Of a stretch of 64,000 nucleotides of DNA, positions 1 to 64,000 are shown piece after piece. The notes under the pieces were generated by a model that worked only from the letters and a program-made list of their open reading frames with translations, made no database searches and had not been told where the DNA came from. The position numbers and the translations under genes are program-made. Source of the DNA: Rhodothermia bacterium (GTDB taxonomy: Bacteria; Bacteroidota; Rhodothermia; Balneolales; Balneolaceae); NCBI GenBank assembly GCA_030427885.1, contig JAUICM010000003.1, positions 186,001 through 250,000 on the forward strand, written 5' to 3'. Each line of letters starts with the position of its first letter. The first letter of the stretch is position 1.

Positions 1-458
1 TTATTTGTGAGAGAATTGCGGTAGATCGTCTGTGATGAGGTCCATTCCACCAGAAGCTTTCCATTAAAACTCCAAACCTGTCCAAAATCCTTTATAAAAT
101 CAGCATCCATTCCCAACTGCCTGTTAGGATGCCAAAATCTCAAGCGTTGAATGTACCCATCTCTGAACACTGCTTCCACGTTATACACATCCCAATCGTA
201 AGTTCGTATATAGCCTGAATAAGGTTGCTTATCTTTTTTGTAAACCAAACGAAGTCCGGGATCCTGAACTTCATAGTAAGTTGCCCCGTTTGCGTTTGTA
301 CGTTTGATAAACAGCTGTGCCGGGATCACCCCTTGTACTTTATCCAAAAAAGTAAGTTCGGGGTATTCCTTAAGAAAAAAATACGCTCCTGTGGTTCTTT
401 CTTTGCACGCTGAAACCAGAGTACCGATTAAAAGAACCCCAAGAACAAACCGCTTCAT
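1..458 (-). CDS. Lipoprotein with MORN/YwqK-like repeats, C-terminus cut off by window edge
   Basis: The reading frame opens at an ATG whose A is shared with the stop codon of the upstream cyclophilin gene (TGATG), so the two are probably translationally coupled. It stays open to the window edge; the TAA seen at the very end is out of frame, so the protein is longer than the 152 residues visible. It starts with a lipoprotein signal (MKRFVLGVLLIGTLVSAC, lipobox VSAC). The later part has short tracts such as YSGYIRTYD and GYIQRLRFWHPNRQLG that resemble the repeated Y-x-G / G-x-W/F pattern of MORN-variant and YwqK-type proteins. The role is unknown; it is probably anchored in the periplasm or outer membrane. 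Confidence 0.6.
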   Translation of the reverse strand, partial: MKRFVLGVLLIGTLVSACKERTTGAYFFLKEYPELTFLDKVQGVIPAQLFIKRTNANGATYYEVQDPGLRLVYKKDKQPYSGYIRTYDWDVYNVEAVFRDGYIQRLRFWHPNRQLGMDADFIKDFGQVWSFNGKLLVEWTSSQTIYRNSLTN

Positions 459-1333
459 CAGTTGTAATTATATCCGAATTTCTCCGCTATCACATCCCGA
501 TCCATTTCTTCTACGGTCATGGTCATAGGTACCGCAGATACCGGCCGGTCGGCCTGACCCGTTTCTACTGCTGCTATTTTATCTAACACATCCAGTCCCT
601 GGATCACCTCACCAAACACTGTGTAATTGTTATCAAGAAAGGGTGTCCCTCCCAGAGTAGAATATATTTTTCTCTGTTCCGGAGAATATACTCTCGGGAT
701 ATAATCACTGAGCGTTTCCTCTTCAACTTCTTTCAAAATTGATTCTACACTGTCAATTCTGCCTGCTGATTGATTGCGTCTTAAAGCTTCGAGCACATCC
801 TTATTCTCCGGGGCCTGGATGTAGTCCCTCATAATGAGCTGCTTGGCGTTTTGATTCTGACCTTCCTGAATCTGATCGAGTTCCAGAGAACTAACCGGTT
901 TCCCCTGAACTATATAAAATTGTGAGCCACTGGATCGTCTTTCCGGGTTTTGCTGATCTCCAAGCCTGGCTGCCGCAAGGGCTCCCTTTTTGTGAATAAG
1001 ATCTGAATTAAACTCCGCTTCCTGTGTATATCCCGGGCCACCCTGGCCATCATTAAATGGAATATTATCCTTTGAATTCGGATCACCGCCCTGGATCATG
1101 AATTCCGGGATCACACGGTGAAATGTTGTACTGTCATAGAAGCCCACATCTACCAGTTTTAAAAAATTCGCTTTATGTATTGGAGTTTCATCATAAAGAA
1201 CTACATACATGTCACCATAATCGGTACTGATCTTTACTATTTTATCGGTTTGGGGAGCTTGCCCTTCACTTTGCTGTTTGCTGCAAGCCGCGGTTGTTAG
1301 AAGTGCGAAAATCAAGATGAGAGATCTTTTCAT
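458..1333 (-). CDS. Periplasmic cyclophilin-type peptidyl-prolyl isomerase lipoprotein
   Basis: This protein should catalyse cis-trans isomerisation of prolyl bonds in exported proteins. It has a lipoprotein signal (MKRSLILIFALLTTAAC). A cyclophilin core follows, with the signature TTFHRVIPEFMIQGGDP and the later GSQFYIV, covering the catalytic Arg and the Phe/Met/Gln pocket. The fold appears to be split: between GSQFYIVQGKP and the final FGEVIQGLDVLDKI strand there are roughly 70 residues of charged, probably helical insert. At 291 residues it is longer than a minimal cyclophilin of about 165. It heads a two-gene unit with the lipoprotein downstream. Confidence 0.9.
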   Translation of the reverse strand: MKRSLILIFALLTTAACSKQQSEGQAPQTDKIVKISTDYGDMYVVLYDETPIHKANFLKLVDVGFYDSTTFHRVIPEFMIQGGDPNSKDNIPFNDGQGGPGYTQEAEFNSDLIHKKGALAAARLGDQQNPERRSSGSQFYIVQGKPVSSLELDQIQEGQNQNAKQLIMRDYIQAPENKDVLEALRRNQSAGRIDSVESILKEVEEETLSDYIPRVYSPEQRKIYSTLGGTPFLDNNYTVFGEVIQGLDVLDKIAAVETGQADRPVSAVPMTMTVEEMDRDVIAEKFGYNYN

Positions 1334-1425
1334 CTGCTTAATGTGATTTTAATATTTTATTATTCATTTTTGGAAGGCAATAGTACAAAATCATTGCCCT
1401 TTACACTAAAACAAAATACACCGAA

Positions 1426-1824
1426 ATGCATATCGATCATATTGGAATTGCCGTAAAAGACCTTGAAAGTGCGATCAAAACATATGAGACTATTCTGAAT
1501 TCACCATGCAGCAAACGAGAGCTGGTATCTTCCGAAAAAGTTGAAACAGCTTTTTTCAATACCGGTGAGTCTAAAGTAGAATTATTAGGAGCTACTGAAC
1601 CAGACTCTGTAATTGCAAAATACGTTGAGAAAAAGGGAGAAGGTCTTCATCATGTTGCATTCGAGGTAAAAGACATCCATGCTGAACTGGACCGCCTCAG
1701 AGGTGAAGGATTCACAATTCTAAATGAACAGCCAAAACAAGGTGCCGATAATAAGCTTGTGGCCTTTATTCATCCCAAGGATAATAATGGAGTTCTGGTC
1801 GAATTATGCCAGACTCAACCCTGA
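1426..1824 (+). CDS. mce: Methylmalonyl-CoA epimerase
   Basis: It interconverts the R and S forms of methylmalonyl-CoA in the propionate/succinyl-CoA pathway. The 132 residues make two VOC beta-alpha-beta modules, the normal family length. The metal ligands expected for the family can be placed at His5 (HIDHIGIAV), Glu52 (KVELLGA), His75/His76 (GLHHVAFEV) and Glu126 (VLVELCQ). The start ATG immediately precedes the conserved first strand, so no other start is plausible. It is convergent with the Wzi-like gene, with two bases between stops. No mutase gene is seen in the window. Confidence 0.93.
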   Translation: MHIDHIGIAVKDLESAIKTYETILNSPCSKRELVSSEKVETAFFNTGESKVELLGATEPDSVIAKYVEKKGEGLHHVAFEVKDIHAELDRLRGEGFTILNEQPKQGADNKLVAFIHPKDNNGVLVELCQTQP

Positions 1825-1826
1825 GA

Positions 1827-3380
1827 TCAGAAATGATATCTCAAGGTTAGATATGAATGTACATTATGAAGTACAGTGTCGTCATCGAAAAGATAGTTAT
1901 CCCGATTTGCGTATGAAGAACTTATGGTATAGGAGATCTTTGCGAAAGAACCCGAAAATTTAAGCCCTACCTGATGTTCTATATCCTGAGGTGTTGCCTC
2001 TGTCGGATCTGTAAAGTGAGAATAGAAGTAATCATCGTTGTAGCGTGAACGTTGATATTCGATCATAAGCTGATAAATATCCCAACCGTATGATATTGTG
2101 ATCATATCGCCCTGACTTCCCGGCCCTATCGAAGCCCCGATAACCTGGCCATTATTTGTATAACCCTGTTTATTGATATAGTGAGTATACAAACTCCCCG
2201 GATTAGAAATATTCGTCTCCCAGGTTGCCAATTCACTATGCTCAATAGTAACCAACATATATCTCTTCTTGCTCATCTCGAACTTCTTATTCATGCCAAT
2301 CATATAACCTGCATTAGTTTCCGGCTGTTCTAACAACTGGACTATTCCTCCGGCATAATCACCTCGAAATAGTTCCAGATAAAAAGATAGGTCCTTTGCA
2401 CTGGTTTCCCACTTCATACTTCCGGAAATAATCTGATCGTAGATATCATTTACAAAGGATCCATCTGGTTGATTTCTTCTCTTATCATCAAAAAATCCTT
2501 TAAACAAAACCACACTGCCTGTTTTAAACGCATTACTCAAATACCTGTTTTGAGCATAAAACACTCTATTAAATCCAACTGATAGCCCTTCAAAAAAGCT
2601 AGGTTGATAACCCAAACTAAGACCTGTAAAATATCGCCAGTCATCATCAGGATCATTGTTGAAATAATCAGACTCCCGGAGTAACCCCCAAAAAATATTG
2701 ACCTCAAAATCACCGACCTTTGATTTTAGCGGCTTTGAAGTGCCAATTCTAAGGTGTGGGAATCCAGGAGCATTAGTACTCATTATTATCGGGTTATACA
2801 ATGCTGGACCCCATCTCATGTTCTGGGAGGAAAGAGCCACCTCGAATCTATTCAGATTCATATTTAACTCACTTTGCCCCAGAGAGAAAATATATAGTGG
2901 GTCATCCCCATATCGCGAAACCAGATCTATGCCTGTTGTATAAGGATTCTGATATTCCGGTCTCGTATTTAGATTACCTCCTGTATAGAACGCTCTGTTT
3001 TCAGAGTAATGAACGATTGGATTTATTACATAAGTAAGTCGACCAATCGTACCTGAAAATCCAAACCCAAATGTTGTATTCAAGCCCCTGCCTCCCCAGG
3101 CCGGACCATCATTTATACTTTTGGCGTATCGGGTATTATAAAGCGTATTAAGGTATATGGGAAGTACATTCAATGCTCCCTTCACGCTATCCCTGCAAGC
3201 TATGGAAGGAAAGAAATTGATATTCTCAGCGTAGCAAGTCCCATTATAATTAGTTGCCAGATCCGTTTGATCATATATGATTGTCTGGGCTTTTGGATGA
3301 TTGGTAAGAAAACACCCGAGAAATAATACCAACAGAGTAACTTTAGACCCTTTAATTGTATTTACTCGCAAAAAGTGCAT
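1827..3380 (-). CDS. Wzi-like capsule assembly outer-membrane protein, copy 2
   Basis: The 517 residues begin with a membrane-anchor/signal segment and continue as a beta-rich protein ending in aromatic YLTLRYHF, typical of an outer-membrane barrel. The central tract NDGPAWGGRGLN followed by GFGFSG and YVINPIVHYSENRAFY matches the pattern of Wzi-type capsule assembly proteins, which bind surface polysaccharide at the outer membrane. It is a close paralogue of the gene directly upstream; stop and start overlap by one base (TGATG). Its place at the end of a glycosyltransferase-nucleotidyltransferase-Stealth run fits a surface glycan role. The family call is by eye. Confidence 0.72.
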   Translation of the reverse strand: MHFLRVNTIKGSKVTLLVLFLGCFLTNHPKAQTIIYDQTDLATNYNGTCYAENINFFPSIACRDSVKGALNVLPIYLNTLYNTRYAKSINDGPAWGGRGLNTTFGFGFSGTIGRLTYVINPIVHYSENRAFYTGGNLNTRPEYQNPYTTGIDLVSRYGDDPLYIFSLGQSELNMNLNRFEVALSSQNMRWGPALYNPIIMSTNAPGFPHLRIGTSKPLKSKVGDFEVNIFWGLLRESDYFNNDPDDDWRYFTGLSLGYQPSFFEGLSVGFNRVFYAQNRYLSNAFKTGSVVLFKGFFDDKRRNQPDGSFVNDIYDQIISGSMKWETSAKDLSFYLELFRGDYAGGIVQLLEQPETNAGYMIGMNKKFEMSKKRYMLVTIEHSELATWETNISNPGSLYTHYINKQGYTNNGQVIGASIGPGSQGDMITISYGWDIYQLMIEYQRSRYNDDYFYSHFTDPTEATPQDIEHQVGLKFSGSFAKISYTISSSYANRDNYLFDDDTVLHNVHSYLTLRYHF

Positions 3381-4924
3381 CAGAAATGATATCTCAATGT
3401 AATATACGAATGGACATTTTGGAAAATAGTATCATCATCAAAAAGATAGTTATCCCTGTGTGCATAGCTTGAACTGATCGTGTATTCAATATTCGAAAAC
3501 CAACCTGAGTATTTCAACCCAACCTGGTGTTCAATATCCTGAGGTGTAGGGCCACTTCTGTCAGTAAATGTAACATAAAAGTAATCGTCATTATATCTGG
3601 CCCTTTGGTACTCCAACATCAGAAAGTTCTTCTTCCAGAAATAGGTAAGGGTAGCCATATCACCCTGGCTTCCCGGCCCAATAAATGCCCCTAACACCTG
3701 CCCATAATTTGTGTATCCTTGTTTATTTATGCTATGGGTATAAACCGTAGGAGCAAACTGGTAACTTGTTTCCCATGTAGCGAGCTCATTATGTTCATAA
3801 GTGAACACCATTGACCTCTCTTTCTTCATTTTAAACTTCTTGTAAATACCATACACATAACCGGCGTTTGCTTCTGGCTGCTCTAATAAGAGCACTATCC
3901 CACTGGCAAAATCGCCCCTGAATATTTCCATATAAATCCGAAAGTCATCTTTCTCATTTTTCCACTGCAGAGTTCCTGAAATTATTTGGTCATAAATGTC
4001 ATTGGTTACTCTTCCTGCTGCATTCAGCTTTCTGGTTTCATCAAAGAAGCCTTTTGTAAATAATACTGTTCCGCTTTTAAAAATATTAGTTACATATCTG
4101 TTTTGGGCGTGAAATACTCTGTTAACTCCAATTGAAAAACCGTCCCAGAAACTTGGTGCATAACCAAGACTCATCCCAGTGAAATATCTCCAATTATCAT
4201 CGGGATCTTCATTGAAATAATCAGATTCACGAAGCCCCCCCCAAAACACATTGATCTCAAAATCACCAATTTTTGAGCGCAGTGGTCTTGTAGTTCCTAT
4301 CCTGAAATGTGGGATCCCAGGGGCATTGGTGCTCATGATCACCGGATTATATAAAGCAGGGCCCCAACGCATATTTTGGGTAGAAAGTGAGAACTCAACC
4401 CTATCCAGTTCGAACTTTATTTCACTTTGTCCCGGAGCAATTACAAAATATGGCTCGTCTCCATATCTGGATACCAGATCTATCCTATCTCTGTAATATG
4501 GGTACTGATATTCAGGGCTCGAGGTCAGATCACCACCGGTATAAAAAGCTTTGTTTTCTGAGTAATGAATGATCGGATTGATCACATAGCTAAACCTTCC
4601 AACTCTGCCCGAGAATCCAAACCCTAAAGTGGTATTGAATCCTCTTCCTCCCCAGGCCGGACCATCATTCAGGCTTTTAGCGTACCGTGTGTTATATAAG
4701 TTGTTCGAGTATACCGGAAGGAGATTAAATGTACCTTTTATGCTATCTGAACATGCTATTGAGGGAAAGAAGTTGATATTCTCATCATAGCATCCACTTT
4801 GGTAATTCTTGAAAATATCCGTCTGATCATAAATTATAGTCTGCGCCTGAATTGACCGCGTGATCAGGATAAATACGATCAGTTGAAAAACAACTCTTAG
4901 GTTAAATGTTTTACTCTCGGACAT
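3380..4924 (-). CDS. Wzi-like capsule assembly outer-membrane protein, copy 1
   Basis: This 514-residue protein has an N-terminal signal segment (VVFQLIVFILITRSIQAQ, cleavage expected after AQA/AQ) and then a beta-barrel sequence almost colinear with the next gene. Shared blocks include TIIYDQTD, NINFFPSIAC, NDGPAWGGRG, SALYN-type MRWGPALYNP, MSTNAPG, FWGGLRESDYFN and the end TLRYHF. Two cysteines in the first 60 mature residues are conserved in both copies and could form a disulfide. It is inferred to hold or organise a surface polysaccharide. The 74-base gap to the Stealth gene upstream may carry its own signal or simply be an operon spacer. Confidence 0.72.
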   Translation of the reverse strand: MSESKTFNLRVVFQLIVFILITRSIQAQTIIYDQTDIFKNYQSGCYDENINFFPSIACSDSIKGTFNLLPVYSNNLYNTRYAKSLNDGPAWGGRGFNTTLGFGFSGRVGRFSYVINPIIHYSENKAFYTGGDLTSSPEYQYPYYRDRIDLVSRYGDEPYFVIAPGQSEIKFELDRVEFSLSTQNMRWGPALYNPVIMSTNAPGIPHFRIGTTRPLRSKIGDFEINVFWGGLRESDYFNEDPDDNWRYFTGMSLGYAPSFWDGFSIGVNRVFHAQNRYVTNIFKSGTVLFTKGFFDETRKLNAAGRVTNDIYDQIISGTLQWKNEKDDFRIYMEIFRGDFASGIVLLLEQPEANAGYVYGIYKKFKMKKERSMVFTYEHNELATWETSYQFAPTVYTHSINKQGYTNYGQVLGAFIGPGSQGDMATLTYFWKKNFLMLEYQRARYNDDYFYVTFTDRSGPTPQDIEHQVGLKYSGWFSNIEYTISSSYAHRDNYLFDDDTIFQNVHSYITLRYHF

Positions 4925-4998
4925 AGAAGGATAGATGATATTTGTATTCTTACATCTTAAAGGTATGAAATCTTAGCTTATCAGAATTGAATAATCCT

Positions 4999-5892
4999 TT
5001 AAGTAGTTTCAAAGCCAGAAGGCTCGGGATATTTATCTTCCAAAAACTTTTTGATCAGCTTAACTACCTCTGAATCAGGATGATCGCCCAGGTCATCATT
5101 CATGCAATAGTAATCGGGACTCCATTCTTGCATAGCCTGAACAAATTTTTGCTGCTTCCTGAGATTTTTTGTGATCTTATGAAATCGAAATAACCTGTTA
5201 AGCTCCCATATTTTTACTGGATCTGATTTATCTCTATGGTACTTTAGCATGTAATACCGGTACAATTTTATTGGACAGATATTACGGTCATCCCTGAACC
5301 GGCTTTTTCTTGTTTGCTCAACTTCATCCGGAAATAGTTCATATGCTTCTTTCCAAAACTTCTTATTGATCAAAGTAGGTTGATGTTCAATAATACCCAT
5401 TCCGAAGATATCCTGAAATCCATCGTAAATACGCCATCTGAGGTTTTCCCCAAATAAAGTATTAAAGATCCGATACTTCCCATTCCGATAAAATGAGTCT
5501 ATGCTGATACGATTCCCAAAAAGAAAATCATCACACAGGTAAATAAAATTTTCTGAAATTCCCGGGATCCGGTGCAGAAAACTTTCGATCACATTTGAGT
5601 TAAATGTTGGGAGGTATTCTTCAGGGATAACCTGATCATGGTGAACTATTTCCAGTTGAGGATGATCGATATTGAGCCACTCGGGAACCTGGGGACGTGC
5701 TGTGAGTACATACACCTTATTGAAGGAATTAAAATACATTTCCAGTGACCTAAAACTATACTTCAGCATATTAAAGCCATCACGATAGCGCTCCGGATTC
5801 AGGTCTTTTTTTACCTTCGCATATTTATTCAAAATTTCGATATAGTCTGGCTCTCCGCCATCCACCCAGGTATATACGATATCAAACTTCAT
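4999..5892 (-). CDS. Stealth-family sugar-phosphate (phosphotransfer) enzyme
   Basis: The four conserved regions of Stealth proteins are visible in 297 residues: CR1 at the N-terminus (FDIVYTWVDGGEPDY), CR2 (RSLEMYFNSFNKVYVLTARP, then LPTFNSNVIESFLHRIPG and FIYLCDDFLFG), CR3 (QPTLINKKFWKEAYELFP) and a shorter C-terminal block. Known Stealth enzymes transfer hexose-1-phosphate from a nucleotide sugar to a glycan acceptor, with the nucleotide monophosphate leaving. The start codon directly abuts the stop codon of the nucleotidyltransferase gene, which suggests that enzyme makes its donor. An aminoethylphosphonate donor is a possibility here; the usual hexose-phosphate donor is the conservative reading. 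Confidence 0.82.
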   Translation of the reverse strand: MKFDIVYTWVDGGEPDYIEILNKYAKVKKDLNPERYRDGFNMLKYSFRSLEMYFNSFNKVYVLTARPQVPEWLNIDHPQLEIVHHDQVIPEEYLPTFNSNVIESFLHRIPGISENFIYLCDDFLFGNRISIDSFYRNGKYRIFNTLFGENLRWRIYDGFQDIFGMGIIEHQPTLINKKFWKEAYELFPDEVEQTRKSRFRDDRNICPIKLYRYYMLKYHRDKSDPVKIWELNRLFRFHKITKNLRKQQKFVQAMQEWSPDYYCMNDDLGDHPDSEVVKLIKKFLEDKYPEPSGFETT

Positions 5893-6627
5893 CTAATTAG
5901 TACCCTCTTCACTAATTGCTGGAAGCACTTTACTCATGGCATATTCAAGATGTCTCTCGTTATCTATCTCACACCAATTCATATCCTCAAAATGTTCAAT
6001 AAATACCGGCTCTGAAGTTTTTGAATACTCCGCAATCACGGTTTCATAATCTTTACTTAAATCATTGCCCCCATCTTCAACAAACCTTTTATACCGTTGG
6101 ATAAAACCTTCCTTCAGTGCCCATATCCCCGTCATTACCCCTTCCGGACTGCTTTGACCCCTCAACTGTTTTGTCAACCGGGTGAGTACACCTGAATCTG
6201 ACTGGAAGTATACATTATCGTCCAGATCCAGAGGAGCTGAGGTAAGTATCTTGTTCTTTGAACCGCCTTCAAGTCTTGATAGCGCTGCCGGATCATACAA
6301 AATGTCCGACTCCAACAAATAAAACGGCGCTTTTACCCGATCATTGAAAATCAGCAACGTATAGATGCTGGCGTGAACATCATATAAAGGGTTTTCCACG
6401 ATCTCAACTTCATGGTATTTCTGTTCCAGATAACTAAAACTTTCGATCATATGCCCACAGCCAATGAATACTTTGTTTACTCCGGCACCGATCAAAGCCT
6501 TAATAGAGTATTCAATAATTGGCACTCCATTAAGTGGCGTAAGTGGCTTGGGGAATGAATCTCCTGTAACACTTCTTAATCTTGTGCCTTTACCTGCTGC
6601 TAATATAACCGCCGTTTTAATGCTCAT
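5893..6627 (-). CDS. LicC/PntC-like nucleotidyltransferase (candidate CTP:aminoethylphosphonate cytidylyltransferase)
   Basis: The N-terminal pyrophosphorylase motif AVILAAGKGTRLR (residues 6-18) with downstream FPKPLTPLNGVPIIEYSI defines a Rossmann-type NTP transferase of 244 residues. The size and the sequence (ENPLYDVHASIYTLLI, LLESDILYD) resemble phosphocholine/AEP cytidylyltransferases such as LicC and PntC rather than the longer GlmU or RmlA enzymes. PntC enzymes are known to make CMP-AEP in phosphonate clusters. With PEP mutase, decarboxylase and AEP transaminase nearby, CMP-AEP is the favoured product. Inositol phosphate or a sugar phosphate remains possible. It overlaps the upstream glycosyltransferase by 4 bases (ATGA). 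Confidence 0.75.
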   Translation of the reverse strand: MSIKTAVILAAGKGTRLRSVTGDSFPKPLTPLNGVPIIEYSIKALIGAGVNKVFIGCGHMIESFSYLEQKYHEVEIVENPLYDVHASIYTLLIFNDRVKAPFYLLESDILYDPAALSRLEGGSKNKILTSAPLDLDDNVYFQSDSGVLTRLTKQLRGQSSPEGVMTGIWALKEGFIQRYKRFVEDGGNDLSKDYETVIAEYSKTSEPVFIEHFEDMNWCEIDNERHLEYAMSKVLPAISEEGTN

Positions 6628-7763
6628 TGTTTTCTAAGGTACACCTGTTCAATTTGTTTGGTGATATTTTTCCAGTCGTGCTTCTCTGCAATCTCAAATC
6701 CTTTCCGAATCAGGTGATCTGTACTCCGGGGATCAGTCATGTGCTTCTCTATGATCTTGTATAAACCATCTTTGTCGCCCGGTGTTGGGAAATTTTCAAT
6801 TCCATATTCCCGGCCAAGATTCAAATATCCTGAATTTCCATACCCAACCACTTTAACACCCATGGCCATACCCTCAAGCAACACAATCCCGAAACTTTCA
6901 CCATATAGAGAAGGCGCTACCAGTAAACTCGATTGCCCCAGATACTCTGACTTCTCCTCATCGCTGGTATTCGGGTAAAATGAGATATCCTCTAATGAAT
7001 GATCAACTACATACTTTTTTGCCATCCCCATCAGAGGGCCATTCCCTAACACTTTCAGTTCGATCTTTCGGTTAGTATGATTCTGCTTAAGATTTTTATA
7101 GATCTCAAGAATGTCTTTAAGCCCTTTTCGCTCTTCAAAGCGCCCGATAAATATCAGCCTGAAGACATTCTCTTTTTCTGAAGAATCAGATCTTTCAACT
7201 GTTGCATCAATACCATTCGGGATGATCCTGAAGTTATCCGGGCTGTTCTCATCGTTCATTCCCATTGCGGCAGATTGTGTCTTCGATACAGAAATGATCT
7301 CATCGATCTTTGGAAAATAATAGCGAACACCCAGTTTCATTAAATTTGAGCCAATATATTTTCCGATTCCGAAGTCAGGAGGCGTATCATGAAAGGTGGC
7401 TACTTTTTTTACGCTTTTCGGAGCCATATTCAATATCTGAGTAGGCATGAACGGGTTCCAGATCGTATGAAAATGGATCACATCCGGATTGAAATCCTCC
7501 ATAGTCTTTCTGAATATTTTTCTCTCATCTTTATCCATCCGGGTAATATCTATGGAAGTACCCCATATCCCAATTCTTTTTGAATCAGTTACATAATTAA
7601 CCTCACAATCAAACTTTCTTCCAAAGCCTGATTTCTTTAAGCTTGGCGCAACTACCATCACCCGGTGATTTTTCTTAACCAGCTGATTACTTAAATGTGT
7701 AATATGGGTTTGAACTCCTCCGGGGATCGATAAATCGTAAGGACAAACCTGAATGATGTTCAT
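6624..7763 (-). CDS. GT4-family glycosyltransferase, PimA-like
   Basis: It is a retaining GT-B glycosyltransferase of 379 residues. The N-terminal VCPYDLSIPGGVQTHI closely follows the start of phosphatidylinositol mannosyltransferase PimA and relatives, including the glycine-rich loop. The C-terminal half has the donor-site EX7E block (GESFGIVLLEGMAMG). It lacks membrane helices, as usual for a cytosolic enzyme acting at the membrane face. It leads a minus-strand run with the nucleotidyltransferase, Stealth and Wzi-like genes. Only 20 bases separate its start from the divergent PLD-like gene. The acceptor could be a lipid or a glycan; sequence alone does not decide. Confidence 0.88.
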   Translation of the reverse strand: MNIIQVCPYDLSIPGGVQTHITHLSNQLVKKNHRVMVVAPSLKKSGFGRKFDCEVNYVTDSKRIGIWGTSIDITRMDKDERKIFRKTMEDFNPDVIHFHTIWNPFMPTQILNMAPKSVKKVATFHDTPPDFGIGKYIGSNLMKLGVRYYFPKIDEIISVSKTQSAAMGMNDENSPDNFRIIPNGIDATVERSDSSEKENVFRLIFIGRFEERKGLKDILEIYKNLKQNHTNRKIELKVLGNGPLMGMAKKYVVDHSLEDISFYPNTSDEEKSEYLGQSSLLVAPSLYGESFGIVLLEGMAMGVKVVGYGNSGYLNLGREYGIENFPTPGDKDGLYKIIEKHMTDPRSTDHLIRKGFEIAEKHDWKNITKQIEQVYLRKQ

Positions 7764-7783
7764 ATTAATAGCGCAACGCTTAT

Positions 7784-8776
7784 ATGTCTGAGAATTCTAC
7801 TTTTGATAGCACCACAATTTTTGCGGATAGCGGAAGTTTTTTCGAACAACTCTCGATCGATGTTCAAAATGCACGTAATTCCGTTGCAATTCAGTGCATG
7901 AGTTTTGAAGCCGACCAGGTTGGGTGCAAACTTATCGAATTGCTCGAAAGTAAACCAAACATTGAACGTACTTTATTGATCGATAGTTATTCGCGTTTTG
8001 TAGTGAATGATACTTTTCTGGTAAGTCCTTGGGGCCTGTTTAATAAAAACGGAGCGTTAAAAGAGCGGCTGGCTCTCAAGCCTCTTCTCAAAAAAGCATC
8101 TGATTCTGGTGTACGGATCAGGTTCACCAATCCGATGGGATGGTTCTTGCGAAAATACCCGGCAAGAAATCATAAGAAACTGGTTCTGATCGATGACGAT
8201 ATTTCATATCTGGGCGGGATGAACTTTACGGAGCATAATTTCAAGTGGTCAGATCTTATGTTCCGCCACCAAGACAGCGCCACAAATTCTGCACTGAACA
8301 AATCTTTCCATTCAGATCTGGATGGGTCTCCCACTGATCCGGTCATAGATATTGATCCCCGCAAAAGGCTTTATATCCTGAACGGAAGAAAAACGAAACC
8401 TGCATTTCAGAAGATACTCTCGGCCATTAAAAAAGCTAAAAAGGTAGTCGCCATCTCTCCTTATATTTCTTATCCTGTGCTGGATGCAATTTCAAAGATT
8501 CCGGATAATACCGTGATTCTGCCAAAGCGGAATAATAAAGGCTATGTCAGTTTTCTACATTCCATAAAGAGGTATAACAATATTAATTACTTGTATGCAG
8601 GCGGAGAGATGGTTCACATGAAATTAATTATCCTGGATGATGAAACCGTTTTATACGGCTCTAGCAATTTTGACACCATCAGTTATTTATTTGAGCAGGA
8701 ACTAATTTTGCAAAATTCGGACCCGGAGTTGGTTGGTAAATTGAATCAGGTTGCAACAAACTTAATAAGCCAGTAA
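7784..8776 (+). CDS. Phospholipase D-superfamily protein (cardiolipin synthase-like)
   Basis: Two complete HKD motifs are present: HKKLVLID at about residue 130, followed by GGMNFTEHN, and HMKLIILD at about residue 278, followed by GSSNFD. Two motifs in one 330-residue chain are enough for an active site in this superfamily. There is no obvious membrane anchor, unlike classical cardiolipin synthases. The gene is 8 bases upstream of a CDP-alcohol phosphatidyltransferase, so a role in phospholipid or phosphonolipid head-group exchange is plausible. Whether it hydrolyses or transfers cannot be told from sequence. Confidence 0.87.
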   Translation: MSENSTFDSTTIFADSGSFFEQLSIDVQNARNSVAIQCMSFEADQVGCKLIELLESKPNIERTLLIDSYSRFVVNDTFLVSPWGLFNKNGALKERLALKPLLKKASDSGVRIRFTNPMGWFLRKYPARNHKKLVLIDDDISYLGGMNFTEHNFKWSDLMFRHQDSATNSALNKSFHSDLDGSPTDPVIDIDPRKRLYILNGRKTKPAFQKILSAIKKAKKVVAISPYISYPVLDAISKIPDNTVILPKRNNKGYVSFLHSIKRYNNINYLYAGGEMVHMKLIILDDETVLYGSSNFDTISYLFEQELILQNSDPELVGKLNQVATNLISQ

Positions 8777-8784
8777 TCAAGCAG

Positions 8785-9738
8785 ATGTTTTTTTCCGGTT
8801 TTTTTGATGATTTCTCAGACTCTTTCAAAAACAGATCTGCGGAAGAAAAATACGACCTGGTCTTCAGCCGTCCCGGAGGCTACATCCTGGCTAAAATTTT
8901 GGGAGGCGGACTAAAGCTTTCCCCCAATGCGATCTCGCTTTTGGGAATGTTCATAGGTATGGTTGGCGGTGCAATGCTTTTCCGTCAGGATTCACTGCTC
9001 TACACCGGAATAGCTGGCTTTTTGATCACTCTGGCAGGCGTACTGGATAGTGCAGACGGACAGGCTGCTCGTTTGTATAACCGGCAGTCACAAATGGGGC
9101 GTTATTACGATGCCATCATCGATAATGTTGTTTTTATCAGCTGCTACATCGGGGCAATATTGTACTTTGTTGACACTTACACTCTTCTGGGATGTTTAGC
9201 CCTTGGTGCTGTTTCCGGAGCTGTTCATAGCATCAAAACCTGCATTTATGAATACTATAAAGGTGAATTCATCTTTTTCTGTGGCGGAACTGATAATCAA
9301 CGAAATGAAGATGCTGATTACTATCGGGAGCACTTTGTACGCAATACATTATTCGAAAAGTTTGTGTACATCGTTTTAGTCGATTATGTAAAAAAACAGC
9401 ATCGATTCAAGTTCCGAAGCGATGAGGTCACCAAACAATTTGAACAAGCCAAAGATAAGTATGGCAGTGACTTTGAACAGCTTTTTCTGAGCGAAACACG
9501 AGGAGCACTTAGCTGGTGGGCATGGGTTTCCGGGTCGAATGTTATGAGAAACGGAATTGTGATCTCATCCCTCTTCGGCCATTTTGATTACTTCGCCTTC
9601 CTGAATATTGCATCTTACGCCTTGTTTCTCCTGGCAGGCAAGGTTCAGCAACGCGCCGACCAGCGAGTCCTTGATCAGGTTAACAAGTGGGACCTTACTC
9701 AGTCTCCGAACGAAATGACTCAACTACAAGAGAAATAA
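8785..9738 (+). CDS. CDP-alcohol phosphatidyltransferase family membrane enzyme
   Basis: The family signature DG-x2-AR-x8-G-x3-D-x3-D is intact: it starts at Asp91 (DGQAARLYNRQSQMG, then RYYDAIID). Hydrophobic helices flank the motif on both sides. An unusual hydrophilic stretch of roughly 80 residues (about 165-245, from the RNEDADYY region on) interrupts the helices before the last membrane segments. The family joins an alcohol to a CMP- or CDP-activated partner at the membrane. In this cluster the partner could be CMP-aminoethylphosphonate plus diacylglycerol, giving a phosphonolipid, or CDP-diacylglycerol plus an alcohol. The 3' end overlaps the convergent MMPL gene by 44 bases. Confidence 0.9.
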   Translation: MFFSGFFDDFSDSFKNRSAEEKYDLVFSRPGGYILAKILGGGLKLSPNAISLLGMFIGMVGGAMLFRQDSLLYTGIAGFLITLAGVLDSADGQAARLYNRQSQMGRYYDAIIDNVVFISCYIGAILYFVDTYTLLGCLALGAVSGAVHSIKTCIYEYYKGEFIFFCGGTDNQRNEDADYYREHFVRNTLFEKFVYIVLVDYVKKQHRFKFRSDEVTKQFEQAKDKYGSDFEQLFLSETRGALSWWAWVSGSNVMRNGIVISSLFGHFDYFAFLNIASYALFLLAGKVQQRADQRVLDQVNKWDLTQSPNEMTQLQEK

Positions 9739-12103
9739 GAAAGGTAGACAGGAGCGTCCCGGATATTCCTGCAATTGCCAGGTCCCCAATCGACTCCATT
9801 CCCGGGTGATCGATAAAGAGTAAGCCCATGAAACCCAGGATGGTAGTTACTGAACACGCAGAAAGAACCGGAAACTTATCCTTCAGAAAATGAGGAAGAA
9901 ATACTTTGCGGTAATTTTTCAAAGAGTCTACTAAATGGATCCCGTTATCCGCCCCAACACCAATTATGATCGGAAAAACAATCACATTGTACAGATTGAT
10001 GTCGAATCGAAAGATCAGTTTCAGTCCCAGTAGCATCATAAATGTGAGTAGCAGTGGAGCAACAGCTATCAAGGTATCTTTGAAGGAGCGGTAATACACC
10101 AGCAACAGCACTACAATAGTGAGCATTGGTGTCAGAAACAGGTAGGTCGATTCATTGATCAGCAATTCCAGAATACTTGAGGCAATGATCGAAGTACTAG
10201 CAGCATAATATTCCCTTCCTGAATCCAGTATCATGGTACCTGAACTTTTACGGAACATGATGGATGTCTCGCCATTGGATAAACTCATTTTAGGATAGAT
10301 GATTACCATCGGTGCTATCGAACCATCCTGAAAGAAAAACCTGTTTCTGATATATTTTGGCAGATTTTCCACTGTGGGAGGAACCGTCGCAAGGGCAATG
10401 TCAATAAATTCCCGGGCCTCATCACCTGCACTTTCCAGGTAGTCCTTGTTTCTGGTTATCAGGCCCAAAATTGAGTCGATTTTCTCCTTCTTTGTCTCAA
10501 ATTCTTTTTCATTGGCAGGATATCTTGCTGAAAACGACTCCACCCTTTCTATATCAGTATAGGAGTTGTCCAGACCATTGCGAATGTGATCGAAGAGCTC
10601 TTTCGATTCTTCAATTGTGTCTGTGATGTAAAAAGAAGGCTCATGATAATCGGCCCCGGTATTGACCTCTCCTGAAAGATCCCGAAATTCACTTGGTTTA
10701 GATTCCGGCTCCAGATCCGAAAAGCTAAAATTGAAACTCAGGTGGGATGATCCAAAAAAAGCGAAGCCTCCAATCACAATTAAGATACCCGGCAGGAGCA
10801 TTCTGTTGAGCGACCTGTTAGCAGAAACTTTATCCGCAAAACTACTGCTAATTGCTTCATCTTCCTGTTCATCATCAGCTTGCTTTCCCAATGATGGCGA
10901 GACCAGTAAAAACAAATAAGTAGAAATCAGATTCACAATGATGTTAATGAAAAAGATCATCCCGAAATGACGGAATCCATCAAAATCGGCGAATATGAGA
11001 CTCATGATCGCAAGCCCGGTAGTGAGACAACTTAAGATGATGGGTTTAGTCGAGGAAAAGTAGGAGCTGACAACACCTTTTAGCCCCGATGTATCGAGTA
11101 CTCCTTTTTTGTTGATAGAATATACATGGAGGATGTAATCAAGATTGATCCCAAAAAGTATACTGAATATGATCCCCGTAAATACATTGATCTCATCAAA
11201 CAGAAAAGACGATATCCCAAGTGAGATCACGAACCCTGAGAACAGAATAAAAAACACGATGATCAGGTCTGAAATTATATAAAACGGTTTATATCCTGTT
11301 CCTCTGTTCACATATAACATGTACCCGATCAGAAACAGAAACAGACTCAGAACTCCAATTATGAGAGCCTTTGAAACGGAATACTGAATATCGTTGATCT
11401 TATCATACTGGCTGACGTAGGAGCCTCCCCAGAAAAAATCAAGATGAGGATATTGTTGTTCCAGCTCTCCGGCCTTTTCAAGCAAAATATTATACGCCCC
11501 TTCAACTTTGTTGTAATCACTCTTTACAAAGTCAGGTATGAAGCTAACCCGGATCACAGTACTGTCTTCATTGATTGAATATCGCCTTGAGTTGGACACT
11601 TCCTCCAGCAACACTGAACTCTCAGCAGCTATTTCAAGCTCATTTTCCCCATTGCTGGTATCTTCATCCATTTCTACATAAAATGGATTTTCCTCCATCT
11701 TCTTTTGATCTATGTACTCTTTCAGATCTTCAAAAGTGGCATCTAACTCATCCATTGTCATCAGATACAAAGCTGAATACCGGATATCATACAGATCGTT
11801 CTCAAGTTCTGCTGCCCTGAAGATCTTTGCCCCCTGATCCTTCAGCTCAAGTATATCAACAGTAATCGCTTTTGCTTTAGTGACCAGGTAATCTCCATCG
11901 TCCGATCGTATGATGAGATCGAATCCACCCTCACTGTTGTTCAACCTTGATAGCTCCCGATAGGTTGAGAGGTGTACGTTTTCGGTTGGTAATAAGGCTA
12001 TCAGCTCTCCGTTAAATTCAAGGTTCATACTTCTGTTTAGCGCATAAGCGAACAGAGCACAATAGATCAGGATAAATACAATTAACAGGTTCCTGGGCTT
12101 CAT
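9695..12103 (-). CDS. MMPL/RND-family exporter, probable lipid transporter
   Basis: The 802-residue chain has the internal duplication typical of MMPL/HpnN proteins. There is a first transmembrane helix at residues 5-25, a large periplasmic domain to about 230, and a helix bundle with FTGIIFSILFGINLDYILHV. A seventh helix near 435, a second periplasmic domain and a final bundle with VIIGVGADNGIHLVDSL follow. The GxxxDY/GxDN elements in helix 4 and 10 regions match proton-relay positions of the family. Family members export lipids and hydrophobic molecules. Its start overlaps the AEP transaminase stop by 4 bases, so its cargo is probably the phosphonate-containing lipid made by the operon. Confidence 0.88.
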   Translation of the reverse strand: MKPRNLLIVFILIYCALFAYALNRSMNLEFNGELIALLPTENVHLSTYRELSRLNNSEGGFDLIIRSDDGDYLVTKAKAITVDILELKDQGAKIFRAAELENDLYDIRYSALYLMTMDELDATFEDLKEYIDQKKMEENPFYVEMDEDTSNGENELEIAAESSVLLEEVSNSRRYSINEDSTVIRVSFIPDFVKSDYNKVEGAYNILLEKAGELEQQYPHLDFFWGGSYVSQYDKINDIQYSVSKALIIGVLSLFLFLIGYMLYVNRGTGYKPFYIISDLIIVFFILFSGFVISLGISSFLFDEINVFTGIIFSILFGINLDYILHVYSINKKGVLDTSGLKGVVSSYFSSTKPIILSCLTTGLAIMSLIFADFDGFRHFGMIFFINIIVNLISTYLFLLVSPSLGKQADDEQEDEAISSSFADKVSANRSLNRMLLPGILIVIGGFAFFGSSHLSFNFSFSDLEPESKPSEFRDLSGEVNTGADYHEPSFYITDTIEESKELFDHIRNGLDNSYTDIERVESFSARYPANEKEFETKKEKIDSILGLITRNKDYLESAGDEAREFIDIALATVPPTVENLPKYIRNRFFFQDGSIAPMVIIYPKMSLSNGETSIMFRKSSGTMILDSGREYYAASTSIIASSILELLINESTYLFLTPMLTIVVLLLVYYRSFKDTLIAVAPLLLTFMMLLGLKLIFRFDINLYNVIVFPIIIGVGADNGIHLVDSLKNYRKVFLPHFLKDKFPVLSACSVTTILGFMGLLFIDHPGMESIGDLAIAGISGTLLSTFLISLVVESFRSETE

Positions 12104-13191
12104 TGATTTGCTAAATACTCCCGGATTACCTCGCCAACATACTTCATATCCTCTTTATTAAGGTCACCGATAACAGCCATCCTGAAGGTTTTATTTTCCG
12201 GTATAACCCCGGGATATACAGTAATATTCCTTTCGTATAAATAGTCATGGAAGTCATCAAATCCTTTCGGTAGTTTTTCGTCCAGATTTATGGCCATCAA
12301 TATTTTTGATTGTTGCTCCATAGGAAGAAAGAAAGTAAACCCGAGCTCTTTCATCAAATCATACAGCATCTGCCAGTTTTCCTGATACCTTTCCCATCTT
12401 GCCTGAACCGTTTCCTCTATGGTCTCCTCTATCGCCTTATGGAAAGCATAGCTGATCTGAACAGGAGGAGTGAACCGAAGCTGATTCTTCTCCTTCAAAT
12501 GATACCATTGCTTGTAAATATCAAAATAGAAGTTCCGAGTATTATCTTTTAGTTCATCCAGCTTATCTTTATGAAATACCACAAAAGCCAGACCAGCCAT
12601 TCCCTGGATACATTTATTTGATGAAGCCGCCAGATAGCTCACTTTGGTTTTCATCAGATCAATCGGATACCCTCCGTAAGAGCTCATTGCATCCACAATC
12701 AGATCAATACCCAGTTCCTCGCATAATTCAGCTGCATCTTCGAGAGGATTCATCATCCCGGTAGACGTCTCATGATGGATCATTGCCAAATGGGTAAAAT
12801 CTCCAGCAGATAACTTTTCTTTTATCAGGGTCAGATCCGGATACTCGCCGTATTTATGGACAGTATCAAAATTCAAGCCGTAAGAGTGGCATATATCAGC
12901 CATTCTGATTCCATACGCACCGTTTTTTACGATCAGAACTTTCGAATTCTTACCAATCGCAGAAGTTAACATAGCCTCAACTGCTCCGGTTCCACTGGCC
13001 GGAAACATACAGGCTTCATACTCACCTTCTCCGTTCCCGATCTTAACCAATCCTTCAACAATATCCTGCATCAGGTCTCCGAATTCATCCTCTCTGGGAC
13101 AAATATCATTTACAACCAGCGCTTTTTTTACTGAATCGGAAGTTGTACCCGGACCGGGGTTTAGTAAGATCTTTCTTTCCAGATCATTCAT
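12100..13191 (-). CDS. phnW: 2-aminoethylphosphonate:pyruvate aminotransferase-like enzyme
   Basis: A fold-type I aminotransferase of 363 residues with the PhnW-like opening (KILLNPGPGTTSDSVKKAL), the SGTGAVEAML cofactor loop and DAMSSYGG. The probable pyridoxal phosphate lysine is Lys193 in ASSNKCIQGMAG. PhnW is best known from degradation of AEP. Beside PEP mutase and phosphonopyruvate decarboxylase it should run in the synthetic direction, aminating phosphonoacetaldehyde to AEP. One base separates its start from the decarboxylase stop. Confidence 0.92.
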   Translation of the reverse strand: MNDLERKILLNPGPGTTSDSVKKALVVNDICPREDEFGDLMQDIVEGLVKIGNGEGEYEACMFPASGTGAVEAMLTSAIGKNSKVLIVKNGAYGIRMADICHSYGLNFDTVHKYGEYPDLTLIKEKLSAGDFTHLAMIHHETSTGMMNPLEDAAELCEELGIDLIVDAMSSYGGYPIDLMKTKVSYLAASSNKCIQGMAGLAFVVFHKDKLDELKDNTRNFYFDIYKQWYHLKEKNQLRFTPPVQISYAFHKAIEETIEETVQARWERYQENWQMLYDLMKELGFTFFLPMEQQSKILMAINLDEKLPKGFDDFHDYLYERNITVYPGVIPENKTFRMAVIGDLNKEDMKYVGEVIREYLANQ

Positions 13192-13192
13192 G

Positions 13193-14323
13193 TCATTCCT
13201 CTCCTTCAGATATAAATTTCATGAAGTCTTTCTTGTTGTCTTTGGGAGCTATTGTCGGCCTTCCCAGCTCTTTACGGGAACCTGTTTTTGTCATTATTTC
13301 CAGCAATACAGGACCTTCATGTGTTACGAATTCAGGCAGTACTTTTTCTAATTCTTCTCTTGTTGAAATACGAAAGGCATTCTTGTATCCACAGGCATCG
13401 GCTATCTTTCCAAAATCTGTCACAAATCCGGCCGTTGGCTGACCTCCAACCGATTCATGGGCACCGTTATTAATCAAAATGTGTTTAAAGTTCTTCGGTG
13501 CAAGTTCACCGATAACTGCCAGTGAACCCATGTGCATGATCATAGCCCCATCACCATCAATGCAATATACTTTTCGTCCACTTTTTTCAAGGGCTATTCC
13601 CAGAGCGATCTGTGATGCATGCCCCATACTTCCGACTGTCAGGAAATCGCGTTGATGTCCCTGATTCTTTTCAGCTCTGAGCTCAAACAACTCCCTGGAA
13701 GTCTTGCCTGTTGTAGATACTACTATGTCAGAATCCCCCAAATGAGCTGAGATCACTCTCAGAACTTCTTCTCTTTTGAGTGTGTACACTGATGATGCCT
13801 CTTCGGATTTCAGCACGTATTCCTCAAAAGTATCCGGTGGTACCAGCAAGGCCGAAGGCCCTGAAGTTTTTTGTATGGTTTGAATTACTTCCAAAACCTG
13901 CTCTCTGGCTTTATCTTCCTCCCCTGATAAAATTATATAAGGAAGTTCCAGAGCCTGAAGCTGAGCCTCCATGGTTCGGCCCTGTTTTACATGCTGTGGC
14001 TCGTCTTTTTTACCAGGCTGACCCCTCCATCCGATCATAAGCAGCATAGGAATAGAATACACCTCGTTATCGACAAGTGAAGTAAGCGGATTTACTGTAT
14101 TTCCAAAACCTGAGTTTTGCATATACACCATCGGTATTTTTCCAGTTGCCAGATGATATCCAGCTGCAATACCAATGGCCGCGCCTTCATTTGCTGCTAT
14201 GATCCTGCTACCCTGATCGAAAGCATAGGAGCAATAGTATTTCAACAAAGAGTCAGGAACACCAAGGCTAAAATCGACTCCCTGATCTTTTAGCAGTTCA
14301 TATAAGAATGCTGGTTTTAACAT
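13193..14323 (-). CDS. ppd: Phosphonopyruvate decarboxylase
   Basis: This 376-residue ThDP enzyme is the normal length for Ppd. It carries the catalytic Glu region in the N-terminal domain (AANEGAAIGIAAGYHLATG, MQNSGFGNTVNPL) and the ThDP/Mg motif GDG near residue 257 ending in NN about 28 residues later (INNGAHESVGGQ). It decarboxylates phosphonopyruvate to phosphonoacetaldehyde, the step that pulls the unfavourable PEP mutase reaction forward. It lies 7 bases downstream of the PEP mutase gene. Confidence 0.94.
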   Translation of the reverse strand: MLKPAFLYELLKDQGVDFSLGVPDSLLKYYCSYAFDQGSRIIAANEGAAIGIAAGYHLATGKIPMVYMQNSGFGNTVNPLTSLVDNEVYSIPMLLMIGWRGQPGKKDEPQHVKQGRTMEAQLQALELPYIILSGEEDKAREQVLEVIQTIQKTSGPSALLVPPDTFEEYVLKSEEASSVYTLKREEVLRVISAHLGDSDIVVSTTGKTSRELFELRAEKNQGHQRDFLTVGSMGHASQIALGIALEKSGRKVYCIDGDGAMIMHMGSLAVIGELAPKNFKHILINNGAHESVGGQPTAGFVTDFGKIADACGYKNAFRISTREELEKVLPEFVTHEGPVLLEIMTKTGSRKELGRPTIAPKDNKKDFMKFISEGEE

Positions 14324-14330
14324 GTTCTCC

Positions 14331-15623
14331 TTAATTAGGCAGGATCTCCAGGATCTCCTTGATGGACATGCAGTATTTATCTGCTTCCAGCGATCGCTTG
14401 TTCTCCAGGATCGTCTCCGCTGTTTTTTTCATCGCCGGAAAAGCACTTCTTAGGAGATGGTTCGCATAGATCACCACGCTGAAGCCAGCTTCATACAGTT
14501 CATCTTCAGTAAACTGGTTGTATGAAGAAGGAACAGATATCACCGGGACCTTATACTCAAATTTCTTGTATTCCTTCATAAACTCCATGATCTCAGAACC
14601 ATCTTTATGCCGGCTGTGGATCATGATCCCATCGGCTCCTGCTTCGATATATGCTTTTGCCCTTTTCAGAGCTTCTTCCATTCCAGCATTTGCGATCAGG
14701 CTTTCAATCCGGGCAATGATCATAAAGTCAGAAGTTAGCTGTGCTTTCTTACCGGATGATATCTTCTCACAAAACACATCAATATTTTCCAGTTCCTGCT
14801 TTACATTCGTACCAAACAGTGAATTTCTTTTTAGTCCAGATTTATCTTCAATGATCATTGCGGAAACACCCAGGCGCTCCATGTTTTTGACCATCATTGT
14901 AAAATGCTCGGTCAAACCACCAGTATCGCCATCCAGTATGATCGGTTTTGTGGTTACTTCGAGGATGTCGTTTATAGTCTGAATCCTGGATGTTCTGTCT
15001 ACATACTCAGTATCTGGTTTTCCTTTAGCTGTTGAGTCGGTTAAGCTACTCACCCACAGGGCGTCAAATTCTCTTAATTCCCCTTCGGCTTCCACTTTGG
15101 TCTCTTCCACGATCAATCCGGAAATCCCGTTATGTGCTTCCAAAACCCGTACGATGGGTTTCGCTGCCAGCAAACGACGAAGCATTCTCCTCCTAATATC
15201 CGGAGTAGTACCTACTTCCCGCATGGCATTTCTCAAGCCTGTGGATGAGATCCCGTCTGTGTAATCCGGTTCAACGAGTTGCCCATCCCATTCCTTCAAA
15301 ATCCGGATCACTTTATCACGAATATGCTTCTGAGGCCCAACCTGCCAATCAGTTCCATGAACCACATAATCTGGCCTCAATGCTCTCAGATTCTTTTCAT
15401 AGTCCAGTTCTTCCTGCAAGATCACTTTTGATACGCCCTTAATATTTTCCAGAATTCGTTTACGTTCCTCATACTCCAAAAATGGCATCCGGCTATATTT
15501 GGTTACTGCTTCATCAGATAGTAACCCTACCGTGACCTCTCCCAATTCCCGGGCTTTCTCGATTATATTAATATGACCGTGATGTATGAGATCTGTACCC
15601 ATACCCACATATACTTTTTTCAT
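14331..15623 (-). CDS. pepM: PEP mutase with N-terminal cytidylyltransferase-like domain
   Basis: Two domains are fused in 430 residues. The first (about 1-140) is a nucleotidyltransferase of the GCT/TagD type with HHGH at residues 14-17 and ISSTG near residue 125, a variant of the RTxGISTT motif. The second (about 155-430) is PEP mutase with the diagnostic EDK-x5-NS motif at residues 259-268 (EDKSGLKRNS) and LDGDTGG. PEP mutase forms the carbon-phosphorus bond of phosphonopyruvate from PEP. The N-terminal domain suggests a phosphonic acid, perhaps a product of this pathway, is nucleotidylated; this part is inference. It is the first gene of the operon running to the MMPL exporter. Confidence 0.95.
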   Translation of the reverse strand: MKKVYVGMGTDLIHHGHINIIEKARELGEVTVGLLSDEAVTKYSRMPFLEYEERKRILENIKGVSKVILQEELDYEKNLRALRPDYVVHGTDWQVGPQKHIRDKVIRILKEWDGQLVEPDYTDGISSTGLRNAMREVGTTPDIRRRMLRRLLAAKPIVRVLEAHNGISGLIVEETKVEAEGELREFDALWVSSLTDSTAKGKPDTEYVDRTSRIQTINDILEVTTKPIILDGDTGGLTEHFTMMVKNMERLGVSAMIIEDKSGLKRNSLFGTNVKQELENIDVFCEKISSGKKAQLTSDFMIIARIESLIANAGMEEALKRAKAYIEAGADGIMIHSRHKDGSEIMEFMKEYKKFEYKVPVISVPSSYNQFTEDELYEAGFSVVIYANHLLRSAFPAMKKTAETILENKRSLEADKYCMSIKEILEILPN

Positions 15624-15725
15624 TTCAAAAAGTGCTTAAATTCTAACATTGATCCCGCTAAAATACACCAACTCCTGTAAAAATCGGAGAAAGATTTTAA
15701 GAGATATTTTATCCTTATCCGGTTT

Positions 15726-15733
15726 TATTTTTG
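15726..15733 (+). promoter_or_regulatory. Possible Bacteroidota-type -7 box for the histidine kinase
   Basis: TATTTTTG matches the Bacteroidota -7 consensus TAnnTTTG. It would give a leader of about 65 bases before the chosen ATG. No TTTG is seen at the expected upstream spacing, so the call is weak. Confidence 0.25.
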
Positions 15734-15807
15734 GAGGAGAATATTAAGAATACTTATTGGCAACTCTCCGGCATCAAAACTATACTTCGCAAAAAAACAG
15801 CCCGTGT

Positions 15808-17001
15808 ATGAACATTCCTATTCCTGAAAATGAATTCGATCGGCTGATCGACTTGTCAGAGCTTGACCTGGATTACAGCGAACTTCACCAGAATCTTGCC
15901 GATCTAACCAGTCTGGCTACAAAGGTCACCGGTATTCGGTTTTCTCATATTAATCTCATTGATGGTTTTACCCAGTGGACGGTTGCCTATCAGGGGCTGG
16001 AAGGCTCGCAAATGAATCGTGAGGATTCTGTTTGTACCTATACGATTACACAGGACCTGGATTTTGAAGTTTTTGATCTCAGCAACGATCAACGATTTCA
16101 GGACAAAGAATATGTTCGCAGCGGAGAGAAGCTCAGATATTATTATGGTATTCCTCTGAAAACTGATAATGGAAATAATATTGGAGCTTTGTGTGTATTA
16201 GATCCGGATCTTAAACAACTTGATCCGGAGAAGAAAGAGCTTCTTAAGCTTATCGCAAATGAGATCGTACAACGGATTCAATACCTTTCCCTGACAAAAT
16301 CGCTTAAAGAACAAATTCAGATACTCAACGATCAACAACGTAAAATATGTCATGATATAAGGGGGCCTATAGGCGGAATTGTGGGTATTGCAGAAATGAT
16401 CGAAGAGGATATCCAGGATAATAATTTTGATGAGGTCTCTGAGATGATCTCCATACTTAAGAAGGGAGGTGAATCCGTGCTGGAAATGGCGGAAGACGTG
16501 ATGAATGAGACCACCAAACGTAACGGTCCGGGAGTACATCAGATAAGTATGGATTCCTTTTGCCAAAAACTGAACGAATTATACCAGCCACAGGCTCATG
16601 CAAAAGATATTATTCTGAATATTGAAGCGGATGAATCCACCGAACAAGTATATTTTTCCCGCTCTAAGCTCACCCAGATTGTGGGGAACCTGATCTCGAA
16701 TTCGATAAAATTCACCGAGCCAAAGGGTACTGTTTCCGTAAATCTTGATATAAACCGAAACAGTAAAACCACTAAAGAACTCCATGTTTCGGTATCTGAT
16801 ACCGGAATCGGGATATCTGAAGATAAAATAGCTGACATACTATCTGGTTCAGCACAAAGTTCTGGCGGCACCTCCGGAGAATCAGGTTTTGGCTATGGCC
16901 TTAAACTGGTACGGTATCTTGTCCAAAAAGCGAATGGCTCCATTGATATAGAATCTCAACAAAAATCAGGCACAACTTTTAAACTTATTATTCCGATCTA
17001 G
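15808..17001 (+). CDS. GAF-domain sensor histidine kinase
   Basis: The chain has a GAF domain (about residues 25-160, with GIPLKTDNGNNIGALCVLD), a dimerisation helix with the phospho-acceptor His182 (KICHDIRGPIGGIVGIAEMI) and a HATPase domain with N-box ISNSIKFTE, DTGIGI and GFGYGLKLV. There are no membrane helices, so it senses an internal signal. The ATG chosen gives 397 residues and the usual short lead to the GAF domain. An in-frame TTG at 15757 would add 17 residues without homology signs. No response regulator lies next to it. Confidence 0.88.
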   Translation: MNIPIPENEFDRLIDLSELDLDYSELHQNLADLTSLATKVTGIRFSHINLIDGFTQWTVAYQGLEGSQMNREDSVCTYTITQDLDFEVFDLSNDQRFQDKEYVRSGEKLRYYYGIPLKTDNGNNIGALCVLDPDLKQLDPEKKELLKLIANEIVQRIQYLSLTKSLKEQIQILNDQQRKICHDIRGPIGGIVGIAEMIEEDIQDNNFDEVSEMISILKKGGESVLEMAEDVMNETTKRNGPGVHQISMDSFCQKLNELYQPQAHAKDIILNIEADESTEQVYFSRSKLTQIVGNLISNSIKFTEPKGTVSVNLDINRNSKTTKELHVSVSDTGIGISEDKIADILSGSAQSSGGTSGESGFGYGLKLVRYLVQKANGSIDIESQQKSGTTFKLIIPI

Positions 17002-17002
17002 T

Positions 17003-17034
17003 TTTGAAGTAATAGGTGAAAGGGCTTAACTTTG
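17003..17034 (+). promoter_or_regulatory. Bacteroides-type promoter of tRNA-Pro
   Basis: TTTG at 17003-17006 and TAACTTTG at 17027-17034 are 20 bases apart, the arrangement known for the primary sigma factor of Bacteroidota (TTTG, about 19-21 bases, TAnnTTTG). Transcription would start about 10 bases before the mature tRNA. This is the clearest promoter in the window. Confidence 0.55.
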
Positions 17035-17050
17035 ATAACTCAATATTGTT

Positions 17051-17124
17051 CGGGGCGTGGCGTAGCCCGGTAGCGCGCTCGGCTGGGGGCCGAGAGGTCG
17101 CAAGTTCAAATCTTGTCGCCCCGA
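17051..17124 (+). tRNA. tRNA-Pro (anticodon GGG)
   Basis: A full cloverleaf can be folded. The acceptor CGGGGCG pairs with CGCCCCG, followed by discriminator A. The D arm contains AGCCCGGTAGC. The anticodon stem CTCGG/CCGAG encloses the loop CTGGGGG with GGG at positions 34-36, and the T arm is GCAAG-TTCAAAT-CTTGT. The C1-G72 pair is typical of bacterial tRNA-Pro. The 3' CCA is not encoded. Confidence 0.93.
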
Positions 17125-17132
17125 CTTGTACA

Positions 17133-17167
17133 AAGAAGGATGTTAGTTAAGCTGGCGTCCTTCTTTT
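17133..17167 (+). terminator. Probable terminator after tRNA-Pro
   Basis: AGAAGGA and TCCTTCT form a 7-bp stem with a loop of about 18 bases, followed by TTTTA. The loop is long, and the hairpin overlaps the start of the decayed GIY-YIG frame. Confidence 0.45.
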
Positions 17168-17373
17168 ATATACTGAACCTGCATTATTATGGACATACTT
17201 CTGACTTAGAAAAAAGGCTCTTCAGTCGTAATTCCTCCCAAAACAAATACACCCGGGGCAAAAGGCCTTGAAGGCTCAAAGGATACACAGAATGTGACTC
17301 CAAAAGTGAAGCTTCACACATTGAGAACAAGCTCAAGGCAATGAAAAACCCTCAAGAGCTTACTTCTGGCTAG
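17140..17373 (+). pseudogene. Decayed GIY-YIG endonuclease gene
   Basis: Reading from the ATG at 17140 gives FFYILNLHYYGHTSDLEKRL, which matches the opening of small GIY-YIG nucleases (YxYIL...YYIGHTSDLEKRL). After NKYTRGKRP comes a TGA at 17269 exactly where these proteins have Trp (KRPW). The same frame continues with YTECDSKSEASHIENKLKAM and stops at TAG 17371. The family's middle part (about LxEHN and KLVYxE) is partly degraded and a few residues before HYY are missing. The frame is therefore broken by at least one nonsense change and small deletions. It sits in the gap of about 345 bases between tRNA-Pro and the next protein gene. Confidence 0.65.
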
Positions 17374-17449
17374 AAAGAAATGGCTAGCCCGGTAGCACGT
17401 CCCTACAAGAGTATAGGGAAGGTCGCAGGTTCAAATCCTGTCATCCCGA
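17374..17449 (+). pseudogene. Degenerate tRNA-like sequence (tRNA-Pro relative)
   Basis: The stretch has a good T arm (GCAGG-TTCAAAT-CCTGT), a 3' acceptor half CATCCCG plus A, and the D-arm segment TAGCCCGGTAGC that is identical to tRNA-Pro(GGG) upstream. The 5' acceptor half is AAAGAAA and cannot pair with CATCCCG. The anticodon stem TCCCTA/TAGGGA encloses an 8-base loop. It therefore cannot form a normal tRNA and looks like a relic whose 3' half is best preserved. Confidence 0.6.
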
Positions 17450-17469
17450 CTCTTTTATTTTATCTCGTA

Positions 17470-19143
17470 CTAAAAACGAATCCCCACAGAATATTTTAGA
17501 ACAAGATCAGGAACGGCAAGCACTGTAACCCCTACATCAATATTATTGAAGATGCTGTATTGTCTTCCCATAGAGAATGTTTGGGGTAGTGGGAGATCCA
17601 GTGTGGATTTTAAGCCTTCATTGCCAGAGCTTACAAGGGCGTCTCCTATTAATACATTGGTACCAAACCTGTAATGGGAGTTCGAATAGTTGGTAAACCT
17701 GCCCAATGACTGAAACAGGACTCCATCAAAATCCAGATAAAGGATGCGTACCGGGATCTCAAGGAACTGCCACCAACTGTTGAACTGATCTTTCATTCTG
17801 AAGTCAAAACCTAGCCCTATTCCATGTTCGGCATTTTTCCCAATAATGTTATCGCCATACTCATATGAAAAGGAATCAAAGTATTTGGTATAGTTAAGTA
17901 CCATGGTATGCCTGCCCATAAAAAGGTCCACCCCGATTCTTGCCGATGACGGCAGGGTCAAAACACCATCTTCCACTATGGACGAAATATCTCTTTCAGT
18001 AGTAAGATTAGGCTTATTGGCCTGAAGACTATCCAGTGAAACCTGAATATTACCTTTAAGGATTTCTTCACCAGTTCCAACCATGAAAATCGGAAGATAT
18101 GTTTGTGCGATTTTATTATTCCCCTTTAGATTGAATGCCGGCATATGATCATATACAGCCGAAAGATTCAACCAGGACAATGGCTGGTAATTCAGGCCTG
18201 CTTTAAACCCATAGGCAGACGCTTCGAATTCTCCATACGCATTCATAAAAAATGCATTCGATTCCCCGGCTTCGGTATTCAGATTGGGGTCATCGGGATT
18301 ATTGAAATAACGCTCATCTGCACCACCAACAACAACCATTCCAGACAGATCGGCTTCAAGCTTACGGGTATTGTCAATATGATAGCGAGTGATCGTTCCG
18401 CCAAAGGCCAGTTTTTTGGTCTCCGTATCGATGAAGCTATATCCGAATCCTGCCGAAAGTGTATTCATCTTGAAGGTCATCTTCGTTAGTAAAGAAACGT
18501 TCATCAGTACATCAAAACGAATAGCCACTTCTTCAGTTCCTTGTTCCTGGGCAAGCTTAGCCGCCAGACCGGTTACCCCAAGATCAAAATTTATTGAAGC
18601 CGGGTATGTATATGCTCCGGCTATACTCAGTTTTGGCCCAAGTGGAGCAGCAAATGCAATCGAGGAAACCTCACTATCAAATCCAACATCCAGATCTCTG
18701 ACTTTTGTTGCCTGAATGTAGGTTTCCGGAAACTTCTGCCACGAATCTTCTTTTGCAAATTCATCATTTATTGCTGTTTCAAGCTGTGAATTCACCTCTC
18801 CTTTTATAAATGAATTCATACCGGATGTAAGTGAACTGCCCACACCAACGCGGCTGTCATAGGTGATCTGGCCTTGTCTCATATAGCCCAGTAATGCCGG
18901 GTTCAGGTTTACATTTAGCGCGCCATTATGAGCTCGTGACGTAACCAGTCCTCCCATCCCCCCTGAACCGAGACTACTTCCGACAGTATTCACACCCATA
19001 CTAAAATTCAGGTCCATATATCCACCCCGGAATAAATGCAGTTCGTTCGGAGAACTATCCTCTTCCTGGGCAAATACCCCGGATGGCATGTATGTGATCA
19101 TGATCCCAACTAACAAAATGATATGTACTCTTTTTAATCTCAT
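17470..19143 (-). CDS. Outer-membrane beta-barrel protein of unknown function
   Basis: The 557 residues begin with a signal peptide (HIILLVGIMITYMPSGVFA, cleavage near AQE). They continue with alternating polar/hydrophobic strands and glycine-rich turns, ending KYSVGIRF with a terminal Phe, the usual barrel end. The NVNLNPALLGYM tract recalls FadL/TraF-type and PorV-associated barrels, but I do not recognise a defined family. It is the last gene of an operon with a PorV-like protein and a giant repeat protein, so it may belong to their export or surface assembly. Confidence 0.75.
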   Translation of the reverse strand: MRLKRVHIILLVGIMITYMPSGVFAQEEDSSPNELHLFRGGYMDLNFSMGVNTVGSSLGSGGMGGLVTSRAHNGALNVNLNPALLGYMRQGQITYDSRVGVGSSLTSGMNSFIKGEVNSQLETAINDEFAKEDSWQKFPETYIQATKVRDLDVGFDSEVSSIAFAAPLGPKLSIAGAYTYPASINFDLGVTGLAAKLAQEQGTEEVAIRFDVLMNVSLLTKMTFKMNTLSAGFGYSFIDTETKKLAFGGTITRYHIDNTRKLEADLSGMVVVGGADERYFNNPDDPNLNTEAGESNAFFMNAYGEFEASAYGFKAGLNYQPLSWLNLSAVYDHMPAFNLKGNNKIAQTYLPIFMVGTGEEILKGNIQVSLDSLQANKPNLTTERDISSIVEDGVLTLPSSARIGVDLFMGRHTMVLNYTKYFDSFSYEYGDNIIGKNAEHGIGLGFDFRMKDQFNSWWQFLEIPVRILYLDFDGVLFQSLGRFTNYSNSHYRFGTNVLIGDALVSSGNEGLKSTLDLPLPQTFSMGRQYSIFNNIDVGVTVLAVPDLVLKYSVGIRF

Positions 19144-19145
19144 AT

Positions 19146-20129
19146 CTAAAAGCTTATCGCGAAGCTGAATCTTAATGTGTTGTATATCGGATCGATCACA
19201 TAAGCAAAATCTGACTGTATCCTGAGTTTATTTCGTATCTCAATATCCAGGCCCGTTCCCAGTGTATATTTATCATCATCAAGTTGATTAACCCCTTGTT
19301 CAGTACCCGCCCTGAGCATTAGTATTTTAACCAGTCTGCCTTCTAAACCTATTCTCACCCAGTTGGTTCTTTCTCCGGTTAAGGCCGGTTGAAAATCTCC
19401 TACTGCTATCAGATTATCTGAAACTTTAAACGATGAACCTACGATCAATTCCATCGGCATACCCTCTTCGTAGGATCCTTTCGGGTTATAGCCACTTCCT
19501 CTTGCTTTACTGTTCCAGTTGATGGGTGCATATATATCGCGGAGCATTACTCCAAAATTCATCTTTCTTGTGGGGTGAAACATGAGGCCAAGATCTACAC
19601 CAAATCCATTTGCATCGCCATATACCTGCTGATTAAATCCTGCATCGATCTCACTCTCATCAAAAACGATATAGTCTTCTCTTCGAAGGGTGTTGTTGCC
19701 AAACGCCGCATTTCTGTATTTGACTCCCAAACCAATGCTGATGAATTTCAGCCGGATGCCATAGGCCGCATGAACAGAAAGCTCATTCATCATCTCATCT
19801 CCTGAAGACAATACCGAGAATCCCACTGACTGCCCTTTGAAAGGAATGGGCACCAATGCAGCAAAGTAGTTATACTTTATGATCCCGAACTGATCTGTTT
19901 GAGAAAAACTGACTTTATACTCATTCATTTGCGACAACCCAGCAGGGTTGAGATAGCTGGAATTTTCATCATCTGCAAGGCCTACATAGGCAAAACCCAT
20001 ACCTACCGGACGAGTACCGAAACCGATATCGACAAATGATCCGGGTATGCCCGACAATTCCTGAGCATAGGTAACCTCAGTAGTAACCCCCAATATCAAA
20101 AACAATAATATTGCAGTTATTCTTTTCAT
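19146..20129 (-). CDS. PorV/PorQ-family outer-membrane protein
   Basis: A 327-residue barrel with signal peptide (ITAILLFLILGVTTEVTYAQ). The N-terminal motif IGFGTRPVGMGFAYVGLADD followed by YLNPAGLSQM is characteristic of PorV/PorQ proteins. PorV of the type IX secretion system is a shuttle that receives secreted cargo at the outer membrane. The start overlaps the stop of the giant repeat protein by 4 bases (ATGA), and two bases separate it from the next barrel gene. Its pairing with a large secreted protein suggests a dedicated partner, which is inference. Confidence 0.85.
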   Translation of the reverse strand: MKRITAILLFLILGVTTEVTYAQELSGIPGSFVDIGFGTRPVGMGFAYVGLADDENSSYLNPAGLSQMNEYKVSFSQTDQFGIIKYNYFAALVPIPFKGQSVGFSVLSSGDEMMNELSVHAAYGIRLKFISIGLGVKYRNAAFGNNTLRREDYIVFDESEIDAGFNQQVYGDANGFGVDLGLMFHPTRKMNFGVMLRDIYAPINWNSKARGSGYNPKGSYEEGMPMELIVGSSFKVSDNLIAVGDFQPALTGERTNWVRIGLEGRLVKILMLRAGTEQGVNQLDDDKYTLGTGLDIEIRNKLRIQSDFAYVIDPIYNTLRFSFAISF

Positions 20130-23100
20130 TTCACTAACACCACCTGAAGTAATTTAACCACTTCGTCCTGCTGGTCTTTTGCTTTTATCTGTATGATATA
20201 GCGGCCATTTCGAGCCATATTGCCTGCATCCGTTAAACCATCCCATGTAATCTCTTTGTTACTCGAAGAGGAGCCATATCTGCCCGGTTGCTGAAGATCA
20301 TCGTCCAGAAGGGTACGAACCAGTTCCCCCCTCATATTAAAGATCCGGACATTTACTCTTGCCGGAGGAAACGCAGTATCCAGCCAGTAGCCGATTTTTA
20401 CGGGTGCAATTTCCGGGGAGAATGGACTAGGTAACACTGCTGCATATTTAATTCCTAACGGCTCGTTTTCAGCCATTACTGCGAACTGACCCAGCTGCTC
20501 AATATTTACCGCTCCTGCACTGTTTGCAGCAAAAGATTTTGCGTTACTCTCCTCGAGTATCTCCCATTGAAGGGTAGTGAAATTAAATCGTCCAATTTTC
20601 TTTTCACCGGAATTAAGGCTCAAAGATGAATCTTGTGGAAGAATTAAACTGGCTGCTTTTTTAAGATCACTTCCTGAAAAAGACAACACATAGATCTTAT
20701 CTGAAACAGTGTAACTGGTATTTGTACCCTGTGCGAACACAAATTTCTTCGTTTCCGGAGGAGTGGTTTCCCCAAGTGATAATTGCGAAGGAATATCAAC
20801 GGAGCCTTCTTCAAAATTTAATTCCAGACCGTTACCATCCGATAGTATATAACTTGCTTCCGGTTCGATCTGCGCGGTTAATTCAACAAGATCCGAAACG
20901 CCTGACTTATTTGATATCGGATCCGACACCTTAACCCGGAAGGATCCTATCATCAGATCATTCTCTGGCTGGAAAAGACCTCTGTCATCAATACTTCCTG
21001 AAGCTGATGGTATGACCTCCCATTTCAGGCTTTCTCCCAGAATGACCGAACTACCCGAAGTATCCACAGCGCTATAGCTAAAAAGATGATCCTCGGAATT
21101 CGCGATCTGCTTAGCCGGGACGCTCACACTTATCTCTTTTATGGGGATGTTGGTAACTTCAATATCAAGATTTTCACTGATCGTGGTTCCATCCAGGTTT
21201 ACCAATACCTGTAGTTTATAGAAGCCTGCTTTTTCAGCATCCAGTTTTACGGTGGTTCCATCCTGTTCATATAATCTTATTCCCGGGTTTTCAGAAAGAA
21301 CTTCCCATTCAATACTACCATCAGAAGCTGTCCCTTCGAATTCATTTTCCAATGATTTATTGATCCCATCTCTTACAAATAATTCAATGTTGTAGCTGTC
21401 ACCAACCCGGAGTGACTGGCCGTCAATTGTTGGAGTAACACGAATATTGCTTAGAATACCGCTGGCTAATGGTACAATGGAACTTTCTGAACTGACATAT
21501 ACATTGTTCCGGTTGGTATCGCTTATGGTAGCGTAGAAAGAGACTTCTTCTACTGAACCAAACTCAGGGAGGAATGCCACCAAAGTATCACCATTTGTGA
21601 CAAATGTAGTTTCGCTGTACTGACTTTCTGAAGCTTTTTTATAAAACAGGGAGCCTGATGCACCACTATTATCATAACCTGATGCATTTACCACACTAAC
21701 CTTAGTCTGTTCATCCGCCAGTATTTCCTGAACCTCCAGTTGTTTGTATGGCAGATAAACATTGCGCTCCAAAGCAGCGGTATCAGAAGGCAGCTCTATT
21801 CTTATTGTATTTTGAGGATATAAATACCCCTCTTTTGAAACACTGACAGTGTATGTTGCCTTTCTCAGATTTTCTGAGGACTGAAACTGTCCGTCAGTGC
21901 CGGTTATTTCAGATTCCGATGCACCACCGGAGATGCCAAATACAACCTCGGCGCCTTCAATCGGGCCATCACCATCTGTAACGAGAAGTTCGATTTTACC
22001 ACTCGGCAGATTTGTGAGTGGCATTGTAACTGTTTTCCCAACTTTATCTGAGCTTATTTTTGCCGTATATGTTTTGGTGAAAACACCCTCAACTATTTTA
22101 ATCTGGTAAACAGTAGTATCATTCTCACCCGTCTTTATTGGCAGATTTCGAAACTGATATTTACCCGAAGAGTTAGTAACCGCTTCATATGTTCCTGTTG
22201 ACAAGGCGGTAACTGAAATTCCTGAAACTCCTTCTCCGCTTAGTTTTACATTTCCGGCAATGGTCACAGCAGCGGGTGATAATGTCAGTTTATCTGCATC
22301 AAGGCTTTGACCTGCATTAACGGTAACCTCTACTGTATCTGGTGTGAATCCCTGCTTATTTGCTATTAAAGAATAGGTTCCTGAAGCCACACTGGCAAAG
22401 CTGTATTTACCGGATTTATTGGTCTCAGCTTCAACAGATTGCCCTGTTGATACAAAAACGGCTGTAACTGTAGCCCCCTGCAAAGCAGACTCAGAATCTC
22501 CTGAAACTGAATTTACCACTCCGTTTATTCCTGAGCTGTTAGCTTTAAGAAGAAATGAGGTTGAAAGTGAGTCCCCCGATTGTAAAGTTATATCCTTACT
22601 GGTTGGCTCTGCGGTATAGCCATCCTTTACTGGTCTGACTATATAATATGTGGATGCCTGGATTTTGCTGAAACGTGCAATTCCTGATGAGCCGGTTTTC
22701 GTTGAAAGTATTACAGTTGTATCTGCTGATATTATTGTCACATCTACCCCGGATACCCCTTTCTGAGCTTCATCTTTAACCAGCACATCCAAAGTAGCTA
22801 TATTGGCAACTGCGTTGAAATTCGTTGTTTTCGAATCTTCACTTCCCAATGTTATCGCAGATGAAATGGCAGGAGAAAAGCTATAGCCCTGTTTTTTAGG
22901 TTGCACTTTATAGTTCCCCGAACCCAGAAAGCTAAAGGTATAATCTCCACTGTTATCCGTTTTTGTAAGTTCGATGATCTCCTGTGTATCAGCATCAATA
23001 AGTGAAAGTGTTGCACCACTGATAGAGGTACTTCCTGAAATACTGGATTTCTTAACTATTACTTCAAGGTCGTCTTTTAGTACCACCTGGCTGGCCCCAA

Positions 23101-26100
23101 CAGGAACCTGTACAGAAGCTTCCACATTTTCATATCCATCCTTATAGATATCTGTTGATATATTATAGGATAACCCGGTCTCCACGCCTTCAAAAGTAAA
23201 TGCTCCGGAAGTAGAGCTTAATGTGCTGTAAGATTTATCTGCGGCACTTGCATTAACTGAAACCCTGAATCCTAAAGTATTTCCATCCGGGTCGATAACA
23301 GAACCAACAATCTTACCATTATTTGCGCGGAGAGTCCTGTTCACACTTACGGTTGGGTCTGAAGACGGAATCGTGACCTCTGTTGTGTCAGATTTAAAAC
23401 CAGTTCTGGAACTTATTACGTTATAGGATCCCGGACTTAAGTTAGTAAGCTGTATTACTCCTGAAGAGTTTGTTAACCCGAACGCTGAACCTTTTGAACC
23501 AACGGCTGATACCTGAACATTTTTCAGAGGGGAAGAACTTGCCAGGTCTTTGATAGTCGTATTTATAACAGCATTATTCGCAACCAGATCTGTGATATTA
23601 ACCCCAGTCTTTGTTAACGATGATTCAGTTAATGTTGTATTGGCTTCCGTATCCGAACTATAACCTACAATAGACGCGTTAATAGTATATGCTCCTAATT
23701 CCAGCGAACTCATTTCATAAGTACCTCGTGAATCAGTGACTACGGTATATTCATTACCGGATTCACTGACCGCTGAAACGGTAACATCAGCTAAAGCATT
23801 GCCATTTGTATCAGTGATCCTGCCTGAAATTGCTCCATTCTTTTCTGTTAGCTTCTCATCAACCGCAACATAGTCACCATCTTTCGCAGATCTGCTAATT
23901 GTTTTTTCAATAAAGCCTTTCTTCGAAATTACTATTGAATAATTGCCTCCCGTTAATCCTGAGAAGCTAAATGAACCACCCTGATCAGTTACAGAACTGG
24001 CTCCCCCGCCACTGGCCTTCCTCAGATTCACAAATACCTGTTCAAGAGGATTCCCGTTTTCATCGGTAATATTTCCACTTATGAATACAAAATTTTCGGC
24101 TAGTAAATAATTAACCCCTGTTAAATTCTGACCAATATTCAGAATCGTCTTTTTCTCTGCGGTAGAATATCCGGGTTTAACAACTTTCAGCGTATAGGTT
24201 CCCGGATTCAGCCCGAGTAAATAACTCCCGTTACTTTTTGTATTAGTGCTATCCTGCTTTATACCGTTTGTATCTATAGCAATAACTTTTGCTCCAGATA
24301 ATGCCGTACCACTTTCCACTGAAACGATACCACTTACCGAACTGGGATTCGCCGATAAGCTAAAATCTTTTATGACTGTTTGCTCCGGTACCAGAATAGC
24401 TGTAGTTGAACTGGCCGTTCTGTATCCATCCTTCAACACAGACATATTATAACTTTTCCCGGCTGGTATGCTTAATGCAAAAGTACCGTTGATCTGCGTA
24501 ACCGTGCTTTGGCTAAAGGTATTTCCTTCTAAACCACTTACTATTACTGTCACATTTCGAAGCGGATTTGTTCCATCCGTAATAGTACCTCTGATAGTTG
24601 TCAGATTTTTTGTTAACGAAAAATTCTGATTTACAAGCTGCTGACCAGGTCCCACACTTTTGACTGATGTCGAATCGGTTAGAAAACCCGACTTTACTGC
24701 TTTCAGATACCAGTTCCCTGATTTTATATTAAAAGAGAATGATCCATCCAGATTATTAACTAATGATACTTTCTCCTTCGTTGTGTTATTAATGGCATAC
24801 ACTGTTGTATTCGATAGCGGCTCACCGGATGAGCTTACTTTACCAGAAATCACCCCCGCATTAGGAGTCATTGTGAAGTTTACTCCTGTCAGATTTTGGC
24901 CGGTATTAATCGAAATATTCTTCCCGGCAGGTGACACCAATCCTGTTTTTGACACATTTATCAAATGAGATCCCTGTGGTACACTTAATTTGTAAAATCC
25001 ACTACTTGAGGTTATCGCTGTTCCAATATTCTGAATGATAACTTTTGCATCCGCAACTCCATTGCCATTCGGCAAAGTTACAACTCCTGAAATAGAACTT
25101 GGGTTGGGAGTCAGTTCAAAATCCATTCCCGAAACAGTTTCCCCTATCGCGATCCCGATCACCAGTTCCCGATCCTGGGTTGACGTATAGCTTGGCTTCT
25201 CAGCCTGAATAGTATATGAACCACTTTTTAAACTCAGTGTATACTGTCCATTCTTTTCTGTAACAGTTGATATCGGAGAACCGATATTCGGAACAGCCGT
25301 AACTGTTATTCCTTCAAATGGAGCGGTTCCCACTGTTCCATTCTCACTTGTGATCCTCTCCCTTACAAAGCCTACTACCTGATTTGCATTTCCTGCAAGC
25401 GTAAAATCCTGATTACTCAATAAATCACCGGTTGAAAGACTTATTGATTTCGATTTAGGCTTAACAAAACCAATTTTGTCAACTGAAATGCTCCACGTTC
25501 CACTGGCAACCGTGAATTGAAATACACCTGACCCATTTGTTTTTGTTACATAGCTTTTATTCCCTTTTGTGATGGTGACATTTGCTCTTTGAATTGGTGC
25601 TTTGTCCTGGTTATAAACAAAACCAGACACCGTCGCCTGATCATTTGTTAATACAAATGGTTCGGTAAGATCTTTTTGTTCATTTTGATTAAGCGTTACA
25701 GAAACAGTTGATGGGCTTATAAATCCTGATTTTTGAACATTTATCGTATAAGAACCTTTCGACAGAGGAATACTAAACTGGCCATTTATATTGGTTGTAG
25801 TTTGTTTTTCAATATTAGTGGACTTATCAACTACTTTTACAGTTGCATTGGAAACGTTAGCACCCGTTTCATCCTTCACCAGACCTTTTAAAGAGGAAGG
25901 AAAAGGCTCCATTAGAATATTGAACCTTTTCGTTTTATCAGCGGTAATCACCGTCTGAAGAGTGGTGGTCTTATATCCTGTTTTTACTGCCTTAAATTCA
26001 TATGTACCAGCAACCAGACTGTCATCGTATGCCTCACTTTGGACAAAATATGGAATAGATGGTGTCACACCACCTGATATCGCTCTTGCCGATAACTCAA

Positions 26101-27268
26101 CACCCAGTAGACTCGAATTATCAGTACTTGAAACTATTTCTGTCCTGAACTCCCCTGTATCAACCCTGTATTGAAATGATTTGTTTGAACTTGTAGTACC
26201 CCCACCATTCGAATTATTGGCGATAACATTCCAAATGTAAGTCCCGTTTTTAAGATTCTGAATAGCAGGATATTCAATCAGTGTATTTGTTGTCGTGCTG
26301 GTCCAGATAGGAACCGTTACATCAATACCCTGTTGGGTAACTATCTGTAGTAAATTGATTGTGTAATTTACTGCTTTCTCTACCTTGCTCCACTCGAAGG
26401 TTATGGTATTTTCTGAGAAGAATGTTGAATTATCAGCAGGGCTGATAGTATTGGGTTTTGCTACAGCATTAGGGTCAACAAAAGTGAATGGAATTATCCC
26501 ACCAAAAACCGGGCTTGTATAAACGGGGTTATTTTCTTCATATACATTAAGAACTGTATAACTGTATTCCTTCCCTGCATTAAGTGGAGGGGCATCATCT
26601 TTGAAAGGAGATTGCAGATTAACAGATCCATATTCTGCGGTAGTACCCTTTGTGATATACTGCCATACTATAGTTGCTCCTTCAATGGAAATATCTCCAT
26701 TTTCATCTTCTACAATATCAAAAGGAGTACTTGAAACGATCAACCAATATGAAGGAACTCCTGCGATTGCAGACCACTGAAAGGTAGGTGTGGGATTGGT
26801 GATGTTCCCTCTTGGATTTATTATTCCAGGTGCTTCGGAGGCCTCCACCAAAAGTAAAATCTCATTAGAATAAATAATAGATCCCGGATTGGCATCATGA
26901 TCAGCTTTTATTTCCGCAGTTGTCTTTTTTGAAGAGTTTGTTATGCGTGCATAATACCTGCCTGCTCCAAGTTTGATATCATTTGGTATCAGATCTTTTC
27001 TGTTTCCTGATACAGGAACCTCGATTGTATTATAAGAATTAGACGACCTACCAATAATCAAACGGGCATTTTTGTCGGAGAGATTTAAACCCGATCCATC
27101 CGCTTTTGTCCATACTAACCTGAATGGTTTAGATTTCTTAAGTAATAGTTTTACTACATAGTCTCCATCCGAATCCTGAGCTTTGGCTGGCTGGAGTATG
27201 AACGTTTGACTGTATACTTCGATCGAAGTAATACAAAGGATGAGCAGAATTAATTTATATACCCTCAA
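20126..27268 (-). CDS. Giant secreted protein with about 16 CarboxypepD_reg-type repeats and a FlgD/T9SS-like C-terminus
   Basis: The 2380-residue protein starts at a TTG; no in-frame ATG lies upstream before a stop. After a signal peptide (YKLILLILCITSIEVYSQ) there are fibronectin-like segments (to about 450). About 16 tandem units of 80-90 residues follow (about 455-1840), each with a variant of SGxVxDxxGxPLxxVxVxA, then GxYxFxxLxxGxYxIxxxKxGY. Bacterial Ig-like segments come next, and a final domain (about 2269-2380) has LPSPFSPEIAPVKIGYWLD, GELVRTL and ITWDGLTDAG. That last domain resembles FlgD-type and T9SS sorting domains. It is likely a long surface stalk or adhesin. It is the first gene of the operon with the PorV-like protein. 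Confidence 0.85.
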   Translation of the reverse strand: MRVYKLILLILCITSIEVYSQTFILQPAKAQDSDGDYVVKLLLKKSKPFRLVWTKADGSGLNLSDKNARLIIGRSSNSYNTIEVPVSGNRKDLIPNDIKLGAGRYYARITNSSKKTTAEIKADHDANPGSIIYSNEILLLVEASEAPGIINPRGNITNPTPTFQWSAIAGVPSYWLIVSSTPFDIVEDENGDISIEGATIVWQYITKGTTAEYGSVNLQSPFKDDAPPLNAGKEYSYTVLNVYEENNPVYTSPVFGGIIPFTFVDPNAVAKPNTISPADNSTFFSENTITFEWSKVEKAVNYTINLLQIVTQQGIDVTVPIWTSTTTNTLIEYPAIQNLKNGTYIWNVIANNSNGGGTTSSNKSFQYRVDTGEFRTEIVSSTDNSSLLGVELSARAISGGVTPSIPYFVQSEAYDDSLVAGTYEFKAVKTGYKTTTLQTVITADKTKRFNILMEPFPSSLKGLVKDETGANVSNATVKVVDKSTNIEKQTTTNINGQFSIPLSKGSYTINVQKSGFISPSTVSVTLNQNEQKDLTEPFVLTNDQATVSGFVYNQDKAPIQRANVTITKGNKSYVTKTNGSGVFQFTVASGTWSISVDKIGFVKPKSKSISLSTGDLLSNQDFTLAGNANQVVGFVRERITSENGTVGTAPFEGITVTAVPNIGSPISTVTEKNGQYTLSLKSGSYTIQAEKPSYTSTQDRELVIGIAIGETVSGMDFELTPNPSSISGVVTLPNGNGVADAKVIIQNIGTAITSSSGFYKLSVPQGSHLINVSKTGLVSPAGKNISINTGQNLTGVNFTMTPNAGVISGKVSSSGEPLSNTTVYAINNTTKEKVSLVNNLDGSFSFNIKSGNWYLKAVKSGFLTDSTSVKSVGPGQQLVNQNFSLTKNLTTIRGTITDGTNPLRNVTVIVSGLEGNTFSQSTVTQINGTFALSIPAGKSYNMSVLKDGYRTASSTTAILVPEQTVIKDFSLSANPSSVSGIVSVESGTALSGAKVIAIDTNGIKQDSTNTKSNGSYLLGLNPGTYTLKVVKPGYSTAEKKTILNIGQNLTGVNYLLAENFVFISGNITDENGNPLEQVFVNLRKASGGGASSVTDQGGSFSFSGLTGGNYSIVISKKGFIEKTISRSAKDGDYVAVDEKLTEKNGAISGRITDTNGNALADVTVSAVSESGNEYTVVTDSRGTYEMSSLELGAYTINASIVGYSSDTEANTTLTESSLTKTGVNITDLVANNAVINTTIKDLASSSPLKNVQVSAVGSKGSAFGLTNSSGVIQLTNLSPGSYNVISSRTGFKSDTTEVTIPSSDPTVSVNRTLRANNGKIVGSVIDPDGNTLGFRVSVNASAADKSYSTLSSTSGAFTFEGVETGLSYNISTDIYKDGYENVEASVQVPVGASQVVLKDDLEVIVKKSSISGSTSISGATLSLIDADTQEIIELTKTDNSGDYTFSFLGSGNYKVQPKKQGYSFSPAISSAITLGSEDSKTTNFNAVANIATLDVLVKDEAQKGVSGVDVTIISADTTVILSTKTGSSGIARFSKIQASTYYIVRPVKDGYTAEPTSKDITLQSGDSLSTSFLLKANSSGINGVVNSVSGDSESALQGATVTAVFVSTGQSVEAETNKSGKYSFASVASGTYSLIANKQGFTPDTVEVTVNAGQSLDADKLTLSPAAVTIAGNVKLSGEGVSGISVTALSTGTYEAVTNSSGKYQFRNLPIKTGENDTTVYQIKIVEGVFTKTYTAKISSDKVGKTVTMPLTNLPSGKIELLVTDGDGPIEGAEVVFGISGGASESEITGTDGQFQSSENLRKATYTVSVSKEGYLYPQNTIRIELPSDTAALERNVYLPYKQLEVQEILADEQTKVSVVNASGYDNSGASGSLFYKKASESQYSETTFVTNGDTLVAFLPEFGSVEEVSFYATISDTNRNNVYVSSESSIVPLASGILSNIRVTPTIDGQSLRVGDSYNIELFVRDGINKSLENEFEGTASDGSIEWEVLSENPGIRLYEQDGTTVKLDAEKAGFYKLQVLVNLDGTTISENLDIEVTNIPIKEISVSVPAKQIANSEDHLFSYSAVDTSGSSVILGESLKWEVIPSASGSIDDRGLFQPENDLMIGSFRVKVSDPISNKSGVSDLVELTAQIEPEASYILSDGNGLELNFEEGSVDIPSQLSLGETTPPETKKFVFAQGTNTSYTVSDKIYVLSFSGSDLKKAASLILPQDSSLSLNSGEKKIGRFNFTTLQWEILEESNAKSFAANSAGAVNIEQLGQFAVMAENEPLGIKYAAVLPSPFSPEIAPVKIGYWLDTAFPPARVNVRIFNMRGELVRTLLDDDLQQPGRYGSSSSNKEITWDGLTDAGNMARNGRYIIQIKAKDQQDEVVKLLQVVLVK

Positions 27269-27306
27269 CGTTTTTATGCTATTACTTTATTGACTTTGTA
27301 CCCGCT

Positions 27307-27337
27307 CAAATATTCACTATTGCTGCTTACTAAGCAA
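27307..27337 (-). promoter_or_regulatory. Possible promoter of the giant-protein operon
   Basis: Reading the minus strand, TTG is followed after 20 bases by AATATTTG, one mismatch from TAnnTTTG. It lies about 40 bases before the TTG start codon of the 2380-residue protein. Confidence 0.35.
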
Positions 27338-27519
27338 GCGGTAAATTTTAGGCCTACTCGCCATAATTTAGCGGGCGGACCAAATCAGTTCTAATCTATA
27401 GTGAGCAAATCCTCCTCTTTTCAGACCCTCCTCGAAGAGAATCACAAATTCTAATATTTCTGTATTCACTTGTGGCTCAATACGAAAGCGTTATTCCGGT
27501 TTAATTTATTAAAGAAAAT

Positions 27520-27559
27520 TAATATTAAAATTTTCTAATGTTAGAGAATTTTAATATTA
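27520..27559. repeat. AT-rich inverted repeat, 17-bp arms
   Basis: The arms 27520-27536 and 27543-27559 are complementary at 16 of 17 positions; the other is a G-T pair in RNA. The loop is AATGTT. The rest of this 315-base divergent gap holds the candidate promoter of the giant gene and nothing else I can name. Lying 24 bases before the ATG of the plus-strand small secreted protein gene, the repeat could be an operator or an mRNA hairpin near the start. There is no T-run, so it is not an ordinary terminator. Confidence 0.7.
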
Positions 27560-27583
27560 TTACCTCAGAATACGTTAGCAAGT

Positions 27584-27991
27584 ATGAGAGGCTCAGTTAA
27601 AATATTATTAATCGTTTTAGGTACCATTTTCCTACCTGGCTTGGTACAAGCCCAGAAAACAGCTACAGCAACTATGAGAGTAACTGTAACAGTTGTGAGT
27701 GGCGCTACTCTTACAGATGTGACACCTTTAGAAATGGATCTTGTTAACAATGAAGTAAAAGGTGGAACTTTCAGATTTACAGCTGCGGCTAATACAGATG
27801 CCGAGGTCACTATATCTGAAAATGTTACTTTGACAAACCAATACGGAGAAGAATTGACACTGAAATCTGACAGCCTCCATAAAATTGAAAAAAATATTCA
27901 CGAGGTTGATATAGATGTTGATCTTCCCCAAAAAAGAAAATTAAACGGTCAGTTTACCGGCACTCTTGTAACCACGGTTTACTACCTGTGA
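27584..27991 (+). CDS. Small secreted beta-rich protein (DUF4402-like)
   Basis: The 135 residues have a signal peptide (KILLIVLGTIFLPGLVQAQ). An all-beta mature part follows, with TATATMRVTVTVVSGATL, and it ends GQFTGTLVTTVYYL. The pattern of repeated short strands and the ending resemble DUF4402 and pilin-like secreted beta-sandwich proteins, but the match is by eye only. It is transcribed away from the giant repeat protein across a gap with a long inverted repeat. A terminator follows. Confidence 0.65.
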   Translation: MRGSVKILLIVLGTIFLPGLVQAQKTATATMRVTVTVVSGATLTDVTPLEMDLVNNEVKGGTFRFTAAANTDAEVTISENVTLTNQYGEELTLKSDSLHKIEKNIHEVDIDVDLPQKRKLNGQFTGTLVTTVYYL

Positions 27992-28012
27992 AATTATAGA
28001 TTATTCTGTACC

Positions 28013-28050
28013 CCAAGCCTCAAATGGTTGATCCCATTGAGGCTTTTTTA
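28013..28050 (+). terminator. Rho-independent terminator after the small secreted protein
   Basis: AAGCCTCAA pairs with TTGAGGCTT, extended by TGG/CCA next to a small bulge, and is followed by a run of T residues. Confidence 0.8.
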
Positions 28051-28062
28051 TTTCATCTCTTC

Positions 28063-28093
28063 TTTGTTATGAATTCTGCTTCGAATAGATTTT
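28063..28093 (+). promoter_or_regulatory. Possible promoter of the VOC-family gene
   Basis: TTTG at 28063-28066 and TAGATTTT at 28086-28093 are 19 bases apart, close to the Bacteroidota pattern with one mismatch in the -7 box. Confidence 0.35.
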
Positions 28094-28123
28094 ATTGGTT
28101 TTGTCACTTAACTCGGAGCCATC

Positions 28124-28483
28124 ATGATCAAAGGTTTAAGAACTACAATTTATGCAACCCCGGACATTATGAAAGGAAGAGAATGGTATACAGCTGTTCT
28201 TGGGCAGGAACCATACTTTAATGAGCCATTCTATGTCGGATTTGACGTGGGTGGCTATGAATTGGGATTACAGCCAGACCGGAACCCAGGCACCGATGGA
28301 GCCACCGTTTATTGGGGAGTGGAAAATATTCAAACTGCCTGGGATAAACTTCTGGAGCTTGGAGCTACTCCTTCAGAAGAGATCATGAATGTGGGTGGTG
28401 ATATCTTTGTAGCAGCGGTAATTGATCCATTTGGCAATCTATTCGGGATCATACAAAACCCGAATTTTGAAGTAAGTGAATAA
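28124..28483 (+). CDS. VOC-family (glyoxalase/bleomycin resistance-fold) protein
   Basis: The 119 residues show the two-module VOC layout: RTTIYATPDIMKGREWYTAV LG at the start and VAAVIDPFGNLFGIIQNP at the end, where a metal-binding Glu is usual. The final strand here has no Glu (LFGIIQN), and the first strand has no His at the usual metal position. A metal-dependent glyoxalase is therefore unlikely, and a binding or unknown role is more probable. It is a single gene convergent with the cold-shock gene. Confidence 0.8.
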   Translation: MIKGLRTTIYATPDIMKGREWYTAVLGQEPYFNEPFYVGFDVGGYELGLQPDRNPGTDGATVYWGVENIQTAWDKLLELGATPSEEIMNVGGDIFVAAVIDPFGNLFGIIQNPNFEVSE

Positions 28484-28486
28484 AAA

Positions 28487-28513
28487 AAGCCTGACCTCAG
28501 AGAGATCAGGCTT
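28487..28513 (-). terminator. Terminator of the cold-shock gene
   Basis: AAGCCTGA and TCAGGCTT form an 8-bp stem. On the minus strand the stem is followed by a run of seven T residues, so it serves the cold-shock transcript; the plus-strand side lacks a T-run. Confidence 0.75.
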
Positions 28514-28536
28514 AAACTTTATAAAGCTTTTATTGC

Positions 28537-28746
28537 TTATTGAAGTCTGTAAACTTCAACAGCACTAAGGCCTTTAGGAGTTTCTTCGATAGAAAATTCT
28601 ACCTCTTCACCATCGTTAAGAACTTCGCCGTAGCCTAAGTTCTCGATGTTATTGCGGTGAACAAATACATCTTTGCTTCCGTTGTCCGGTGAAATGAATC
28701 CAAATCCTTTTTCACCATCAAACCATTTTACTTTACCGTATTCCAT
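28537..28746 (-). CDS. Cold-shock domain protein (CspA family)
   Basis: A 69-residue single OB-fold protein with both RNA-binding motifs, KGFGFIS (RNP1) and VFVHRNNI (RNP2). It is the standard length for an RNA-chaperone cold-shock protein. The region of 274 bases upstream contains no gene and could hold a long 5' leader, as is common for these genes, but I see no conserved element I can name. Confidence 0.95.
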
Positions 28747-28990
28747 TGTATTAAAAAAAAGTGTTACTCACAGGTACAGTTTTAAGCACATATTAAACTG
28801 CGCTTTGATTTCAATATCGGGCTGTGAAAAAATTAAAATTAGTTGAACAAACTAGAGAAGGGAAAACAAATACTGTACTGAGAAATACCGATTCCTGACC
28901 TTTAACTTGTATACACAAAGGTCTCCATTATTCGCACCAATACCAAACTTTATAATTTTTAGATAAAAATACTTTCTTAATACAGAAGTT

Positions 28991-28998
28991 TAGCTTTG
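28991..28998 (+). promoter_or_regulatory. Possible -7 box for the OprB-like porin gene
   Basis: TAGCTTTG matches TAnnTTTG exactly and lies 22 bases before the ATG. No matching -33 element is seen at the right distance. Confidence 0.3.
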
Positions 28999-29020
28999 GC
29001 TAATTTTTTTATCTTATGCT

Positions 29021-30217
29021 ATGCTACTACGAATTCTATTTATCATGAGCTCATTATCTTTTTTGGGTTCAGCAGCTTTTGCGCAGGAAATTAAAGCGGA
29101 ACTGATAAACAACCTCAATGCCTCATTAACCTATACTGCTGATATTTTCGCGAATGTCTCAGGCGGGTTAGACACTGGCGTCAGGTATTTTGATAACATC
29201 GACGCGGAAGTTGGGTTTAATGCCCCGGGATTTTCCTTTTTCCTTTACGGTCTGGGCAATCAGGGTGGTAGCATTTCAGAACTGGCAGGTGATATCCAGA
29301 CGATATCAAATATAGAAACTGAGAATTCCTGGAGGATCTATGAGGCCTGGATAGACAAACAAATCCCCGACATTAAAACCTCTTTATTGCTAGGTCTATA
29401 TGATCTGAATTCTGAGTTTGATGTTGTAAACACAAGCCAGTTATTTCTTAACAGTTCACATGGCATTGGCCCTGATTTTTCTTCTTCCGGAATAACCGGT
29501 CCCTCAATATTCCCTTTAACTTCACTTGCTGCCCGGCTTAAAGTAATTCCATTGAAAGGGCTAACATTCAAAGCTGCGATCTTAGATGCTGTACCCTCAG
29601 ATCCCGCGAACACTATTGGAACAAAGGTCAAATTAAGAAGCTCCGAAGGTTACCTCTTTGCTTCTGAAATAAGCCTCACTAAAATGAATGGACCGAACCA
29701 CTACCCTCTTGAAAGAGGAGTGAATGAAGATACTCCTTTCAGGTTTGTGATCGGTGGGTGGTATTACTCTGAAAAAAGAGCCGGCTGGTCTGGAAATCCA
29801 GAATCTGACCATGGTGTTTATGCAATTCTGGAGGCTAAGATCTATTCTGAAAAATCAGATGTTCAACAAGGTTTAGCTGCATTCTTTCGAACCGGGTTTA
29901 CCAACCGGGATATCAACCGCTTTAATTCGTATTGGGGAGCTGGTCTCAGCTACACCGGACTTTTTACCTATCGCGATTCTGATCAGATTGGTCTGGCTTA
30001 CTCAATGCCGGTAAATAGTGATGAATTCCTCAAAGCTGCAGAAAGGAATGGAGAGATCTATTCAGATAGTGAACAAATAGTAGAGCTAACCTATCTGTAC
30101 ACCTTATCCGAAATTGTATCCTTTCAGTTCGATACTCAATATGTACTGAACCCAAATCTGGCCCCGGGTATTAATGATGCCCTTTTAATTGGATTGAGAA
30201 CCTCTTTTAGCTTCTAG
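29021..30217 (+). CDS. OprB-like carbohydrate-selective porin
   Basis: The 398 residues have a signal peptide (ILFIMSSLSFLGSAAFAQ) and a barrel sequence ending LLIGLRTSFSF. Characteristic OprB tracts are SWRIYEAWIDKQ, LLLGLYDLNSEFD, FLNSSHGIGPDFS, PSIFPLTSLAARLK and the GGWYYSEK strand. OprB porins pass sugars across the outer membrane. It is convergent, with a 4-base overlap, with a sugar isomerase and an oxidoreductase gene that may use the imported sugar. Confidence 0.85.
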   Translation: MLLRILFIMSSLSFLGSAAFAQEIKAELINNLNASLTYTADIFANVSGGLDTGVRYFDNIDAEVGFNAPGFSFFLYGLGNQGGSISELAGDIQTISNIETENSWRIYEAWIDKQIPDIKTSLLLGLYDLNSEFDVVNTSQLFLNSSHGIGPDFSSSGITGPSIFPLTSLAARLKVIPLKGLTFKAAILDAVPSDPANTIGTKVKLRSSEGYLFASEISLTKMNGPNHYPLERGVNEDTPFRFVIGGWYYSEKRAGWSGNPESDHGVYAILEAKIYSEKSDVQQGLAAFFRTGFTNRDINRFNSYWGAGLSYTGLFTYRDSDQIGLAYSMPVNSDEFLKAAERNGEIYSDSEQIVELTYLYTLSEIVSFQFDTQYVLNPNLAPGINDALLIGLRTSFSF

Positions 30218-31269
30218 TCAATCCCAAGGATCTTTCTGTTGGTTGCTTCATCTACTCCTGCATCTGCAAAATCATCAAAGGCTTTTTCTGTTACATTGAT
30301 GATATGAGCATCAATGAACGGAGCACCTTCTTCGGCACCCTGTTGCGGAGATTTAATGCAACACTCCCACTCAAGTACAGCCCATCCATCGTAGCCATAC
30401 TGGCTTAGCTTCGAGAAGATCGCAGCGAAATCAACCTGTCCATCTCCGAGAGAACGGAAGCGCCCGGGTCGGTCAACCCATCCCTGATATCCTCCATAAA
30501 CTCCAGACTTACCCGTTGGATTAAATTCGGCATCTTTGACGTGAAACATACGAATGTACTCGTGATAAAAATCGATATGCTGTAAATAATCTAATTGCTG
30601 AAGCACATAATGACTAGGATCGTAGAGCATCTTCACTGCATCATGATTGTTGGTCGCTTCTAAAAATCGCTCAAAGGTTACTCCATCGTGAAGGTCTTCA
30701 CCTGGATGTATCTCATAGCATACATCCACTCCTTCATTTTTGCAGTGGTCAAGTATCGGGGACCACCTTTTTGCCAGTTCCTCAAAAGCATTTTCAACTA
30801 AGCCCGCAGGACGCTGTGGCCATGGATACACATAGGGCCAGACTAATGCACCTGAGAAGCTCGCCATTACATCAATCCCAAAATGTTTGCTCGCAGTAGC
30901 AGCCCACTTCACCTGTTGTTTAGCCCATTCAGTTCGCTCTTTCGGTTTCCCATGAAGCTCTTCCGGTGCAAATCCATCAAACATCGTATCAAACGCAGGA
31001 TGAACAGCAACTAATTGTCCCTGTAAATGAGTTGATAGCTCTGAAATTTCCAGTCCGGCCTCATTTACGATGCCTTTAACTTCATCACAATAATCTTTAC
31101 TGGTTCCGGCTTTTTCCAGGTCAATCACTCTGCCATCCCAGCTGGGGATCTGAACTGCTTTATATCCAAGATCTGCTGCCCACTCGCAGATACTTTTAAG
31201 GTTATTGAACGGTTCCGCATCATCCATGAATTGTGCCAAAAATATGGCCGGTCCCTTAATTGTTTTCAT
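30214..31269 (-). CDS. Sugar phosphate isomerase/epimerase-type TIM-barrel protein
   Basis: The 351-residue AP endonuclease-2/xylose isomerase-like barrel shows the metal-ligand blocks: Glu in CYEIHPGED, Asp/His in YDPSHYVLQ, His and Asp in FHVKDAEF and Glu in AVLEWECC. The GGYQGWVDRPGRFRSLGDG loop is typical of the group found beside Gfo/Idh/MocA oxidoreductases. It likely isomerises or dehydrates a keto-sugar or inositol-type substrate; the exact substrate is not clear. The oxidoreductase gene lies 72 bases upstream in the same direction. Confidence 0.85.
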   Translation of the reverse strand: MKTIKGPAIFLAQFMDDAEPFNNLKSICEWAADLGYKAVQIPSWDGRVIDLEKAGTSKDYCDEVKGIVNEAGLEISELSTHLQGQLVAVHPAFDTMFDGFAPEELHGKPKERTEWAKQQVKWAATASKHFGIDVMASFSGALVWPYVYPWPQRPAGLVENAFEELAKRWSPILDHCKNEGVDVCYEIHPGEDLHDGVTFERFLEATNNHDAVKMLYDPSHYVLQQLDYLQHIDFYHEYIRMFHVKDAEFNPTGKSGVYGGYQGWVDRPGRFRSLGDGQVDFAAIFSKLSQYGYDGWAVLEWECCIKSPQQGAEEGAPFIDAHIINVTEKAFDDFADAGVDEATNRKILGID

Positions 31270-31341
31270 CTTAAATCCTGCTATCTGTTTTAATTCTTAA
31301 ACGTTGATTTATTGAGGTAATGAATTTTTAATTCTGTTGAG

Positions 31342-32502
31342 CTAATGCTCAACAGCCACCCAAACATTCCCATTCTCGGTCGACTCAACGATCGCATCCA
31401 CCATACTCATTCCATGAACTCCGTCTTCAATTTCCGGATAATCGTAGATCTCCATATTATGGGTTTTGCCCTGTGAATATGCTCTCAGGTGCATAGCAAA
31501 ATTCCGATAGATATTGGCGAACGCCTCCAGGTAACCTTCAGGATGCCCTGCAGGAGTTCTGGAATTAGCCTGAGCCGCCTCAGAGACATACCCTGTTCCG
31601 GTTCTATAAATCTCATCTGGTTTATCATTCCATAGAACAGTCAGCGTATTAGGATCGCGTTGCGTCCAGGCCAGACCTCCATGTTCACCATACACTCTGA
31701 CTTTAATAGCGTTCTCCTCTCCTGCAGAGATCTGGGAAACTGAAAGTACTCCGGGTACACCACCCTCAAACTCCAGTAATGCACTTGCATCATCATCAAG
31801 CAGACGTCCCGGTACAACTTTAGTAAGCTGGGAAAGTACTTTTGTGATGTTCAATCCCGTAACATACTCGGCCATATTTGCTGCATGGGTTCCAATATCT
31901 CCGTAGGCCCCGCTTTTTCCTGATCTTGAGGGATCTGTCCGCCATGCAGCCTGCTTGTTATCACCATCTTCTTCTTTTGCTGCAAGCCATCCCTGCGGAT
32001 ATTCCACCGTTACCTTTCTAACCTTGCCGATCTTTCCACTTTTCACCAACTGACGAGCCTCTTTCACCATTGGATATCCAGTATATGTATGTGTGAGAGC
32101 AAATGGCAAACCAGTCTCATCAACCTTTGCCTTGATCGCAAATGCTTCCTCCATATTAAAGCACAATGGTTTGTCAATAATCACTGGAAAGCCATGATCA
32201 AGTGCCATGATAGCCGGATCAGCATGAACGTGATTTGGCGTCACAATCGACACAAAATCCATACGCTTATCTTCCGGTAAGGCAGCCTCAACCTCGATCA
32301 TTTCTTTATATGATCCATACACACGGGAAGGATCCAGATATAGCTCTTCTCCTGTTTTCTTTGATTTTTCGGGATTACTGCTGAACGCTCCGCAAACCAA
32401 TTCGATCTGCCCATCAAGATTAGCTGCGAGCCGGTGAACGGCCCCGATGAAAGCTCCAACACCTCCGCCGACCATTCCCATTCTTAGTTTTCTGTTGGTC
32501 AT
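31342..32502 (-). CDS. Gfo/Idh/MocA-family oxidoreductase
   Basis: The 386 residues start with a nucleotide-binding glycine motif (GMVGGGVGAFIGAVHR) and contain the family DKPLCFNMEEA segment (EKP variant), a SIVTPNHVHADP strand and GDIGTHAANMAEYV with the catalytic-region His. These enzymes oxidise or reduce sugar and polyol carbonyls with NAD(P). Together with the isomerase downstream it forms a small catabolic pair for an unknown sugar. Confidence 0.9.
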   Translation of the reverse strand: MTNRKLRMGMVGGGVGAFIGAVHRLAANLDGQIELVCGAFSSNPEKSKKTGEELYLDPSRVYGSYKEMIEVEAALPEDKRMDFVSIVTPNHVHADPAIMALDHGFPVIIDKPLCFNMEEAFAIKAKVDETGLPFALTHTYTGYPMVKEARQLVKSGKIGKVRKVTVEYPQGWLAAKEEDGDNKQAAWRTDPSRSGKSGAYGDIGTHAANMAEYVTGLNITKVLSQLTKVVPGRLLDDDASALLEFEGGVPGVLSVSQISAGEENAIKVRVYGEHGGLAWTQRDPNTLTVLWNDKPDEIYRTGTGYVSEAAQANSRTPAGHPEGYLEAFANIYRNFAMHLRAYSQGKTHNMEIYDYPEIEDGVHGMSMVDAIVESTENGNVWVAVEH

Positions 32503-32753
32503 ATTCTATTCCTTTTAAGTGAGAGGGCTAATTAATGAAGAATCACCTTAAATAAAAAGAATAGAAACAAGTTTTGAACTTAACTATCTGAATGTCCTTT
32601 AAACCAAGAATATTCAAACTTAAATTTTATGGTAAACTTTCTTCAACGATTAATATTAACGGATTCCTCATCGCACTTAGCATTAAAATGCTATTTTGTA
32701 TTTGCACTTATTGCCATACTTTAAGTCTATATTATTTAATGAAATTATTCATT

Positions 32754-33527
32754 ATGAAGTATGCTCTTCTTTTTATCCCACTCTTTCTTCTTAGCTGCTC
32801 ACTAACCAACAATGATACCCCAACTCAAGATGAGCTTTTAAAAGAACAACTATTGGGTCAATGGGATTTTACTTATATGACTGTTAACTATTTACCAAAT
32901 AACACTTTCATAGATAGCTTCTATTACGGTCAAGATTTTAGCACTTTGCAATATGTTATTAGTGGAGACTATGTAATAGAAAATGGATATGTAACTCCTT
33001 CGAACCTTTCTTTTGTGTTTATCGATACCTCCCTTATAGGTGGCTCCTCATCTCATATGATAACCTTCTACCCATCTAAAATAATTCTCGATGAATATGG
33101 GTTAATAAGTATGGGTTCTGAGATCTTAATTGGCAATGAAAACTCCAGTAATTCTATCGAAGGAAGTTGGATTTCAACACTTTCTGCTATTGGTATTAAT
33201 AAAGACAGAAATGTGTTCTCAGGGGAAATAAAAAGGGAGTTCAATTTTCAAACTGATTCATCGAATTATAATCTGATTGAAAGTCATAATTTTGATTCAC
33301 CATTCTCTGCAGATATTGATTCTGGAAATTATACACTCAATTTATCAGAATTGGATTTCACCTCTAAGCTAGGATATGAATACAGATACACACTGGTTTC
33401 GTTTTTAAACAAAAAGATGTATTGGGATTTTAAAAGGTGGAGTTATAGAGGGGCGAGAGAGAAATGGTCTTCATCTGATCTACGTTTACAAGATCGAGCA
33501 CCTATAGTTATCGAAACATTACAATAA
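32754..33527 (+). CDS. AT-rich lipoprotein of unknown function
   Basis: From this ATG the protein is 257 residues with a short lipoprotein signal (KYALLFIPLFLLSC). An ATG 15 bases upstream is also possible; the longer open frame from 32592 has no signal-like start and is probably untranslated. The segment LLKEQLLGQWDFTYMTVNY resembles the start of lipocalin-like domains common in Bacteroidota lipoproteins, but no family can be fixed. The gene looks clearly richer in A and T than its neighbours, which may indicate later acquisition. Confidence 0.65.
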   Translation: MKYALLFIPLFLLSCSLTNNDTPTQDELLKEQLLGQWDFTYMTVNYLPNNTFIDSFYYGQDFSTLQYVISGDYVIENGYVTPSNLSFVFIDTSLIGGSSSHMITFYPSKIILDEYGLISMGSEILIGNENSSNSIEGSWISTLSAIGINKDRNVFSGEIKREFNFQTDSSNYNLIESHNFDSPFSADIDSGNYTLNLSELDFTSKLGYEYRYTLVSFLNKKMYWDFKRWSYRGAREKWSSSDLRLQDRAPIVIETLQ

Positions 33528-33535
33528 GTCGGTTA

Positions 33536-34213
33536 TTAACAACAGCCATCGTTGCAGACCATGGTCTTATGTGCTGCTTTTTCGAAGGCTTCCTTTCCTT
33601 CTTTGAAGGCGTACCAGGCAATCCCTAAACTACCGACTGCATCTATATACGGAACTTTAAAAAGTTCATATACCAGGCTTGAACCCAGAAGTATGAATGA
33701 GAGATAAAAGCATGTTTTTGTGCAATTCGCATCAGAAATGATGGGAGCTGAATCAAGCGCTGTACCCACTTTCATCTTATAGTGATATAAGGCATACATC
33801 GTTGCAATTGAAATGGATGAAATTATAACCCCTACAACAGTGGTATGAGGTTTTGCTCCGGAGTAAATGGCTAAAGCCGCGCCAATGATGAGTCCGGCTA
33901 CCAGAATGTAAAATACCGTTCCGGTAATTTTCAACGCTGTGATCTCAAACTCATCAATTCCCAGATATTCCGACTTTCGCATCCTTAGCACCATATGGGC
34001 AATTCCTAATCCTGAGATCACTTCTACAAAACTATCGACTCCAAAGCCGAACAACGCTAGTGTTTCATCATGTGCTCCAAACCAGGTCGAGATCACACCC
34101 TCAATTAGATTATATACGATCGTGATCACACTGAGCACTAAAGCTGTCTTGTACAGATCGCTTTTCGACTGGATATCTACTTTTGTTTTTACTGCTTCCA
34201 TCATTTGATTCAT
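33536..34213 (-). CDS. CDF-like cation transporter lacking the cytosolic domain
   Basis: The 225 residues hold about five to six membrane helices, with the CDF-like helix 2 FGFGVDSFVEVISG and a later helix preceded by DANCTKTC, where ordinary CDF proteins have HxxxD. The C-terminus ends in a cysteine cluster, CNDGCC, and the C-terminal cytosolic domain of CDF exporters is absent. A thiophilic or soft metal substrate is a reasonable guess. It diverges from the DUF3052/OmdA gene with 47 bases between start codons. Confidence 0.75.
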   Translation of the reverse strand: MNQMMEAVKTKVDIQSKSDLYKTALVLSVITIVYNLIEGVISTWFGAHDETLALFGFGVDSFVEVISGLGIAHMVLRMRKSEYLGIDEFEITALKITGTVFYILVAGLIIGAALAIYSGAKPHTTVVGVIISSISIATMYALYHYKMKVGTALDSAPIISDANCTKTCFYLSFILLGSSLVYELFKVPYIDAVGSLGIAWYAFKEGKEAFEKAAHKTMVCNDGCC

Positions 34214-34260
34214 TACCCAAAAGTAATCACATTACTACTATTAATCGAGCTCTTTTAACT

Positions 34261-34890
34261 ATGACCAATCCGCTTGCTAAAAAATTCCAGATCAAGGAAG
34301 AATACTCTGTACTTATGATGAATTCGAATCCCGATATTCATCCTTTATTTGATGGAGTACGAATTGAATATAAACCTGCTCCTGATGAGCAATATGATAC
34401 TGTTATCTTGTTTACCAGAAATGAGGAGGAACTTACCCGGCTTGTTTCCAAGGCTGATCAGAAGACCAAAACAAAAGGAAATTTATGGCTGAGTTATCCA
34501 AAAAAATCCGGGAATATTGAGACCGATCTGAATCGTGATTCTACCTGGGAGGCGCTTAAACCCTTCGGTCTGGAACCCGTCCGGCTCATCTCATTGAATG
34601 ATGACTGGTCGAGCATGAGGCTTAAACATGGCGAAGAACGGCAAAAACCATCTAAATTCGGTCAGGATCCCCCCGGTGTAGATCGGAATACCAAAACTGT
34701 TATTCCTCCAGAAGACCTCCGGAAAGAACTTGATGACAATCCTGATGCGAACGCATTTTTTGAATCTCTGGCTTTCAGTCATAAGCGTGAATATGTGGGG
34801 TGGATCCATGAAGCAAAAAAAGAAGAGACCAGGAAAAGAAGAGTTAAGAAAACAATAGAAATGCTGATTGAGGGTAAAAAGAGCCGTTAA
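34261..34890 (+). CDS. DUF3052-OmdA (YdeI-like) fusion protein
   Basis: The N-terminal half (about 1-125) has the DUF3052 pattern (LAKKFQIKEEYSVLMM, YDTVILFTRNEEEL, LWLSYPKKSG, DDWSSMRLK). The C-terminal half (about 145-209) is the YdeI/OmdA bacteriocin-protection type (IPPEDLRKELDDNP, FFESLAFSHKREYVGWI, KRRVKKTIEML). Neither domain has a proven reaction. The ATG chosen gives 209 residues. A TTG further upstream would run into the divergent transporter gene and add no homologous sequence. Confidence 0.8.
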   Translation: MTNPLAKKFQIKEEYSVLMMNSNPDIHPLFDGVRIEYKPAPDEQYDTVILFTRNEEELTRLVSKADQKTKTKGNLWLSYPKKSGNIETDLNRDSTWEALKPFGLEPVRLISLNDDWSSMRLKHGEERQKPSKFGQDPPGVDRNTKTVIPPEDLRKELDDNPDANAFFESLAFSHKREYVGWIHEAKKEETRKRRVKKTIEMLIEGKKSR

Positions 34891-34973
34891 AGCAGTTTCA
34901 ATATTAATTTCTGAAACAAATATTCCAGCAGAACACTTCAAAAGCTCAAATACTAATAAGAAAACAACACGAC

Positions 34974-35171
34974 ATGAAAAAAAATATTGGCGGATTATTA
35001 ACCGCAGGAGGACTGGTTGGGGTTCTCTATTTTGGATACATGTACATCCAGGATTCCAACTCATTTGAAGCTTTTGGCGCTGATATCGCTGTAAGTACTG
35101 GTGATTATGTCCCTATCCTCGTTTCGGCCATTGTTCTTCTTGTTGGAGTTGTTCTTTCCCGAAAAAAATAG
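34974..35171 (+). CDS. Small membrane protein with two helices
   Basis: The 65 residues contain two hydrophobic segments (GGLLTAGGLVGVLYFGYMYI and VPILVSAIVLLVGVVLSRKK) joined by a short polar stretch. The layout recalls small DUF3185-type proteins but the family is uncertain. It lies 9 bases upstream of a DUF1328 gene and near a PLD-type gene, so a role in envelope physiology is possible. Confidence 0.65.
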   Translation: MKKNIGGLLTAGGLVGVLYFGYMYIQDSNSFEAFGADIAVSTGDYVPILVSAIVLLVGVVLSRKK

Positions 35172-35180
35172 GATGGAATC

Positions 35181-35345
35181 ATGTTACGCTGGAGTATTAC
35201 ATTTTTTGTAGTTGCAATCATTGCAGCAATACTCGGATTTGGTGGCATTGCAGGTGCTGCGGTTGGAATTGCTAAGATCTTTTTCTTTGTCTTTCTAGCT
35301 CTTTTTGTAATCTCACTGATCATGGGCAAAAGACCTACTACTTAA
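35181..35345 (+). CDS. DUF1328/YtjA-family small membrane protein
   Basis: This 54-residue frame encodes [20 protein letters not shown], then [20 protein letters not shown] and [10 protein letters not shown]. It is the standard length and pattern of DUF1328 (YtjA) proteins, with two membrane segments and a glycine-rich link. These proteins are common and often stress-linked in proteobacteria, but their function is unknown. Confidence 0.85.
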
Positions 35346-35357
35346 TAAAATTTCAGG

Positions 35358-36500
35358 TTGAACTATCAGCATGTATTAGAACAAACCATAGGAGTTCCTT
35401 TCACTGAAGGAAACAAGGTTGCTATACTAAAAAACGGGGATGAGATTTTCCCTGCCATGCTCAGTGCCATTGACGCATCCAAATCATCTATTGACTTCCT
35501 CACCTTTGTATACTGGCAGGGTAATATTGCTAAAGTTTTTGCCCAGTCACTTGCTACAAAAGCAGAGGAAGGAGTGGATGTCAAGGTCTTACTGGATTCC
35601 TACGGTGCTCTGCCCATGAATAAAGATCTGATCACCCTTATGGAGAACTCCGGGGTTCATGTGGTCTGGTTCCGCCCACTGATGCGATGGAAAGTCTGGA
35701 AAGCTGATAACAGAACGCATCGAAAAATCCTTATCTGCGATAATCAAATTGCATTTACCGGAGGGGTGGGAATAGCTGAAGAATGGGAAGGTGATGCCCG
35801 TAACTCATCCGAATGGAGGGATACTCATTTCAGAATTGAGGGGCCTGCAGTGCTCGGAATGAAATCGGGATTTATTGAGAACTGGATCGAATCAAACGAT
35901 GCACTGGAATTGGATCTCTTTGCCGATCAGATTCCTGAAACCAACGGATCTACTTTGATTCAGACCATACGCACCTCCTCATCTGTCCGCTGGAGCGATA
36001 TCGTTTTGCTTTATCAATCCCTGATCAAGCTTGCTCAAAAACGAATTATCATCTGTACTGCTTACTTCAATCCGGATCAGGAATTAGTAACCCTGCTTTG
36101 CGAACGAGCTTCTGAAGGAATAGATATCCGGGTCCTGATCCCAGGTGAACATACCGATCAGCGAATTACCAAACTGGCGGCGGAAGATGTATTTGAGGAT
36201 TTACTCTCTCATGGAATTCAGATCTCTTATTACACCAAAACCATGATGCATGCCAAGGTTATGTTGATCGATGAAGAACTGTCCTGTATCGGTTCTGCTA
36301 ATTTCAATCACCGATCCATGCTTAAAGATGACGAGATCAACCTGGTACTGCTGGACAAAGGGATTAACTACACTTTATATCAACATTTTGAAGAAGATCT
36401 TCAGTATTCAAAACCTGTTGACCCTGCGAGGTGGAAGAAAAGACATATTTTTCGCCGGATCACTGAAGCTCTGGTTAAACCGTTCAAACAAGAAGTCTGA
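35358..36500 (+). CDS. Cardiolipin synthase-like phospholipase D-superfamily protein
   Basis: Two HKD motifs occur: HRKILICD at His121, followed by FTGGVGIAEEW, and HAKVMLID at His298, followed by GSANFNHRSM. The spacing and the WRDTHFRIEGPAV segment match cardiolipin synthases, which join two phosphatidylglycerols. No N-terminal membrane helices are present, so it resembles ClsB-type enzymes. It starts at TTG; the next in-frame ATG would remove a conserved strand. The stop is directly against the stop of the convergent T9SS cargo gene. Confidence 0.88.
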   Translation: MNYQHVLEQTIGVPFTEGNKVAILKNGDEIFPAMLSAIDASKSSIDFLTFVYWQGNIAKVFAQSLATKAEEGVDVKVLLDSYGALPMNKDLITLMENSGVHVVWFRPLMRWKVWKADNRTHRKILICDNQIAFTGGVGIAEEWEGDARNSSEWRDTHFRIEGPAVLGMKSGFIENWIESNDALELDLFADQIPETNGSTLIQTIRTSSSVRWSDIVLLYQSLIKLAQKRIIICTAYFNPDQELVTLLCERASEGIDIRVLIPGEHTDQRITKLAAEDVFEDLLSHGIQISYYTKTMMHAKVMLIDEELSCIGSANFNHRSMLKDDEINLVLLDKGINYTLYQHFEEDLQYSKPVDPARWKKRHIFRRITEALVKPFKQEV

Positions 36501-38558
36501 TCACTTAATGAGCGTAAGTTTCTTTGTAAACACTTCCCCGTTCACATTCAGCCTGTAGATATATACCCCGCTTGCTAAATTACCGGCATTGAACTGAACG
36601 GTATGCCGACCTGAGTTGAACAACTTTTCATTTAAAACCGTTGATACCAATCTCCCGGTTATGTCATACACATTCAGCGACACCGATTCAGTTTTCGACA
36701 AACTGAATCTGATATTGGTAGATGGGTTGAACGGATTCGGGTAGTTCTGACTTAACTCGATCTCCAGTGGAATATTCGGCCTGTCTTCTTCAACCCCGGT
36801 AAGGAATTTGCTATGGTAGCCATAATCGCTTTCGTAGATGGTTTCCACTAATTTCACTTTTGATAACAACTCCTCATAATCCTGAGCAAACACAAGTGCT
36901 GTTATAAAGTAGGCTGAATTACCAGCCTTTAGTTCATTTGGACCAAACCCTGTCAACAAAAAAGGTTGGTCATTATTTATTTCCTGAGTTGGGAGATGGT
37001 CTTCTCGCAGAGCAGAACTCTTAATAGACTGAAATAAAAAGTTATCATCTCTTAATAATTCTCCAGACTCATAAACCTGACTTAACTGAGGATTTGCGAA
37101 TCGGTTATTGAAATTTCTGTTTTCAGCCTCCATCATATCCAATTCCCCGAAGTTTGGTTCTCCCTGAGTTGGTATTCCGTCACCTTCTCCTTCATCAGGC
37201 CCCGGATAATTCTCGTGATAAGGCCCTAACCCATCACGCCCTACATCGTCCAGTAAACCTTCGCCCTCTTCTTCATCCATTCTTCCGTTCCCATTGAAAT
37301 CATCAAAAGGCACCCAGTCCAGATCTTCATCACCCGTCCACCATATGCCAAATTGATACGCAGGAAATTCTTCCAGATCTATGAACTTCTTATCAAAGGC
37401 GTCCATATTATAGTTCTCGTTCAAGTAGCTTTCAATTGCATCTTGTCCGACAATCATTTCTCCCGGGCCGTTAAACTTGGATTCATCTATCATCCCATCA
37501 TTGTCTTCATCGATTCCGTTGTTCTCGACTCCTGAATATTCTAATAAAAAGTATCCTATATAACCCAGATTGTATTGACCTCCTGTAGTACTCACTCCAA
37601 CTCCATCTGTATCCCAGAATACAGCCAGGTTCTTTTGGTAGTCGATCAAAATGTTATCGTCATCTTCATCCATTCCAAGTCCGGGATCAAGAACTATTCC
37701 TGTCCATGCTTCTTCGAGATCCTTTTCACTAATATTCGTTATTCGGTAATGAGTGAAGAGAATGCCTTTTGCAAGAACATTATTGAATTGAAACGTTCTT
37801 ACTTCCGTTTGAATCCCAAGTCCGGACATTGTAGAATCAAATGGGCTTGGAAAATAGACTCCTGATGAACTGTGTGGACCATCTGTTTCAATATTGGCTC
37901 CATATTCCCGGTCGGACAGATCGTCCATTACATAAAATGTCTCCTGGTCTCCCGTTGATAACCCTTTGCCTCTATATCCATTCCAGAAGCCTTCCCATCC
38001 CGGATCTTTGGTTTCTGACAAACGATCGGGCCATTTATCTGGCCAGGAATCTATATCATCACTGGCTGCTGGCACGGGGACTAGCTGATCATTAATTGGG
38101 GACCTTCTTGTGGGGTTATGAAAACCATTCAATGGAAGCCAACCCCAAATATCACCTGTATAAGGACTTTCTCTTTGACCTGTTGTCCTGTAATTCAAAA
38201 CAACCGGATTAAGTGTGGTATCGCCTGAAGCTCCCTCATACCATTTCAGTCTTTCACCTTGTACTTCAGCTGCAAATAGAAATCCTATTCCATCTACATG
38301 CCTTCCCCCGGAAAATTCACATTCACTGCTAATGCTTCTGCAGGGATCCCAAATCCCCCAGGGCAAATCTCCCCACCGAGCCATCTCACCATGGTTACGA
38401 AAATTTGATATAATATCATTTCCATCAAGTACACCACGGACAATTGAATTCTCGGAACCGCGATACGTATCCGGAATCCGGGACTGAGCAAAAAGTGAGA
38501 CAGGAATGAGGATGAATCCAATGAATAGAGCCAGAAAGTTTACGGACTTATTAAGCAT
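36501..38558 (-). CDS. Secreted protein with type IX sorting domain (type A)
   Basis: The 685 residues start with a signal peptide (FLALFIGFILIPVSLFAQ) and end with a typical T9SS type A domain: LSQNYPNPFNPSTNIRFSL, VYDITGRLVSTVL, GRHTVQFNAGNLASGVYIYRL and KKLTLIK. The body is rich in acidic Asp/Asn loops such as DEDNDGMIDESKF and DFNGNGRMDEEEGEG that look like calcium-binding dockerin or EF-hand-type loops. It should be exported through the outer membrane and held on the surface or released. Its activity is unknown. Confidence 0.85.
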   Translation of the reverse strand: MLNKSVNFLALFIGFILIPVSLFAQSRIPDTYRGSENSIVRGVLDGNDIISNFRNHGEMARWGDLPWGIWDPCRSISSECEFSGGRHVDGIGFLFAAEVQGERLKWYEGASGDTTLNPVVLNYRTTGQRESPYTGDIWGWLPLNGFHNPTRRSPINDQLVPVPAASDDIDSWPDKWPDRLSETKDPGWEGFWNGYRGKGLSTGDQETFYVMDDLSDREYGANIETDGPHSSSGVYFPSPFDSTMSGLGIQTEVRTFQFNNVLAKGILFTHYRITNISEKDLEEAWTGIVLDPGLGMDEDDDNILIDYQKNLAVFWDTDGVGVSTTGGQYNLGYIGYFLLEYSGVENNGIDEDNDGMIDESKFNGPGEMIVGQDAIESYLNENYNMDAFDKKFIDLEEFPAYQFGIWWTGDEDLDWVPFDDFNGNGRMDEEEGEGLLDDVGRDGLGPYHENYPGPDEGEGDGIPTQGEPNFGELDMMEAENRNFNNRFANPQLSQVYESGELLRDDNFLFQSIKSSALREDHLPTQEINNDQPFLLTGFGPNELKAGNSAYFITALVFAQDYEELLSKVKLVETIYESDYGYHSKFLTGVEEDRPNIPLEIELSQNYPNPFNPSTNIRFSLSKTESVSLNVYDITGRLVSTVLNEKLFNSGRHTVQFNAGNLASGVYIYRLNVNGEVFTKKLTLIK

Positions 38559-38646
38559 ATTAGAATTGGCTGGTTAAGCATTACCAATTAACCAAATATC
38601 TACATAATAATAAAGCAGTAAAATTCCTCTTAAGTCCAGCGGTATT

Positions 38647-39498
38647 TTAACTTAGGCCACACAATTTTTCGCTTATTTCCCATAGCTTTTCTGCGGCAAA
38701 TTCATTGCGGGCAAGTTTACTTGGAGTGGCTGCTTTTGAATCTTTGAAATAAGCTCCGTTCACATTTTCAACTTCATCGGATGTAGCAAGATAGATGGTG
38801 GTTTGAGCGCCTTCTTTATTTGACTTGAGAAGAGGTTTAGCAAAACCAAAGAAAAAACGGATCCACCAGGGACCTGTATTCCCAAAATTTGAAGCAATTA
38901 CTCCCGGATGCAAACAATTTGCAGTTACTCCAGAATCTTCGATACGTTTCGCCAGTTCCACAGTAAAAAGAATGTTGAAAAGTTTTGAATTTCCATAGGC
39001 TTTCCATGGCTGATAATTTCTTTTCAACTGCAAATTCTCAGGATCAAATTCTCCGTTACGATGAGCTGTAGACGCAACGTTTATAATTCGTGCTTTGTCA
39101 GCATTCTTCAATGTATCCAGCAAGAGATTGGTAAACAGAAAGTATCCAATATGATTTACCGCAAAAACCTCTTCAAGTCCATCTACTGTTTCCTTATATC
39201 CTGACCCTGTGAAACCATGATTATTAATAAGTATTTCGATCTTCTCGTATCTCTTTTTGATCTCTGCGGCTGCGCTTCTTATCTCGTCCTGACTGGAGAA
39301 ATCACAGAGAACGATATCTATCCCTGCAGAATGCGTTTCCCTGAGTATCTCTTCTTTTGCTTCAAGGGCTTTGTCCTCATTCCGGCACACCATAACAATG
39401 AAGGCTCCCTGTTTTGCAAGCTCTCTGGCAGTTTCGAAACCAATGCCGGAATTGGCGCCGGTTATTACACATAATTTATTCGTCATGTTCATATGCAT
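38647..39498 (-). CDS. Short-chain dehydrogenase/reductase, retinol dehydrogenase-like
   Basis: The 283 residues carry the cofactor motif TGANSGIGFETA near the N-terminus and NNHGF, the catalytic Ser of INVASTAH and the YxxxK pair in YGNSKLFN (Tyr168). The arrangement is typical of RDH-like SDRs with a NADP-binding Arg (MVCRNEDKA). Substrate is unknown. It diverges from the GroES-like gene. A shorter start at the third or fifth Met is equally possible. Confidence 0.88.
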   Translation of the reverse strand: MHMNMTNKLCVITGANSGIGFETARELAKQGAFIVMVCRNEDKALEAKEEILRETHSAGIDIVLCDFSSQDEIRSAAAEIKKRYEKIEILINNHGFTGSGYKETVDGLEEVFAVNHIGYFLFTNLLLDTLKNADKARIINVASTAHRNGEFDPENLQLKRNYQPWKAYGNSKLFNILFTVELAKRIEDSGVTANCLHPGVIASNFGNTGPWWIRFFFGFAKPLLKSNKEGAQTTIYLATSDEVENVNGAYFKDSKAATPSKLARNEFAAEKLWEISEKLCGLS

Positions 39499-39581
39499 TC
39501 ATTGAGTTTAAGGACTTTTGTTCTCACGCAAACAATTTAAAAATGTTAGGAATTCGTATCTTTAAAGAAAAATTTTCAGCA

Positions 39582-39953
39582 ATGATACAGGAGTACCTTA
39601 ATTCTATAGATAAGTTTGTTGTAGTGGGTGACCGTGTGCTCATCAAACCAAGAGATATGGACACCCGTACCAGAAGTGGCCTGGTTCTCCCTGCTTCCGT
39701 AAAAGAGAAGGATGAGATACAGAGTGGTTACATCCTTAAAACCGGACCGGGCTACCCTATTCCCAACAACGATTATGACGAATCCTGGAAAGCAACTGAA
39801 GACACCAAGTATATCGGACTACAGGCTATTGAAGGAGATCTTGCGATCTTTCTAAAAAGCCGGTCTTTTGAAATTGAATTCGAAAACGAAAAATATCTTA
39901 TCGTCCCTCACTCAGCTATTCTGTTATTGATCAGGGACGAACATGAAACCTGA
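39582..39953 (+). CDS. GroES-like co-chaperone family protein
   Basis: From this ATG the protein is 123 residues. An in-frame ATG at 39543 would add 13. It contains the GroES-type strand VVVGDRVLIKPRDMDTRTRS GLVLPASV and the end EKYLIVPHSAILLLIRDE. Compared with GroES of about 97 residues it has an insert (GYPIPNNDYDESWKATEDT) where the mobile loop/roof might sit, so it is a divergent relative and not the housekeeping GroES. No groEL gene is nearby. Stop and start of the next gene overlap (TGATG). Confidence 0.75.
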   Translation: MIQEYLNSIDKFVVVGDRVLIKPRDMDTRTRSGLVLPASVKEKDEIQSGYILKTGPGYPIPNNDYDESWKATEDTKYIGLQAIEGDLAIFLKSRSFEIEFENEKYLIVPHSAILLLIRDEHET

Positions 39954-40621
39954 TGTCCACTAAAAACCAAAAAAAGCACCGCAAAAAGAGAGAAACTGAA
40001 ACTATCGATATCGATCCTTCACTAAAGAAGCATACCCTTCTGGAGGATATTCAGGCACTGCTGATCGGCTCATTACTCGTATCATTCGGTGTTACCATGT
40101 TCACTCATTTGAAATTCTTGGTGGGTGGAACGGCCGGGATCGCCTTTCTAAGTGCTTATGCATCAAACTATTCATTTGGTGTGGTATTCTTTGTGATCAA
40201 CATTCCGTTCTACTTCCTGGCTTTATGGAAACTGGGATGGCAATTTACTCTGAAGACATTCATTGCTGTATTGGGAGTTTCTTTCTTCTCAGACTTCATC
40301 CCTACTTTGATCGAGTTTGGTGAGATCAATGAATTGTTCGGAGCTATTATGGGCGGATTTCTGATTGGCACGGGATTACTCATAATGTTTCGGCACAAAG
40401 CCAGCCTTGGAGGCATGAACATTGTCTCATTGTACCTTCAGAAATATCATAATGTGAATGCAGGCCGTTTTCAAATGGTTGTTGATTCACTTATAATAAT
40501 CAGTGCCTTTTTTATTGTTGACCTTTGGTCTATCGTATATTCGGTGCTTGCATCACTTTGCATGAATCTAATACTGGCTATTAATTTTGTAAAAGGCAGA
40601 TACCTTGGTTCCCTCGACTAA
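39953..40621 (+). CDS. YitT-family membrane protein
   Basis: The 222 residues have a charged cytosolic N-terminus and about five membrane helices with the family tract FLVGGTAGIAFLSAYASNYS and MFRHKASLGGMNIVSLYLQK. The usual C-terminal DUF2179 domain is absent, so it is a short version. The function of YitT proteins is not established. It is coupled to the upstream GroES-like gene and followed after 10 bases by a small zinc-ribbon gene. Confidence 0.85.
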   Translation: MSTKNQKKHRKKRETETIDIDPSLKKHTLLEDIQALLIGSLLVSFGVTMFTHLKFLVGGTAGIAFLSAYASNYSFGVVFFVINIPFYFLALWKLGWQFTLKTFIAVLGVSFFSDFIPTLIEFGEINELFGAIMGGFLIGTGLLIMFRHKASLGGMNIVSLYLQKYHNVNAGRFQMVVDSLIIISAFFIVDLWSIVYSVLASLCMNLILAINFVKGRYLGSLD

Positions 40622-40631
40622 TATTTTATCT

Positions 40632-40826
40632 ATGAGTACATCCTCTTCTACTGATCAATCTGCACATGATCATCAAGCTGTTAAACAGGCGCAGCAACCC
40701 CGTCGTTGTATTTATTGCGGGCAGCATGCGGAACTTGTTTGGGTTCATGGCCACGGCCAATGTGCCTCTTGTGGAATCAATACAGATGAATGTTGCCGTG
40801 GCGAGAGTTGTGGTTTTGATCAGTAA
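40632..40826 (+). CDS. Small zinc-ribbon-like protein
   Basis: The 64-residue frame contains CIYC and CASC separated by about 18 residues, enough for a zinc ribbon, and a second cysteine cluster near the end (CCRGESC). The ATG is chosen because a further upstream start would lie inside the YitT gene. Its 3' end overlaps the convergent TamB gene by 7 bases. The role is unknown. Confidence 0.65.
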   Translation: MSTSSSTDQSAHDHQAVKQAQQPRRCIYCGQHAELVWVHGHGQCASCGINTDECCRGESCGFDQ

Positions 40827-43800
40827 TCAAATTGATATCTAAGGTCCATTCCACTTCTGCTGTCATCTCCCTGAACAACGATAAGATCCAGGTTCTCGGT
40901 TAGGATATATTCCAATATGAACATCATTTTCGGGGTGGCTCTGGTGATCTCGTTCACCATAGCGAAGAACGTGCGGTCATTCAGATACCATCCTGTTTTA
41001 ATGGATGTTCCCTTCTGTGAACCTGAACCTGTATTATCGATCTGAACCACATCAACACCTAGTTTACTTGTAGCAATGGAGCCCAGTTGATTCAAGAGTA
41101 CATCGGTAAGTACATCGGTGGCTATCCCCGTCCCGCTGTTGGCAAAAGTATTCTGAATTCCATCGTTTGAGATACAGGGCTGGCTGAACAGAGTATAGCA
41201 GGCAATATCTGACTCTTCCATCATGGGGTTACTTTCAAATCGGAATTCGGGGTCCTGAGCCTCCCCTTCAATGATATAATACACCACAATAGCCTCCCCT
41301 TTCTGCCTTGTCGGAGGAGTGTATTTCGTTTTGATATTCAGCTCAGGATTATCCGGCGGCCCGCTAAAGGTCAGGTCTGCCACTTCAAGGTCAAATCTTT
41401 TACCCAACGGGCGAACATAACCCCCAGCTCCTGACAAAGAACCAAATAATGAGAGATCACCATTGGTCTCTTTTCTTGCATCCAGATTACCTAAAAGTTC
41501 GATCTCCATTCCCAGGTAGCCACGATTCCTAACAAAGAAGTTCCTATTGATCTCGAATTCCATTTCGATAGCCAAAGAGTCGTAAGGACTAAATGAAGGT
41601 TCCGACTCGCCTTCGAGGTGCACTTCTTCTACCTGCTTTTCACCAAAGTCATCTAAGTACACAAATCCATTTCTAATACTAAGTTTTCCGGTTGCCTTTG
41701 GCCGCATTATATCTCCGCTAACCGTACTGTTCATATCTATAACCAGATTGTAATTCTGGTTGTTGGCAAGTCGAAACTGGTTGGCAGTGGCTTTCAGGTT
41801 TATATTATCTGGACGACCATCTTTTATTTCAATATTGCCATTTGCGCGGAATGTACCCTTACCGCTTGTTGCGGAAAGTTCTTTCACCTTCAACCCTGTA
41901 CTTGTGAATTCCAGATCGGATCTGATCTTTTGAAGTGTTATGCCAGCCACAGGTACCGACACCTCTGCGTCATTCAAACGGATATACCCTTTTGGTTCCA
42001 TTTTTTCTGTGGTTCCTTTTAGAGAAAAATCAGCCGTTAAAGTTCCTTTAAGATCATGCGTGAACTGCTTTTTAAGGAAATCATTAAAGACTGCAATATT
42101 GAAATCCTCTGTGAGTACCTGAATGGTGATCAATTCTTCCTCATCTGTGGTTCTGGCTTCCAGAGTTCTAAAGTCAAAAGCGAAGGGATAGTTCACACTT
42201 ACTGAAGCTGCTTTTTGCTGAACTGCAGTGATGTCGGCATTCAGCTTTATCTCACTCTCCTGGTTGTCGTAATTAAACCCGGCTGTTATGAGATCCAGTT
42301 TGATACCTGAAAGAACGGGCTCATCGATCCTGAGATCACCCCTAAATATTGGTTTTCCAGCGGTCCCACTCATCAGGCCATTAAAACTTATTATTCCATT
42401 AGTTTCATTGATATCAACTTTTTGTAATACCCCTTGAAAATGGTCGATCTTGGTTGGTTTAACTGTCAGATCTCCGCTAATTTTCCTTGAGAAAAAAGCC
42501 TCGTCCAACTCTTCCGGAGACTTTAATGAAAATGGGATGTTCAGGTTACCGGCCATCTTTTCTATTCCATCCCAGTAAACAGCGCCATTTGCGGTAAGGC
42601 GCTCTTTTTGAGTTAAAAAGCTGAACTTTAAAGAATCGGCAGTTACTCCGTTATAACTTAGTCTTGTCAGATTCAGATCTCCTTGACCATTAAGAGTATC
42701 GGCATTCTTATCCATCTTCAAGCCACCCGATAAAACGCCATCCAAAAACCGCTCACCAAATACAACTTCCTGAATCAACCCAAAATCAAAATTTTCGCCC
42801 AAAACCCATGCATGCTGTTCAACACTATCAGCATAGGGAATTGAAAATTCTAAAAATGCACCGGAAGTTGATCTCAACTCCAGGGTATCAGTACCTATTG
42901 CATAATTACTGTAGCGAACATGGAATGGTTCCTGAAGCAGCAGTTCACTTTCTGATGTGATGATATCGAAACGATCAAAATTGATATTAAATAAGTTTGA
43001 ACTCAGACTCAGATCCATTTCGCCACTCTGATATAACCGACCACGTGCACTGCCGATCACTTCCAGAATAAATTTACTATACAGAGTATCAGCATTTGCA
43101 ATCCCCTCCGAGCCCAGCTTAATATCCTGGAACCTGATCCCTGAGATCACCGGGTCGCTTATACTTAGGTCCATTTCAAACCTGCGGAGTTCTTCCAGCG
43201 AACCAATTGTTTCTCCATGAATTCTGGTAGCCGTAAAAATAGTATCGATCTGAATGTTATCCAGGTCGAGCTGGATGTTACTTTTCAGTGTTCTGGAAGA
43301 ATCCTGCACTATATCTCCCTTCAGAGAACCCGTAACCTGAAGCAGGTCCAGTCCGGCCAATGGTGCAAGCGGCTGAAGGTCTTTGATTTTCATATCCACA
43401 GACAACCTGTTATCTGGATCAGTATAGTCGAATATATTTTTCTTACCGAAGAAAGTACCCTCAATGATATCACTCCTTAGTTCCCCATCCGTCATGGTAA
43501 AGATACCCTGACTGAGCGTACTATTTACTGTAAACTTATTGAATGAAGCGCCGTTCACTACACTGCTGTCAATTTCAATTGAACAGAAAACCACGCTTTC
43601 GGTTGGGTCGAAACCAATGCCTTCACCATTAGCATTCATATTCAATGAAGTTGGAAAATCTTCAAACCCTGTTATTTCTCTCAGGTCAAATCCTCTTGTC
43701 GAAGCCTTATATTTATATGAAGGTTTATCCTTTAGGTAATCTTCTATGGATGCTTCAAAAGTTAACTCGTCTTCTATCAGTCGCAGCTTCCCTTTAGCTT

Positions 43801-45322
43801 TGGCTTTTTGCTCATTCAAAATCCCCTCGATCTTAAGAGATGTGAACTGTTGCCCGGCAATCATGTTAATTTTTTCAGATCCCTTGCGGGCCGCTGAAGG
43901 AAGCGTCTTTACCGAATACTCTATCGTATTCCCTGAAAGCGCTAATCCCTTTCCTTTGGCAAATGCTTCCAGTCCGATCAAGCTTTCCATGGCATCATCT
44001 TTAAGCCAATATGCCAGATCGATCCTGCGAACGGAAACCCCCACACTCCAGGTCGGTTCCTCTTCCAGTAAGCCAAACAGAGAAGGATTCAATATCACTT
44101 CCTGTCTTCCTGGTGCATGAACTTCCAGATGCCCAACCAGGTCGTCTTCCACAAGTGTACCCGAGCCTGTGATCCTGTCTGCATAATAATCTTCGTACCT
44201 GAGCTTATTGAATGTGAATCCCCATGTTGCATCCGTTTTATTCATATCCTGTTCGAGGTACCCTGATAATGTGATCCTGGAATCCTGAACAGAGACATTT
44301 ATGGTATCTCCCAAAAAATAACCGATATCAACTGGTCCACTCAGGATACCAAAATTACGTGCTACTGGTTCGGAAGACAGATCCATTAAGGTTGAAACCT
44401 CTATGTTTCTAGCTTTGGGGTGATCCGCATGCAACTTGATACTTAAATTTTTCAGGCTACCGGAGAGGCTCAATTCAAAATCCACATCATCATATGGAAT
44501 CGGGTAATCGAGATATGGCCCGATATCTTCCAAAGAAAAAGGAGCTGAAGCTACATCAGCGCTAAAGGTGGAATCCGAGATATCAGCATTCGCATGCGTT
44601 TTGATATAAGTTCGTCCGGTTTCAATGACGAGCTGATTAAAGCTCACTTTATCATCTGAATAGCCTGCAGAAGCGCTGAACTTTATGGGTTCCGGTAACC
44701 GCCCTTCTTTGATCTGAAAATCTAAGCTGCTTAGCGTTATTCCCAATGAGTCTCCGATACTGGCCGATAGGTCTGCATCTAATCCCTGCAACGTAAGAAC
44801 TGAATCGGGAAGATAATCTGCTGCAATAAAATGGCTGTTTATATCCCTGAGGCTTATTTTCGAGAATATGATATTCAGAGAACCAGGTTCTTCGGGTTGA
44901 GCTGCTTCAGGGGGACCCTTTTTCAGCAAATGCTGCACATTGTAGGTACTGTCATCCCTTTCTTCGATCCGTGAATTCACACCCTTTATATGAACCTCAT
45001 TGATCAAATATGTATCCTTTAAAAAACTCCAGATATCATAACTGGCGTAGATAGTATCTGCACTAAATACAGTATCAGGATCCGATAGCAGAACGTCTGT
45101 AATAAGTATTTCTTTCCAGAGATCCCCGTTTACTTTGCCTATACTTAATTTCCCATTGAGACTATTATTTGCCAGTTCCGTAGCTTTCTTTTTTACAAAA
45201 TTGTGTGCCAGGCTGGAATTCAGCATAACCCTTCCGAGGATCTGTACCCCCACAAATATCGTGAGTGTTATTAAAAACACTTTTAAAACCTTAAGACCGG
45301 TATTTCTTTTTTTATCTGTCAT
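40820..45322 (-). CDS. tamB: TamB-family inner-membrane assembly factor
   Basis: The 1500-residue protein begins with one membrane anchor (LKVFLITLTIFVGVQILG). It continues as a long beta-helical AsmA/TamB-type chain with repeated strands and the conserved C-terminal DUF490 region (GAGGYVRPLGKRFDLEVADL, then YIIEGEAQDPEFRF and CYTLFSQP). It spans the periplasm and works with its Omp85 partner in outer-membrane protein insertion or lipid transport. It is slightly longer than Escherichia coli TamB of about 1260 residues. Its start overlaps the Omp85 gene stop by one base. Confidence 0.92.
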   Translation of the reverse strand: MTDKKRNTGLKVLKVFLITLTIFVGVQILGRVMLNSSLAHNFVKKKATELANNSLNGKLSIGKVNGDLWKEILITDVLLSDPDTVFSADTIYASYDIWSFLKDTYLINEVHIKGVNSRIEERDDSTYNVQHLLKKGPPEAAQPEEPGSLNIIFSKISLRDINSHFIAADYLPDSVLTLQGLDADLSASIGDSLGITLSSLDFQIKEGRLPEPIKFSASAGYSDDKVSFNQLVIETGRTYIKTHANADISDSTFSADVASAPFSLEDIGPYLDYPIPYDDVDFELSLSGSLKNLSIKLHADHPKARNIEVSTLMDLSSEPVARNFGILSGPVDIGYFLGDTINVSVQDSRITLSGYLEQDMNKTDATWGFTFNKLRYEDYYADRITGSGTLVEDDLVGHLEVHAPGRQEVILNPSLFGLLEEEPTWSVGVSVRRIDLAYWLKDDAMESLIGLEAFAKGKGLALSGNTIEYSVKTLPSAARKGSEKINMIAGQQFTSLKIEGILNEQKAKAKGKLRLIEDELTFEASIEDYLKDKPSYKYKASTRGFDLREITGFEDFPTSLNMNANGEGIGFDPTESVVFCSIEIDSSVVNGASFNKFTVNSTLSQGIFTMTDGELRSDIIEGTFFGKKNIFDYTDPDNRLSVDMKIKDLQPLAPLAGLDLLQVTGSLKGDIVQDSSRTLKSNIQLDLDNIQIDTIFTATRIHGETIGSLEELRRFEMDLSISDPVISGIRFQDIKLGSEGIANADTLYSKFILEVIGSARGRLYQSGEMDLSLSSNLFNINFDRFDIITSESELLLQEPFHVRYSNYAIGTDTLELRSTSGAFLEFSIPYADSVEQHAWVLGENFDFGLIQEVVFGERFLDGVLSGGLKMDKNADTLNGQGDLNLTRLSYNGVTADSLKFSFLTQKERLTANGAVYWDGIEKMAGNLNIPFSLKSPEELDEAFFSRKISGDLTVKPTKIDHFQGVLQKVDINETNGIISFNGLMSGTAGKPIFRGDLRIDEPVLSGIKLDLITAGFNYDNQESEIKLNADITAVQQKAASVSVNYPFAFDFRTLEARTTDEEELITIQVLTEDFNIAVFNDFLKKQFTHDLKGTLTADFSLKGTTEKMEPKGYIRLNDAEVSVPVAGITLQKIRSDLEFTSTGLKVKELSATSGKGTFRANGNIEIKDGRPDNINLKATANQFRLANNQNYNLVIDMNSTVSGDIMRPKATGKLSIRNGFVYLDDFGEKQVEEVHLEGESEPSFSPYDSLAIEMEFEINRNFFVRNRGYLGMEIELLGNLDARKETNGDLSLFGSLSGAGGYVRPLGKRFDLEVADLTFSGPPDNPELNIKTKYTPPTRQKGEAIVVYYIIEGEAQDPEFRFESNPMMEESDIACYTLFSQPCISNDGIQNTFANSGTGIATDVLTDVLLNQLGSIATSKLGVDVVQIDNTGSGSQKGTSIKTGWYLNDRTFFAMVNEITRATPKMMFILEYILTENLDLIVVQGDDSRSGMDLRYQFDY

Positions 45323-47337
45323 TAAAACGCCTGCCCTATACTAAGATGGAACCCCCACCGTGCCCACCTTCCTCCGTAATCAACACCTTCATAAATATTC
45401 AGATCTTCATCCGTGGGGTTCACCTTATAGGCAATATCAAAACGGATTGGTCCTATTGGAGAGCGATACCTTATGCCGCCACCCACGCCATATTGCAGCT
45501 CGGACTGACCTATGGACGTTAGTCTACTGTACACCTGACCTCCATCCAAAAATACAGCGAATCCTACCCCTTTCAATAAAGGATCAATCCCCTGCCTTAA
45601 CTCAATATTGAAGTTGATAAGAGCATTTCCGCCGATGCCTGAATACCTTTTAAAATTACCCTCATCATCGAATACGGGTTTCTTGGGACCAAGCTGCTTT
45701 CTGGCCCAGCCTCTTACGCTGCTGGTACCACCGGTGTAAAACCTGACATCCTTGGGCAGCGAATCCTGTTTGGCATAATACATGACCCCAGCGTTAACTC
45801 GGGTAGCAAAAACCAGATCTCCAGTCAGATTCCTGAACTGTCTCAGATCGATAGCCAGCTTCTGGAAACTATAAGTTGATTCACCAAATAAACCAGAGAG
45901 CTCCCAGTACGGCTGAACAATAAATCCATCACCATCATTACCAAGACCTTTAGCGTAGTAAAAGTTGAACCGAAAAGATGAAATGTTATACGAAAGAACT
46001 GAATCCGGTAGCCCGCCATTCGTATCAATATCGGTTTTAACATTAAACTCATCATTCACAGCAAATTCGTAGGAAAATGTTCCGGTAAGGTTCCGATTAT
46101 ATTCATATCCAAAGGTATTGATAAGACCCAACGACCTGATCGAATAAGAATCTTCCACACGTACCTGTGCATAAGGGTTGATGTTAACACTGCTCTTTGT
46201 ATTGAACACATAAGGAAACAAATACTCGGTACTTAAACTAGCTTCGTACGCTGAGAGACGGGTATTTACGCTGAATTGCTCTCCACGCCCTCTCACATTT
46301 CGGTAGATCCAGCCGGCCTGAAATCGAAATAGCTTATAAAAATTATAAATACTAACCCGCTCATGAAGCCGATCAAAACCACCAATTCCTCCCTGTAACT
46401 GCACCGAACGTAACGATAATTCCTTTACTCTTATCAAAACATCTATCGTACTGTCTTTGGGTTGATCTGGTATCGAAACTAAAGCAAGACGCATCAAATG
46501 ATGTTTATATACTTCCCTCTGAGCCGTTCTAAGTTTTTTATCACTAAAATATTCCCCCTTTTTAATACCGGTCTCCCTTCTTATGTAAAAATCGTCCAGT
46601 GTGGTTTCGCCCTCGATCCGGACACTGTCGAAGCGTGCTCTTGGCCCGGGTCGGGTTGTTATACTTACGTCTGCCTGTTTCGCGGCAGTATCTACAACTG
46701 CTGTTAATGAACTTTCAGCATAAGGGTAGCCTAAATTTCTCAGTCCTTCATTTATGCGCCCAAGCACTTCCTGCTCTTCCACCGGCTTATAAACCCGACC
46801 TCTTCGATATGGCAATCTTCTTATTGCTGACCGAAAAGAACTGCTATTGCTCATAAAGAGACTGTCCTGCTTTGGGGCATCAATATGTACTTCAACCGAA
46901 TCAACCCGGATGGGATAGTTTTCTTTTACTGTAAAAATGAGCTCTTTTTTCCAGGGCTTGTTTCTGGGTTCGATCCGATAACTCACTTCTGCATCATTGA
47001 AACCTCTTACATTGTAAAATCGCTGGATCCGAATTACATCCCGCCTGATCTCATTTTCTGACAGATAAAATCCCTTTTGACGAAAGAAGGTGATCTTCTG
47101 CCAAAGGTTTGGAGCATCATTTGCAATAAATTGTTTTATCACAACATCCTCGTAGGATTTATTCCCTTCGATGTCGATTGACCAAATCCTATCGAAACTA
47201 CCGTTTGAGTTTTCATCGTCCTGAGCCACTGCCCTTCCAGGATTCATCATAAAACACAGGAATATCAAAAACAGGGAGGTATATCTAATCCGATAGTCAA
47301 TACTAAACCTGGCGATATCGATAATCTTACCCCGCAC
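45322..47337 (-). CDS. tamA: TamA/Omp85-family outer-membrane protein
   Basis: After a signal segment (YTSLFLIFLCFMMNPGRAVA) come POTRA-type repeats (WSIDIEGNKSYEDVVIKQF, then VRGFNDAEVSYRIEP and FDSVRIEGETTLDDFYIRRE). A 16-strand-type barrel follows with the family GTSSVRGWARKQLGP loop and ends FHLSIGQAF. At 671 residues it fits a TamA-like protein with a few POTRA domains. The coupling to tamB identifies it better than sequence alone; a BamA role is less likely. Confidence 0.9.
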   Translation of the reverse strand: MRGKIIDIARFSIDYRIRYTSLFLIFLCFMMNPGRAVAQDDENSNGSFDRIWSIDIEGNKSYEDVVIKQFIANDAPNLWQKITFFRQKGFYLSENEIRRDVIRIQRFYNVRGFNDAEVSYRIEPRNKPWKKELIFTVKENYPIRVDSVEVHIDAPKQDSLFMSNSSSFRSAIRRLPYRRGRVYKPVEEQEVLGRINEGLRNLGYPYAESSLTAVVDTAAKQADVSITTRPGPRARFDSVRIEGETTLDDFYIRRETGIKKGEYFSDKKLRTAQREVYKHHLMRLALVSIPDQPKDSTIDVLIRVKELSLRSVQLQGGIGGFDRLHERVSIYNFYKLFRFQAGWIYRNVRGRGEQFSVNTRLSAYEASLSTEYLFPYVFNTKSSVNINPYAQVRVEDSYSIRSLGLINTFGYEYNRNLTGTFSYEFAVNDEFNVKTDIDTNGGLPDSVLSYNISSFRFNFYYAKGLGNDGDGFIVQPYWELSGLFGESTYSFQKLAIDLRQFRNLTGDLVFATRVNAGVMYYAKQDSLPKDVRFYTGGTSSVRGWARKQLGPKKPVFDDEGNFKRYSGIGGNALINFNIELRQGIDPLLKGVGFAVFLDGGQVYSRLTSIGQSELQYGVGGGIRYRSPIGPIRFDIAYKVNPTDEDLNIYEGVDYGGRWARWGFHLSIGQAF

Positions 47338-47412
47338 AATAATTCTATAAAATGTCCTTAATAAGTTTATTACGTTTCATTACTATAGGGCAAATTTAAC
47401 TGCTCTCTATTA

Positions 47413-48654
47413 ATGTATAAGATAAAACTACTGATTCTTGTTCCAATACTTCTTATTTCATGCAAATCAACGTCAGAATTTACGGGATATTCCTACGATC
47501 CTCCCGGAGTGACCAATACCGTTGATAAGCTTGTATATCCCCAAAAACGGCGAGTGATTGGCGCCGGAAACCCCAAAGTCTGGGTTAGTAATGAAGACGA
47601 AAGTACCCGGATGAATGACTTTTATGTAGTCACAAAAGATACTTTTGAAGTTTATATCAAACCTGAAAATGCCCCTATTAATAATAGTCCATGGTTTGGG
47701 TTTAGTATATGGAGTGATTCAACCAGAAGTATTGTACTACGGTTGAGATATGAAAATGCCAGACACCGGTACGAGCCTAAATTCGGTGATCAGTTGGTTG
47801 ATTCAGTGCGCTACGATTCTTCATCCGGAACGGCTGAGTTTAAACTCAACCTGACAGAAGAACCAAAATTTCTAAGCGCTCAGTTCAGAGATGGTATTAC
47901 CTATTCAGATCTCGTTTCGGAGCTTAGTGAGTATAATGAATCCTTCATCAGTATTGACACTGCCGGACTTTCTCACGAGAAAAGAGCGGTATACCAGATC
48001 ACTGTTGATGAAACAAACCCCGGGATACAGGCAGGCGTACTGATACTGCTGAGCCGGCAGCATCCCCCTGAAACATCAGGCTACCTGACCTATCATTATT
48101 TTCTTGACGCTTTACTGGATTCAACTGAACTGGCCAGGAAATTCAGATCCCGTTTCATCATAAAATCATTCCCCATGATAAACCCGGACGGAGTTTTTAA
48201 CGGGCATTGGAGGCATAATGTGGGCGGTAATGACCTGAACAGGGACTGGCAGTACTTTAATCAGCCGGAAACACGATCCGTTAAAGACGCATTAATTCCC
48301 CTGAAGAACGATTCTTCCAAAAAGGTTTACTATGGTATCGACTTCCACTCTACTAATGAAAATATTTTCTATCCCATTAATGAAGAGATTGTGACCTTTC
48401 CCGATAATTTTACACAAAAATGGGTGAGCAGCCTTCAGAAAAACTTCCCTGAATTAGCTTTTACAATCGAGGAATTTGATATTGATTCTCCAATTTCAAA
48501 GAACTGGATCTATAAAACCTTTGGAGCCGATGCTCTGACCTTCGAAGTTGATGATGTTCTTTCAAAGGCTGAAATGAAGCACTTAGGCTATACTTCTGCT
48601 CAGTCTCTCATGGAAATGCTGTTGGAAGAATGGAATAATTTAAACGGGGATTGA
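47413..48654 (+). CDS. M14-family metallocarboxypeptidase lipoprotein
   Basis: A 413-residue protein with a lipoprotein signal (KIKLLILVPILLISC) and an N-terminal beta domain (about 40-180) before the peptidase domain. The zinc-site elements are HPPETSG (HxxE), INPDGVFNGHWRHNVGGNDLNRDW, DFHSTNENIF and the catalytic Glu of ALTFEVDD. The organisation is like that of cytosolic carboxypeptidase-type M14 enzymes. It should cleave C-terminal residues or peptidoglycan peptides in the envelope. It diverges from the Omp85 gene. Confidence 0.9.
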   Translation: MYKIKLLILVPILLISCKSTSEFTGYSYDPPGVTNTVDKLVYPQKRRVIGAGNPKVWVSNEDESTRMNDFYVVTKDTFEVYIKPENAPINNSPWFGFSIWSDSTRSIVLRLRYENARHRYEPKFGDQLVDSVRYDSSSGTAEFKLNLTEEPKFLSAQFRDGITYSDLVSELSEYNESFISIDTAGLSHEKRAVYQITVDETNPGIQAGVLILLSRQHPPETSGYLTYHYFLDALLDSTELARKFRSRFIIKSFPMINPDGVFNGHWRHNVGGNDLNRDWQYFNQPETRSVKDALIPLKNDSSKKVYYGIDFHSTNENIFYPINEEIVTFPDNFTQKWVSSLQKNFPELAFTIEEFDIDSPISKNWIYKTFGADALTFEVDDVLSKAEMKHLGYTSAQSLMEMLLEEWNNLNGD

Positions 48655-48699
48655 CACTTTTTGCATCTATCTTCATCTTAATACAAAAAATGGTGCTCT

Positions 48700-49143
48700 G
48701 TGCTATCAGAAGGAATCAATAACTGGAAATTACGACTTATACTAAGTGCCTTGCTCTGTATCATGGGCCTCGGTGCTATGATCAGCATGATACTTGGCTT
48801 GTTTATAGACCTTACCGTATATGATAAATCCTTAGTAGCCATCGCCATATTTATGGTCGGAATTCCCGCCTATTTGATCATAAGCGGGTTAGCCAATGTT
48901 GATGAGAGAACCATAGCCAGTTTTCTGAGCCAGAATGTAAATGAGCTAAAAGGAAAAGAAGATCTACTCACAAAACACTCCAGAGACCTCAGTGATGACG
49001 AGCTTTTTGAGCGTGAGAAAATCAAGGAATACCTGAATGAAAACCCGGTGTACAAGCTCCTGCCCGACAAACCGGTAAAACAGGCTTATTACATCCTGCT
49101 ATTTTCTTTGATCATAAGCTTCTCTCTCTGGTATATAGCCTGA
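48700..49143 (+). CDS. Membrane protein with three helices, unknown
   Basis: The 147 residues contain two adjacent helices near the N-terminus (ILSALLCIMGLGAMISMILG and SLVAIAIFMVGIPAYLIISG), a charged central coil of about 60 residues and one final helix (AYYILLFSLIISFSLWYIA). The start is a GTG; the nearby ATG is in another frame. No family recognised. Confidence 0.6.
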   Translation: MLSEGINNWKLRLILSALLCIMGLGAMISMILGLFIDLTVYDKSLVAIAIFMVGIPAYLIISGLANVDERTIASFLSQNVNELKGKEDLLTKHSRDLSDDELFEREKIKEYLNENPVYKLLPDKPVKQAYYILLFSLIISFSLWYIA

Positions 49144-49191
49144 TCGTTTTATTGAATACAATATTGTCTTCATTATTGATACCTTTAAGGT

Positions 49192-50139
49192 ATGTCACAC
49201 GATCACAAACATTCTCATCACCATCATCATCCCAGTATTGATGATACCTCGATTGTCAAACTGTGGATCTCCATTTTTCTCAACCTAGCGATTACACTGG
49301 CAGAATTTATAGGGGGAATTTTATCAAATAGCCTTGCCCTTCTTTCTGATGCTGTTCATAATCTGAATGACACCCTTTCTCTCGTAATCAGCCTTGTTGC
49401 CAGAAAGATTTCCAAGAAAGGGGTGAACACCGAAAAAACTTTCGGATATAAACGGGCAGAGATCATAGGAGCCTTCATAAACCTGATTACCCTGGTCATT
49501 GTAGCACTTTTCCTTATCAAGGAAGGTGTTGAGCGATTCTTCGATCCCCAATCTATTGATGGTTTTACCATGTTCTGGGTTGCTATTGTCGGGCTCTTCG
49601 GGAACTTCATTACGGCATGGATGCTTTGGAAAGAGTCGAAGGATAACCTGAATATGAGAAGTGCCTTTATTCACATTCTATCTGACGGACTTTCTTCCGT
49701 TGGTGTAATCATTGGTGGCTGGCTGATCCTTAAGTACGAATGGTACATCGTGGATACTATACTAACCGTAGGGATAGGCGTTTATATCCTATGGCATTCT
49801 TATCACATGCTCAGAGAGACCATTAACATATTAATGGAGTCGAAACCTGAAGAAATTGCTCTTTCAGAACTTGAGGAAGTTATGGAAAGTGTGGATGAAG
49901 TTTGTGGAGTGCACCATTTACATGTTTGGCGCCTCGATGAAACACAGATCTTGCTTGAGTGCCATGTGGTGATCAAAAAGGAAGACCTTCATGCCATGGA
50001 AGAAGTGAAGCAGAACATCAAGAAATTATTACACGATCAATTTGAGATCACTCACTCCACACTGGAATTCGAATTTGAACCCTGTAGTGCTAAGGATCAT
50101 GAGCTTATTCACCATCACGAACATGACCATGCACATTAA
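49192..50139 (+). CDS. CDF-family zinc/cation exporter
   Basis: The 315-residue transporter has a His-rich N-terminus (SHDHKHSHHHHH) and six membrane helices with metal-site residues in helix 2 (SDAVHNLNDT) and helix 5 (HILSDGLSS). A cytosolic C-terminal domain follows (GVHHLHVWRLDE), then a His-rich tail (HHHEHDHAH). The layout is that of CzcD/ZitB-like exporters that expel Zn2+ and similar ions in exchange for protons. It precedes the copper-handling SCO1 and PCuAC genes by 6 bases. Confidence 0.93.
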   Translation: MSHDHKHSHHHHHPSIDDTSIVKLWISIFLNLAITLAEFIGGILSNSLALLSDAVHNLNDTLSLVISLVARKISKKGVNTEKTFGYKRAEIIGAFINLITLVIVALFLIKEGVERFFDPQSIDGFTMFWVAIVGLFGNFITAWMLWKESKDNLNMRSAFIHILSDGLSSVGVIIGGWLILKYEWYIVDTILTVGIGVYILWHSYHMLRETINILMESKPEEIALSELEEVMESVDEVCGVHHLHVWRLDETQILLECHVVIKKEDLHAMEEVKQNIKKLLHDQFEITHSTLEFEFEPCSAKDHELIHHHEHDHAH

Positions 50140-50145
50140 ATTACC

Positions 50146-50724
50146 ATGAAGCAGCTTTTTTATTTTCTATCGCTAAGTCTCCTCATTATATCCTGCCAAT
50201 CCGGACCTAAAGTTATTGACGATCTTGGCGATAAATCCTTTCAGTTAATAAACCAGGACAGTGTTTCTGTTACCTTCCCGGATGATTACCAGGGGCGATT
50301 TGTTGTGTTGGGATTCATCTACACTAACTGCCCGGACGTCTGTCCGCTGATCACTCAAAACATGATCAAGATCCAGAAAGAATTGAATAACCCGGATGAT
50401 ATTCAGTTCATAGGGATCACCTTCGATCCTGAAAGAGATACCCCATCAGTACTGAGCAAGTACAAAGAGACCTTTAAACTGGGTAAAAACTTTGATTTTC
50501 TCACCGGTGATCCGGCCGTTATTTCAGAAGTTATGGACAGTGTCCGTGTTCGTTCTCAGGTTTCCCTCACCACAACAACCGACAGCGGTAAGGAGATCTA
50601 TTTCATGAACCATTCTGATAAGATCATGGTACTGGATAAGAAATCAAGAGTTATAATTGAATATGGTGGCAGTATGCCCGGTATCCCAAACCTGATAGTT
50701 GAAGATTTTAAAACCTTACGATGA
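50146..50724 (+). CDS. SCO1/SenC-family copper chaperone lipoprotein
   Basis: The lipoprotein signal is FYFLSLSLLIISC. A thioredoxin-fold domain follows with the copper-binding CPDVC motif at Cys62/Cys66 (YTNCPDVCPLIT) and the distal His156 (FMNHSDKIMVLD). SCO proteins load copper into the CuA site of cytochrome c oxidase. It overlaps the PCuAC gene by 4 bases, the usual companion in copper delivery. Confidence 0.93.
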   Translation: MKQLFYFLSLSLLIISCQSGPKVIDDLGDKSFQLINQDSVSVTFPDDYQGRFVVLGFIYTNCPDVCPLITQNMIKIQKELNNPDDIQFIGITFDPERDTPSVLSKYKETFKLGKNFDFLTGDPAVISEVMDSVRVRSQVSLTTTTDSGKEIYFMNHSDKIMVLDKKSRVIIEYGGSMPGIPNLIVEDFKTLR

Positions 50725-51188
50725 AGCTGACATTCACTTTTCTGTTCATTCTGGGACTAATATTCCAGGGTTGCGGCAAAGCTCAGACAGAGCCTGAACC
50801 TGAATCCCAAAACACTCTTACCGGCAAAATTGAGATCCGTGATGGCTGGGTTCGTGAAGGTAAATCTGGTATGATGAGCGCCGCCTACTTTACGATCTAC
50901 AATGGTACCACTAAGTCTGATACTTTATGGAGCATTAGCTCCGAAGACATCTCTGATGACATACAGATTCATGAATCATACAAAACTGAAGATGGCTTAA
51001 TGGGGATGCGACCCGTTGGAGCAGTACCAACGCCATCCGGCCAATCCGTTGAATTGAAGCCCGGAGGAATTCATATTATGATCATCCAGCCATACCGGGA
51101 TCTTTCAGACGGTGATAGCATTGAATTTGAATTTAATTTCAGTTCCGGAGATACACTTATCATGCTTCCGGTCCAAAAAAATCAGTAA
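50721..51188 (+). CDS. PCuAC-family periplasmic copper chaperone
   Basis: A 155-residue lipoprotein (signal ending LIFQGC) with the PCuAC copper motif: IHESYKTEDGLMGMRPV and then GGIHIMII, supplying the H-x10-M-x21-H-x-M type ligands. It passes Cu(I) to SCO1 or directly to cytochrome oxidase. It is translated after SCO1 through an ATGA overlap and ends before a strong terminator. Confidence 0.9.
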   Translation: MKLTFTFLFILGLIFQGCGKAQTEPEPESQNTLTGKIEIRDGWVREGKSGMMSAAYFTIYNGTTKSDTLWSISSEDISDDIQIHESYKTEDGLMGMRPVGAVPTPSGQSVELKPGGIHIMIIQPYRDLSDGDSIEFEFNFSSGDTLIMLPVQKNQ

Positions 51189-51192
51189 ATCA

Positions 51193-51225
51193 AAAAAGCC
51201 CGGACATTTCACAGTCCGGGCTTTC
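51193..51225 (+). terminator. Terminator of the CDF-SCO1-PCuAC unit
   Basis: AAAGCCCGGAC pairs with GTCCGGGCTTT around a loop of about 8 bases, followed by TCT and then mixed sequence. The A-run on the left side also suits minus-strand use. Confidence 0.8.
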
Positions 51226-51256
51226 TGTCGGTTTGAGTTATTCGGAGTACGAATAA

Positions 51257-51276
51257 TTAAGCTTGATCAAGCTTAA
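51257..51276. repeat. Perfect 20-bp palindrome with outer arms
   Basis: TTAAGCTTGATCAAGCTTAA is its own reverse complement. Outside it GAATAA and TTATTC extend the dyad after a 3-base offset. It lies between the PCuAC terminator and the convergent DUF411 gene. It could be an operator, a recombination half-site or a transcript 3' structure. Confidence 0.7.
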
Positions 51277-51332
51277 CAGTTATTCATACGAAATCGTTTG
51301 TTTGCCGGATTGGAATTTTTCTACAGTACTAC

Positions 51333-51815
51333 TTAATAAGAAGCATACACTGAGGTTGATCCATCTTTATTGATCAACAAAACATCATAATTGTCGGCTG
51401 GTCTGCCTGGCATTTCCATTCCCGGAGAACCTGTTGGCATACCCGGAACCGTTAATCCGACCGCATCAGGTTTTTCCTTTAACATTCTTTGTACATCTGC
51501 TACTGGTACATGGCCTTCCACAACATATCCATCTACGATGGCGGTATGGCATGATGAAAGCTGAGGTGTAATTCCGTGGCTTTGTTTGATGGCGTTCAAT
51601 TCAGAAGTTGGCTTCTCCTCCACTGCAAATTCCTCTGCATTCATATGAGCAGCCCATTTAGTACAACACTGGCAACCCTCATTTTTATACATTACCACTT
51701 CTATCTTTCCATCGGTATCAGCACTTATCTGACGTTCGTTTCCGGGCCAGAATAAAAAAGCAGCTAAGCCTGCCGTTAACAATAATCCAAATACTAAAAT
51801 CTTTGCGTTGCTCAT
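51333..51815 (-). CDS. DUF411-family copper-associated metal-binding protein
   Basis: The ATG chosen gives 160 residues with a membrane anchor (AKILVFGLLLTAGLAAFLFW). A TTG 39 bases upstream is possible. The mature part has NEGCQCCTKWAAHM, then SSCHTAIVDGYVVEGHVPV, VGLTVPGMPTGSPGMEMPG, the standard DUF411 pattern with Cys, His and Met ligands. These proteins are found in copper and heavy-metal clusters. Its place convergent with SCO1/PCuAC supports a copper role. Confidence 0.9.
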   Translation of the reverse strand: MSNAKILVFGLLLTAGLAAFLFWPGNERQISADTDGKIEVVMYKNEGCQCCTKWAAHMNAEEFAVEEKPTSELNAIKQSHGITPQLSSCHTAIVDGYVVEGHVPVADVQRMLKEKPDAVGLTVPGMPTGSPGMEMPGRPADNYDVLLINKDGSTSVYASY

Positions 51816-51988
51816 ATTATCAATGTTTTTCAATTTGAGCAGGAATTTAACCAAGATTTAATCCACAAACACCCTTCAGACGATAAAAAACGAAGTAGCA
51901 ATGCATTCTTTTTTTGTGCTTTTATCAAATTATGCCTTATCTATATAATTAATATCCGGGTGAGGGAATCCGGGGCTAACAATTATAA

Positions 51989-52867
51989 ATGAACTATCCT
52001 ATCATGATTAAAAGATCTACACTCATCGTAGCCATAGTATTCGCGTTTTCAGCGATAGCAAATGCCTGGCAGGTATCAGGTTATAATTTAACTAAGGGGG
52101 ACTCATATACCACCAGTTCTGAGATAAACCAGGTTATTACTCAAACGGTTATGGGCCAAAAAAATGTTATAAACCAGGACATCTCAACACAGGAAAAACT
52201 GGAAGTTGTTGAGGTTAATGGCTCAAATTTCACTCTTGCCTCAACTAATCTATCTACTAAACTTGAACTCAGCAGCATTATGTTCTCTCAAACTATCGAC
52301 TCTGAAGGCGAGACTGAAGCTGATGGAGTATTCAGAGTTCTTAAAGGTAAGTCTTATCAGTTTACCATTAATGAATATGGTGAGATACAAGAGATCACCG
52401 GGCTTGAAGAAATTCAGGCGGCCATAACAGAAGAGCTTAAGGGTAGCCCGCTGGCAGCACAAGCCGGTCAGATAACCGCAGCTTTTTCTGAAGAAAGTAT
52501 TCGTGCCAACCTGGAGAATCAGTACTCAATTTATCCAACTTCAAAAACGGAAGCGTGGAGTAAAAAACGGGATGTTACCGTTAACGGTCTTCCTGTCACC
52601 TTCGACTCACAATACCTGTACGAAGACGATTCCACGATTCTGGTAAACAGTGAATTAACTGTTAGTGGTAAAATAACCCAGAATGGGATGCAGCTGGATG
52701 CCGCTCTTGAAGGAACTCAGGAAGCAAAACTAACTCTGGATCCGAAATCGGGAATTTGCACCGTTTATGATGCTACTCAGTTAATGGAAGGCTCCGTAAC
52801 CACTCAGGGAATGCAGATCCCAATGACCATGGAAACTTCTACTACAATCACTACTTCTAAAGACTGA
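51989..52867 (+). CDS. Secreted DUF6263-like protein
   Basis: The 292 residues start with a signal peptide (TLIVAIVFAFSAIANAW); an ATG 15 bases further in is equally good. The pattern of strands (YNLTKGDSYTTSSEINQVIT, YQFTINEYGEIQEI, GICTVYDATQLMEGSV) resembles DUF6263 proteins, which have no known function. It is a single gene with its own terminator. Confidence 0.65.
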   Translation: MNYPIMIKRSTLIVAIVFAFSAIANAWQVSGYNLTKGDSYTTSSEINQVITQTVMGQKNVINQDISTQEKLEVVEVNGSNFTLASTNLSTKLELSSIMFSQTIDSEGETEADGVFRVLKGKSYQFTINEYGEIQEITGLEEIQAAITEELKGSPLAAQAGQITAAFSEESIRANLENQYSIYPTSKTEAWSKKRDVTVNGLPVTFDSQYLYEDDSTILVNSELTVSGKITQNGMQLDAALEGTQEAKLTLDPKSGICTVYDATQLMEGSVTTQGMQIPMTMETSTTITTSKD

Positions 52868-52886
52868 TCAAAGTTCTTATTTTGCT

Positions 52887-52918
52887 AAGCCGACTCACCT
52901 GATTGAGTCGGCTTTTTT
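52887..52918 (+). terminator. Terminator after the DUF6263-like gene
   Basis: AAGCCGACTCA pairs with TGAGTCGGCTT (11 bp) around a 6-base loop, followed by TTTT. Confidence 0.9.
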
Positions 52919-52931
52919 AATATTCTGATCT

Positions 52932-53315
52932 ATGATGAAGACAAATTCTAAAATGCTTGGCTTGGCCGGCATATTATTCGCTACTTCAATCGCATTTGGT
53001 GCTTTTGGCACACATGCACTAAAAGACATATTAAGTCCGGAGCGACTAGAAACCTGGCAAACGGCTGTTCGATACCAGGCATGGAATTCGATAGCCCTGA
53101 TGGCACTTGTGATAATATCAAAATTCTACAGAGCCGACCTAAAGCTACAGGCACTATTAATAATAGTTGGAACTGTGATCTTTTCTGGCAGTCTGTACAT
53201 TCTCTGTCTTACAAATGCAGATTGGTTGGGTATGGTTACACCTATTGGTGGTTTATCTCTTATTGGAGGCTGGGGTTACTTTTCATGGAAAATGTTTCAA
53301 ATCAGAAAAACCTGA
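52932..53315 (+). CDS. DUF423-family membrane protein
   Basis: The 127 residues have four membrane helices and the family tract GAFGTHALKDILSPE, WQTAVRYQAWNSIALM and FSGSLYILCLT, TPIGGLSLIGGW. It is the normal length and pattern of DUF423 (YwdK-type) proteins. Function is unknown. Confidence 0.92.
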   Translation: MMKTNSKMLGLAGILFATSIAFGAFGTHALKDILSPERLETWQTAVRYQAWNSIALMALVIISKFYRADLKLQALLIIVGTVIFSGSLYILCLTNADWLGMVTPIGGLSLIGGWGYFSWKMFQIRKT

Positions 53316-53447
53316 TTCTGATCCCCACTTCACATACTTTTCATATTCCGGCCATACCATTAAATGGCCTAATATTTTCATCTTCACAAAATCTTCACAT
53401 TCGCCCGTTAATTTGGATTTGTTCTAAATAAGAAATCCGTATTAACC

Positions 53448-55739
53448 TTGTTCCATTATAAAAACTTCCTCTTCGGAAGTATTTTTTTTGCTATCACTTC
53501 ATCACTCGGCTTCAGCCAAACTGCCGAACTTTCGGGTACAGTCATGTCCGAATATGGAGTACCTGTATCCGGAGCCCATATTTATCTGACACCTGAGAAA
53601 TGGGGAATTGCTGACGATCTGGGTCAGTTTTCCATAAAAGGTATCGAACCAGGAAACTACACCATTAAAGTAAGCAGCATTGGATTTGAGGGATACAGAT
53701 CCGGAATAACTATTTCTTCGGCCGATGTATTGAATATTGAGATCACCCTGAATACCGAGATCTATGAAGATAAACCCGTGGTAGTAACCGCATCCAGGAC
53801 CAAAAAGGAATTAGAAGAAGTAAGTGTACCGGTAACCGTTGTGGACGATAAAGAAATTGAGCTTACCGGGAGTTTGCGCCTCAGTGATATCCTGAATGAA
53901 CAAATCGGACTTAATGTAGTTTCAGATCATGGAACCGGAATTCAGGTTCAGGGTTTTGATCCTGAGTACACCCTGATCATGATCGATAATCAACCCGTGA
54001 TAGGCCGGACGGCAGGAACCCTCAACCTGGACCGTTTGGCTGTGGGTGATGTAAAACAGATCGAGATCGTGAAGGGGCCTTCATCAGCGCTTTGGGGCAG
54101 CGATGCTCTGGCAGGAGTCATTAATATTATAACTGAGAAAGGTAGTAAACCCTTCAGTGCGGATATTAAGGGACGATATGGATCAAATACTTCATTCGAT
54201 GGATCTGCTAATCTGAAATTCAAAAAGAACAATCTTAACGGACGGTTTTTCAGCAATATAAATGGCTCAGCTGGCTATGATCTCAATGAAGCTACTGTTG
54301 CTCCAACTATCCCCGAATACAGAAATTATACTTTTGCCGGAGGAGCTGATTACCGGGTTTCCAGTATACTTGGCCTTAGCCTGAATGGCCGATACTACAA
54401 AGAAGATCAAAATTATAGTGATGAGATCACCGTCTCTGGTCAACCCGCAGGATTATCAGGATCTGAATATCAGGAAGATTACAGCATCACCCCTGAGATA
54501 TCGCTTAGCCTGGGATCCAGATTCTTTGTGGAGGCTACGGGCTTTCTCAGCGCTTTCAATAGTGAGAGTAAACTAGACTATAATGATACCGGAACCTCTT
54601 ATTTCTATGACTCTTTTGAACAGACTCTGAATAAGATTGAATTCAAAGGTTCCTCTTATTGGAATGATAAGCATACAACCGTGCTTGGAGTGGGAATGAA
54701 CCGCGAAGATCTGACTGCAGACATCTACGCCGATATCCCATATTTTGACAGCTACTTTTCATTCGGCCAACATGAATGGAAGCTTTCAGACAAACTCTCC
54801 CTTACTGCTGGATTCCGGTATGATGACCACAGCGAATATGACTCCCAATTCAGTCCAAAGTTTTCAGGACTCTTCCGTCCCAACCACTTCATTCATTTCC
54901 GGGCTTCCATGGGGGGCGGATTCAAAGCTCCTGATTTTAGACAATTATTCCTGAACTTCACCAACCCCGTTGCAGGATATTCTGTTTTTGGTTCCTCAAC
55001 CGTCGCGGAAGGAATTGCACAACTTCAGGCAGATAATAAGATCCAGGACCTTTATTACAACCCTGCTGACATCGAGGAGATCAAAGCAGAACATTCGTAT
55101 GCCTACAATGCCGGAGTTGATCTGTTCCCGGTCGAAGGGGTTCAGATCCGAACAAATTTCTTCAGAAATAATGTCCGGGACCTTATTGAAACTCAACGGA
55201 TTGCACTCAAAACAAATGGACAATCGGTATTTGGGTATTTCAACCTGAACAAGATCTATACTCAGGGTCTTGAAACAGAACTTCGATACAAACCGGAATT
55301 CATAACCGGCCTGAACATCGCAGTTGGCTATCAGTTCCTGGATGCAAAAAGAGAGCTTAGAAAAGAAGTCGATAAAGTAATGGACGGACAAGTTGTGACT
55401 GTTACAGAAACCAGCTACTCAGAGATGTTCAACCGTTCCAAACATACGGGTAACCTAAAAATATTTTACACCATTAAGCCTCTCGCACTTGATGCAAGTG
55501 TGCGAATTCAATACAGAGGCAGATACGGCTTTGCTGATCTGAATGTAAACGACAAGATCGACAGTAATGAGTATACCCAGGATTATGTACTGGTGAACAC
55601 ATCTATAGCCAAGACTTTCCACGGGCGCTTTCGGTTACAACTTGGCATTAATAACATCACAAACTACCAGAACACTCAGTTTCTGCCATCAAATCCCGGC
55701 ATCACTTTTTATACACAGTTAAATATAAAACTACACTAA
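53448..55739 (+). CDS. TonB-dependent outer-membrane receptor, probably for heme
   Basis: The 763-residue receptor starts at TTG, has a signal peptide (FLFGSIFFAITSSLGFSQ) and then a CarboxypepD_reg domain (about 25-105, GTVMSEYGVPVSGAHIYL). A plug follows (about 115-230, QVQGFDPEYTLIMIDNQPV, IEIVKGPSSALWGSDALAGV), then a long barrel ending FYTQLNIKLH. A HmuY-like lipoprotein gene lies 9 bases downstream, the classic neighbour of a HmuR receptor. Heme is therefore the favoured ligand, but the receptor itself does not show it. Confidence 0.88.
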   Translation: MFHYKNFLFGSIFFAITSSLGFSQTAELSGTVMSEYGVPVSGAHIYLTPEKWGIADDLGQFSIKGIEPGNYTIKVSSIGFEGYRSGITISSADVLNIEITLNTEIYEDKPVVVTASRTKKELEEVSVPVTVVDDKEIELTGSLRLSDILNEQIGLNVVSDHGTGIQVQGFDPEYTLIMIDNQPVIGRTAGTLNLDRLAVGDVKQIEIVKGPSSALWGSDALAGVINIITEKGSKPFSADIKGRYGSNTSFDGSANLKFKKNNLNGRFFSNINGSAGYDLNEATVAPTIPEYRNYTFAGGADYRVSSILGLSLNGRYYKEDQNYSDEITVSGQPAGLSGSEYQEDYSITPEISLSLGSRFFVEATGFLSAFNSESKLDYNDTGTSYFYDSFEQTLNKIEFKGSSYWNDKHTTVLGVGMNREDLTADIYADIPYFDSYFSFGQHEWKLSDKLSLTAGFRYDDHSEYDSQFSPKFSGLFRPNHFIHFRASMGGGFKAPDFRQLFLNFTNPVAGYSVFGSSTVAEGIAQLQADNKIQDLYYNPADIEEIKAEHSYAYNAGVDLFPVEGVQIRTNFFRNNVRDLIETQRIALKTNGQSVFGYFNLNKIYTQGLETELRYKPEFITGLNIAVGYQFLDAKRELRKEVDKVMDGQVVTVTETSYSEMFNRSKHTGNLKIFYTIKPLALDASVRIQYRGRYGFADLNVNDKIDSNEYTQDYVLVNTSIAKTFHGRFRLQLGINNITNYQNTQFLPSNPGITFYTQLNIKLH

Positions 55740-55748
55740 ATATTCCTC

Positions 55749-56336
55749 ATGAGATCACAATTAACTAAACCCCTCATCTTAACATTAGCCTTAACTTTCA
55801 GTTTCTTTGCCTGCAAAGATTCGGGTAACGACGGTCCAGCCGTTGTTGAAGTTCAAACTGCTACTGACATTCCCGGTAACACAGAAAACAATCCAGGATA
55901 TACCTTCTATGATCTTGAAGAAGGTGTTATTGTAGCTGACTCAAGTTCTTCTCAATGGGACATCGCTTTTAGCAATACTACTATTTTAGCTAACTCAGGC
56001 AATGGTGGAGGAATTCTAACGCTGAATGCAGCCTTTGAAACCATTTCTGAAACACCAACGGAAGGTTTTGCAAATGAAACCGAAGCCGGCTCCTGGTATA
56101 ACTACACCGGTGAGGCTCCGTCCGGACCACAGCATGCTATCCTGGCTATTGATGGAGTAACCCTGATCGTTAAAACTCCTGATGCGAAATATGCAAAAGT
56201 TAAGATCCTGAGTTACTACAAGGGAGATCCTGATACTTCAACGGACGAGTTTGCCAATTTCATGACCCGACCAGCAAGCCCATATTTTACTTTTGAATAC
56301 GGCCTGCAAACCGACGGTTCTGTTTATTTTGAATAA
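55749..56336 (+). CDS. hmuY: HmuY-like lipoprotein
   Basis: The 195-residue lipoprotein (signal ending FSFFAC) contains QWDIAFSNTTILANSG and the tract YTFYDLEEGVIV. A later KILSYYKGDPD and FTFEYGLQTDGSVYF follow the pattern of HmuY proteins, which bind heme at the cell surface in Bacteroidota. Heme-ligand residues cannot be assigned by eye. Follows the TonB receptor closely and precedes a terminator. Confidence 0.78.
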   Translation: MRSQLTKPLILTLALTFSFFACKDSGNDGPAVVEVQTATDIPGNTENNPGYTFYDLEEGVIVADSSSSQWDIAFSNTTILANSGNGGGILTLNAAFETISETPTEGFANETEAGSWYNYTGEAPSGPQHAILAIDGVTLIVKTPDAKYAKVKILSYYKGDPDTSTDEFANFMTRPASPYFTFEYGLQTDGSVYFE

Positions 56337-56394
56337 TGAATAGTGTCTGAGCTTTCGTGTCGCTTACTATCAAGTCGACATATTGAAGTCAAGA

Positions 56395-56424
56395 AGCCTG
56401 CCCTGAAAAGCAGGCTTTTTTTTA
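56395..56424 (+). terminator. Terminator of the receptor-HmuY operon
   Basis: AGCCTGC pairs with GCAGGCT around a loop of about 8 bases, followed by a long run of T residues. Confidence 0.9.
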
Positions 56425-56478
56425 TCAGCATGAAACCCCTCTATTGACCTGTACTGGTTTTTCTTTTTTATTGCATTC

Positions 56479-56829
56479 ATGAATATTGAACAATACAGAA
56501 ATTTCTGCCTCTCTTTTCCTGGTGTAACCGAAGGGTTTCCCTTTGGACCCGATGTACTTGTGTTCAAAGTAATGGGGAAGATGTTTGCTCTTACTGATGT
56601 GGAAAAATTTGAATACATCAACTTAAAATGTGATCCCGATCGCGTTATAACCTTAAGAGAACAGTTTGATGAGATTCGTCCTGGTTATCACATGAATAAA
56701 CAACACTGGAATTCTGTTTATACAACCGGTTCACTGGACGATGATCTCATAGAAGAACTGATCATACATTCCTACGATCTTATAGTGGATTCACTTCCAA
56801 ATAAAGACAAAGAAGCCCTTAAGAAATAG
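56479..56829 (+). CDS. MmcQ/YjbR-family DNA-binding-like protein
   Basis: The 116-residue chain matches the CyaY-like YjbR fold family: NIEQYRNFCLSFPGVTEGFP at the start, FGPDVLVFKVMGKMFALTD, GYHMNKQHWNSVY near the end. No catalytic residues are known for the family. Its 3' end overlaps the convergent DUF6787 gene by 11 bases. Confidence 0.9.
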   Translation: MNIEQYRNFCLSFPGVTEGFPFGPDVLVFKVMGKMFALTDVEKFEYINLKCDPDRVITLREQFDEIRPGYHMNKQHWNSVYTTGSLDDDLIEELIIHSYDLIVDSLPNKDKEALKK

Positions 56830-57160
56830 TGTTGGGGTCTGGGGAAGAAGCCTTTTCAGATGAAATGCCGGGAATAAGCCGCCCAAAGGTCTTTTTAAGA
56901 AACCACCAGAAAAATTTCCGCTGTCCAAAAAGGGTTCCGTAAATTATCAAAAGGACATTATATAAAGGCAGAATTGTTACGATCCATATGATCGTTCTTA
57001 TCCACCACGAAAGGTCAGGAGTAACACCCAACAGATCAAAAATATACTTCTTTACATATACTGCTGTTGAGCCTGTGCATGCGAAAACAACTAAAATTAT
57101 AAATACCTGCCAGCTGCTTTCAATTTGCCAACGCTGCTTGAGCTTATCAACTATTTTCAT
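56819..57160 (-). CDS. DUF6787-like membrane protein
   Basis: The 113 residues contain two hydrophobic helices (VFIILVVFACTGSTAVYVKK and IWIVTILPLYNVLLIIYGTL) and the aromatic end FFWWFLKKTFGRLIPG. The pattern matches the small Bacteroidota membrane family DUF6787, judged by eye. It is a single gene of unknown function. Confidence 0.7.
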   Translation of the reverse strand: MKIVDKLKQRWQIESSWQVFIILVVFACTGSTAVYVKKYIFDLLGVTPDLSWWIRTIIWIVTILPLYNVLLIIYGTLFGQRKFFWWFLKKTFGRLIPGISSEKASSPDPNTIS

Positions 57161-57342
57161 TCACATAATATTTAAAAAGTTGAAAATAGGTTTTTGATAG
57201 CTTTAATGAAGTCAAATATTTATAAAATTCAGTTTTTTATATTATATACCGGAGTAAGATATCTCTTGCAATTCCTTGAAGGCGGAAGTAGTTTCCCCAA
57301 TTAAAGGAAGGATTCGAGTTATTCAAGATTTAAGGGTCGGGA

Positions 57343-57957
57343 ATGCGTAAATATGTAATGGAAGCCATAGGCACCTTTTTTCTGGTGCTTTCTGTAGGGC
57401 TGACCGGTAATGCATTTGCTATTGGGTTATTAGTAGCAGCATTGGTTTTTGGGGGTTCCCATATATCCGGGGCTCACTTTAACCCTGCCATTTCATTTGC
57501 CTTTTTTCTGAAAAAAGAGATCAATTTTAACACCTTCATTGGATATGTAATAAGTCAGATCTTAGGTGTTTTTGCTGCCTCCGGAGTTTATCTGATGCTT
57601 TCGAATCTGGTTTTTTATGTTGAACCCCCCGCTTCAACAACCATATATCAGCAAACGAGCATTGAGTTAATTGCTACTTTCGTGTTGGTATTTGTTTATC
57701 TCAACGCCTTTCCAACTAAGCACTATAAGCAAAACCGGTCTGCTGGTTTAATCATTGGAGTAACCTTAACGGCGCTAATTCTGATGAGCGAGGATATCTC
57801 TGGTGGAATTCTTAATCCGGCAATCTCTATTGGGGCTTCTCTTCTGGATCTAATCTCCATCAACGGAGCTTCCTATAAATACATACCTATTTACACTCTG
57901 GCTCCAATCACAGGATCTGTGCTGGCAACTTACTTGTATAAATATCTGAACGATTAA
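57343..57957 (+). CDS. Aquaporin/MIP-family channel
   Basis: The 204-residue channel has six membrane helices and both pore motifs, NPA at Asn47 (GAHFNPAISFAFF) and NPA at Asn158 (GGILNPAISIGAS). The second motif lacks the Arg that usually follows in the selectivity filter (NPAR), with Ile at that position. The missing Arg and the short loop suggest a selectivity different from classical AqpZ or GlpF. Overlaps the convergent histidine kinase gene by 4 bases. Confidence 0.9.
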   Translation: MRKYVMEAIGTFFLVLSVGLTGNAFAIGLLVAALVFGGSHISGAHFNPAISFAFFLKKEINFNTFIGYVISQILGVFAASGVYLMLSNLVFYVEPPASTTIYQQTSIELIATFVLVFVYLNAFPTKHYKQNRSAGLIIGVTLTALILMSEDISGGILNPAISIGASLLDLISINGASYKYIPIYTLAPITGSVLATYLYKYLND

Positions 57958-59366
57958 GCCTGCTCTTTCTCAGTAAGCAGCGAGAAGTAGAATCTGGAGC
58001 CTTCACCCGGTTTACTTTCCACAAATATCTCCCGTTGGTGCGCTGCTAAAATGCCTTTTACAACAGCCAGGCCTAATCCTGTACCTCCTTTATCTCTTGA
58101 ACGCGCTTTATCAGTTCTGTAAAACCTGTCGAATAAGCGCTCCAGATGCTCTTCTCCAATTCCTATACCCGTATCCTCCACTGATATCTCCACTTCATTT
58201 CCGTGATGAACACACTTCACTTTGATCTCTCCTTCGTTGGTATACTTGATGGCATTTGATATCAGGTTATCCAGCACCTGTTCTATCTTATCTTCATCAG
58301 CATCCACAATACTTTCTTCGATCTGAATAACCTTGAGGTTAATTCCCTTCTCAGTAGCAATTGGCTGATAGGTTTTCACCACTTCCTTAACCACTGCACT
58401 TACATCAAATTTAGACTTGTTAATAAAGCTTGCATCCAGATCATAACGTTGTAGTGATTTAATATCTTCAAATAAACGAACTACCCGCTCGATCTGCTTT
58501 TGTGCAGTTGCCATATACTGACTTTTCTTTTCCGCTGCCAGGTTTTCCATTTGCAACATTTCCATTGCCCCGGAAATAGTGTGCAGTGGATTTCGAACTT
58601 CATGAGCAATATCTGCAAAGAACTGATTCTGCTTCTCATTCAAATTTTTCAACTTCTCATTATCTGCTTTGAGCGTGCCTGCCATTTGATTCAGGGTCTC
58701 TGCCAGTGTACCAAACTCATCATTTCGATTAAGGTTTATCTCTCTGTCCAGATTCCCCTCTGCGATCTCGAGTGCAGCTTCCTTTAATTGTGTTATTGGC
58801 CTTGCCAGATAGCGCGCAAAAAGAAAACTCACAATAACTACCACCAGTATCGAACCCACCATAGCCCCATAGATCAGGTGGCGTATACTTGCTTCCGCCG
58901 CATACAGATCTTCCTTAAGCTGACTGATCCTCAGATAACGGGCATCCGATTTATTTACTTCAATACGATGGAATGAGATCAGTTTATCCAAACTCTCTTC
59001 GTTCAGGATAACCTGTGTTCTATCCCCCGCTAAATCGGCTTGAAGATCGTCATTCATCATTTCCCGGGAATCAGTGAATTGCGACTCATCGAAGGGTGCG
59101 TACACGATAAGACTGCCAGCTTCGTCGAACAAAGCAACATTATATCCCGTCAGATCTGACATAAATTCGACCTTATCAAAAAGATCCTGATTAGATATTT
59201 CAGTCTCCAGCGACTTGGCAAAGGTCTGGGCATCACTTTCGAATTTCTGAACCGCTTCATCGTACAGAAATGAACGGATACTCAGAATAGCATATGCACT
59301 TATAACGATAACACCGATCGAGAGCAATACGATGTATACCGAAGCCAGCTTTGACTGGATATTCAT
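57954..59366 (-). CDS. Membrane sensor histidine kinase
   Basis: The 470 residues have an N-terminal helix, a periplasmic sensor region (about 30-160), a second helix near 170, a HAMP domain (ARYLARPITQLKEAALEIAE), and a dimerisation domain with His255 (FADIAHEVRNPLHTISGAME). A HATPase domain follows with N-box ISNAIKYTNEG, DTGIGI and GGTGLGLAVVKG. It phosphorylates the response regulator upstream, whose gene overlaps it by 4 bases. The signal is unknown. Confidence 0.95.
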   Translation of the reverse strand: MNIQSKLASVYIVLLSIGVIVISAYAILSIRSFLYDEAVQKFESDAQTFAKSLETEISNQDLFDKVEFMSDLTGYNVALFDEAGSLIVYAPFDESQFTDSREMMNDDLQADLAGDRTQVILNEESLDKLISFHRIEVNKSDARYLRISQLKEDLYAAEASIRHLIYGAMVGSILVVVIVSFLFARYLARPITQLKEAALEIAEGNLDREINLNRNDEFGTLAETLNQMAGTLKADNEKLKNLNEKQNQFFADIAHEVRNPLHTISGAMEMLQMENLAAEKKSQYMATAQKQIERVVRLFEDIKSLQRYDLDASFINKSKFDVSAVVKEVVKTYQPIATEKGINLKVIQIEESIVDADEDKIEQVLDNLISNAIKYTNEGEIKVKCVHHGNEVEISVEDTGIGIGEEHLERLFDRFYRTDKARSRDKGGTGLGLAVVKGILAAHQREIFVESKPGEGSRFYFSLLTEKEQA

Positions 59367-60064
59367 GAACGGAGGTATTCGCGGTTAAACCCGTAACCAA
59401 CACCCCTGTAGGTCTTTATTAGTTTACCTTCATCCTTCATCTTGATCCTGAGATTCTTGATATGAACATCCACTGTTCGGTCAAAAATGTATTTCTCTTC
59501 ATCCGAAATATGTTCCAGGATCTCCTGCCGGCTATATACCAGTTTAGGGTGCTGAAAAAATAACTCAGCGATCACATACTCTGTATTTGTGAGGTCTACC
59601 TTATCCTCATGGATAAACATTTCCTTAGAATCGGTATCCAGATAAACATGGTCATATTTCAACCAGTTTGTTTTCTCGGGACTCTGGCGCCGAAGTTGAG
59701 AATCAACATGAGCTTTAACCAGATTTAAGCTTGCTGGTTTTTTTATGTAGTCATCCGCTCCCAGTTCAAGTCCTTCGATCTCATCTCTTTCTTCGTCTCT
59801 TGCTGTCAGAAAAAGAACCGGGATATCGCTGATCACCGGATGCTGCCTAATGTGCCGGCATATTTCTTTTCCATCATGATGAGGCACCATAATATCAAGA
59901 ATTGCCAGTTCCAGCTCATCTGCATTATCATCTATGATCTCTAATGCACGCTTTCCATCTTTAGCCCAAAAGACCTTATAGTTATTTAGTTCCAGGAAGT
60001 TAGCAAGCATTTCGCCTGACTCTTCCTCATCTTCTACAAGTAAAATTGTATGATATATGTTCAC
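59363..60064 (-). CDS. OmpR-family response regulator
   Basis: The 233 residues consist of a receiver domain with the phosphorylation site Asp57 (AILDIMVPHHDG), the acidic pair in LVEDEEE and Lys in IKKPASL, and a winged-helix DNA-binding domain (TNTEYVIAELFFQHP, then RTVDVHIKNLRIKM and TYRGVGYGFN). It is the first gene of the two-component operon. Confidence 0.96.
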   Translation of the reverse strand: MNIYHTILLVEDEEESGEMLANFLELNNYKVFWAKDGKRALEIIDDNADELELAILDIMVPHHDGKEICRHIRQHPVISDIPVLFLTARDEERDEIEGLELGADDYIKKPASLNLVKAHVDSQLRRQSPEKTNWLKYDHVYLDTDSKEMFIHEDKVDLTNTEYVIAELFFQHPKLVYSRQEILEHISDEEKYIFDRTVDVHIKNLRIKMKDEGKLIKTYRGVGYGFNREYLRS

Positions 60065-60103
60065 GTTCCCGAAATTGATTAAGTTCTCGTAAAATTAATC
60101 AGA

Positions 60104-60901
60104 ATGAATTATAAAAATAAAACCGTCTGGATAACAGGTGCATCTTCGGGAATTGGCGAAGCTTTTGCAAAAGCTTTTTTTAAAGAAGATGCAAAACTTA
60201 TTCTCTCGTCCCGGAGGGAAGAGGAACTCCAGCGTGTAAAGCAAGAACTGGGCGCTGATCACTCAAATTGCTATATCCTTCCACTCGACCTCTCCAACCC
60301 CGAAAGTCTGGCATCCAAAGCCTCAGAAGCTTTGAGCATTTTTGGCGGTATTGATGTTTTGGTTAATAACGGAGGCATAAGCCAGCGTTCTTTGTTTGCC
60401 GAAACTGATATGGATACCATAAGACGTTTAATGGAGGTTAATTTTTTTGGGACTGCCGAACTTACACGTGCTGTGCTGCCTTCCATGATGGAAAGACGAT
60501 CCGGACAGATCATCGTAACCAGTAGTTTAGCCGGTAAATTCGGCACTAAATTCAGATCCGGTTATGCTGCCAGTAAACATGCCCTCCAGGGACTATTCGA
60601 CTGTATCCGCCAGGAGATGTACGAATATAATATCGCAGTAACCATAGTATGCCCAGGTCCAATCAAAACAAACATCACCAAAAACTCACTTACTGCTGAT
60701 GGCAGTTCGTTCGGGAAAATGGGGGCACTCCACCAAAACGCAATGAATGCTGATGAAATGATCTCAAGGATCTGGTCGAAGGTTAAGGCTGGCAAAGAAG
60801 AGATTTACATTTCAAGCCCCAAAGAACGTTTCGCCTTATTATTGAAAAGACTTTCTCCCGCACTGCTCAATAAAATTCTCAAGAATAGTAAAGTTACCTG
60901 A
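60104..60901 (+). CDS. Short-chain dehydrogenase, DltE-like
   Basis: The 265 residues have TGASSGIG at residues 11-18, NNGGISQR, the catalytic Ser in VTSSLAGKF and Tyr154 in YAASKHALQG. This is the classical SDR layout with a preference for NADP(H) suggested by SSRREEEL. Substrate unknown. It is separated by 13 bases from a secreted protein gene and may be co-transcribed with it. Confidence 0.92.
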   Translation: MNYKNKTVWITGASSGIGEAFAKAFFKEDAKLILSSRREEELQRVKQELGADHSNCYILPLDLSNPESLASKASEALSIFGGIDVLVNNGGISQRSLFAETDMDTIRRLMEVNFFGTAELTRAVLPSMMERRSGQIIVTSSLAGKFGTKFRSGYAASKHALQGLFDCIRQEMYEYNIAVTIVCPGPIKTNITKNSLTADGSSFGKMGALHQNAMNADEMISRIWSKVKAGKEEIYISSPKERFALLLKRLSPALLNKILKNSKVT

Positions 60902-60914
60902 CCGAACCCTTCTT

Positions 60915-61454
60915 ATGACTGTATTTAATCAACTAAGATTCTCACTAACACTCTCAGTTTTAATCCTACTTTCAAATTCTTTATTCGCTCAATATCAAGA
61001 CGTCACTTACACCACCAAACGTTCAATAAAACCCGACTTCAGTCTTGGTTTGATGCATAATCTTCCAAAGTCTTATAGTTTGAATGCAGAGATCTATCTT
61101 GGACTCCAGACTGTATCCACCCCTGACAGTATTCCTTACGGACCTAATATGGTCGGTCATTCCTTTAAAGGAATCTCTTTTGAGGGCTCTTTGTATAAAG
61201 GTGGCAGAGGACTTGGGGTTGCTTACTTTAATTACTCACAAAGCATGGTTCTGGCAGTTGGCTACCGTCTTGGGCTTTACTATTTCACCAATTTCGACAA
61301 TTCCAGAGTGCTGAAAGATCAGGAATTCATTGGTATTAAAGCTTCTTTTTCTGCGATGCTATTCGAAACACAGCTTGGTGTTTTTAAGAATTTGAATAGT
61401 TCACAGGTGGTACCATTCTTTGGGATCGGTTTTCATTTCGGACCATTCCTTTAA
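60915..61454 (+). CDS. Small secreted barrel-like protein, unknown
   Basis: The 179 residues carry a signal peptide (SLTLSVLILLSNSLFAQ) and alternating strands that end GIGFHFGPFL, like a small 8-strand outer-membrane barrel. I do not recognise the family. Overlaps the convergent DUF58 gene by 4 bases. Confidence 0.65.
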   Translation: MTVFNQLRFSLTLSVLILLSNSLFAQYQDVTYTTKRSIKPDFSLGLMHNLPKSYSLNAEIYLGLQTVSTPDSIPYGPNMVGHSFKGISFEGSLYKGGRGLGVAYFNYSQSMVLAVGYRLGLYYFTNFDNSRVLKDQEFIGIKASFSAMLFETQLGVFKNLNSSQVVPFFGIGFHFGPFL

Positions 61455-62371
61455 CCCAGCCTTTTTCTTTTATTCAAATAGGCTAAAAGAGCCTGATCAA
61501 ACTGACCTTCTGTATCAATCTCCTCAAAATCGATCTCAAATTCACTACATGCCATCATAAACCGGTGAGTGTATTCTTCCACTTTTTTCTGGTAATCCTC
61601 TCTAACCTGTGCCGGCAGTACTTCTATCTCCGTTCCGGTTTCCATATCCTCAAAAACAAACCGGTTATCCGAAAAGGCAAGTTCCCGTTCGCTGCGCTTC
61701 TCTAATACATTAAACAACAGAACTTCATGCTTTCGGTGTCGGAGATGTTTCAGGGCTGAGACTAGCGCCTCATGCTGATCCACATTTTCAAAAAGATCTG
61801 TAATAATGATTACCAGACTTCTGTGATTCAATCGCTCTGCAACTTCGTGAATGACCTTTGAAGATGCAGTTACCCTTTTTTCCTGATTTTCCTGCTCCTC
61901 CCTTGCCAACTCCTTCTCAAGCTCAATATAGATCTGTCGCAAATGAGCATAGGTCCCTTTTGCAGGTATAAAATTGTCAATCTTTGAATTGAAAGGGATA
62001 AGTCCACAAGCATCCCGCTGCCGATGCATCATATATAGTAAAGAAGCTGCAAAATGAGTTCCATACCTAAGTTTACTCCATTCCCCAAAATGCTTGAACT
62101 GCATAGAAGAACTCGTGTCCAGCAAGACATAACAACGCAGGTTCGTTTCCTCTTCATACTGTTTTACATAGAAACGTTCCTTCTTTCCATACGCCTTCCA
62201 ATCTATGTGCTTAAAATCATCACCAGGGTTATATGGCCGGTGTTCTGCAAACTCCACACTAAATCCATGATAGGGACTTCTGTGAAGGCCAGAGATAAAT
62301 CCCTCAACAATCTTTTTCGCCCTCAACTCGAGCGATGACAATTTTGATAGTATGTCTGGTTTAATGATCAT
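61451..62371 (-). CDS. DUF58-domain protein
   Basis: The 306 residues show the DUF58 landmarks: GFSVEFAEHRPYNPGDDFKH, IDWKAYGKKERFYVKQYEEE, and a vWA-like metal-site motif DTSSSM starting at Asp85. These genes usually sit next to a MoxR ATPase; none is seen within the window on this side. The neighbour to the right (porin) is in the opposite direction. Role unknown, possibly envelope or metal-linked. Confidence 0.9.
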   Translation of the reverse strand: MIIKPDILSKLSSLELRAKKIVEGFISGLHRSPYHGFSVEFAEHRPYNPGDDFKHIDWKAYGKKERFYVKQYEEETNLRCYVLLDTSSSMQFKHFGEWSKLRYGTHFAASLLYMMHRQRDACGLIPFNSKIDNFIPAKGTYAHLRQIYIELEKELAREEQENQEKRVTASSKVIHEVAERLNHRSLVIIITDLFENVDQHEALVSALKHLRHRKHEVLLFNVLEKRSERELAFSDNRFVFEDMETGTEIEVLPAQVREDYQKKVEEYTHRFMMACSEFEIDFEEIDTEGQFDQALLAYLNKRKRLG

Positions 62372-62485
62372 GGCTAATGGTAAAACTTATTCTCAACAAA
62401 ATTGAAATTCTTTTATTTGGAAGCGCTTCTTTCCTAACACACTGAAAAAACTTCACATATTATTCTTATATGAAGACTAATGTCG

Positions 62486-62510
62486 AATGTAAATAAAAAG
62501 TATTTACATT
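62486..62510. promoter_or_regulatory. Inverted repeat, candidate operator before the OprO/P-like porin
   Basis: AATGTAAATA and TATTTACATT are perfect 10-bp arms separated by AAAAG. The repeat ends 36 bases before the ATG of the porin gene, the usual place for a dimeric regulator to bind. The regulator is unknown. Confidence 0.55.
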
Positions 62511-62546
62511 TATTCATCAATTGAAAGACGGACTCTAAGACAAACA

Positions 62547-63716
62547 ATGAAGTTATTAAAACCTGTTTTCACAGCATTTATTCTTGTAACACTCTCCTTT
62601 ACAACCCGGGCACAAACTATTGAACCAAGTATTGGTTTTTCTCCTGAAAAGGGTTTGAACATAATAAGTCCGGACAGCTCAATGGGCTTCAAGATCGGAT
62701 TCCGGCTTCAACAGCAATTTGTTCTCACTGCACCTTTTTATGATGAATCAATTTCCGCTGAGTATCTTATCAGGCGGGGAAGAGCCCAATTCAGAGGATT
62801 CATTTTTCATGGGAAAATGGATTACTTCATTCAACTTGGCATGGACAGGGGGACTGTAAGACTACTCAATGCAGAGTACCGATGGAAACCCGATAAACAC
62901 ACTCAAATTGCTTTCGGTCAATTATTTCCTCCATCAGGTCGCCAATTCCATACTGTCTCAAAGGTATTTCAAATGATCGACCGGTCTCCTGTAAGCAGAT
63001 TCTTTTTTATGGGTTGGGATCTTGGAGTTCGAATCGACAAAACCTTCCCTGTTTCTAAATCATTTGCCTTTAAAGCCGCTGGTGCTGTAACTCATGGTGA
63101 AGGCATGAATACCAAAACTGCAAAAGGGGGCTGGGCTTACACCGCCCGCCTGGACCTTCTCCCTTTTGGTCTGTTTAATAAAGGGGGCGATTATTCCGAA
63201 AGTGACCTATTCAGAGAACCCACTCCTAAACTGGCTTTGGGTACTGCATACTATCTCAATACTGATGCTTTTACCGAATACGGTAATCCTGCATGGGATG
63301 GGCTGGAAGACAATATTGGTATTTATTATGCTGATTTCGTGTTTAAGTACAATGGGCTTTCTCTACTGGGAGAATACATCAATCGTACCGTAGATAATGA
63401 AATGATTAATATAAATGGCACTATTATGTATTCTGACATTATAAGCGGAGATGGTTTCAACATTCAGGGTGGTAAATTTATTTCAGAAACAGTTGAGCCA
63501 ACATTCAGATTCAGCCTGCTTAACCCAAACACAAAGGCTCAAAGTTTTAGAAGCAATTTTACCAGACAGGAAAAATATACGCTAGGACTGAACAAATTCT
63601 TCATTGGGCACACTTTGAAACTACAAAGTGAGATAGGATATGTCCGGGATACCTATCCTGGAGATCAAATTCAGGATTACCTCGAATTCCTTGTTCAATT
63701 CAGCCTCAGTTTCTAA
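62547..63716 (+). CDS. OprO/OprP-like anion-selective porin
   Basis: A 389-residue barrel with signal peptide (VFTAFILVTLSFTTRAQ) and characteristic tracts: FKIGFRLQQQF, YLIRRGRAQFRGFIFHGKMD and FGQLFPPSGRQF, with the end FLVQFSLSF. The family forms trimeric channels for phosphate and other anions. The start of an anion permease gene lies 18 bases downstream, which suggests uptake of a common anion. Confidence 0.85.
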   Translation: MKLLKPVFTAFILVTLSFTTRAQTIEPSIGFSPEKGLNIISPDSSMGFKIGFRLQQQFVLTAPFYDESISAEYLIRRGRAQFRGFIFHGKMDYFIQLGMDRGTVRLLNAEYRWKPDKHTQIAFGQLFPPSGRQFHTVSKVFQMIDRSPVSRFFFMGWDLGVRIDKTFPVSKSFAFKAAGAVTHGEGMNTKTAKGGWAYTARLDLLPFGLFNKGGDYSESDLFREPTPKLALGTAYYLNTDAFTEYGNPAWDGLEDNIGIYYADFVFKYNGLSLLGEYINRTVDNEMININGTIMYSDIISGDGFNIQGGKFISETVEPTFRFSLLNPNTKAQSFRSNFTRQEKYTLGLNKFFIGHTLKLQSEIGYVRDTYPGDQIQDYLEFLVQFSLSF

Positions 63717-63734
63717 ACCTTAATAATTAATGCA

Positions 63735-64000
63735 ATGAAGCTCTCTATAAAACAATTTTACGGACTTATACTTGGCATTATTGGATTGATCATTCCTTTT
63801 TTCCTGAATATTGAGGGACTGTCGGAGGCCGGACATGTGGCCCTGGGTATCTTCTTCCTTGCAGCCGCTTTTTGGATGCTTGAGCCATTTCCCATTTACG
63901 CCACTTCGGTTTTGGTGATTTTCCTTCAGGTTATCCTGTTAAGTAAGGAAGGTTTTCTTTTCCAGTCTGCAACGGAAACCTATACTCCTGATTCCTATAC
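63735..64000 (+). CDS. DASS/SLC13-type anion symporter, N-terminal part
   Basis: Only the first 88 residues are in the window. They read KQFYGLILGIIGLIIPFFLN, then ALGIFFLAAAFWMLEPFPIY and ATSVLVIFLQVILLS: helices with the pattern of the divalent anion:sodium symporter family. The substrate (phosphate, sulfate, dicarboxylate or phosphonate) cannot be told. It follows the OprO/P-like porin and is probably in the same operon. Confidence 0.75.
   Translation, partial: MKLSIKQFYGLILGIIGLIIPFFLNIEGLSEAGHVALGIFFLAAAFWMLEPFPIYATSVLVIFLQVILLSKEGFLFQSATETYTPDSY

Follow-up and report, generated by a model that had tools for sequence, protein, structure and literature searches.

The closest described systems are the Pnt clusters, in which, as presented by Rice et al. 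2019 (PMC6697681), PEP mutase (PepM), a decarboxylase, an aminotransferase and the cytidylyltransferase PntC are encoded together and aminoethylphosphonate (AEP) is activated by nucleotidyl transfer. The steps after PntC are termed enigmatic in that account, and the transfer of activated AEP to bacterial lipids or glycans is the open step. LicD-like phosphotransferases are named there in pnt neighbourhoods and are the suggested transferase; the main text mentions neither Stealth proteins nor CDP-alcohol phosphatidyltransferases. LicC/LicD phosphocholine tailoring is similar in that a cytidylyl-activated small head group is moved to a surface molecule. Two further enzyme groups are relevant: Stealth phosphotransferases, represented by human GNPTAB (7SJ2, 9BGF) and Mycobacterium tuberculosis CpsY (8J2N), and CDP-alcohol phosphotransferases (CDPAT), represented by AF2299 (4O6M) and an inositol-phosphate cytidylyltransferase/CDP-inositol transferase fusion (4MND).

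The locus reported here lies in a stretch of 64,000 nt (the window) of genome G000. It has the core of the Pnt clusters, but joins PntC with a CDPAT, a transporter and a Stealth protein. The run of nine genes starts with a PF01467 cytidylyltransferase-like domain fused to PepM (14331-15623, minus strand; TIGR02320 410.4 bits, cut-off 319.55), whose translation contains EDKSGLKRNS and thus satisfies EDKXXXXXNS, the PEP mutase motif as given in PMC6697681. Phosphonopyruvate decarboxylase (Ppd; 13193-14323, minus) and 2-aminoethylphosphonate aminotransferase (PhnW/AepZ; 12100-13191, minus) follow, both above cut-off (TIGR03297 and TIGR03301, respectively), and then an HpnN/MMPL-like RND transporter of 802 aa (9695-12103, minus), which scored 104.6 bits with TIGR03480, below the cut-off of 751.85, and had no Pfam match. 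CDPAT (8785-9738, 317 aa) and a phospholipase D/cardiolipin-synthase-like protein (PLD; 7784-8776, 330 aa) are on the plus strand. The run ends on the minus strand with a GT4 glycosyltransferase (6624-7763, 379 aa), a nucleotidyltransferase (NT; 5893-6627, 244 aa) that overlaps GT4 by 4 bases, and a short, cassette-type Stealth-family phosphotransferase (4999-5892, 297 aa). NT was above the Pfam cut-offs for NTP_transf_3 and NTP_transferase, and Stealth for all four regions CR1-CR4. Beyond Stealth are two Wzi-like genes, one encoding a capsule-assembly outer-membrane protein (3380-4924, minus) and the other its tandem relative (1827-3380, minus). The tandem pair spans 1827-4924 of the window, and a single copy was seen next to each of the cassettes of L040, L041 and L042.

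The sequence-only reading had described a PntC-like NT separated by zero bases from Stealth, and both statements hold. At the junction AATTAG is directly followed by ATGAAG, the NT stop codon touching the Stealth start codon; both genes are on the minus strand, and the whole AEP pathway is within the same cassette as Stealth. The top solved-structure match of NT was Treponema denticola PntC (Tde-PntC, 6pd1/6pd2; E 4.5e-33, residues 3-240), which was also the sole full-length one; LicC matched residues 5-108 only (E 1.4e-14). NT residues R16, K27, E106, K153 and E195 correspond to R15, K25, E104, K153 and E196 of Tde-PntC and are invariant in the five cassette NTs. According to the residue data in Rice et al. 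2019 (PMC6697681), these positions were either tested or located close to the amine of AEP, with Glu104 and Glu196 facing the amine, and LicC has an Asp pair where NT has this Glu pair. Among 12 NTs compared, the set R, K, E, K, E was complete in all eight linked to pepM and in none of the four from other contexts: the second Lys is Pro in the NT on contig C10 of the window genome, the first Glu is Asp in G396 and G221, and G427 has Met, Thr and Ser, with the Glu pair and Lys lost. From this match and these residues NT is predicted to be, almost certainly, a PntC, and therefore the cassette genes should make CMP-aminoethylphosphonate (CMP-AEP).

We examined 92 genomes of the same family, in which PEP mutase was above cut-off in 10, Stealth in 28 and both in seven. 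In five of the seven (G000, G003, G023, G027 and G030) the two genes are 8.4-9.1 kb apart, and in the remaining two (G044, G064) they are on separate contigs. In the window genome itself a single Stealth_CR2 match and a single PEP mutase were found, at a distance of 8.4 kb. All nine cassette genes are present in the five cassettes, and Wzi homologues also flank three of the four outside the window. An ABC exporter-like gene and extra glycosyltransferases were seen beside other cassettes and are missing next to that of the window. Identity between the window and the other cassettes is 61-64% for Stealth, 59-63% for NT, 52-56% for GT4 and 50-54% for CDPAT. Stealth alone was rejected as the finding, the real unit being the nine-gene cassette.

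The survey covered the window's own phylum and plasmids. Of the 394 genomes sampled from the phylum, nine had PEP mutase (E<=1e-60), 23 had Stealth (E<=1e-10) and four had both, always within 10 kb. Chance would give about 0.5 genomes with both; as the genomes are related, the P of 9e-4 cannot be taken at face value. The closeness of Stealth and pepM exceeds chance. Cassette Stealths scored 591-631 bits with their own model A1 (window 598), and every other Stealth at most 121. Among 244 genomes of the class the cassette type was found in these five only, the sixth match (G063) having 112.6 bits. In 79 genomes of another family, pepM was in five, Stealth in four and both in none; plasmid records gave 48 Stealth and 37 PepM matches (E<=1e-50), with no record shared. 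A wider scan of genome contigs with narrow peptide queries gave one locus, a near copy of that of G003, in a Balneolaceae MAG. The association of Stealth with phosphonate genes is a single cassette lineage within one family and not a recurring pairing.

The probable product of the cassette is a lipid or glycolipid of the cell surface that carries an AEP head group. We infer the substrates and the order of the steps as follows. PepM, phosphonopyruvate decarboxylase and the aminotransferase would produce AEP, NT (PntC) would convert it to CMP-AEP, and CDPAT would move AEP from CMP-AEP onto a lipid with release of CMP. GT4 and Stealth may elaborate the glycan part, where Stealth would most likely transfer a sugar-1-phosphate from a UDP-sugar, and the HpnN/MMPL-like transporter and Wzi-like proteins may bring the product to the surface or keep it there. 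The best explanation, with a probability of roughly one half, is that CDPAT transfers AEP to a lipid and that Stealth acts on the glycan of the same glycolipid.

CDPAT is favoured because it is in all five cassettes, stands beside AEP genes where Stealth is absent, and is retained in an inositol variant. Its motif D..DG..AR........G...D...D is intact in the window, and D88, D91, G92, A95, R96, G105, D109 and D113 are invariant in the six sequences aligned. The nearest solved relatives are AF2299 and the 4MND fusion; both share the CDP-alcohol motif and have a partner NT of the same broad superfamily, but here NT and CDPAT are separate genes and NT carries the AEP signature. In G365 and G580, which belong to a different family, the order is CDPAT-PepM-Ppd-(PntC+AEPT), and neither Stealth nor LicD was found in the fetched stretches. 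Also outside the window's family, PepM-Ppd-AEPT of G566 and G567 is adjoined by none of CDPAT, LicD and Stealth. G427, of the same order as the window genome, has GT4-PLD-CDPAT-NT-MMPL with myo-inositol-phosphate synthase (TIGR03450, E 3.7e-120) replacing the AEP genes; no PEP mutase was listed for it in the phylum sample (E<=1e-60). The CDPAT of G427 is 41.5% identical to the cassette CDPAT, and its NT, lacking the PntC Glu pair and Lys (M, S, T), resembles inositol-1-phosphate cytidylyltransferase (E 3e-31). G427 is a head-group swap on one cassette scaffold: head-group supply and NT pocket change together, and CDPAT stays. In G396 and G221, CDPAT is flanked by a PLP enzyme and NT. CDPAT thus accompanies an NT regardless of head group, and the pocket of that NT tracks the head group, as would be expected of a CDPAT that uses the NT product. 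Together with the four-gene relatives from another family and the inositol variant, the cassette marks out CDPAT as the candidate for the lipid step, with LicD and Stealth as rivals.

Some points stand against this explanation. The CDPAT family (A4) is broad, with matches in 81 of the 394 sampled genomes, and some relatives are in inositol-3-phosphate synthase operons of Bacteroides/Prevotella, where they may use CDP-diacylglycerol instead. The PF01467 domain fused to PepM could also make CMP-AEP, freeing NT for another substrate. Furthermore, Stealth is in five of five AEP cassettes and was not found near the inositol-variant CDPAT, which would also be expected if Stealth used CMP-AEP.

Several loci were observed beside these comparisons. 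The G427 locus (L117, G427:C20, 3222-15485) contains Wzi, ABC, GT25-like (by eye), GT4, PLD, CDPAT, NT, inositol-phosphate synthase and MMPL genes. A congener has a decayed AEP cassette (L116, G024:C11, 9290-15914) with a shortened GT4, PLD, CDPAT, MMPL and a shortened AEP aminotransferase, and no PepM, decarboxylase, NT or Stealth was found at the locus. On a Streptomyces plasmid (L080, 3686-10978), a CDP-alcohol phosphatidyltransferase gene has two Stealth genes at a distance of about 3 kb. A general pairing of Stealth with CDPAT was dropped: no CDP-alcohol gene was annotated near Stealth in five other plasmid stretches viewed with flanks of 9 kb, nor in one viewed with flanks of 8 kb.

LicD could instead be the phosphonyl transferase of the cassette and decorate a glycan, the step being lost in the window genome or supplied in trans by the LicD on contig C10. 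In four of the five cassettes NT and Stealth have an opposite-strand gene of the LicD family between them, G125, outside the window's family, combines PepM-Ppd-PntC-AEPT with LicD (no Stealth was found in that stretch), and the LicD role suggested for other pnt clusters points the same way. The window cassette, however, has no LicD, and CDPAT clusters manage without it. The only LicD of the window genome, that of C10, shares 41-43% identity with the LicDs of the cassettes, but it has its own fused NT-aminotransferase-like partner, suggesting another donor. We therefore regard the LicD explanation as unlikely. On a loss of LicD in the window or a gain in the others the trees conflict: the PepM tree joins the window and G003, and the Ppd tree places the window outside the other four. 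The C10 locus (L051, G000:C10, 7846-10235) encodes a fusion of an NT with a class I/II aminotransferase-like domain, followed by LicD; in the NT the Glu pair is kept and the second Lys is not. This two-gene unit is perhaps a phosphoethanolamine-like tailoring system. The other pepM clusters of the family (L043, L044, L045 and L046) have the PepM fusion, the decarboxylase and a reductase-like gene replacing the aminotransferase, with LicD next in L045; inspection by eye and the analogy with L071 suggest the hydroxyethylphosphonate type.

The sequence-only reading had further proposed that Stealth itself is the AEP transferase, with a glycan hydroxyl attacking the phosphonyl phosphorus of CMP-AEP and CMP leaving. 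In its favour, the cassette Stealths form a subfamily of their own (591-631 against at most 121 bits) and are co-localised with pepM in five of five cases, Stealth abuts PntC directly in a window cassette that has no LicD, and the 20 kb covered of the inositol variant G427 showed no Stealth. However, the abutment, the chief argument of that reading and correct as a zero gap, is a peculiarity of the window genome, for LicD intervenes in the other four cassettes. The neighbourhood survey gave a positive result within the family, but in the 79 other-family genomes and the plasmid records no overlap of pepM and Stealth was found. CDPAT and LicD are rival candidates in the same cassettes; AEP-CDPAT and AEP-LicD clusters occur without Stealth, and in Stealth-less lineages it is CDPAT that tracks NT and head group. 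Thus the gap, the PntC-like NT, the AEP pathway and a cassette-specific Stealth stand, and Stealth as a user of CMP-AEP is not supported. The open-licence literature, in the portion covered, yielded no report of Stealth using a phosphonate.

The Stealth protein itself is matched with the known family. Its AF2 model (pLDDT 86.9, pTM 0.88) had Z scores of 32.6 to 7sj2 (GNPTAB) and 26.7 to 8j2n (CpsY), the next, unrelated match having 11.2. Stealth R35, D121, D122, H170, R200 and N265, in numbering counted from printed alignments, correspond to human R322, D407, D408, H956, R986 and N1151 and are kept in all five cassette proteins. Residues 28-36, including R35, have low model confidence, which agrees with human PTase, whose corresponding segment is ordered only when the donor is bound, as reported in PMC11418123. 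The protein thus shares the four CR regions, the fold and, except one, the catalytic residues with GNPTAB and CpsY, but lies within a phosphonate cassette. E103, kept in five of five, equals human E389, the Glu that binds GlcNAc O3/O4; it favours a sugar donor without proving it, and nothing in the predicted donor pocket points away from nucleotide sugars. Human PTase His959, near GlcNAc, is Ile or Thr in cassette Stealths and His in 31 of 37 other rows, which could fit a changed donor; this specificity reading was dropped because CpsY, active with UDP-GlcNAc in the assays described in PMC10668966, has Val there. The loop Thr64-Gln68 (Arg66 in the cassette, mostly Asn elsewhere) was likewise dropped as a site of cytosine recognition, the loop not being among the uridine-near residues given in PMC11418123. 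That Stealth transfers AEP is unlikely, and it is equally improbable that the cassette Stealths are a phosphonyltransferase subfamily with a sugar-free cytidine donor which in the window replaces the LicD of its relatives. A Stealth that used CMP-AEP would add a new class of donor to a family whose known reaction to date is hexose-1-phosphate transfer.

The phosphotransfer residues of Stealth are intact save for the near-invariant, donor-binding NDD Asn, which is Cys120 (codon TGT) in the window copy. This position equals human N406 and CpsY N322, and is Asn in the four other cassette Stealths and in 36 of 37 comparison rows; two genes are counted twice among these rows, both genes of L006 recurring in L031, and rows shorter than 200 aa and four loci repeating cassette Stealths are left out. 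In the mutant data shown in PMC11418123, Asn406Ala abolishes human PTase, and in those of PMC10668966, CpsY E305A, N322A and D324A cost 200-500 fold. C120 would weaken a claim of normal Stealth activity, not of family membership. The window Stealth might thus be impaired or changed in substrate, in line with the Asn replacement and with the LicD, ABC and extra glycosyltransferase genes missing beside it. We hold this to be improbable, since the frame is intact and the 61-64% identity is like that of the neighbouring genes, which gives no sign of relaxed constraint.

It is very improbable that the product of NT is a nucleotide sugar used by Stealth or GT4 and unrelated to AEP, for although sugar nucleotidyltransferase models gave weak matches (all far under cut-offs) and a second cytidylyltransferase-like domain exists on the PepM fusion, the only full-length solved match is Tde-PntC and the residue set separates the pepM-linked NTs from the four others. 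Elsewhere in the window, positions 20126-27268 form one open frame of 2380 aa.

Follow-up and report, generated by a model that had tools for sequence, protein, structure and literature searches.

In the type IX secretion system (T9SS), all type A C-terminal domains (CTDs) rely on one PorV, and cognate shuttles, of the PorP/SprF family, are known only for type B substrates (PMC12618676). The type A CTDs served by the general PorV have a poorly conserved contact face, and near their C-terminus they carry a lysine that is almost invariant (PMC10994853). PorQ keeps the CTD of PorZ bound and uncleaved, as PorV does with that of PorU (PMC10202324). In the endoplasmic reticulum (ER), NOMO1 is a rod of 24-30 nm with a spacing of about 3 nm per domain (24 nm over eight visible domains), and the length of the rod sets ER spacing (PMC8327139). 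We found no description of the gene trio reported here in the open-licence literature under PorV-like/PorV2, T9SS with carboxypeptidase regulatory-like repeats or FlgD, Balneola/Ignavibacteria, Balneolaceae T9SS, or CarboxypepD tandem rods; an earlier account elsewhere is possible.

The trio lies in a 64,000-nucleotide stretch of DNA (the window) and encodes a giant protein, a PorV-like protein and a second barrel (Table 1). The three open reading frames (ORFs) and the sequence features given for them in the initial annotation were confirmed. The giant gene shares 4 bases with the PorV-like gene, and a 2-base gap separates the PorV-like gene from that of the second barrel, so transcription as one unit with translational coupling is likely. 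We think it probable that this operon encodes a surface rod of constant length, exported by the T9SS, together with dedicated outer-membrane partners.

Table 1. Features of the trio locus, in positions of the window.
Feature	Position	Strand	Remarks
Giant protein	20126..27268	minus	2,380 aa, TTG start
Putative signal peptide of giant, residues 1-21	27206..27268	minus	Read from sequence; MRVYKLILLILCITSIEVYSQ
Head of giant, residues 22-371, about three fibronectin III-like domains	26156..27205	minus	AlphaFold model, structural matches, conservation
Array of 17 CarboxypepD_reg/TTR-like domains, residues 372-1840	21749..26155	minus	Pfam, one-to-one orthology, constant length
Ig-like/BIG2-like domains of giant, residues 1841-2269	20462..21748	minus	Profile match to LigA
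FlgD_ig-like C-terminal domain of giant, residues 2270-2380	20129..20461	minus	Ends in invariant lysine
PorV/PorQ-family outer-membrane barrel	19146..20129	minus	327 aa; proposed cognate shuttle or anchor
Second barrel, FadL fold	17470..19143	minus	557 aa, without NCBIfam match
Strongly conserved segment of second barrel, residues 269-296	18256..18339	minus	Conservation across homologues

Pfam recognizes CarboxypepD_reg (PF13620) in 16 stretches of the giant with a combined E of 1.4e-160. Alignment with homologues adds a seventeenth unit missed by Pfam, residues 372-456, and the earlier count of about 16 such units in a single chain held up. Single domains of the array superpose on the transthyretin-like (TTR) domains of carboxypeptidase D/N (Z about 14, rmsd 1.3-1.4 Å), these structural matches covering the modelled N-terminal half of the giant. 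By both Pfam match and TTR-like fold the repeats are CarboxypepD_reg domains, sharing one fold rather than belonging to unrelated ones. Nearly all other CarboxypepD_reg matches in the source genome are single, as the initial annotation had said is usual, and mostly sit in ORFs of 300-1,100 aa; the giant holds the sole long tandem array. The single domains are of the kind found in TonB-dependent receptors.

The domains of the head resemble the FN3 domains of contactin, NCAM and Dscam (Z about 10, VIA-align), and the head is well conserved among homologues. Behind the array, the match to the Ig-like domains of LigA has a profile E of 3.5e-4. The AlphaFold model of residues 22-1143 has a mean pLDDT of 83 and a pTM of 0.35; by these scores the modelled domains are well predicted, with their relative arrangement and orientation left undefined. 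Because such a pTM fixes no domain arrangement, the rod shape is one that we infer. If extended, the 17-domain array could plausibly span roughly 50 nm or more, the spacing of about 3 nm per domain in NOMO1 being applied. Of the rigid rod of tens of nanometres originally suggested, the length is thus plausible, whereas rigidity does not follow from a model that leaves the arrangement undefined.

The same three genes in the same order were complete in 19 loci, 12 from a search with the PorV-like protein (window included) and seven more distant. A twentieth locus is incomplete solely through a contig end. Neighbouring genes in the complete loci are separated by anything from a few-base overlap to about 23 bases. 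The trio ranges from Balneolales to Melioribacteraceae, sometimes with only 25-30% identity, and its named carriers are Balneolaceae, Balneolales, one 'Bacteroidetes bacterium' and Melioribacteraceae. In a sample of 394 genomes from the phylum, a profile of the barrel finds 16 genomes and a profile of the head finds 16 strongly, with 15 common to both. The two genomes found by one profile alone have damaged loci, in which parts of the trio have been lost together: one genome (G072) has eroded pieces of all three genes, a decaying locus, and in another (G382) the giant is cut after repeat 3 and the stretch read has no partner genes.

In outline, the giant, the PorV-like protein and the second barrel give concordant trees. 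Flanking genes vary between loci, and therefore the conserved unit is the trio itself, which by these comparisons is both obligate and ancient. The gene order that the initial annotation proposed to look for in related genomes does occur there, and the PorV relative it had called dedicated is an obligate neighbour of the giant. Nineteen complete loci rule out chance neighbours; plasmid carriage was also rejected, tblastn giving no match in PLSDB. The trios of Balneolales are closer to the Melioribacteraceae-like ones than to those of family f10 of the same class. For this reason we considered whether the trio had passed horizontally between the Balneolales and the Melioribacteraceae-like genomes, a matter that the unrooted trees do not decide.

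The C-terminus of the giant has no match to TIGR04183 at E 0.1, the sole match in the ORF sitting inside the repeats; the same model matches about 76 other places in the source genome. FlgD_ig scores 22.8 bits in the whole chain against a Pfam cut-off of 27, and 29.0 bits in a scan restricted to the C-terminal 540 residues, in agreement with the FlgD-like C-terminus first described. FlgD_ig domains occur outside secretion too. Aligned by hhalign with canonical type A CTDs from the source genome, the giant CTD gives a probability of 95%, an E of 4e-8 and 30% identity over 69 columns; it is a divergent homologue of these sorting domains. No other part of the giant is conserved as strongly (70% mean column identity), and CTD and head together make up its best conserved regions. 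Every aligned homologue ends in K, and we assume this lysine to be equivalent to that of type A CTDs. No type B signal (CHU_C/TIGR04131) is listed for the giant in the Pfam and NCBIfam scans. Membership of the type B/SprB group was rejected on this ground and because the partner of the giant lies far below the PorP/SprF cut-off.

SprA is encoded in all 18 trio carriers checked and in 302 of the 394 genomes of the phylum sample; the corresponding chance value, by our arithmetic, is about 0.014, uncorrected for kinship. Because SprA is so common in the phylum, its presence in every carrier is weakly consistent with use of the T9SS. By the presence of SprA in these 18 carriers, T9SS-dependent secretion of the giant is possible. 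A self-contained fibre system, which the initial annotation thought possible, is probably wrong: with SprA in all carriers checked and a CTD related to type A sorting domains, the trio most likely uses the general T9SS.

The giant might be an ordinary type A substrate, an adhesin passed on by the general PorV, with the PorV-like protein and the barrel doing another job such as transport of hydrophobic compounds. FadL-fold proteins are often channels, the giant CTD is homologous to type A CTDs, and other large ORFs of the source genome (2,811-5,280 aa) bear canonical CTDs. We nevertheless regard this as unlikely. Where flanks are readable, an intact giant never occurs without both barrels, and the gene trees of the trio agree; moreover, the giant CTD is without the canonical set of motifs and shows unusual conservation over its whole extent. 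Since CTDs served by the general PorV have a poorly conserved contact face and the giant CTD is a fully conserved domain, this CTD and the dedicated PorV relative beside it fit a one-to-one pair.

A related pattern was seen within the source genome. C-termini of the FlgD_ig type without TIGR04183 have a PorV-family gene immediately behind them in three of seven cases, one of the three being a weak FlgD_ig match, as against one of 76 canonical (TIGR04183) C-termini, that of a PorU-like gene beside PorV. Fisher's test gives p 0.0015 for this contrast, between classes defined after the pattern was seen, and we treat the association of FlgD_ig without TIGR04183 and a neighbouring PorV-family gene as a lead.

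All 17 repeats are present in each of 16 aligned giants, whose total length is 2,352-2,416 aa with an array of 1,441-1,479 aa. For nine of eleven homologues the same-numbered repeat is the best match in 17 out of 17 positions; in one other the figure is 15 of 17, and in the most distant homologue tested, at 24% identity, it is 10 of 17. Inside the giant of the window, the mean mutual identity of the repeats is only 28%. As the repeats correspond one to one while differing this much from each other, the array most likely formed once, before the carrier lineages split, with no detectable gain or loss of units since. A variable-repeat adhesin is ruled out by the 17 domains in all 16 aligned giants. 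The constancy of repeat number and length across distant genomes is the strongest feature of the system and was missed by the initial annotation.

Two readings of this constancy remain, selection for length or a simple lack of recombination between diverged repeats, which the data do not tell apart. Diverged repeats rarely recombine, so a constant copy number need not mean a selected length. In the more specific form of our proposal, the giant would be a molecular spacer: selection would keep exactly 17 domains so that the head stands at a defined height over the outer membrane, and the rod would be held by an anchor of two barrels whose dedicated PorV paralogue never releases the CTD. We offer this form tentatively and think it somewhat unlikely as it stands.

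Fixed length would also suit a periplasmic or inner-leaflet scaffold that sets membrane spacing or builds up an outer-membrane complex with both barrels, like NOMO in the ER, and eukaryotic arrays of such domains do act as spacers (NOMO1, PMC8327139). At about 3 nm each, however, 17 repeats and the other domains would outsize the usual periplasm, no membrane anchor was noticed besides the pair of CTD and barrel, and the giant CTD is related to a secretion signal. These points make a scaffold of this kind decidedly improbable.

The PorV-like protein scores 75.4 bits over residues 32-327 against the NCBIfam PorV/PorQ model (NF033709), below its cut-off of 90, and three homologues score 25-86 bits, also below the 90-bit cut-off. 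Against the PorP/SprF model it reaches 22.8 bits, under the cut-off of 90.55. It is homologous to a PorV studied by experiment: a search of the PDB with its homologues combined in a profile recovers that of F. johnsoniae (6h3i chain F) with E 2.1e-7 in the N-terminal part. There are 11 PorV-family matches in the source genome, that of the trio being among the weaker ones.

The AlphaFold model of the second barrel (pLDDT 83.5) matches the FadL homologue 3dwo with Z 26.1 (326 residues, 4.5 Å) and PorV in 8gl6 with Z 23.8, as against Z 17 or less for non-FadL barrels. This comparison of a predicted model assigns it the FadL fold. It scores 20.9 bits against Pfam PF03349, under the cut-off of 29.7, and has no match in an NCBIfam scan. 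The profiles of the two barrels are weakly related (probability 78%). The BamG subunit is another structural neighbour of the second barrel; neither operon nor sequence evidence links the trio to BAM. That the two FadL-superfamily barrels, always present and dedicated, form the export path themselves, independently of the T9SS, is very improbable: FadL-type barrels of 14 strands are far too narrow to pass folded domains, SprA is found in 18 of 18 carriers, and the giant CTD is T9SS-like.

Our preferred reading, a type IX-exported rod with dedicated outer-membrane partners, could operate as follows. The giant would enter the periplasm through Sec by means of its putative signal peptide. Homology, linkage and precedent suggest that the SprA translocon would accept the FlgD_ig-like CTD, and that the PorV-like barrel of the same operon would receive it in place of the general PorV. 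The CTD may then remain uncleaved in that barrel, with the FadL-fold barrel completing the membrane anchor. The 17 TTR-like domains would keep the conserved fibronectin-like head a fixed distance away from the membrane (roughly 50 nm for an extended array), and there the head may bind a partner or surface. Export, rod shape and anchoring of the giant are all steps that we infer.

If this is true, the rule that only type B substrates have shuttles of their own would no longer hold, since here a divergent CTD of type A-like kind comes with an obligate PorV paralogue. Such a paralogue might help to explain the presence of about 11 PorV-family genes in genomes like the source genome. If the spacer reading is true, CTDs of the FlgD_ig type with PorV-family barrels of their own would be a separate class of T9SS cargo. 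A repeat protein whose domain number stays constant across distant classes is also well suited to testing how the length of bacterial surface rods is controlled.

Like SprB-SprF and the other type B/PorP-SprF pairs of Flavobacterium johnsoniae, the trio combines a large, presumably surface-exposed protein, whose probable T9SS signal is C-terminal, with a gene just downstream for a proposed shuttle barrel of its own (PMC12618676). In contrast to SprB-SprF, the giant has no listed type B CTD match, its barrel is nearer PorV/PorQ (75 bits) than PorP/SprF (23 bits), and the rod has a constant length. Some type B operons include a third partner gene, which is PorE-like (PMC12618676), whereas the third gene of the trio encodes a FadL-fold barrel. 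PorZ-PorQ and PorU-PorV share with the trio an uncleaved CTD bound by a cognate PorV-family barrel, as we propose for the giant (PMC10202324); PorZ and PorU, however, are processing factors, while the cargo here is a proposed rod with about 25 domains, accompanied by a second, obligate barrel. The general PorV with its type A substrates RemA and RemZ is similar in the PorV relative, the Ig-like CTD and the C-terminal lysine (PMC10994853), but it handles many CTDs, whose contact face is poorly conserved, unlike the trio with its one highly conserved CTD and one dedicated barrel. NOMO1 is likewise a rod of consecutive Ig/TTR-like domains and its length sets a distance (PMC8327139), although it is eukaryotic, membrane-anchored and without barrels, and is related to the giant in sequence only via shared small domains. 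The trio thus resembles a cognate shuttle pair, yet fits neither type A nor type B substrates by the sequence criteria tested, and we class it as a new variant.

Decaying copies of the giant/two-barrel module are found in G072 and G382, genomes of the 394-genome phylum sample. All three genes are eroded in G072 (locus L063). The G382 copy (locus L152) has a giant truncated after repeat 3, with no partner genes in the stretch read.

An intact tRNA-Pro and a degenerate piece lie beside the operon in the window. A tRNA-Pro(GGG) is likewise near the operon at loci L050, L051, and L052, in a different relative orientation. The proximity of the operon to tRNA-Pro(GGG) in several loci could reflect insertion at a tRNA hotspot. 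The secreted protein encoded next to the giant has homologues (about 36% identity) in L051 and L052, where they occupy the corresponding position.

Features of the window outside the operon
Feature	Window position	Remark
tRNA-Pro(GGG), intact	17051-17125	just downstream of operon
tRNA-Pro-like 3' piece, degenerate	17421-17451	just downstream of operon
135-aa secreted protein, family unknown	27584-27991	divergent from giant
PEP mutase fused to cytidylyltransferase-like domain; decarboxylase-like protein and aminotransferase alongside	12100-15623
TamB-like and Omp85/TamA-like genes	40820-47337	neighbours, 1-base overlap

The PEP mutase gene and its neighbours, including the decarboxylase-like protein assigned by reading, look like a 2-aminoethylphosphonate biosynthesis set.

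A polysaccharide locus, L068 (9619-13189; G000:C2, about 402,600-406,200), encodes a BNR protein of 530 aa whose C-terminus is of the FlgD_ig type, followed by two PorV-family barrels, the genes overlapping. This set, a CTD protein and then two barrels, has the same layout as the trio of the window.
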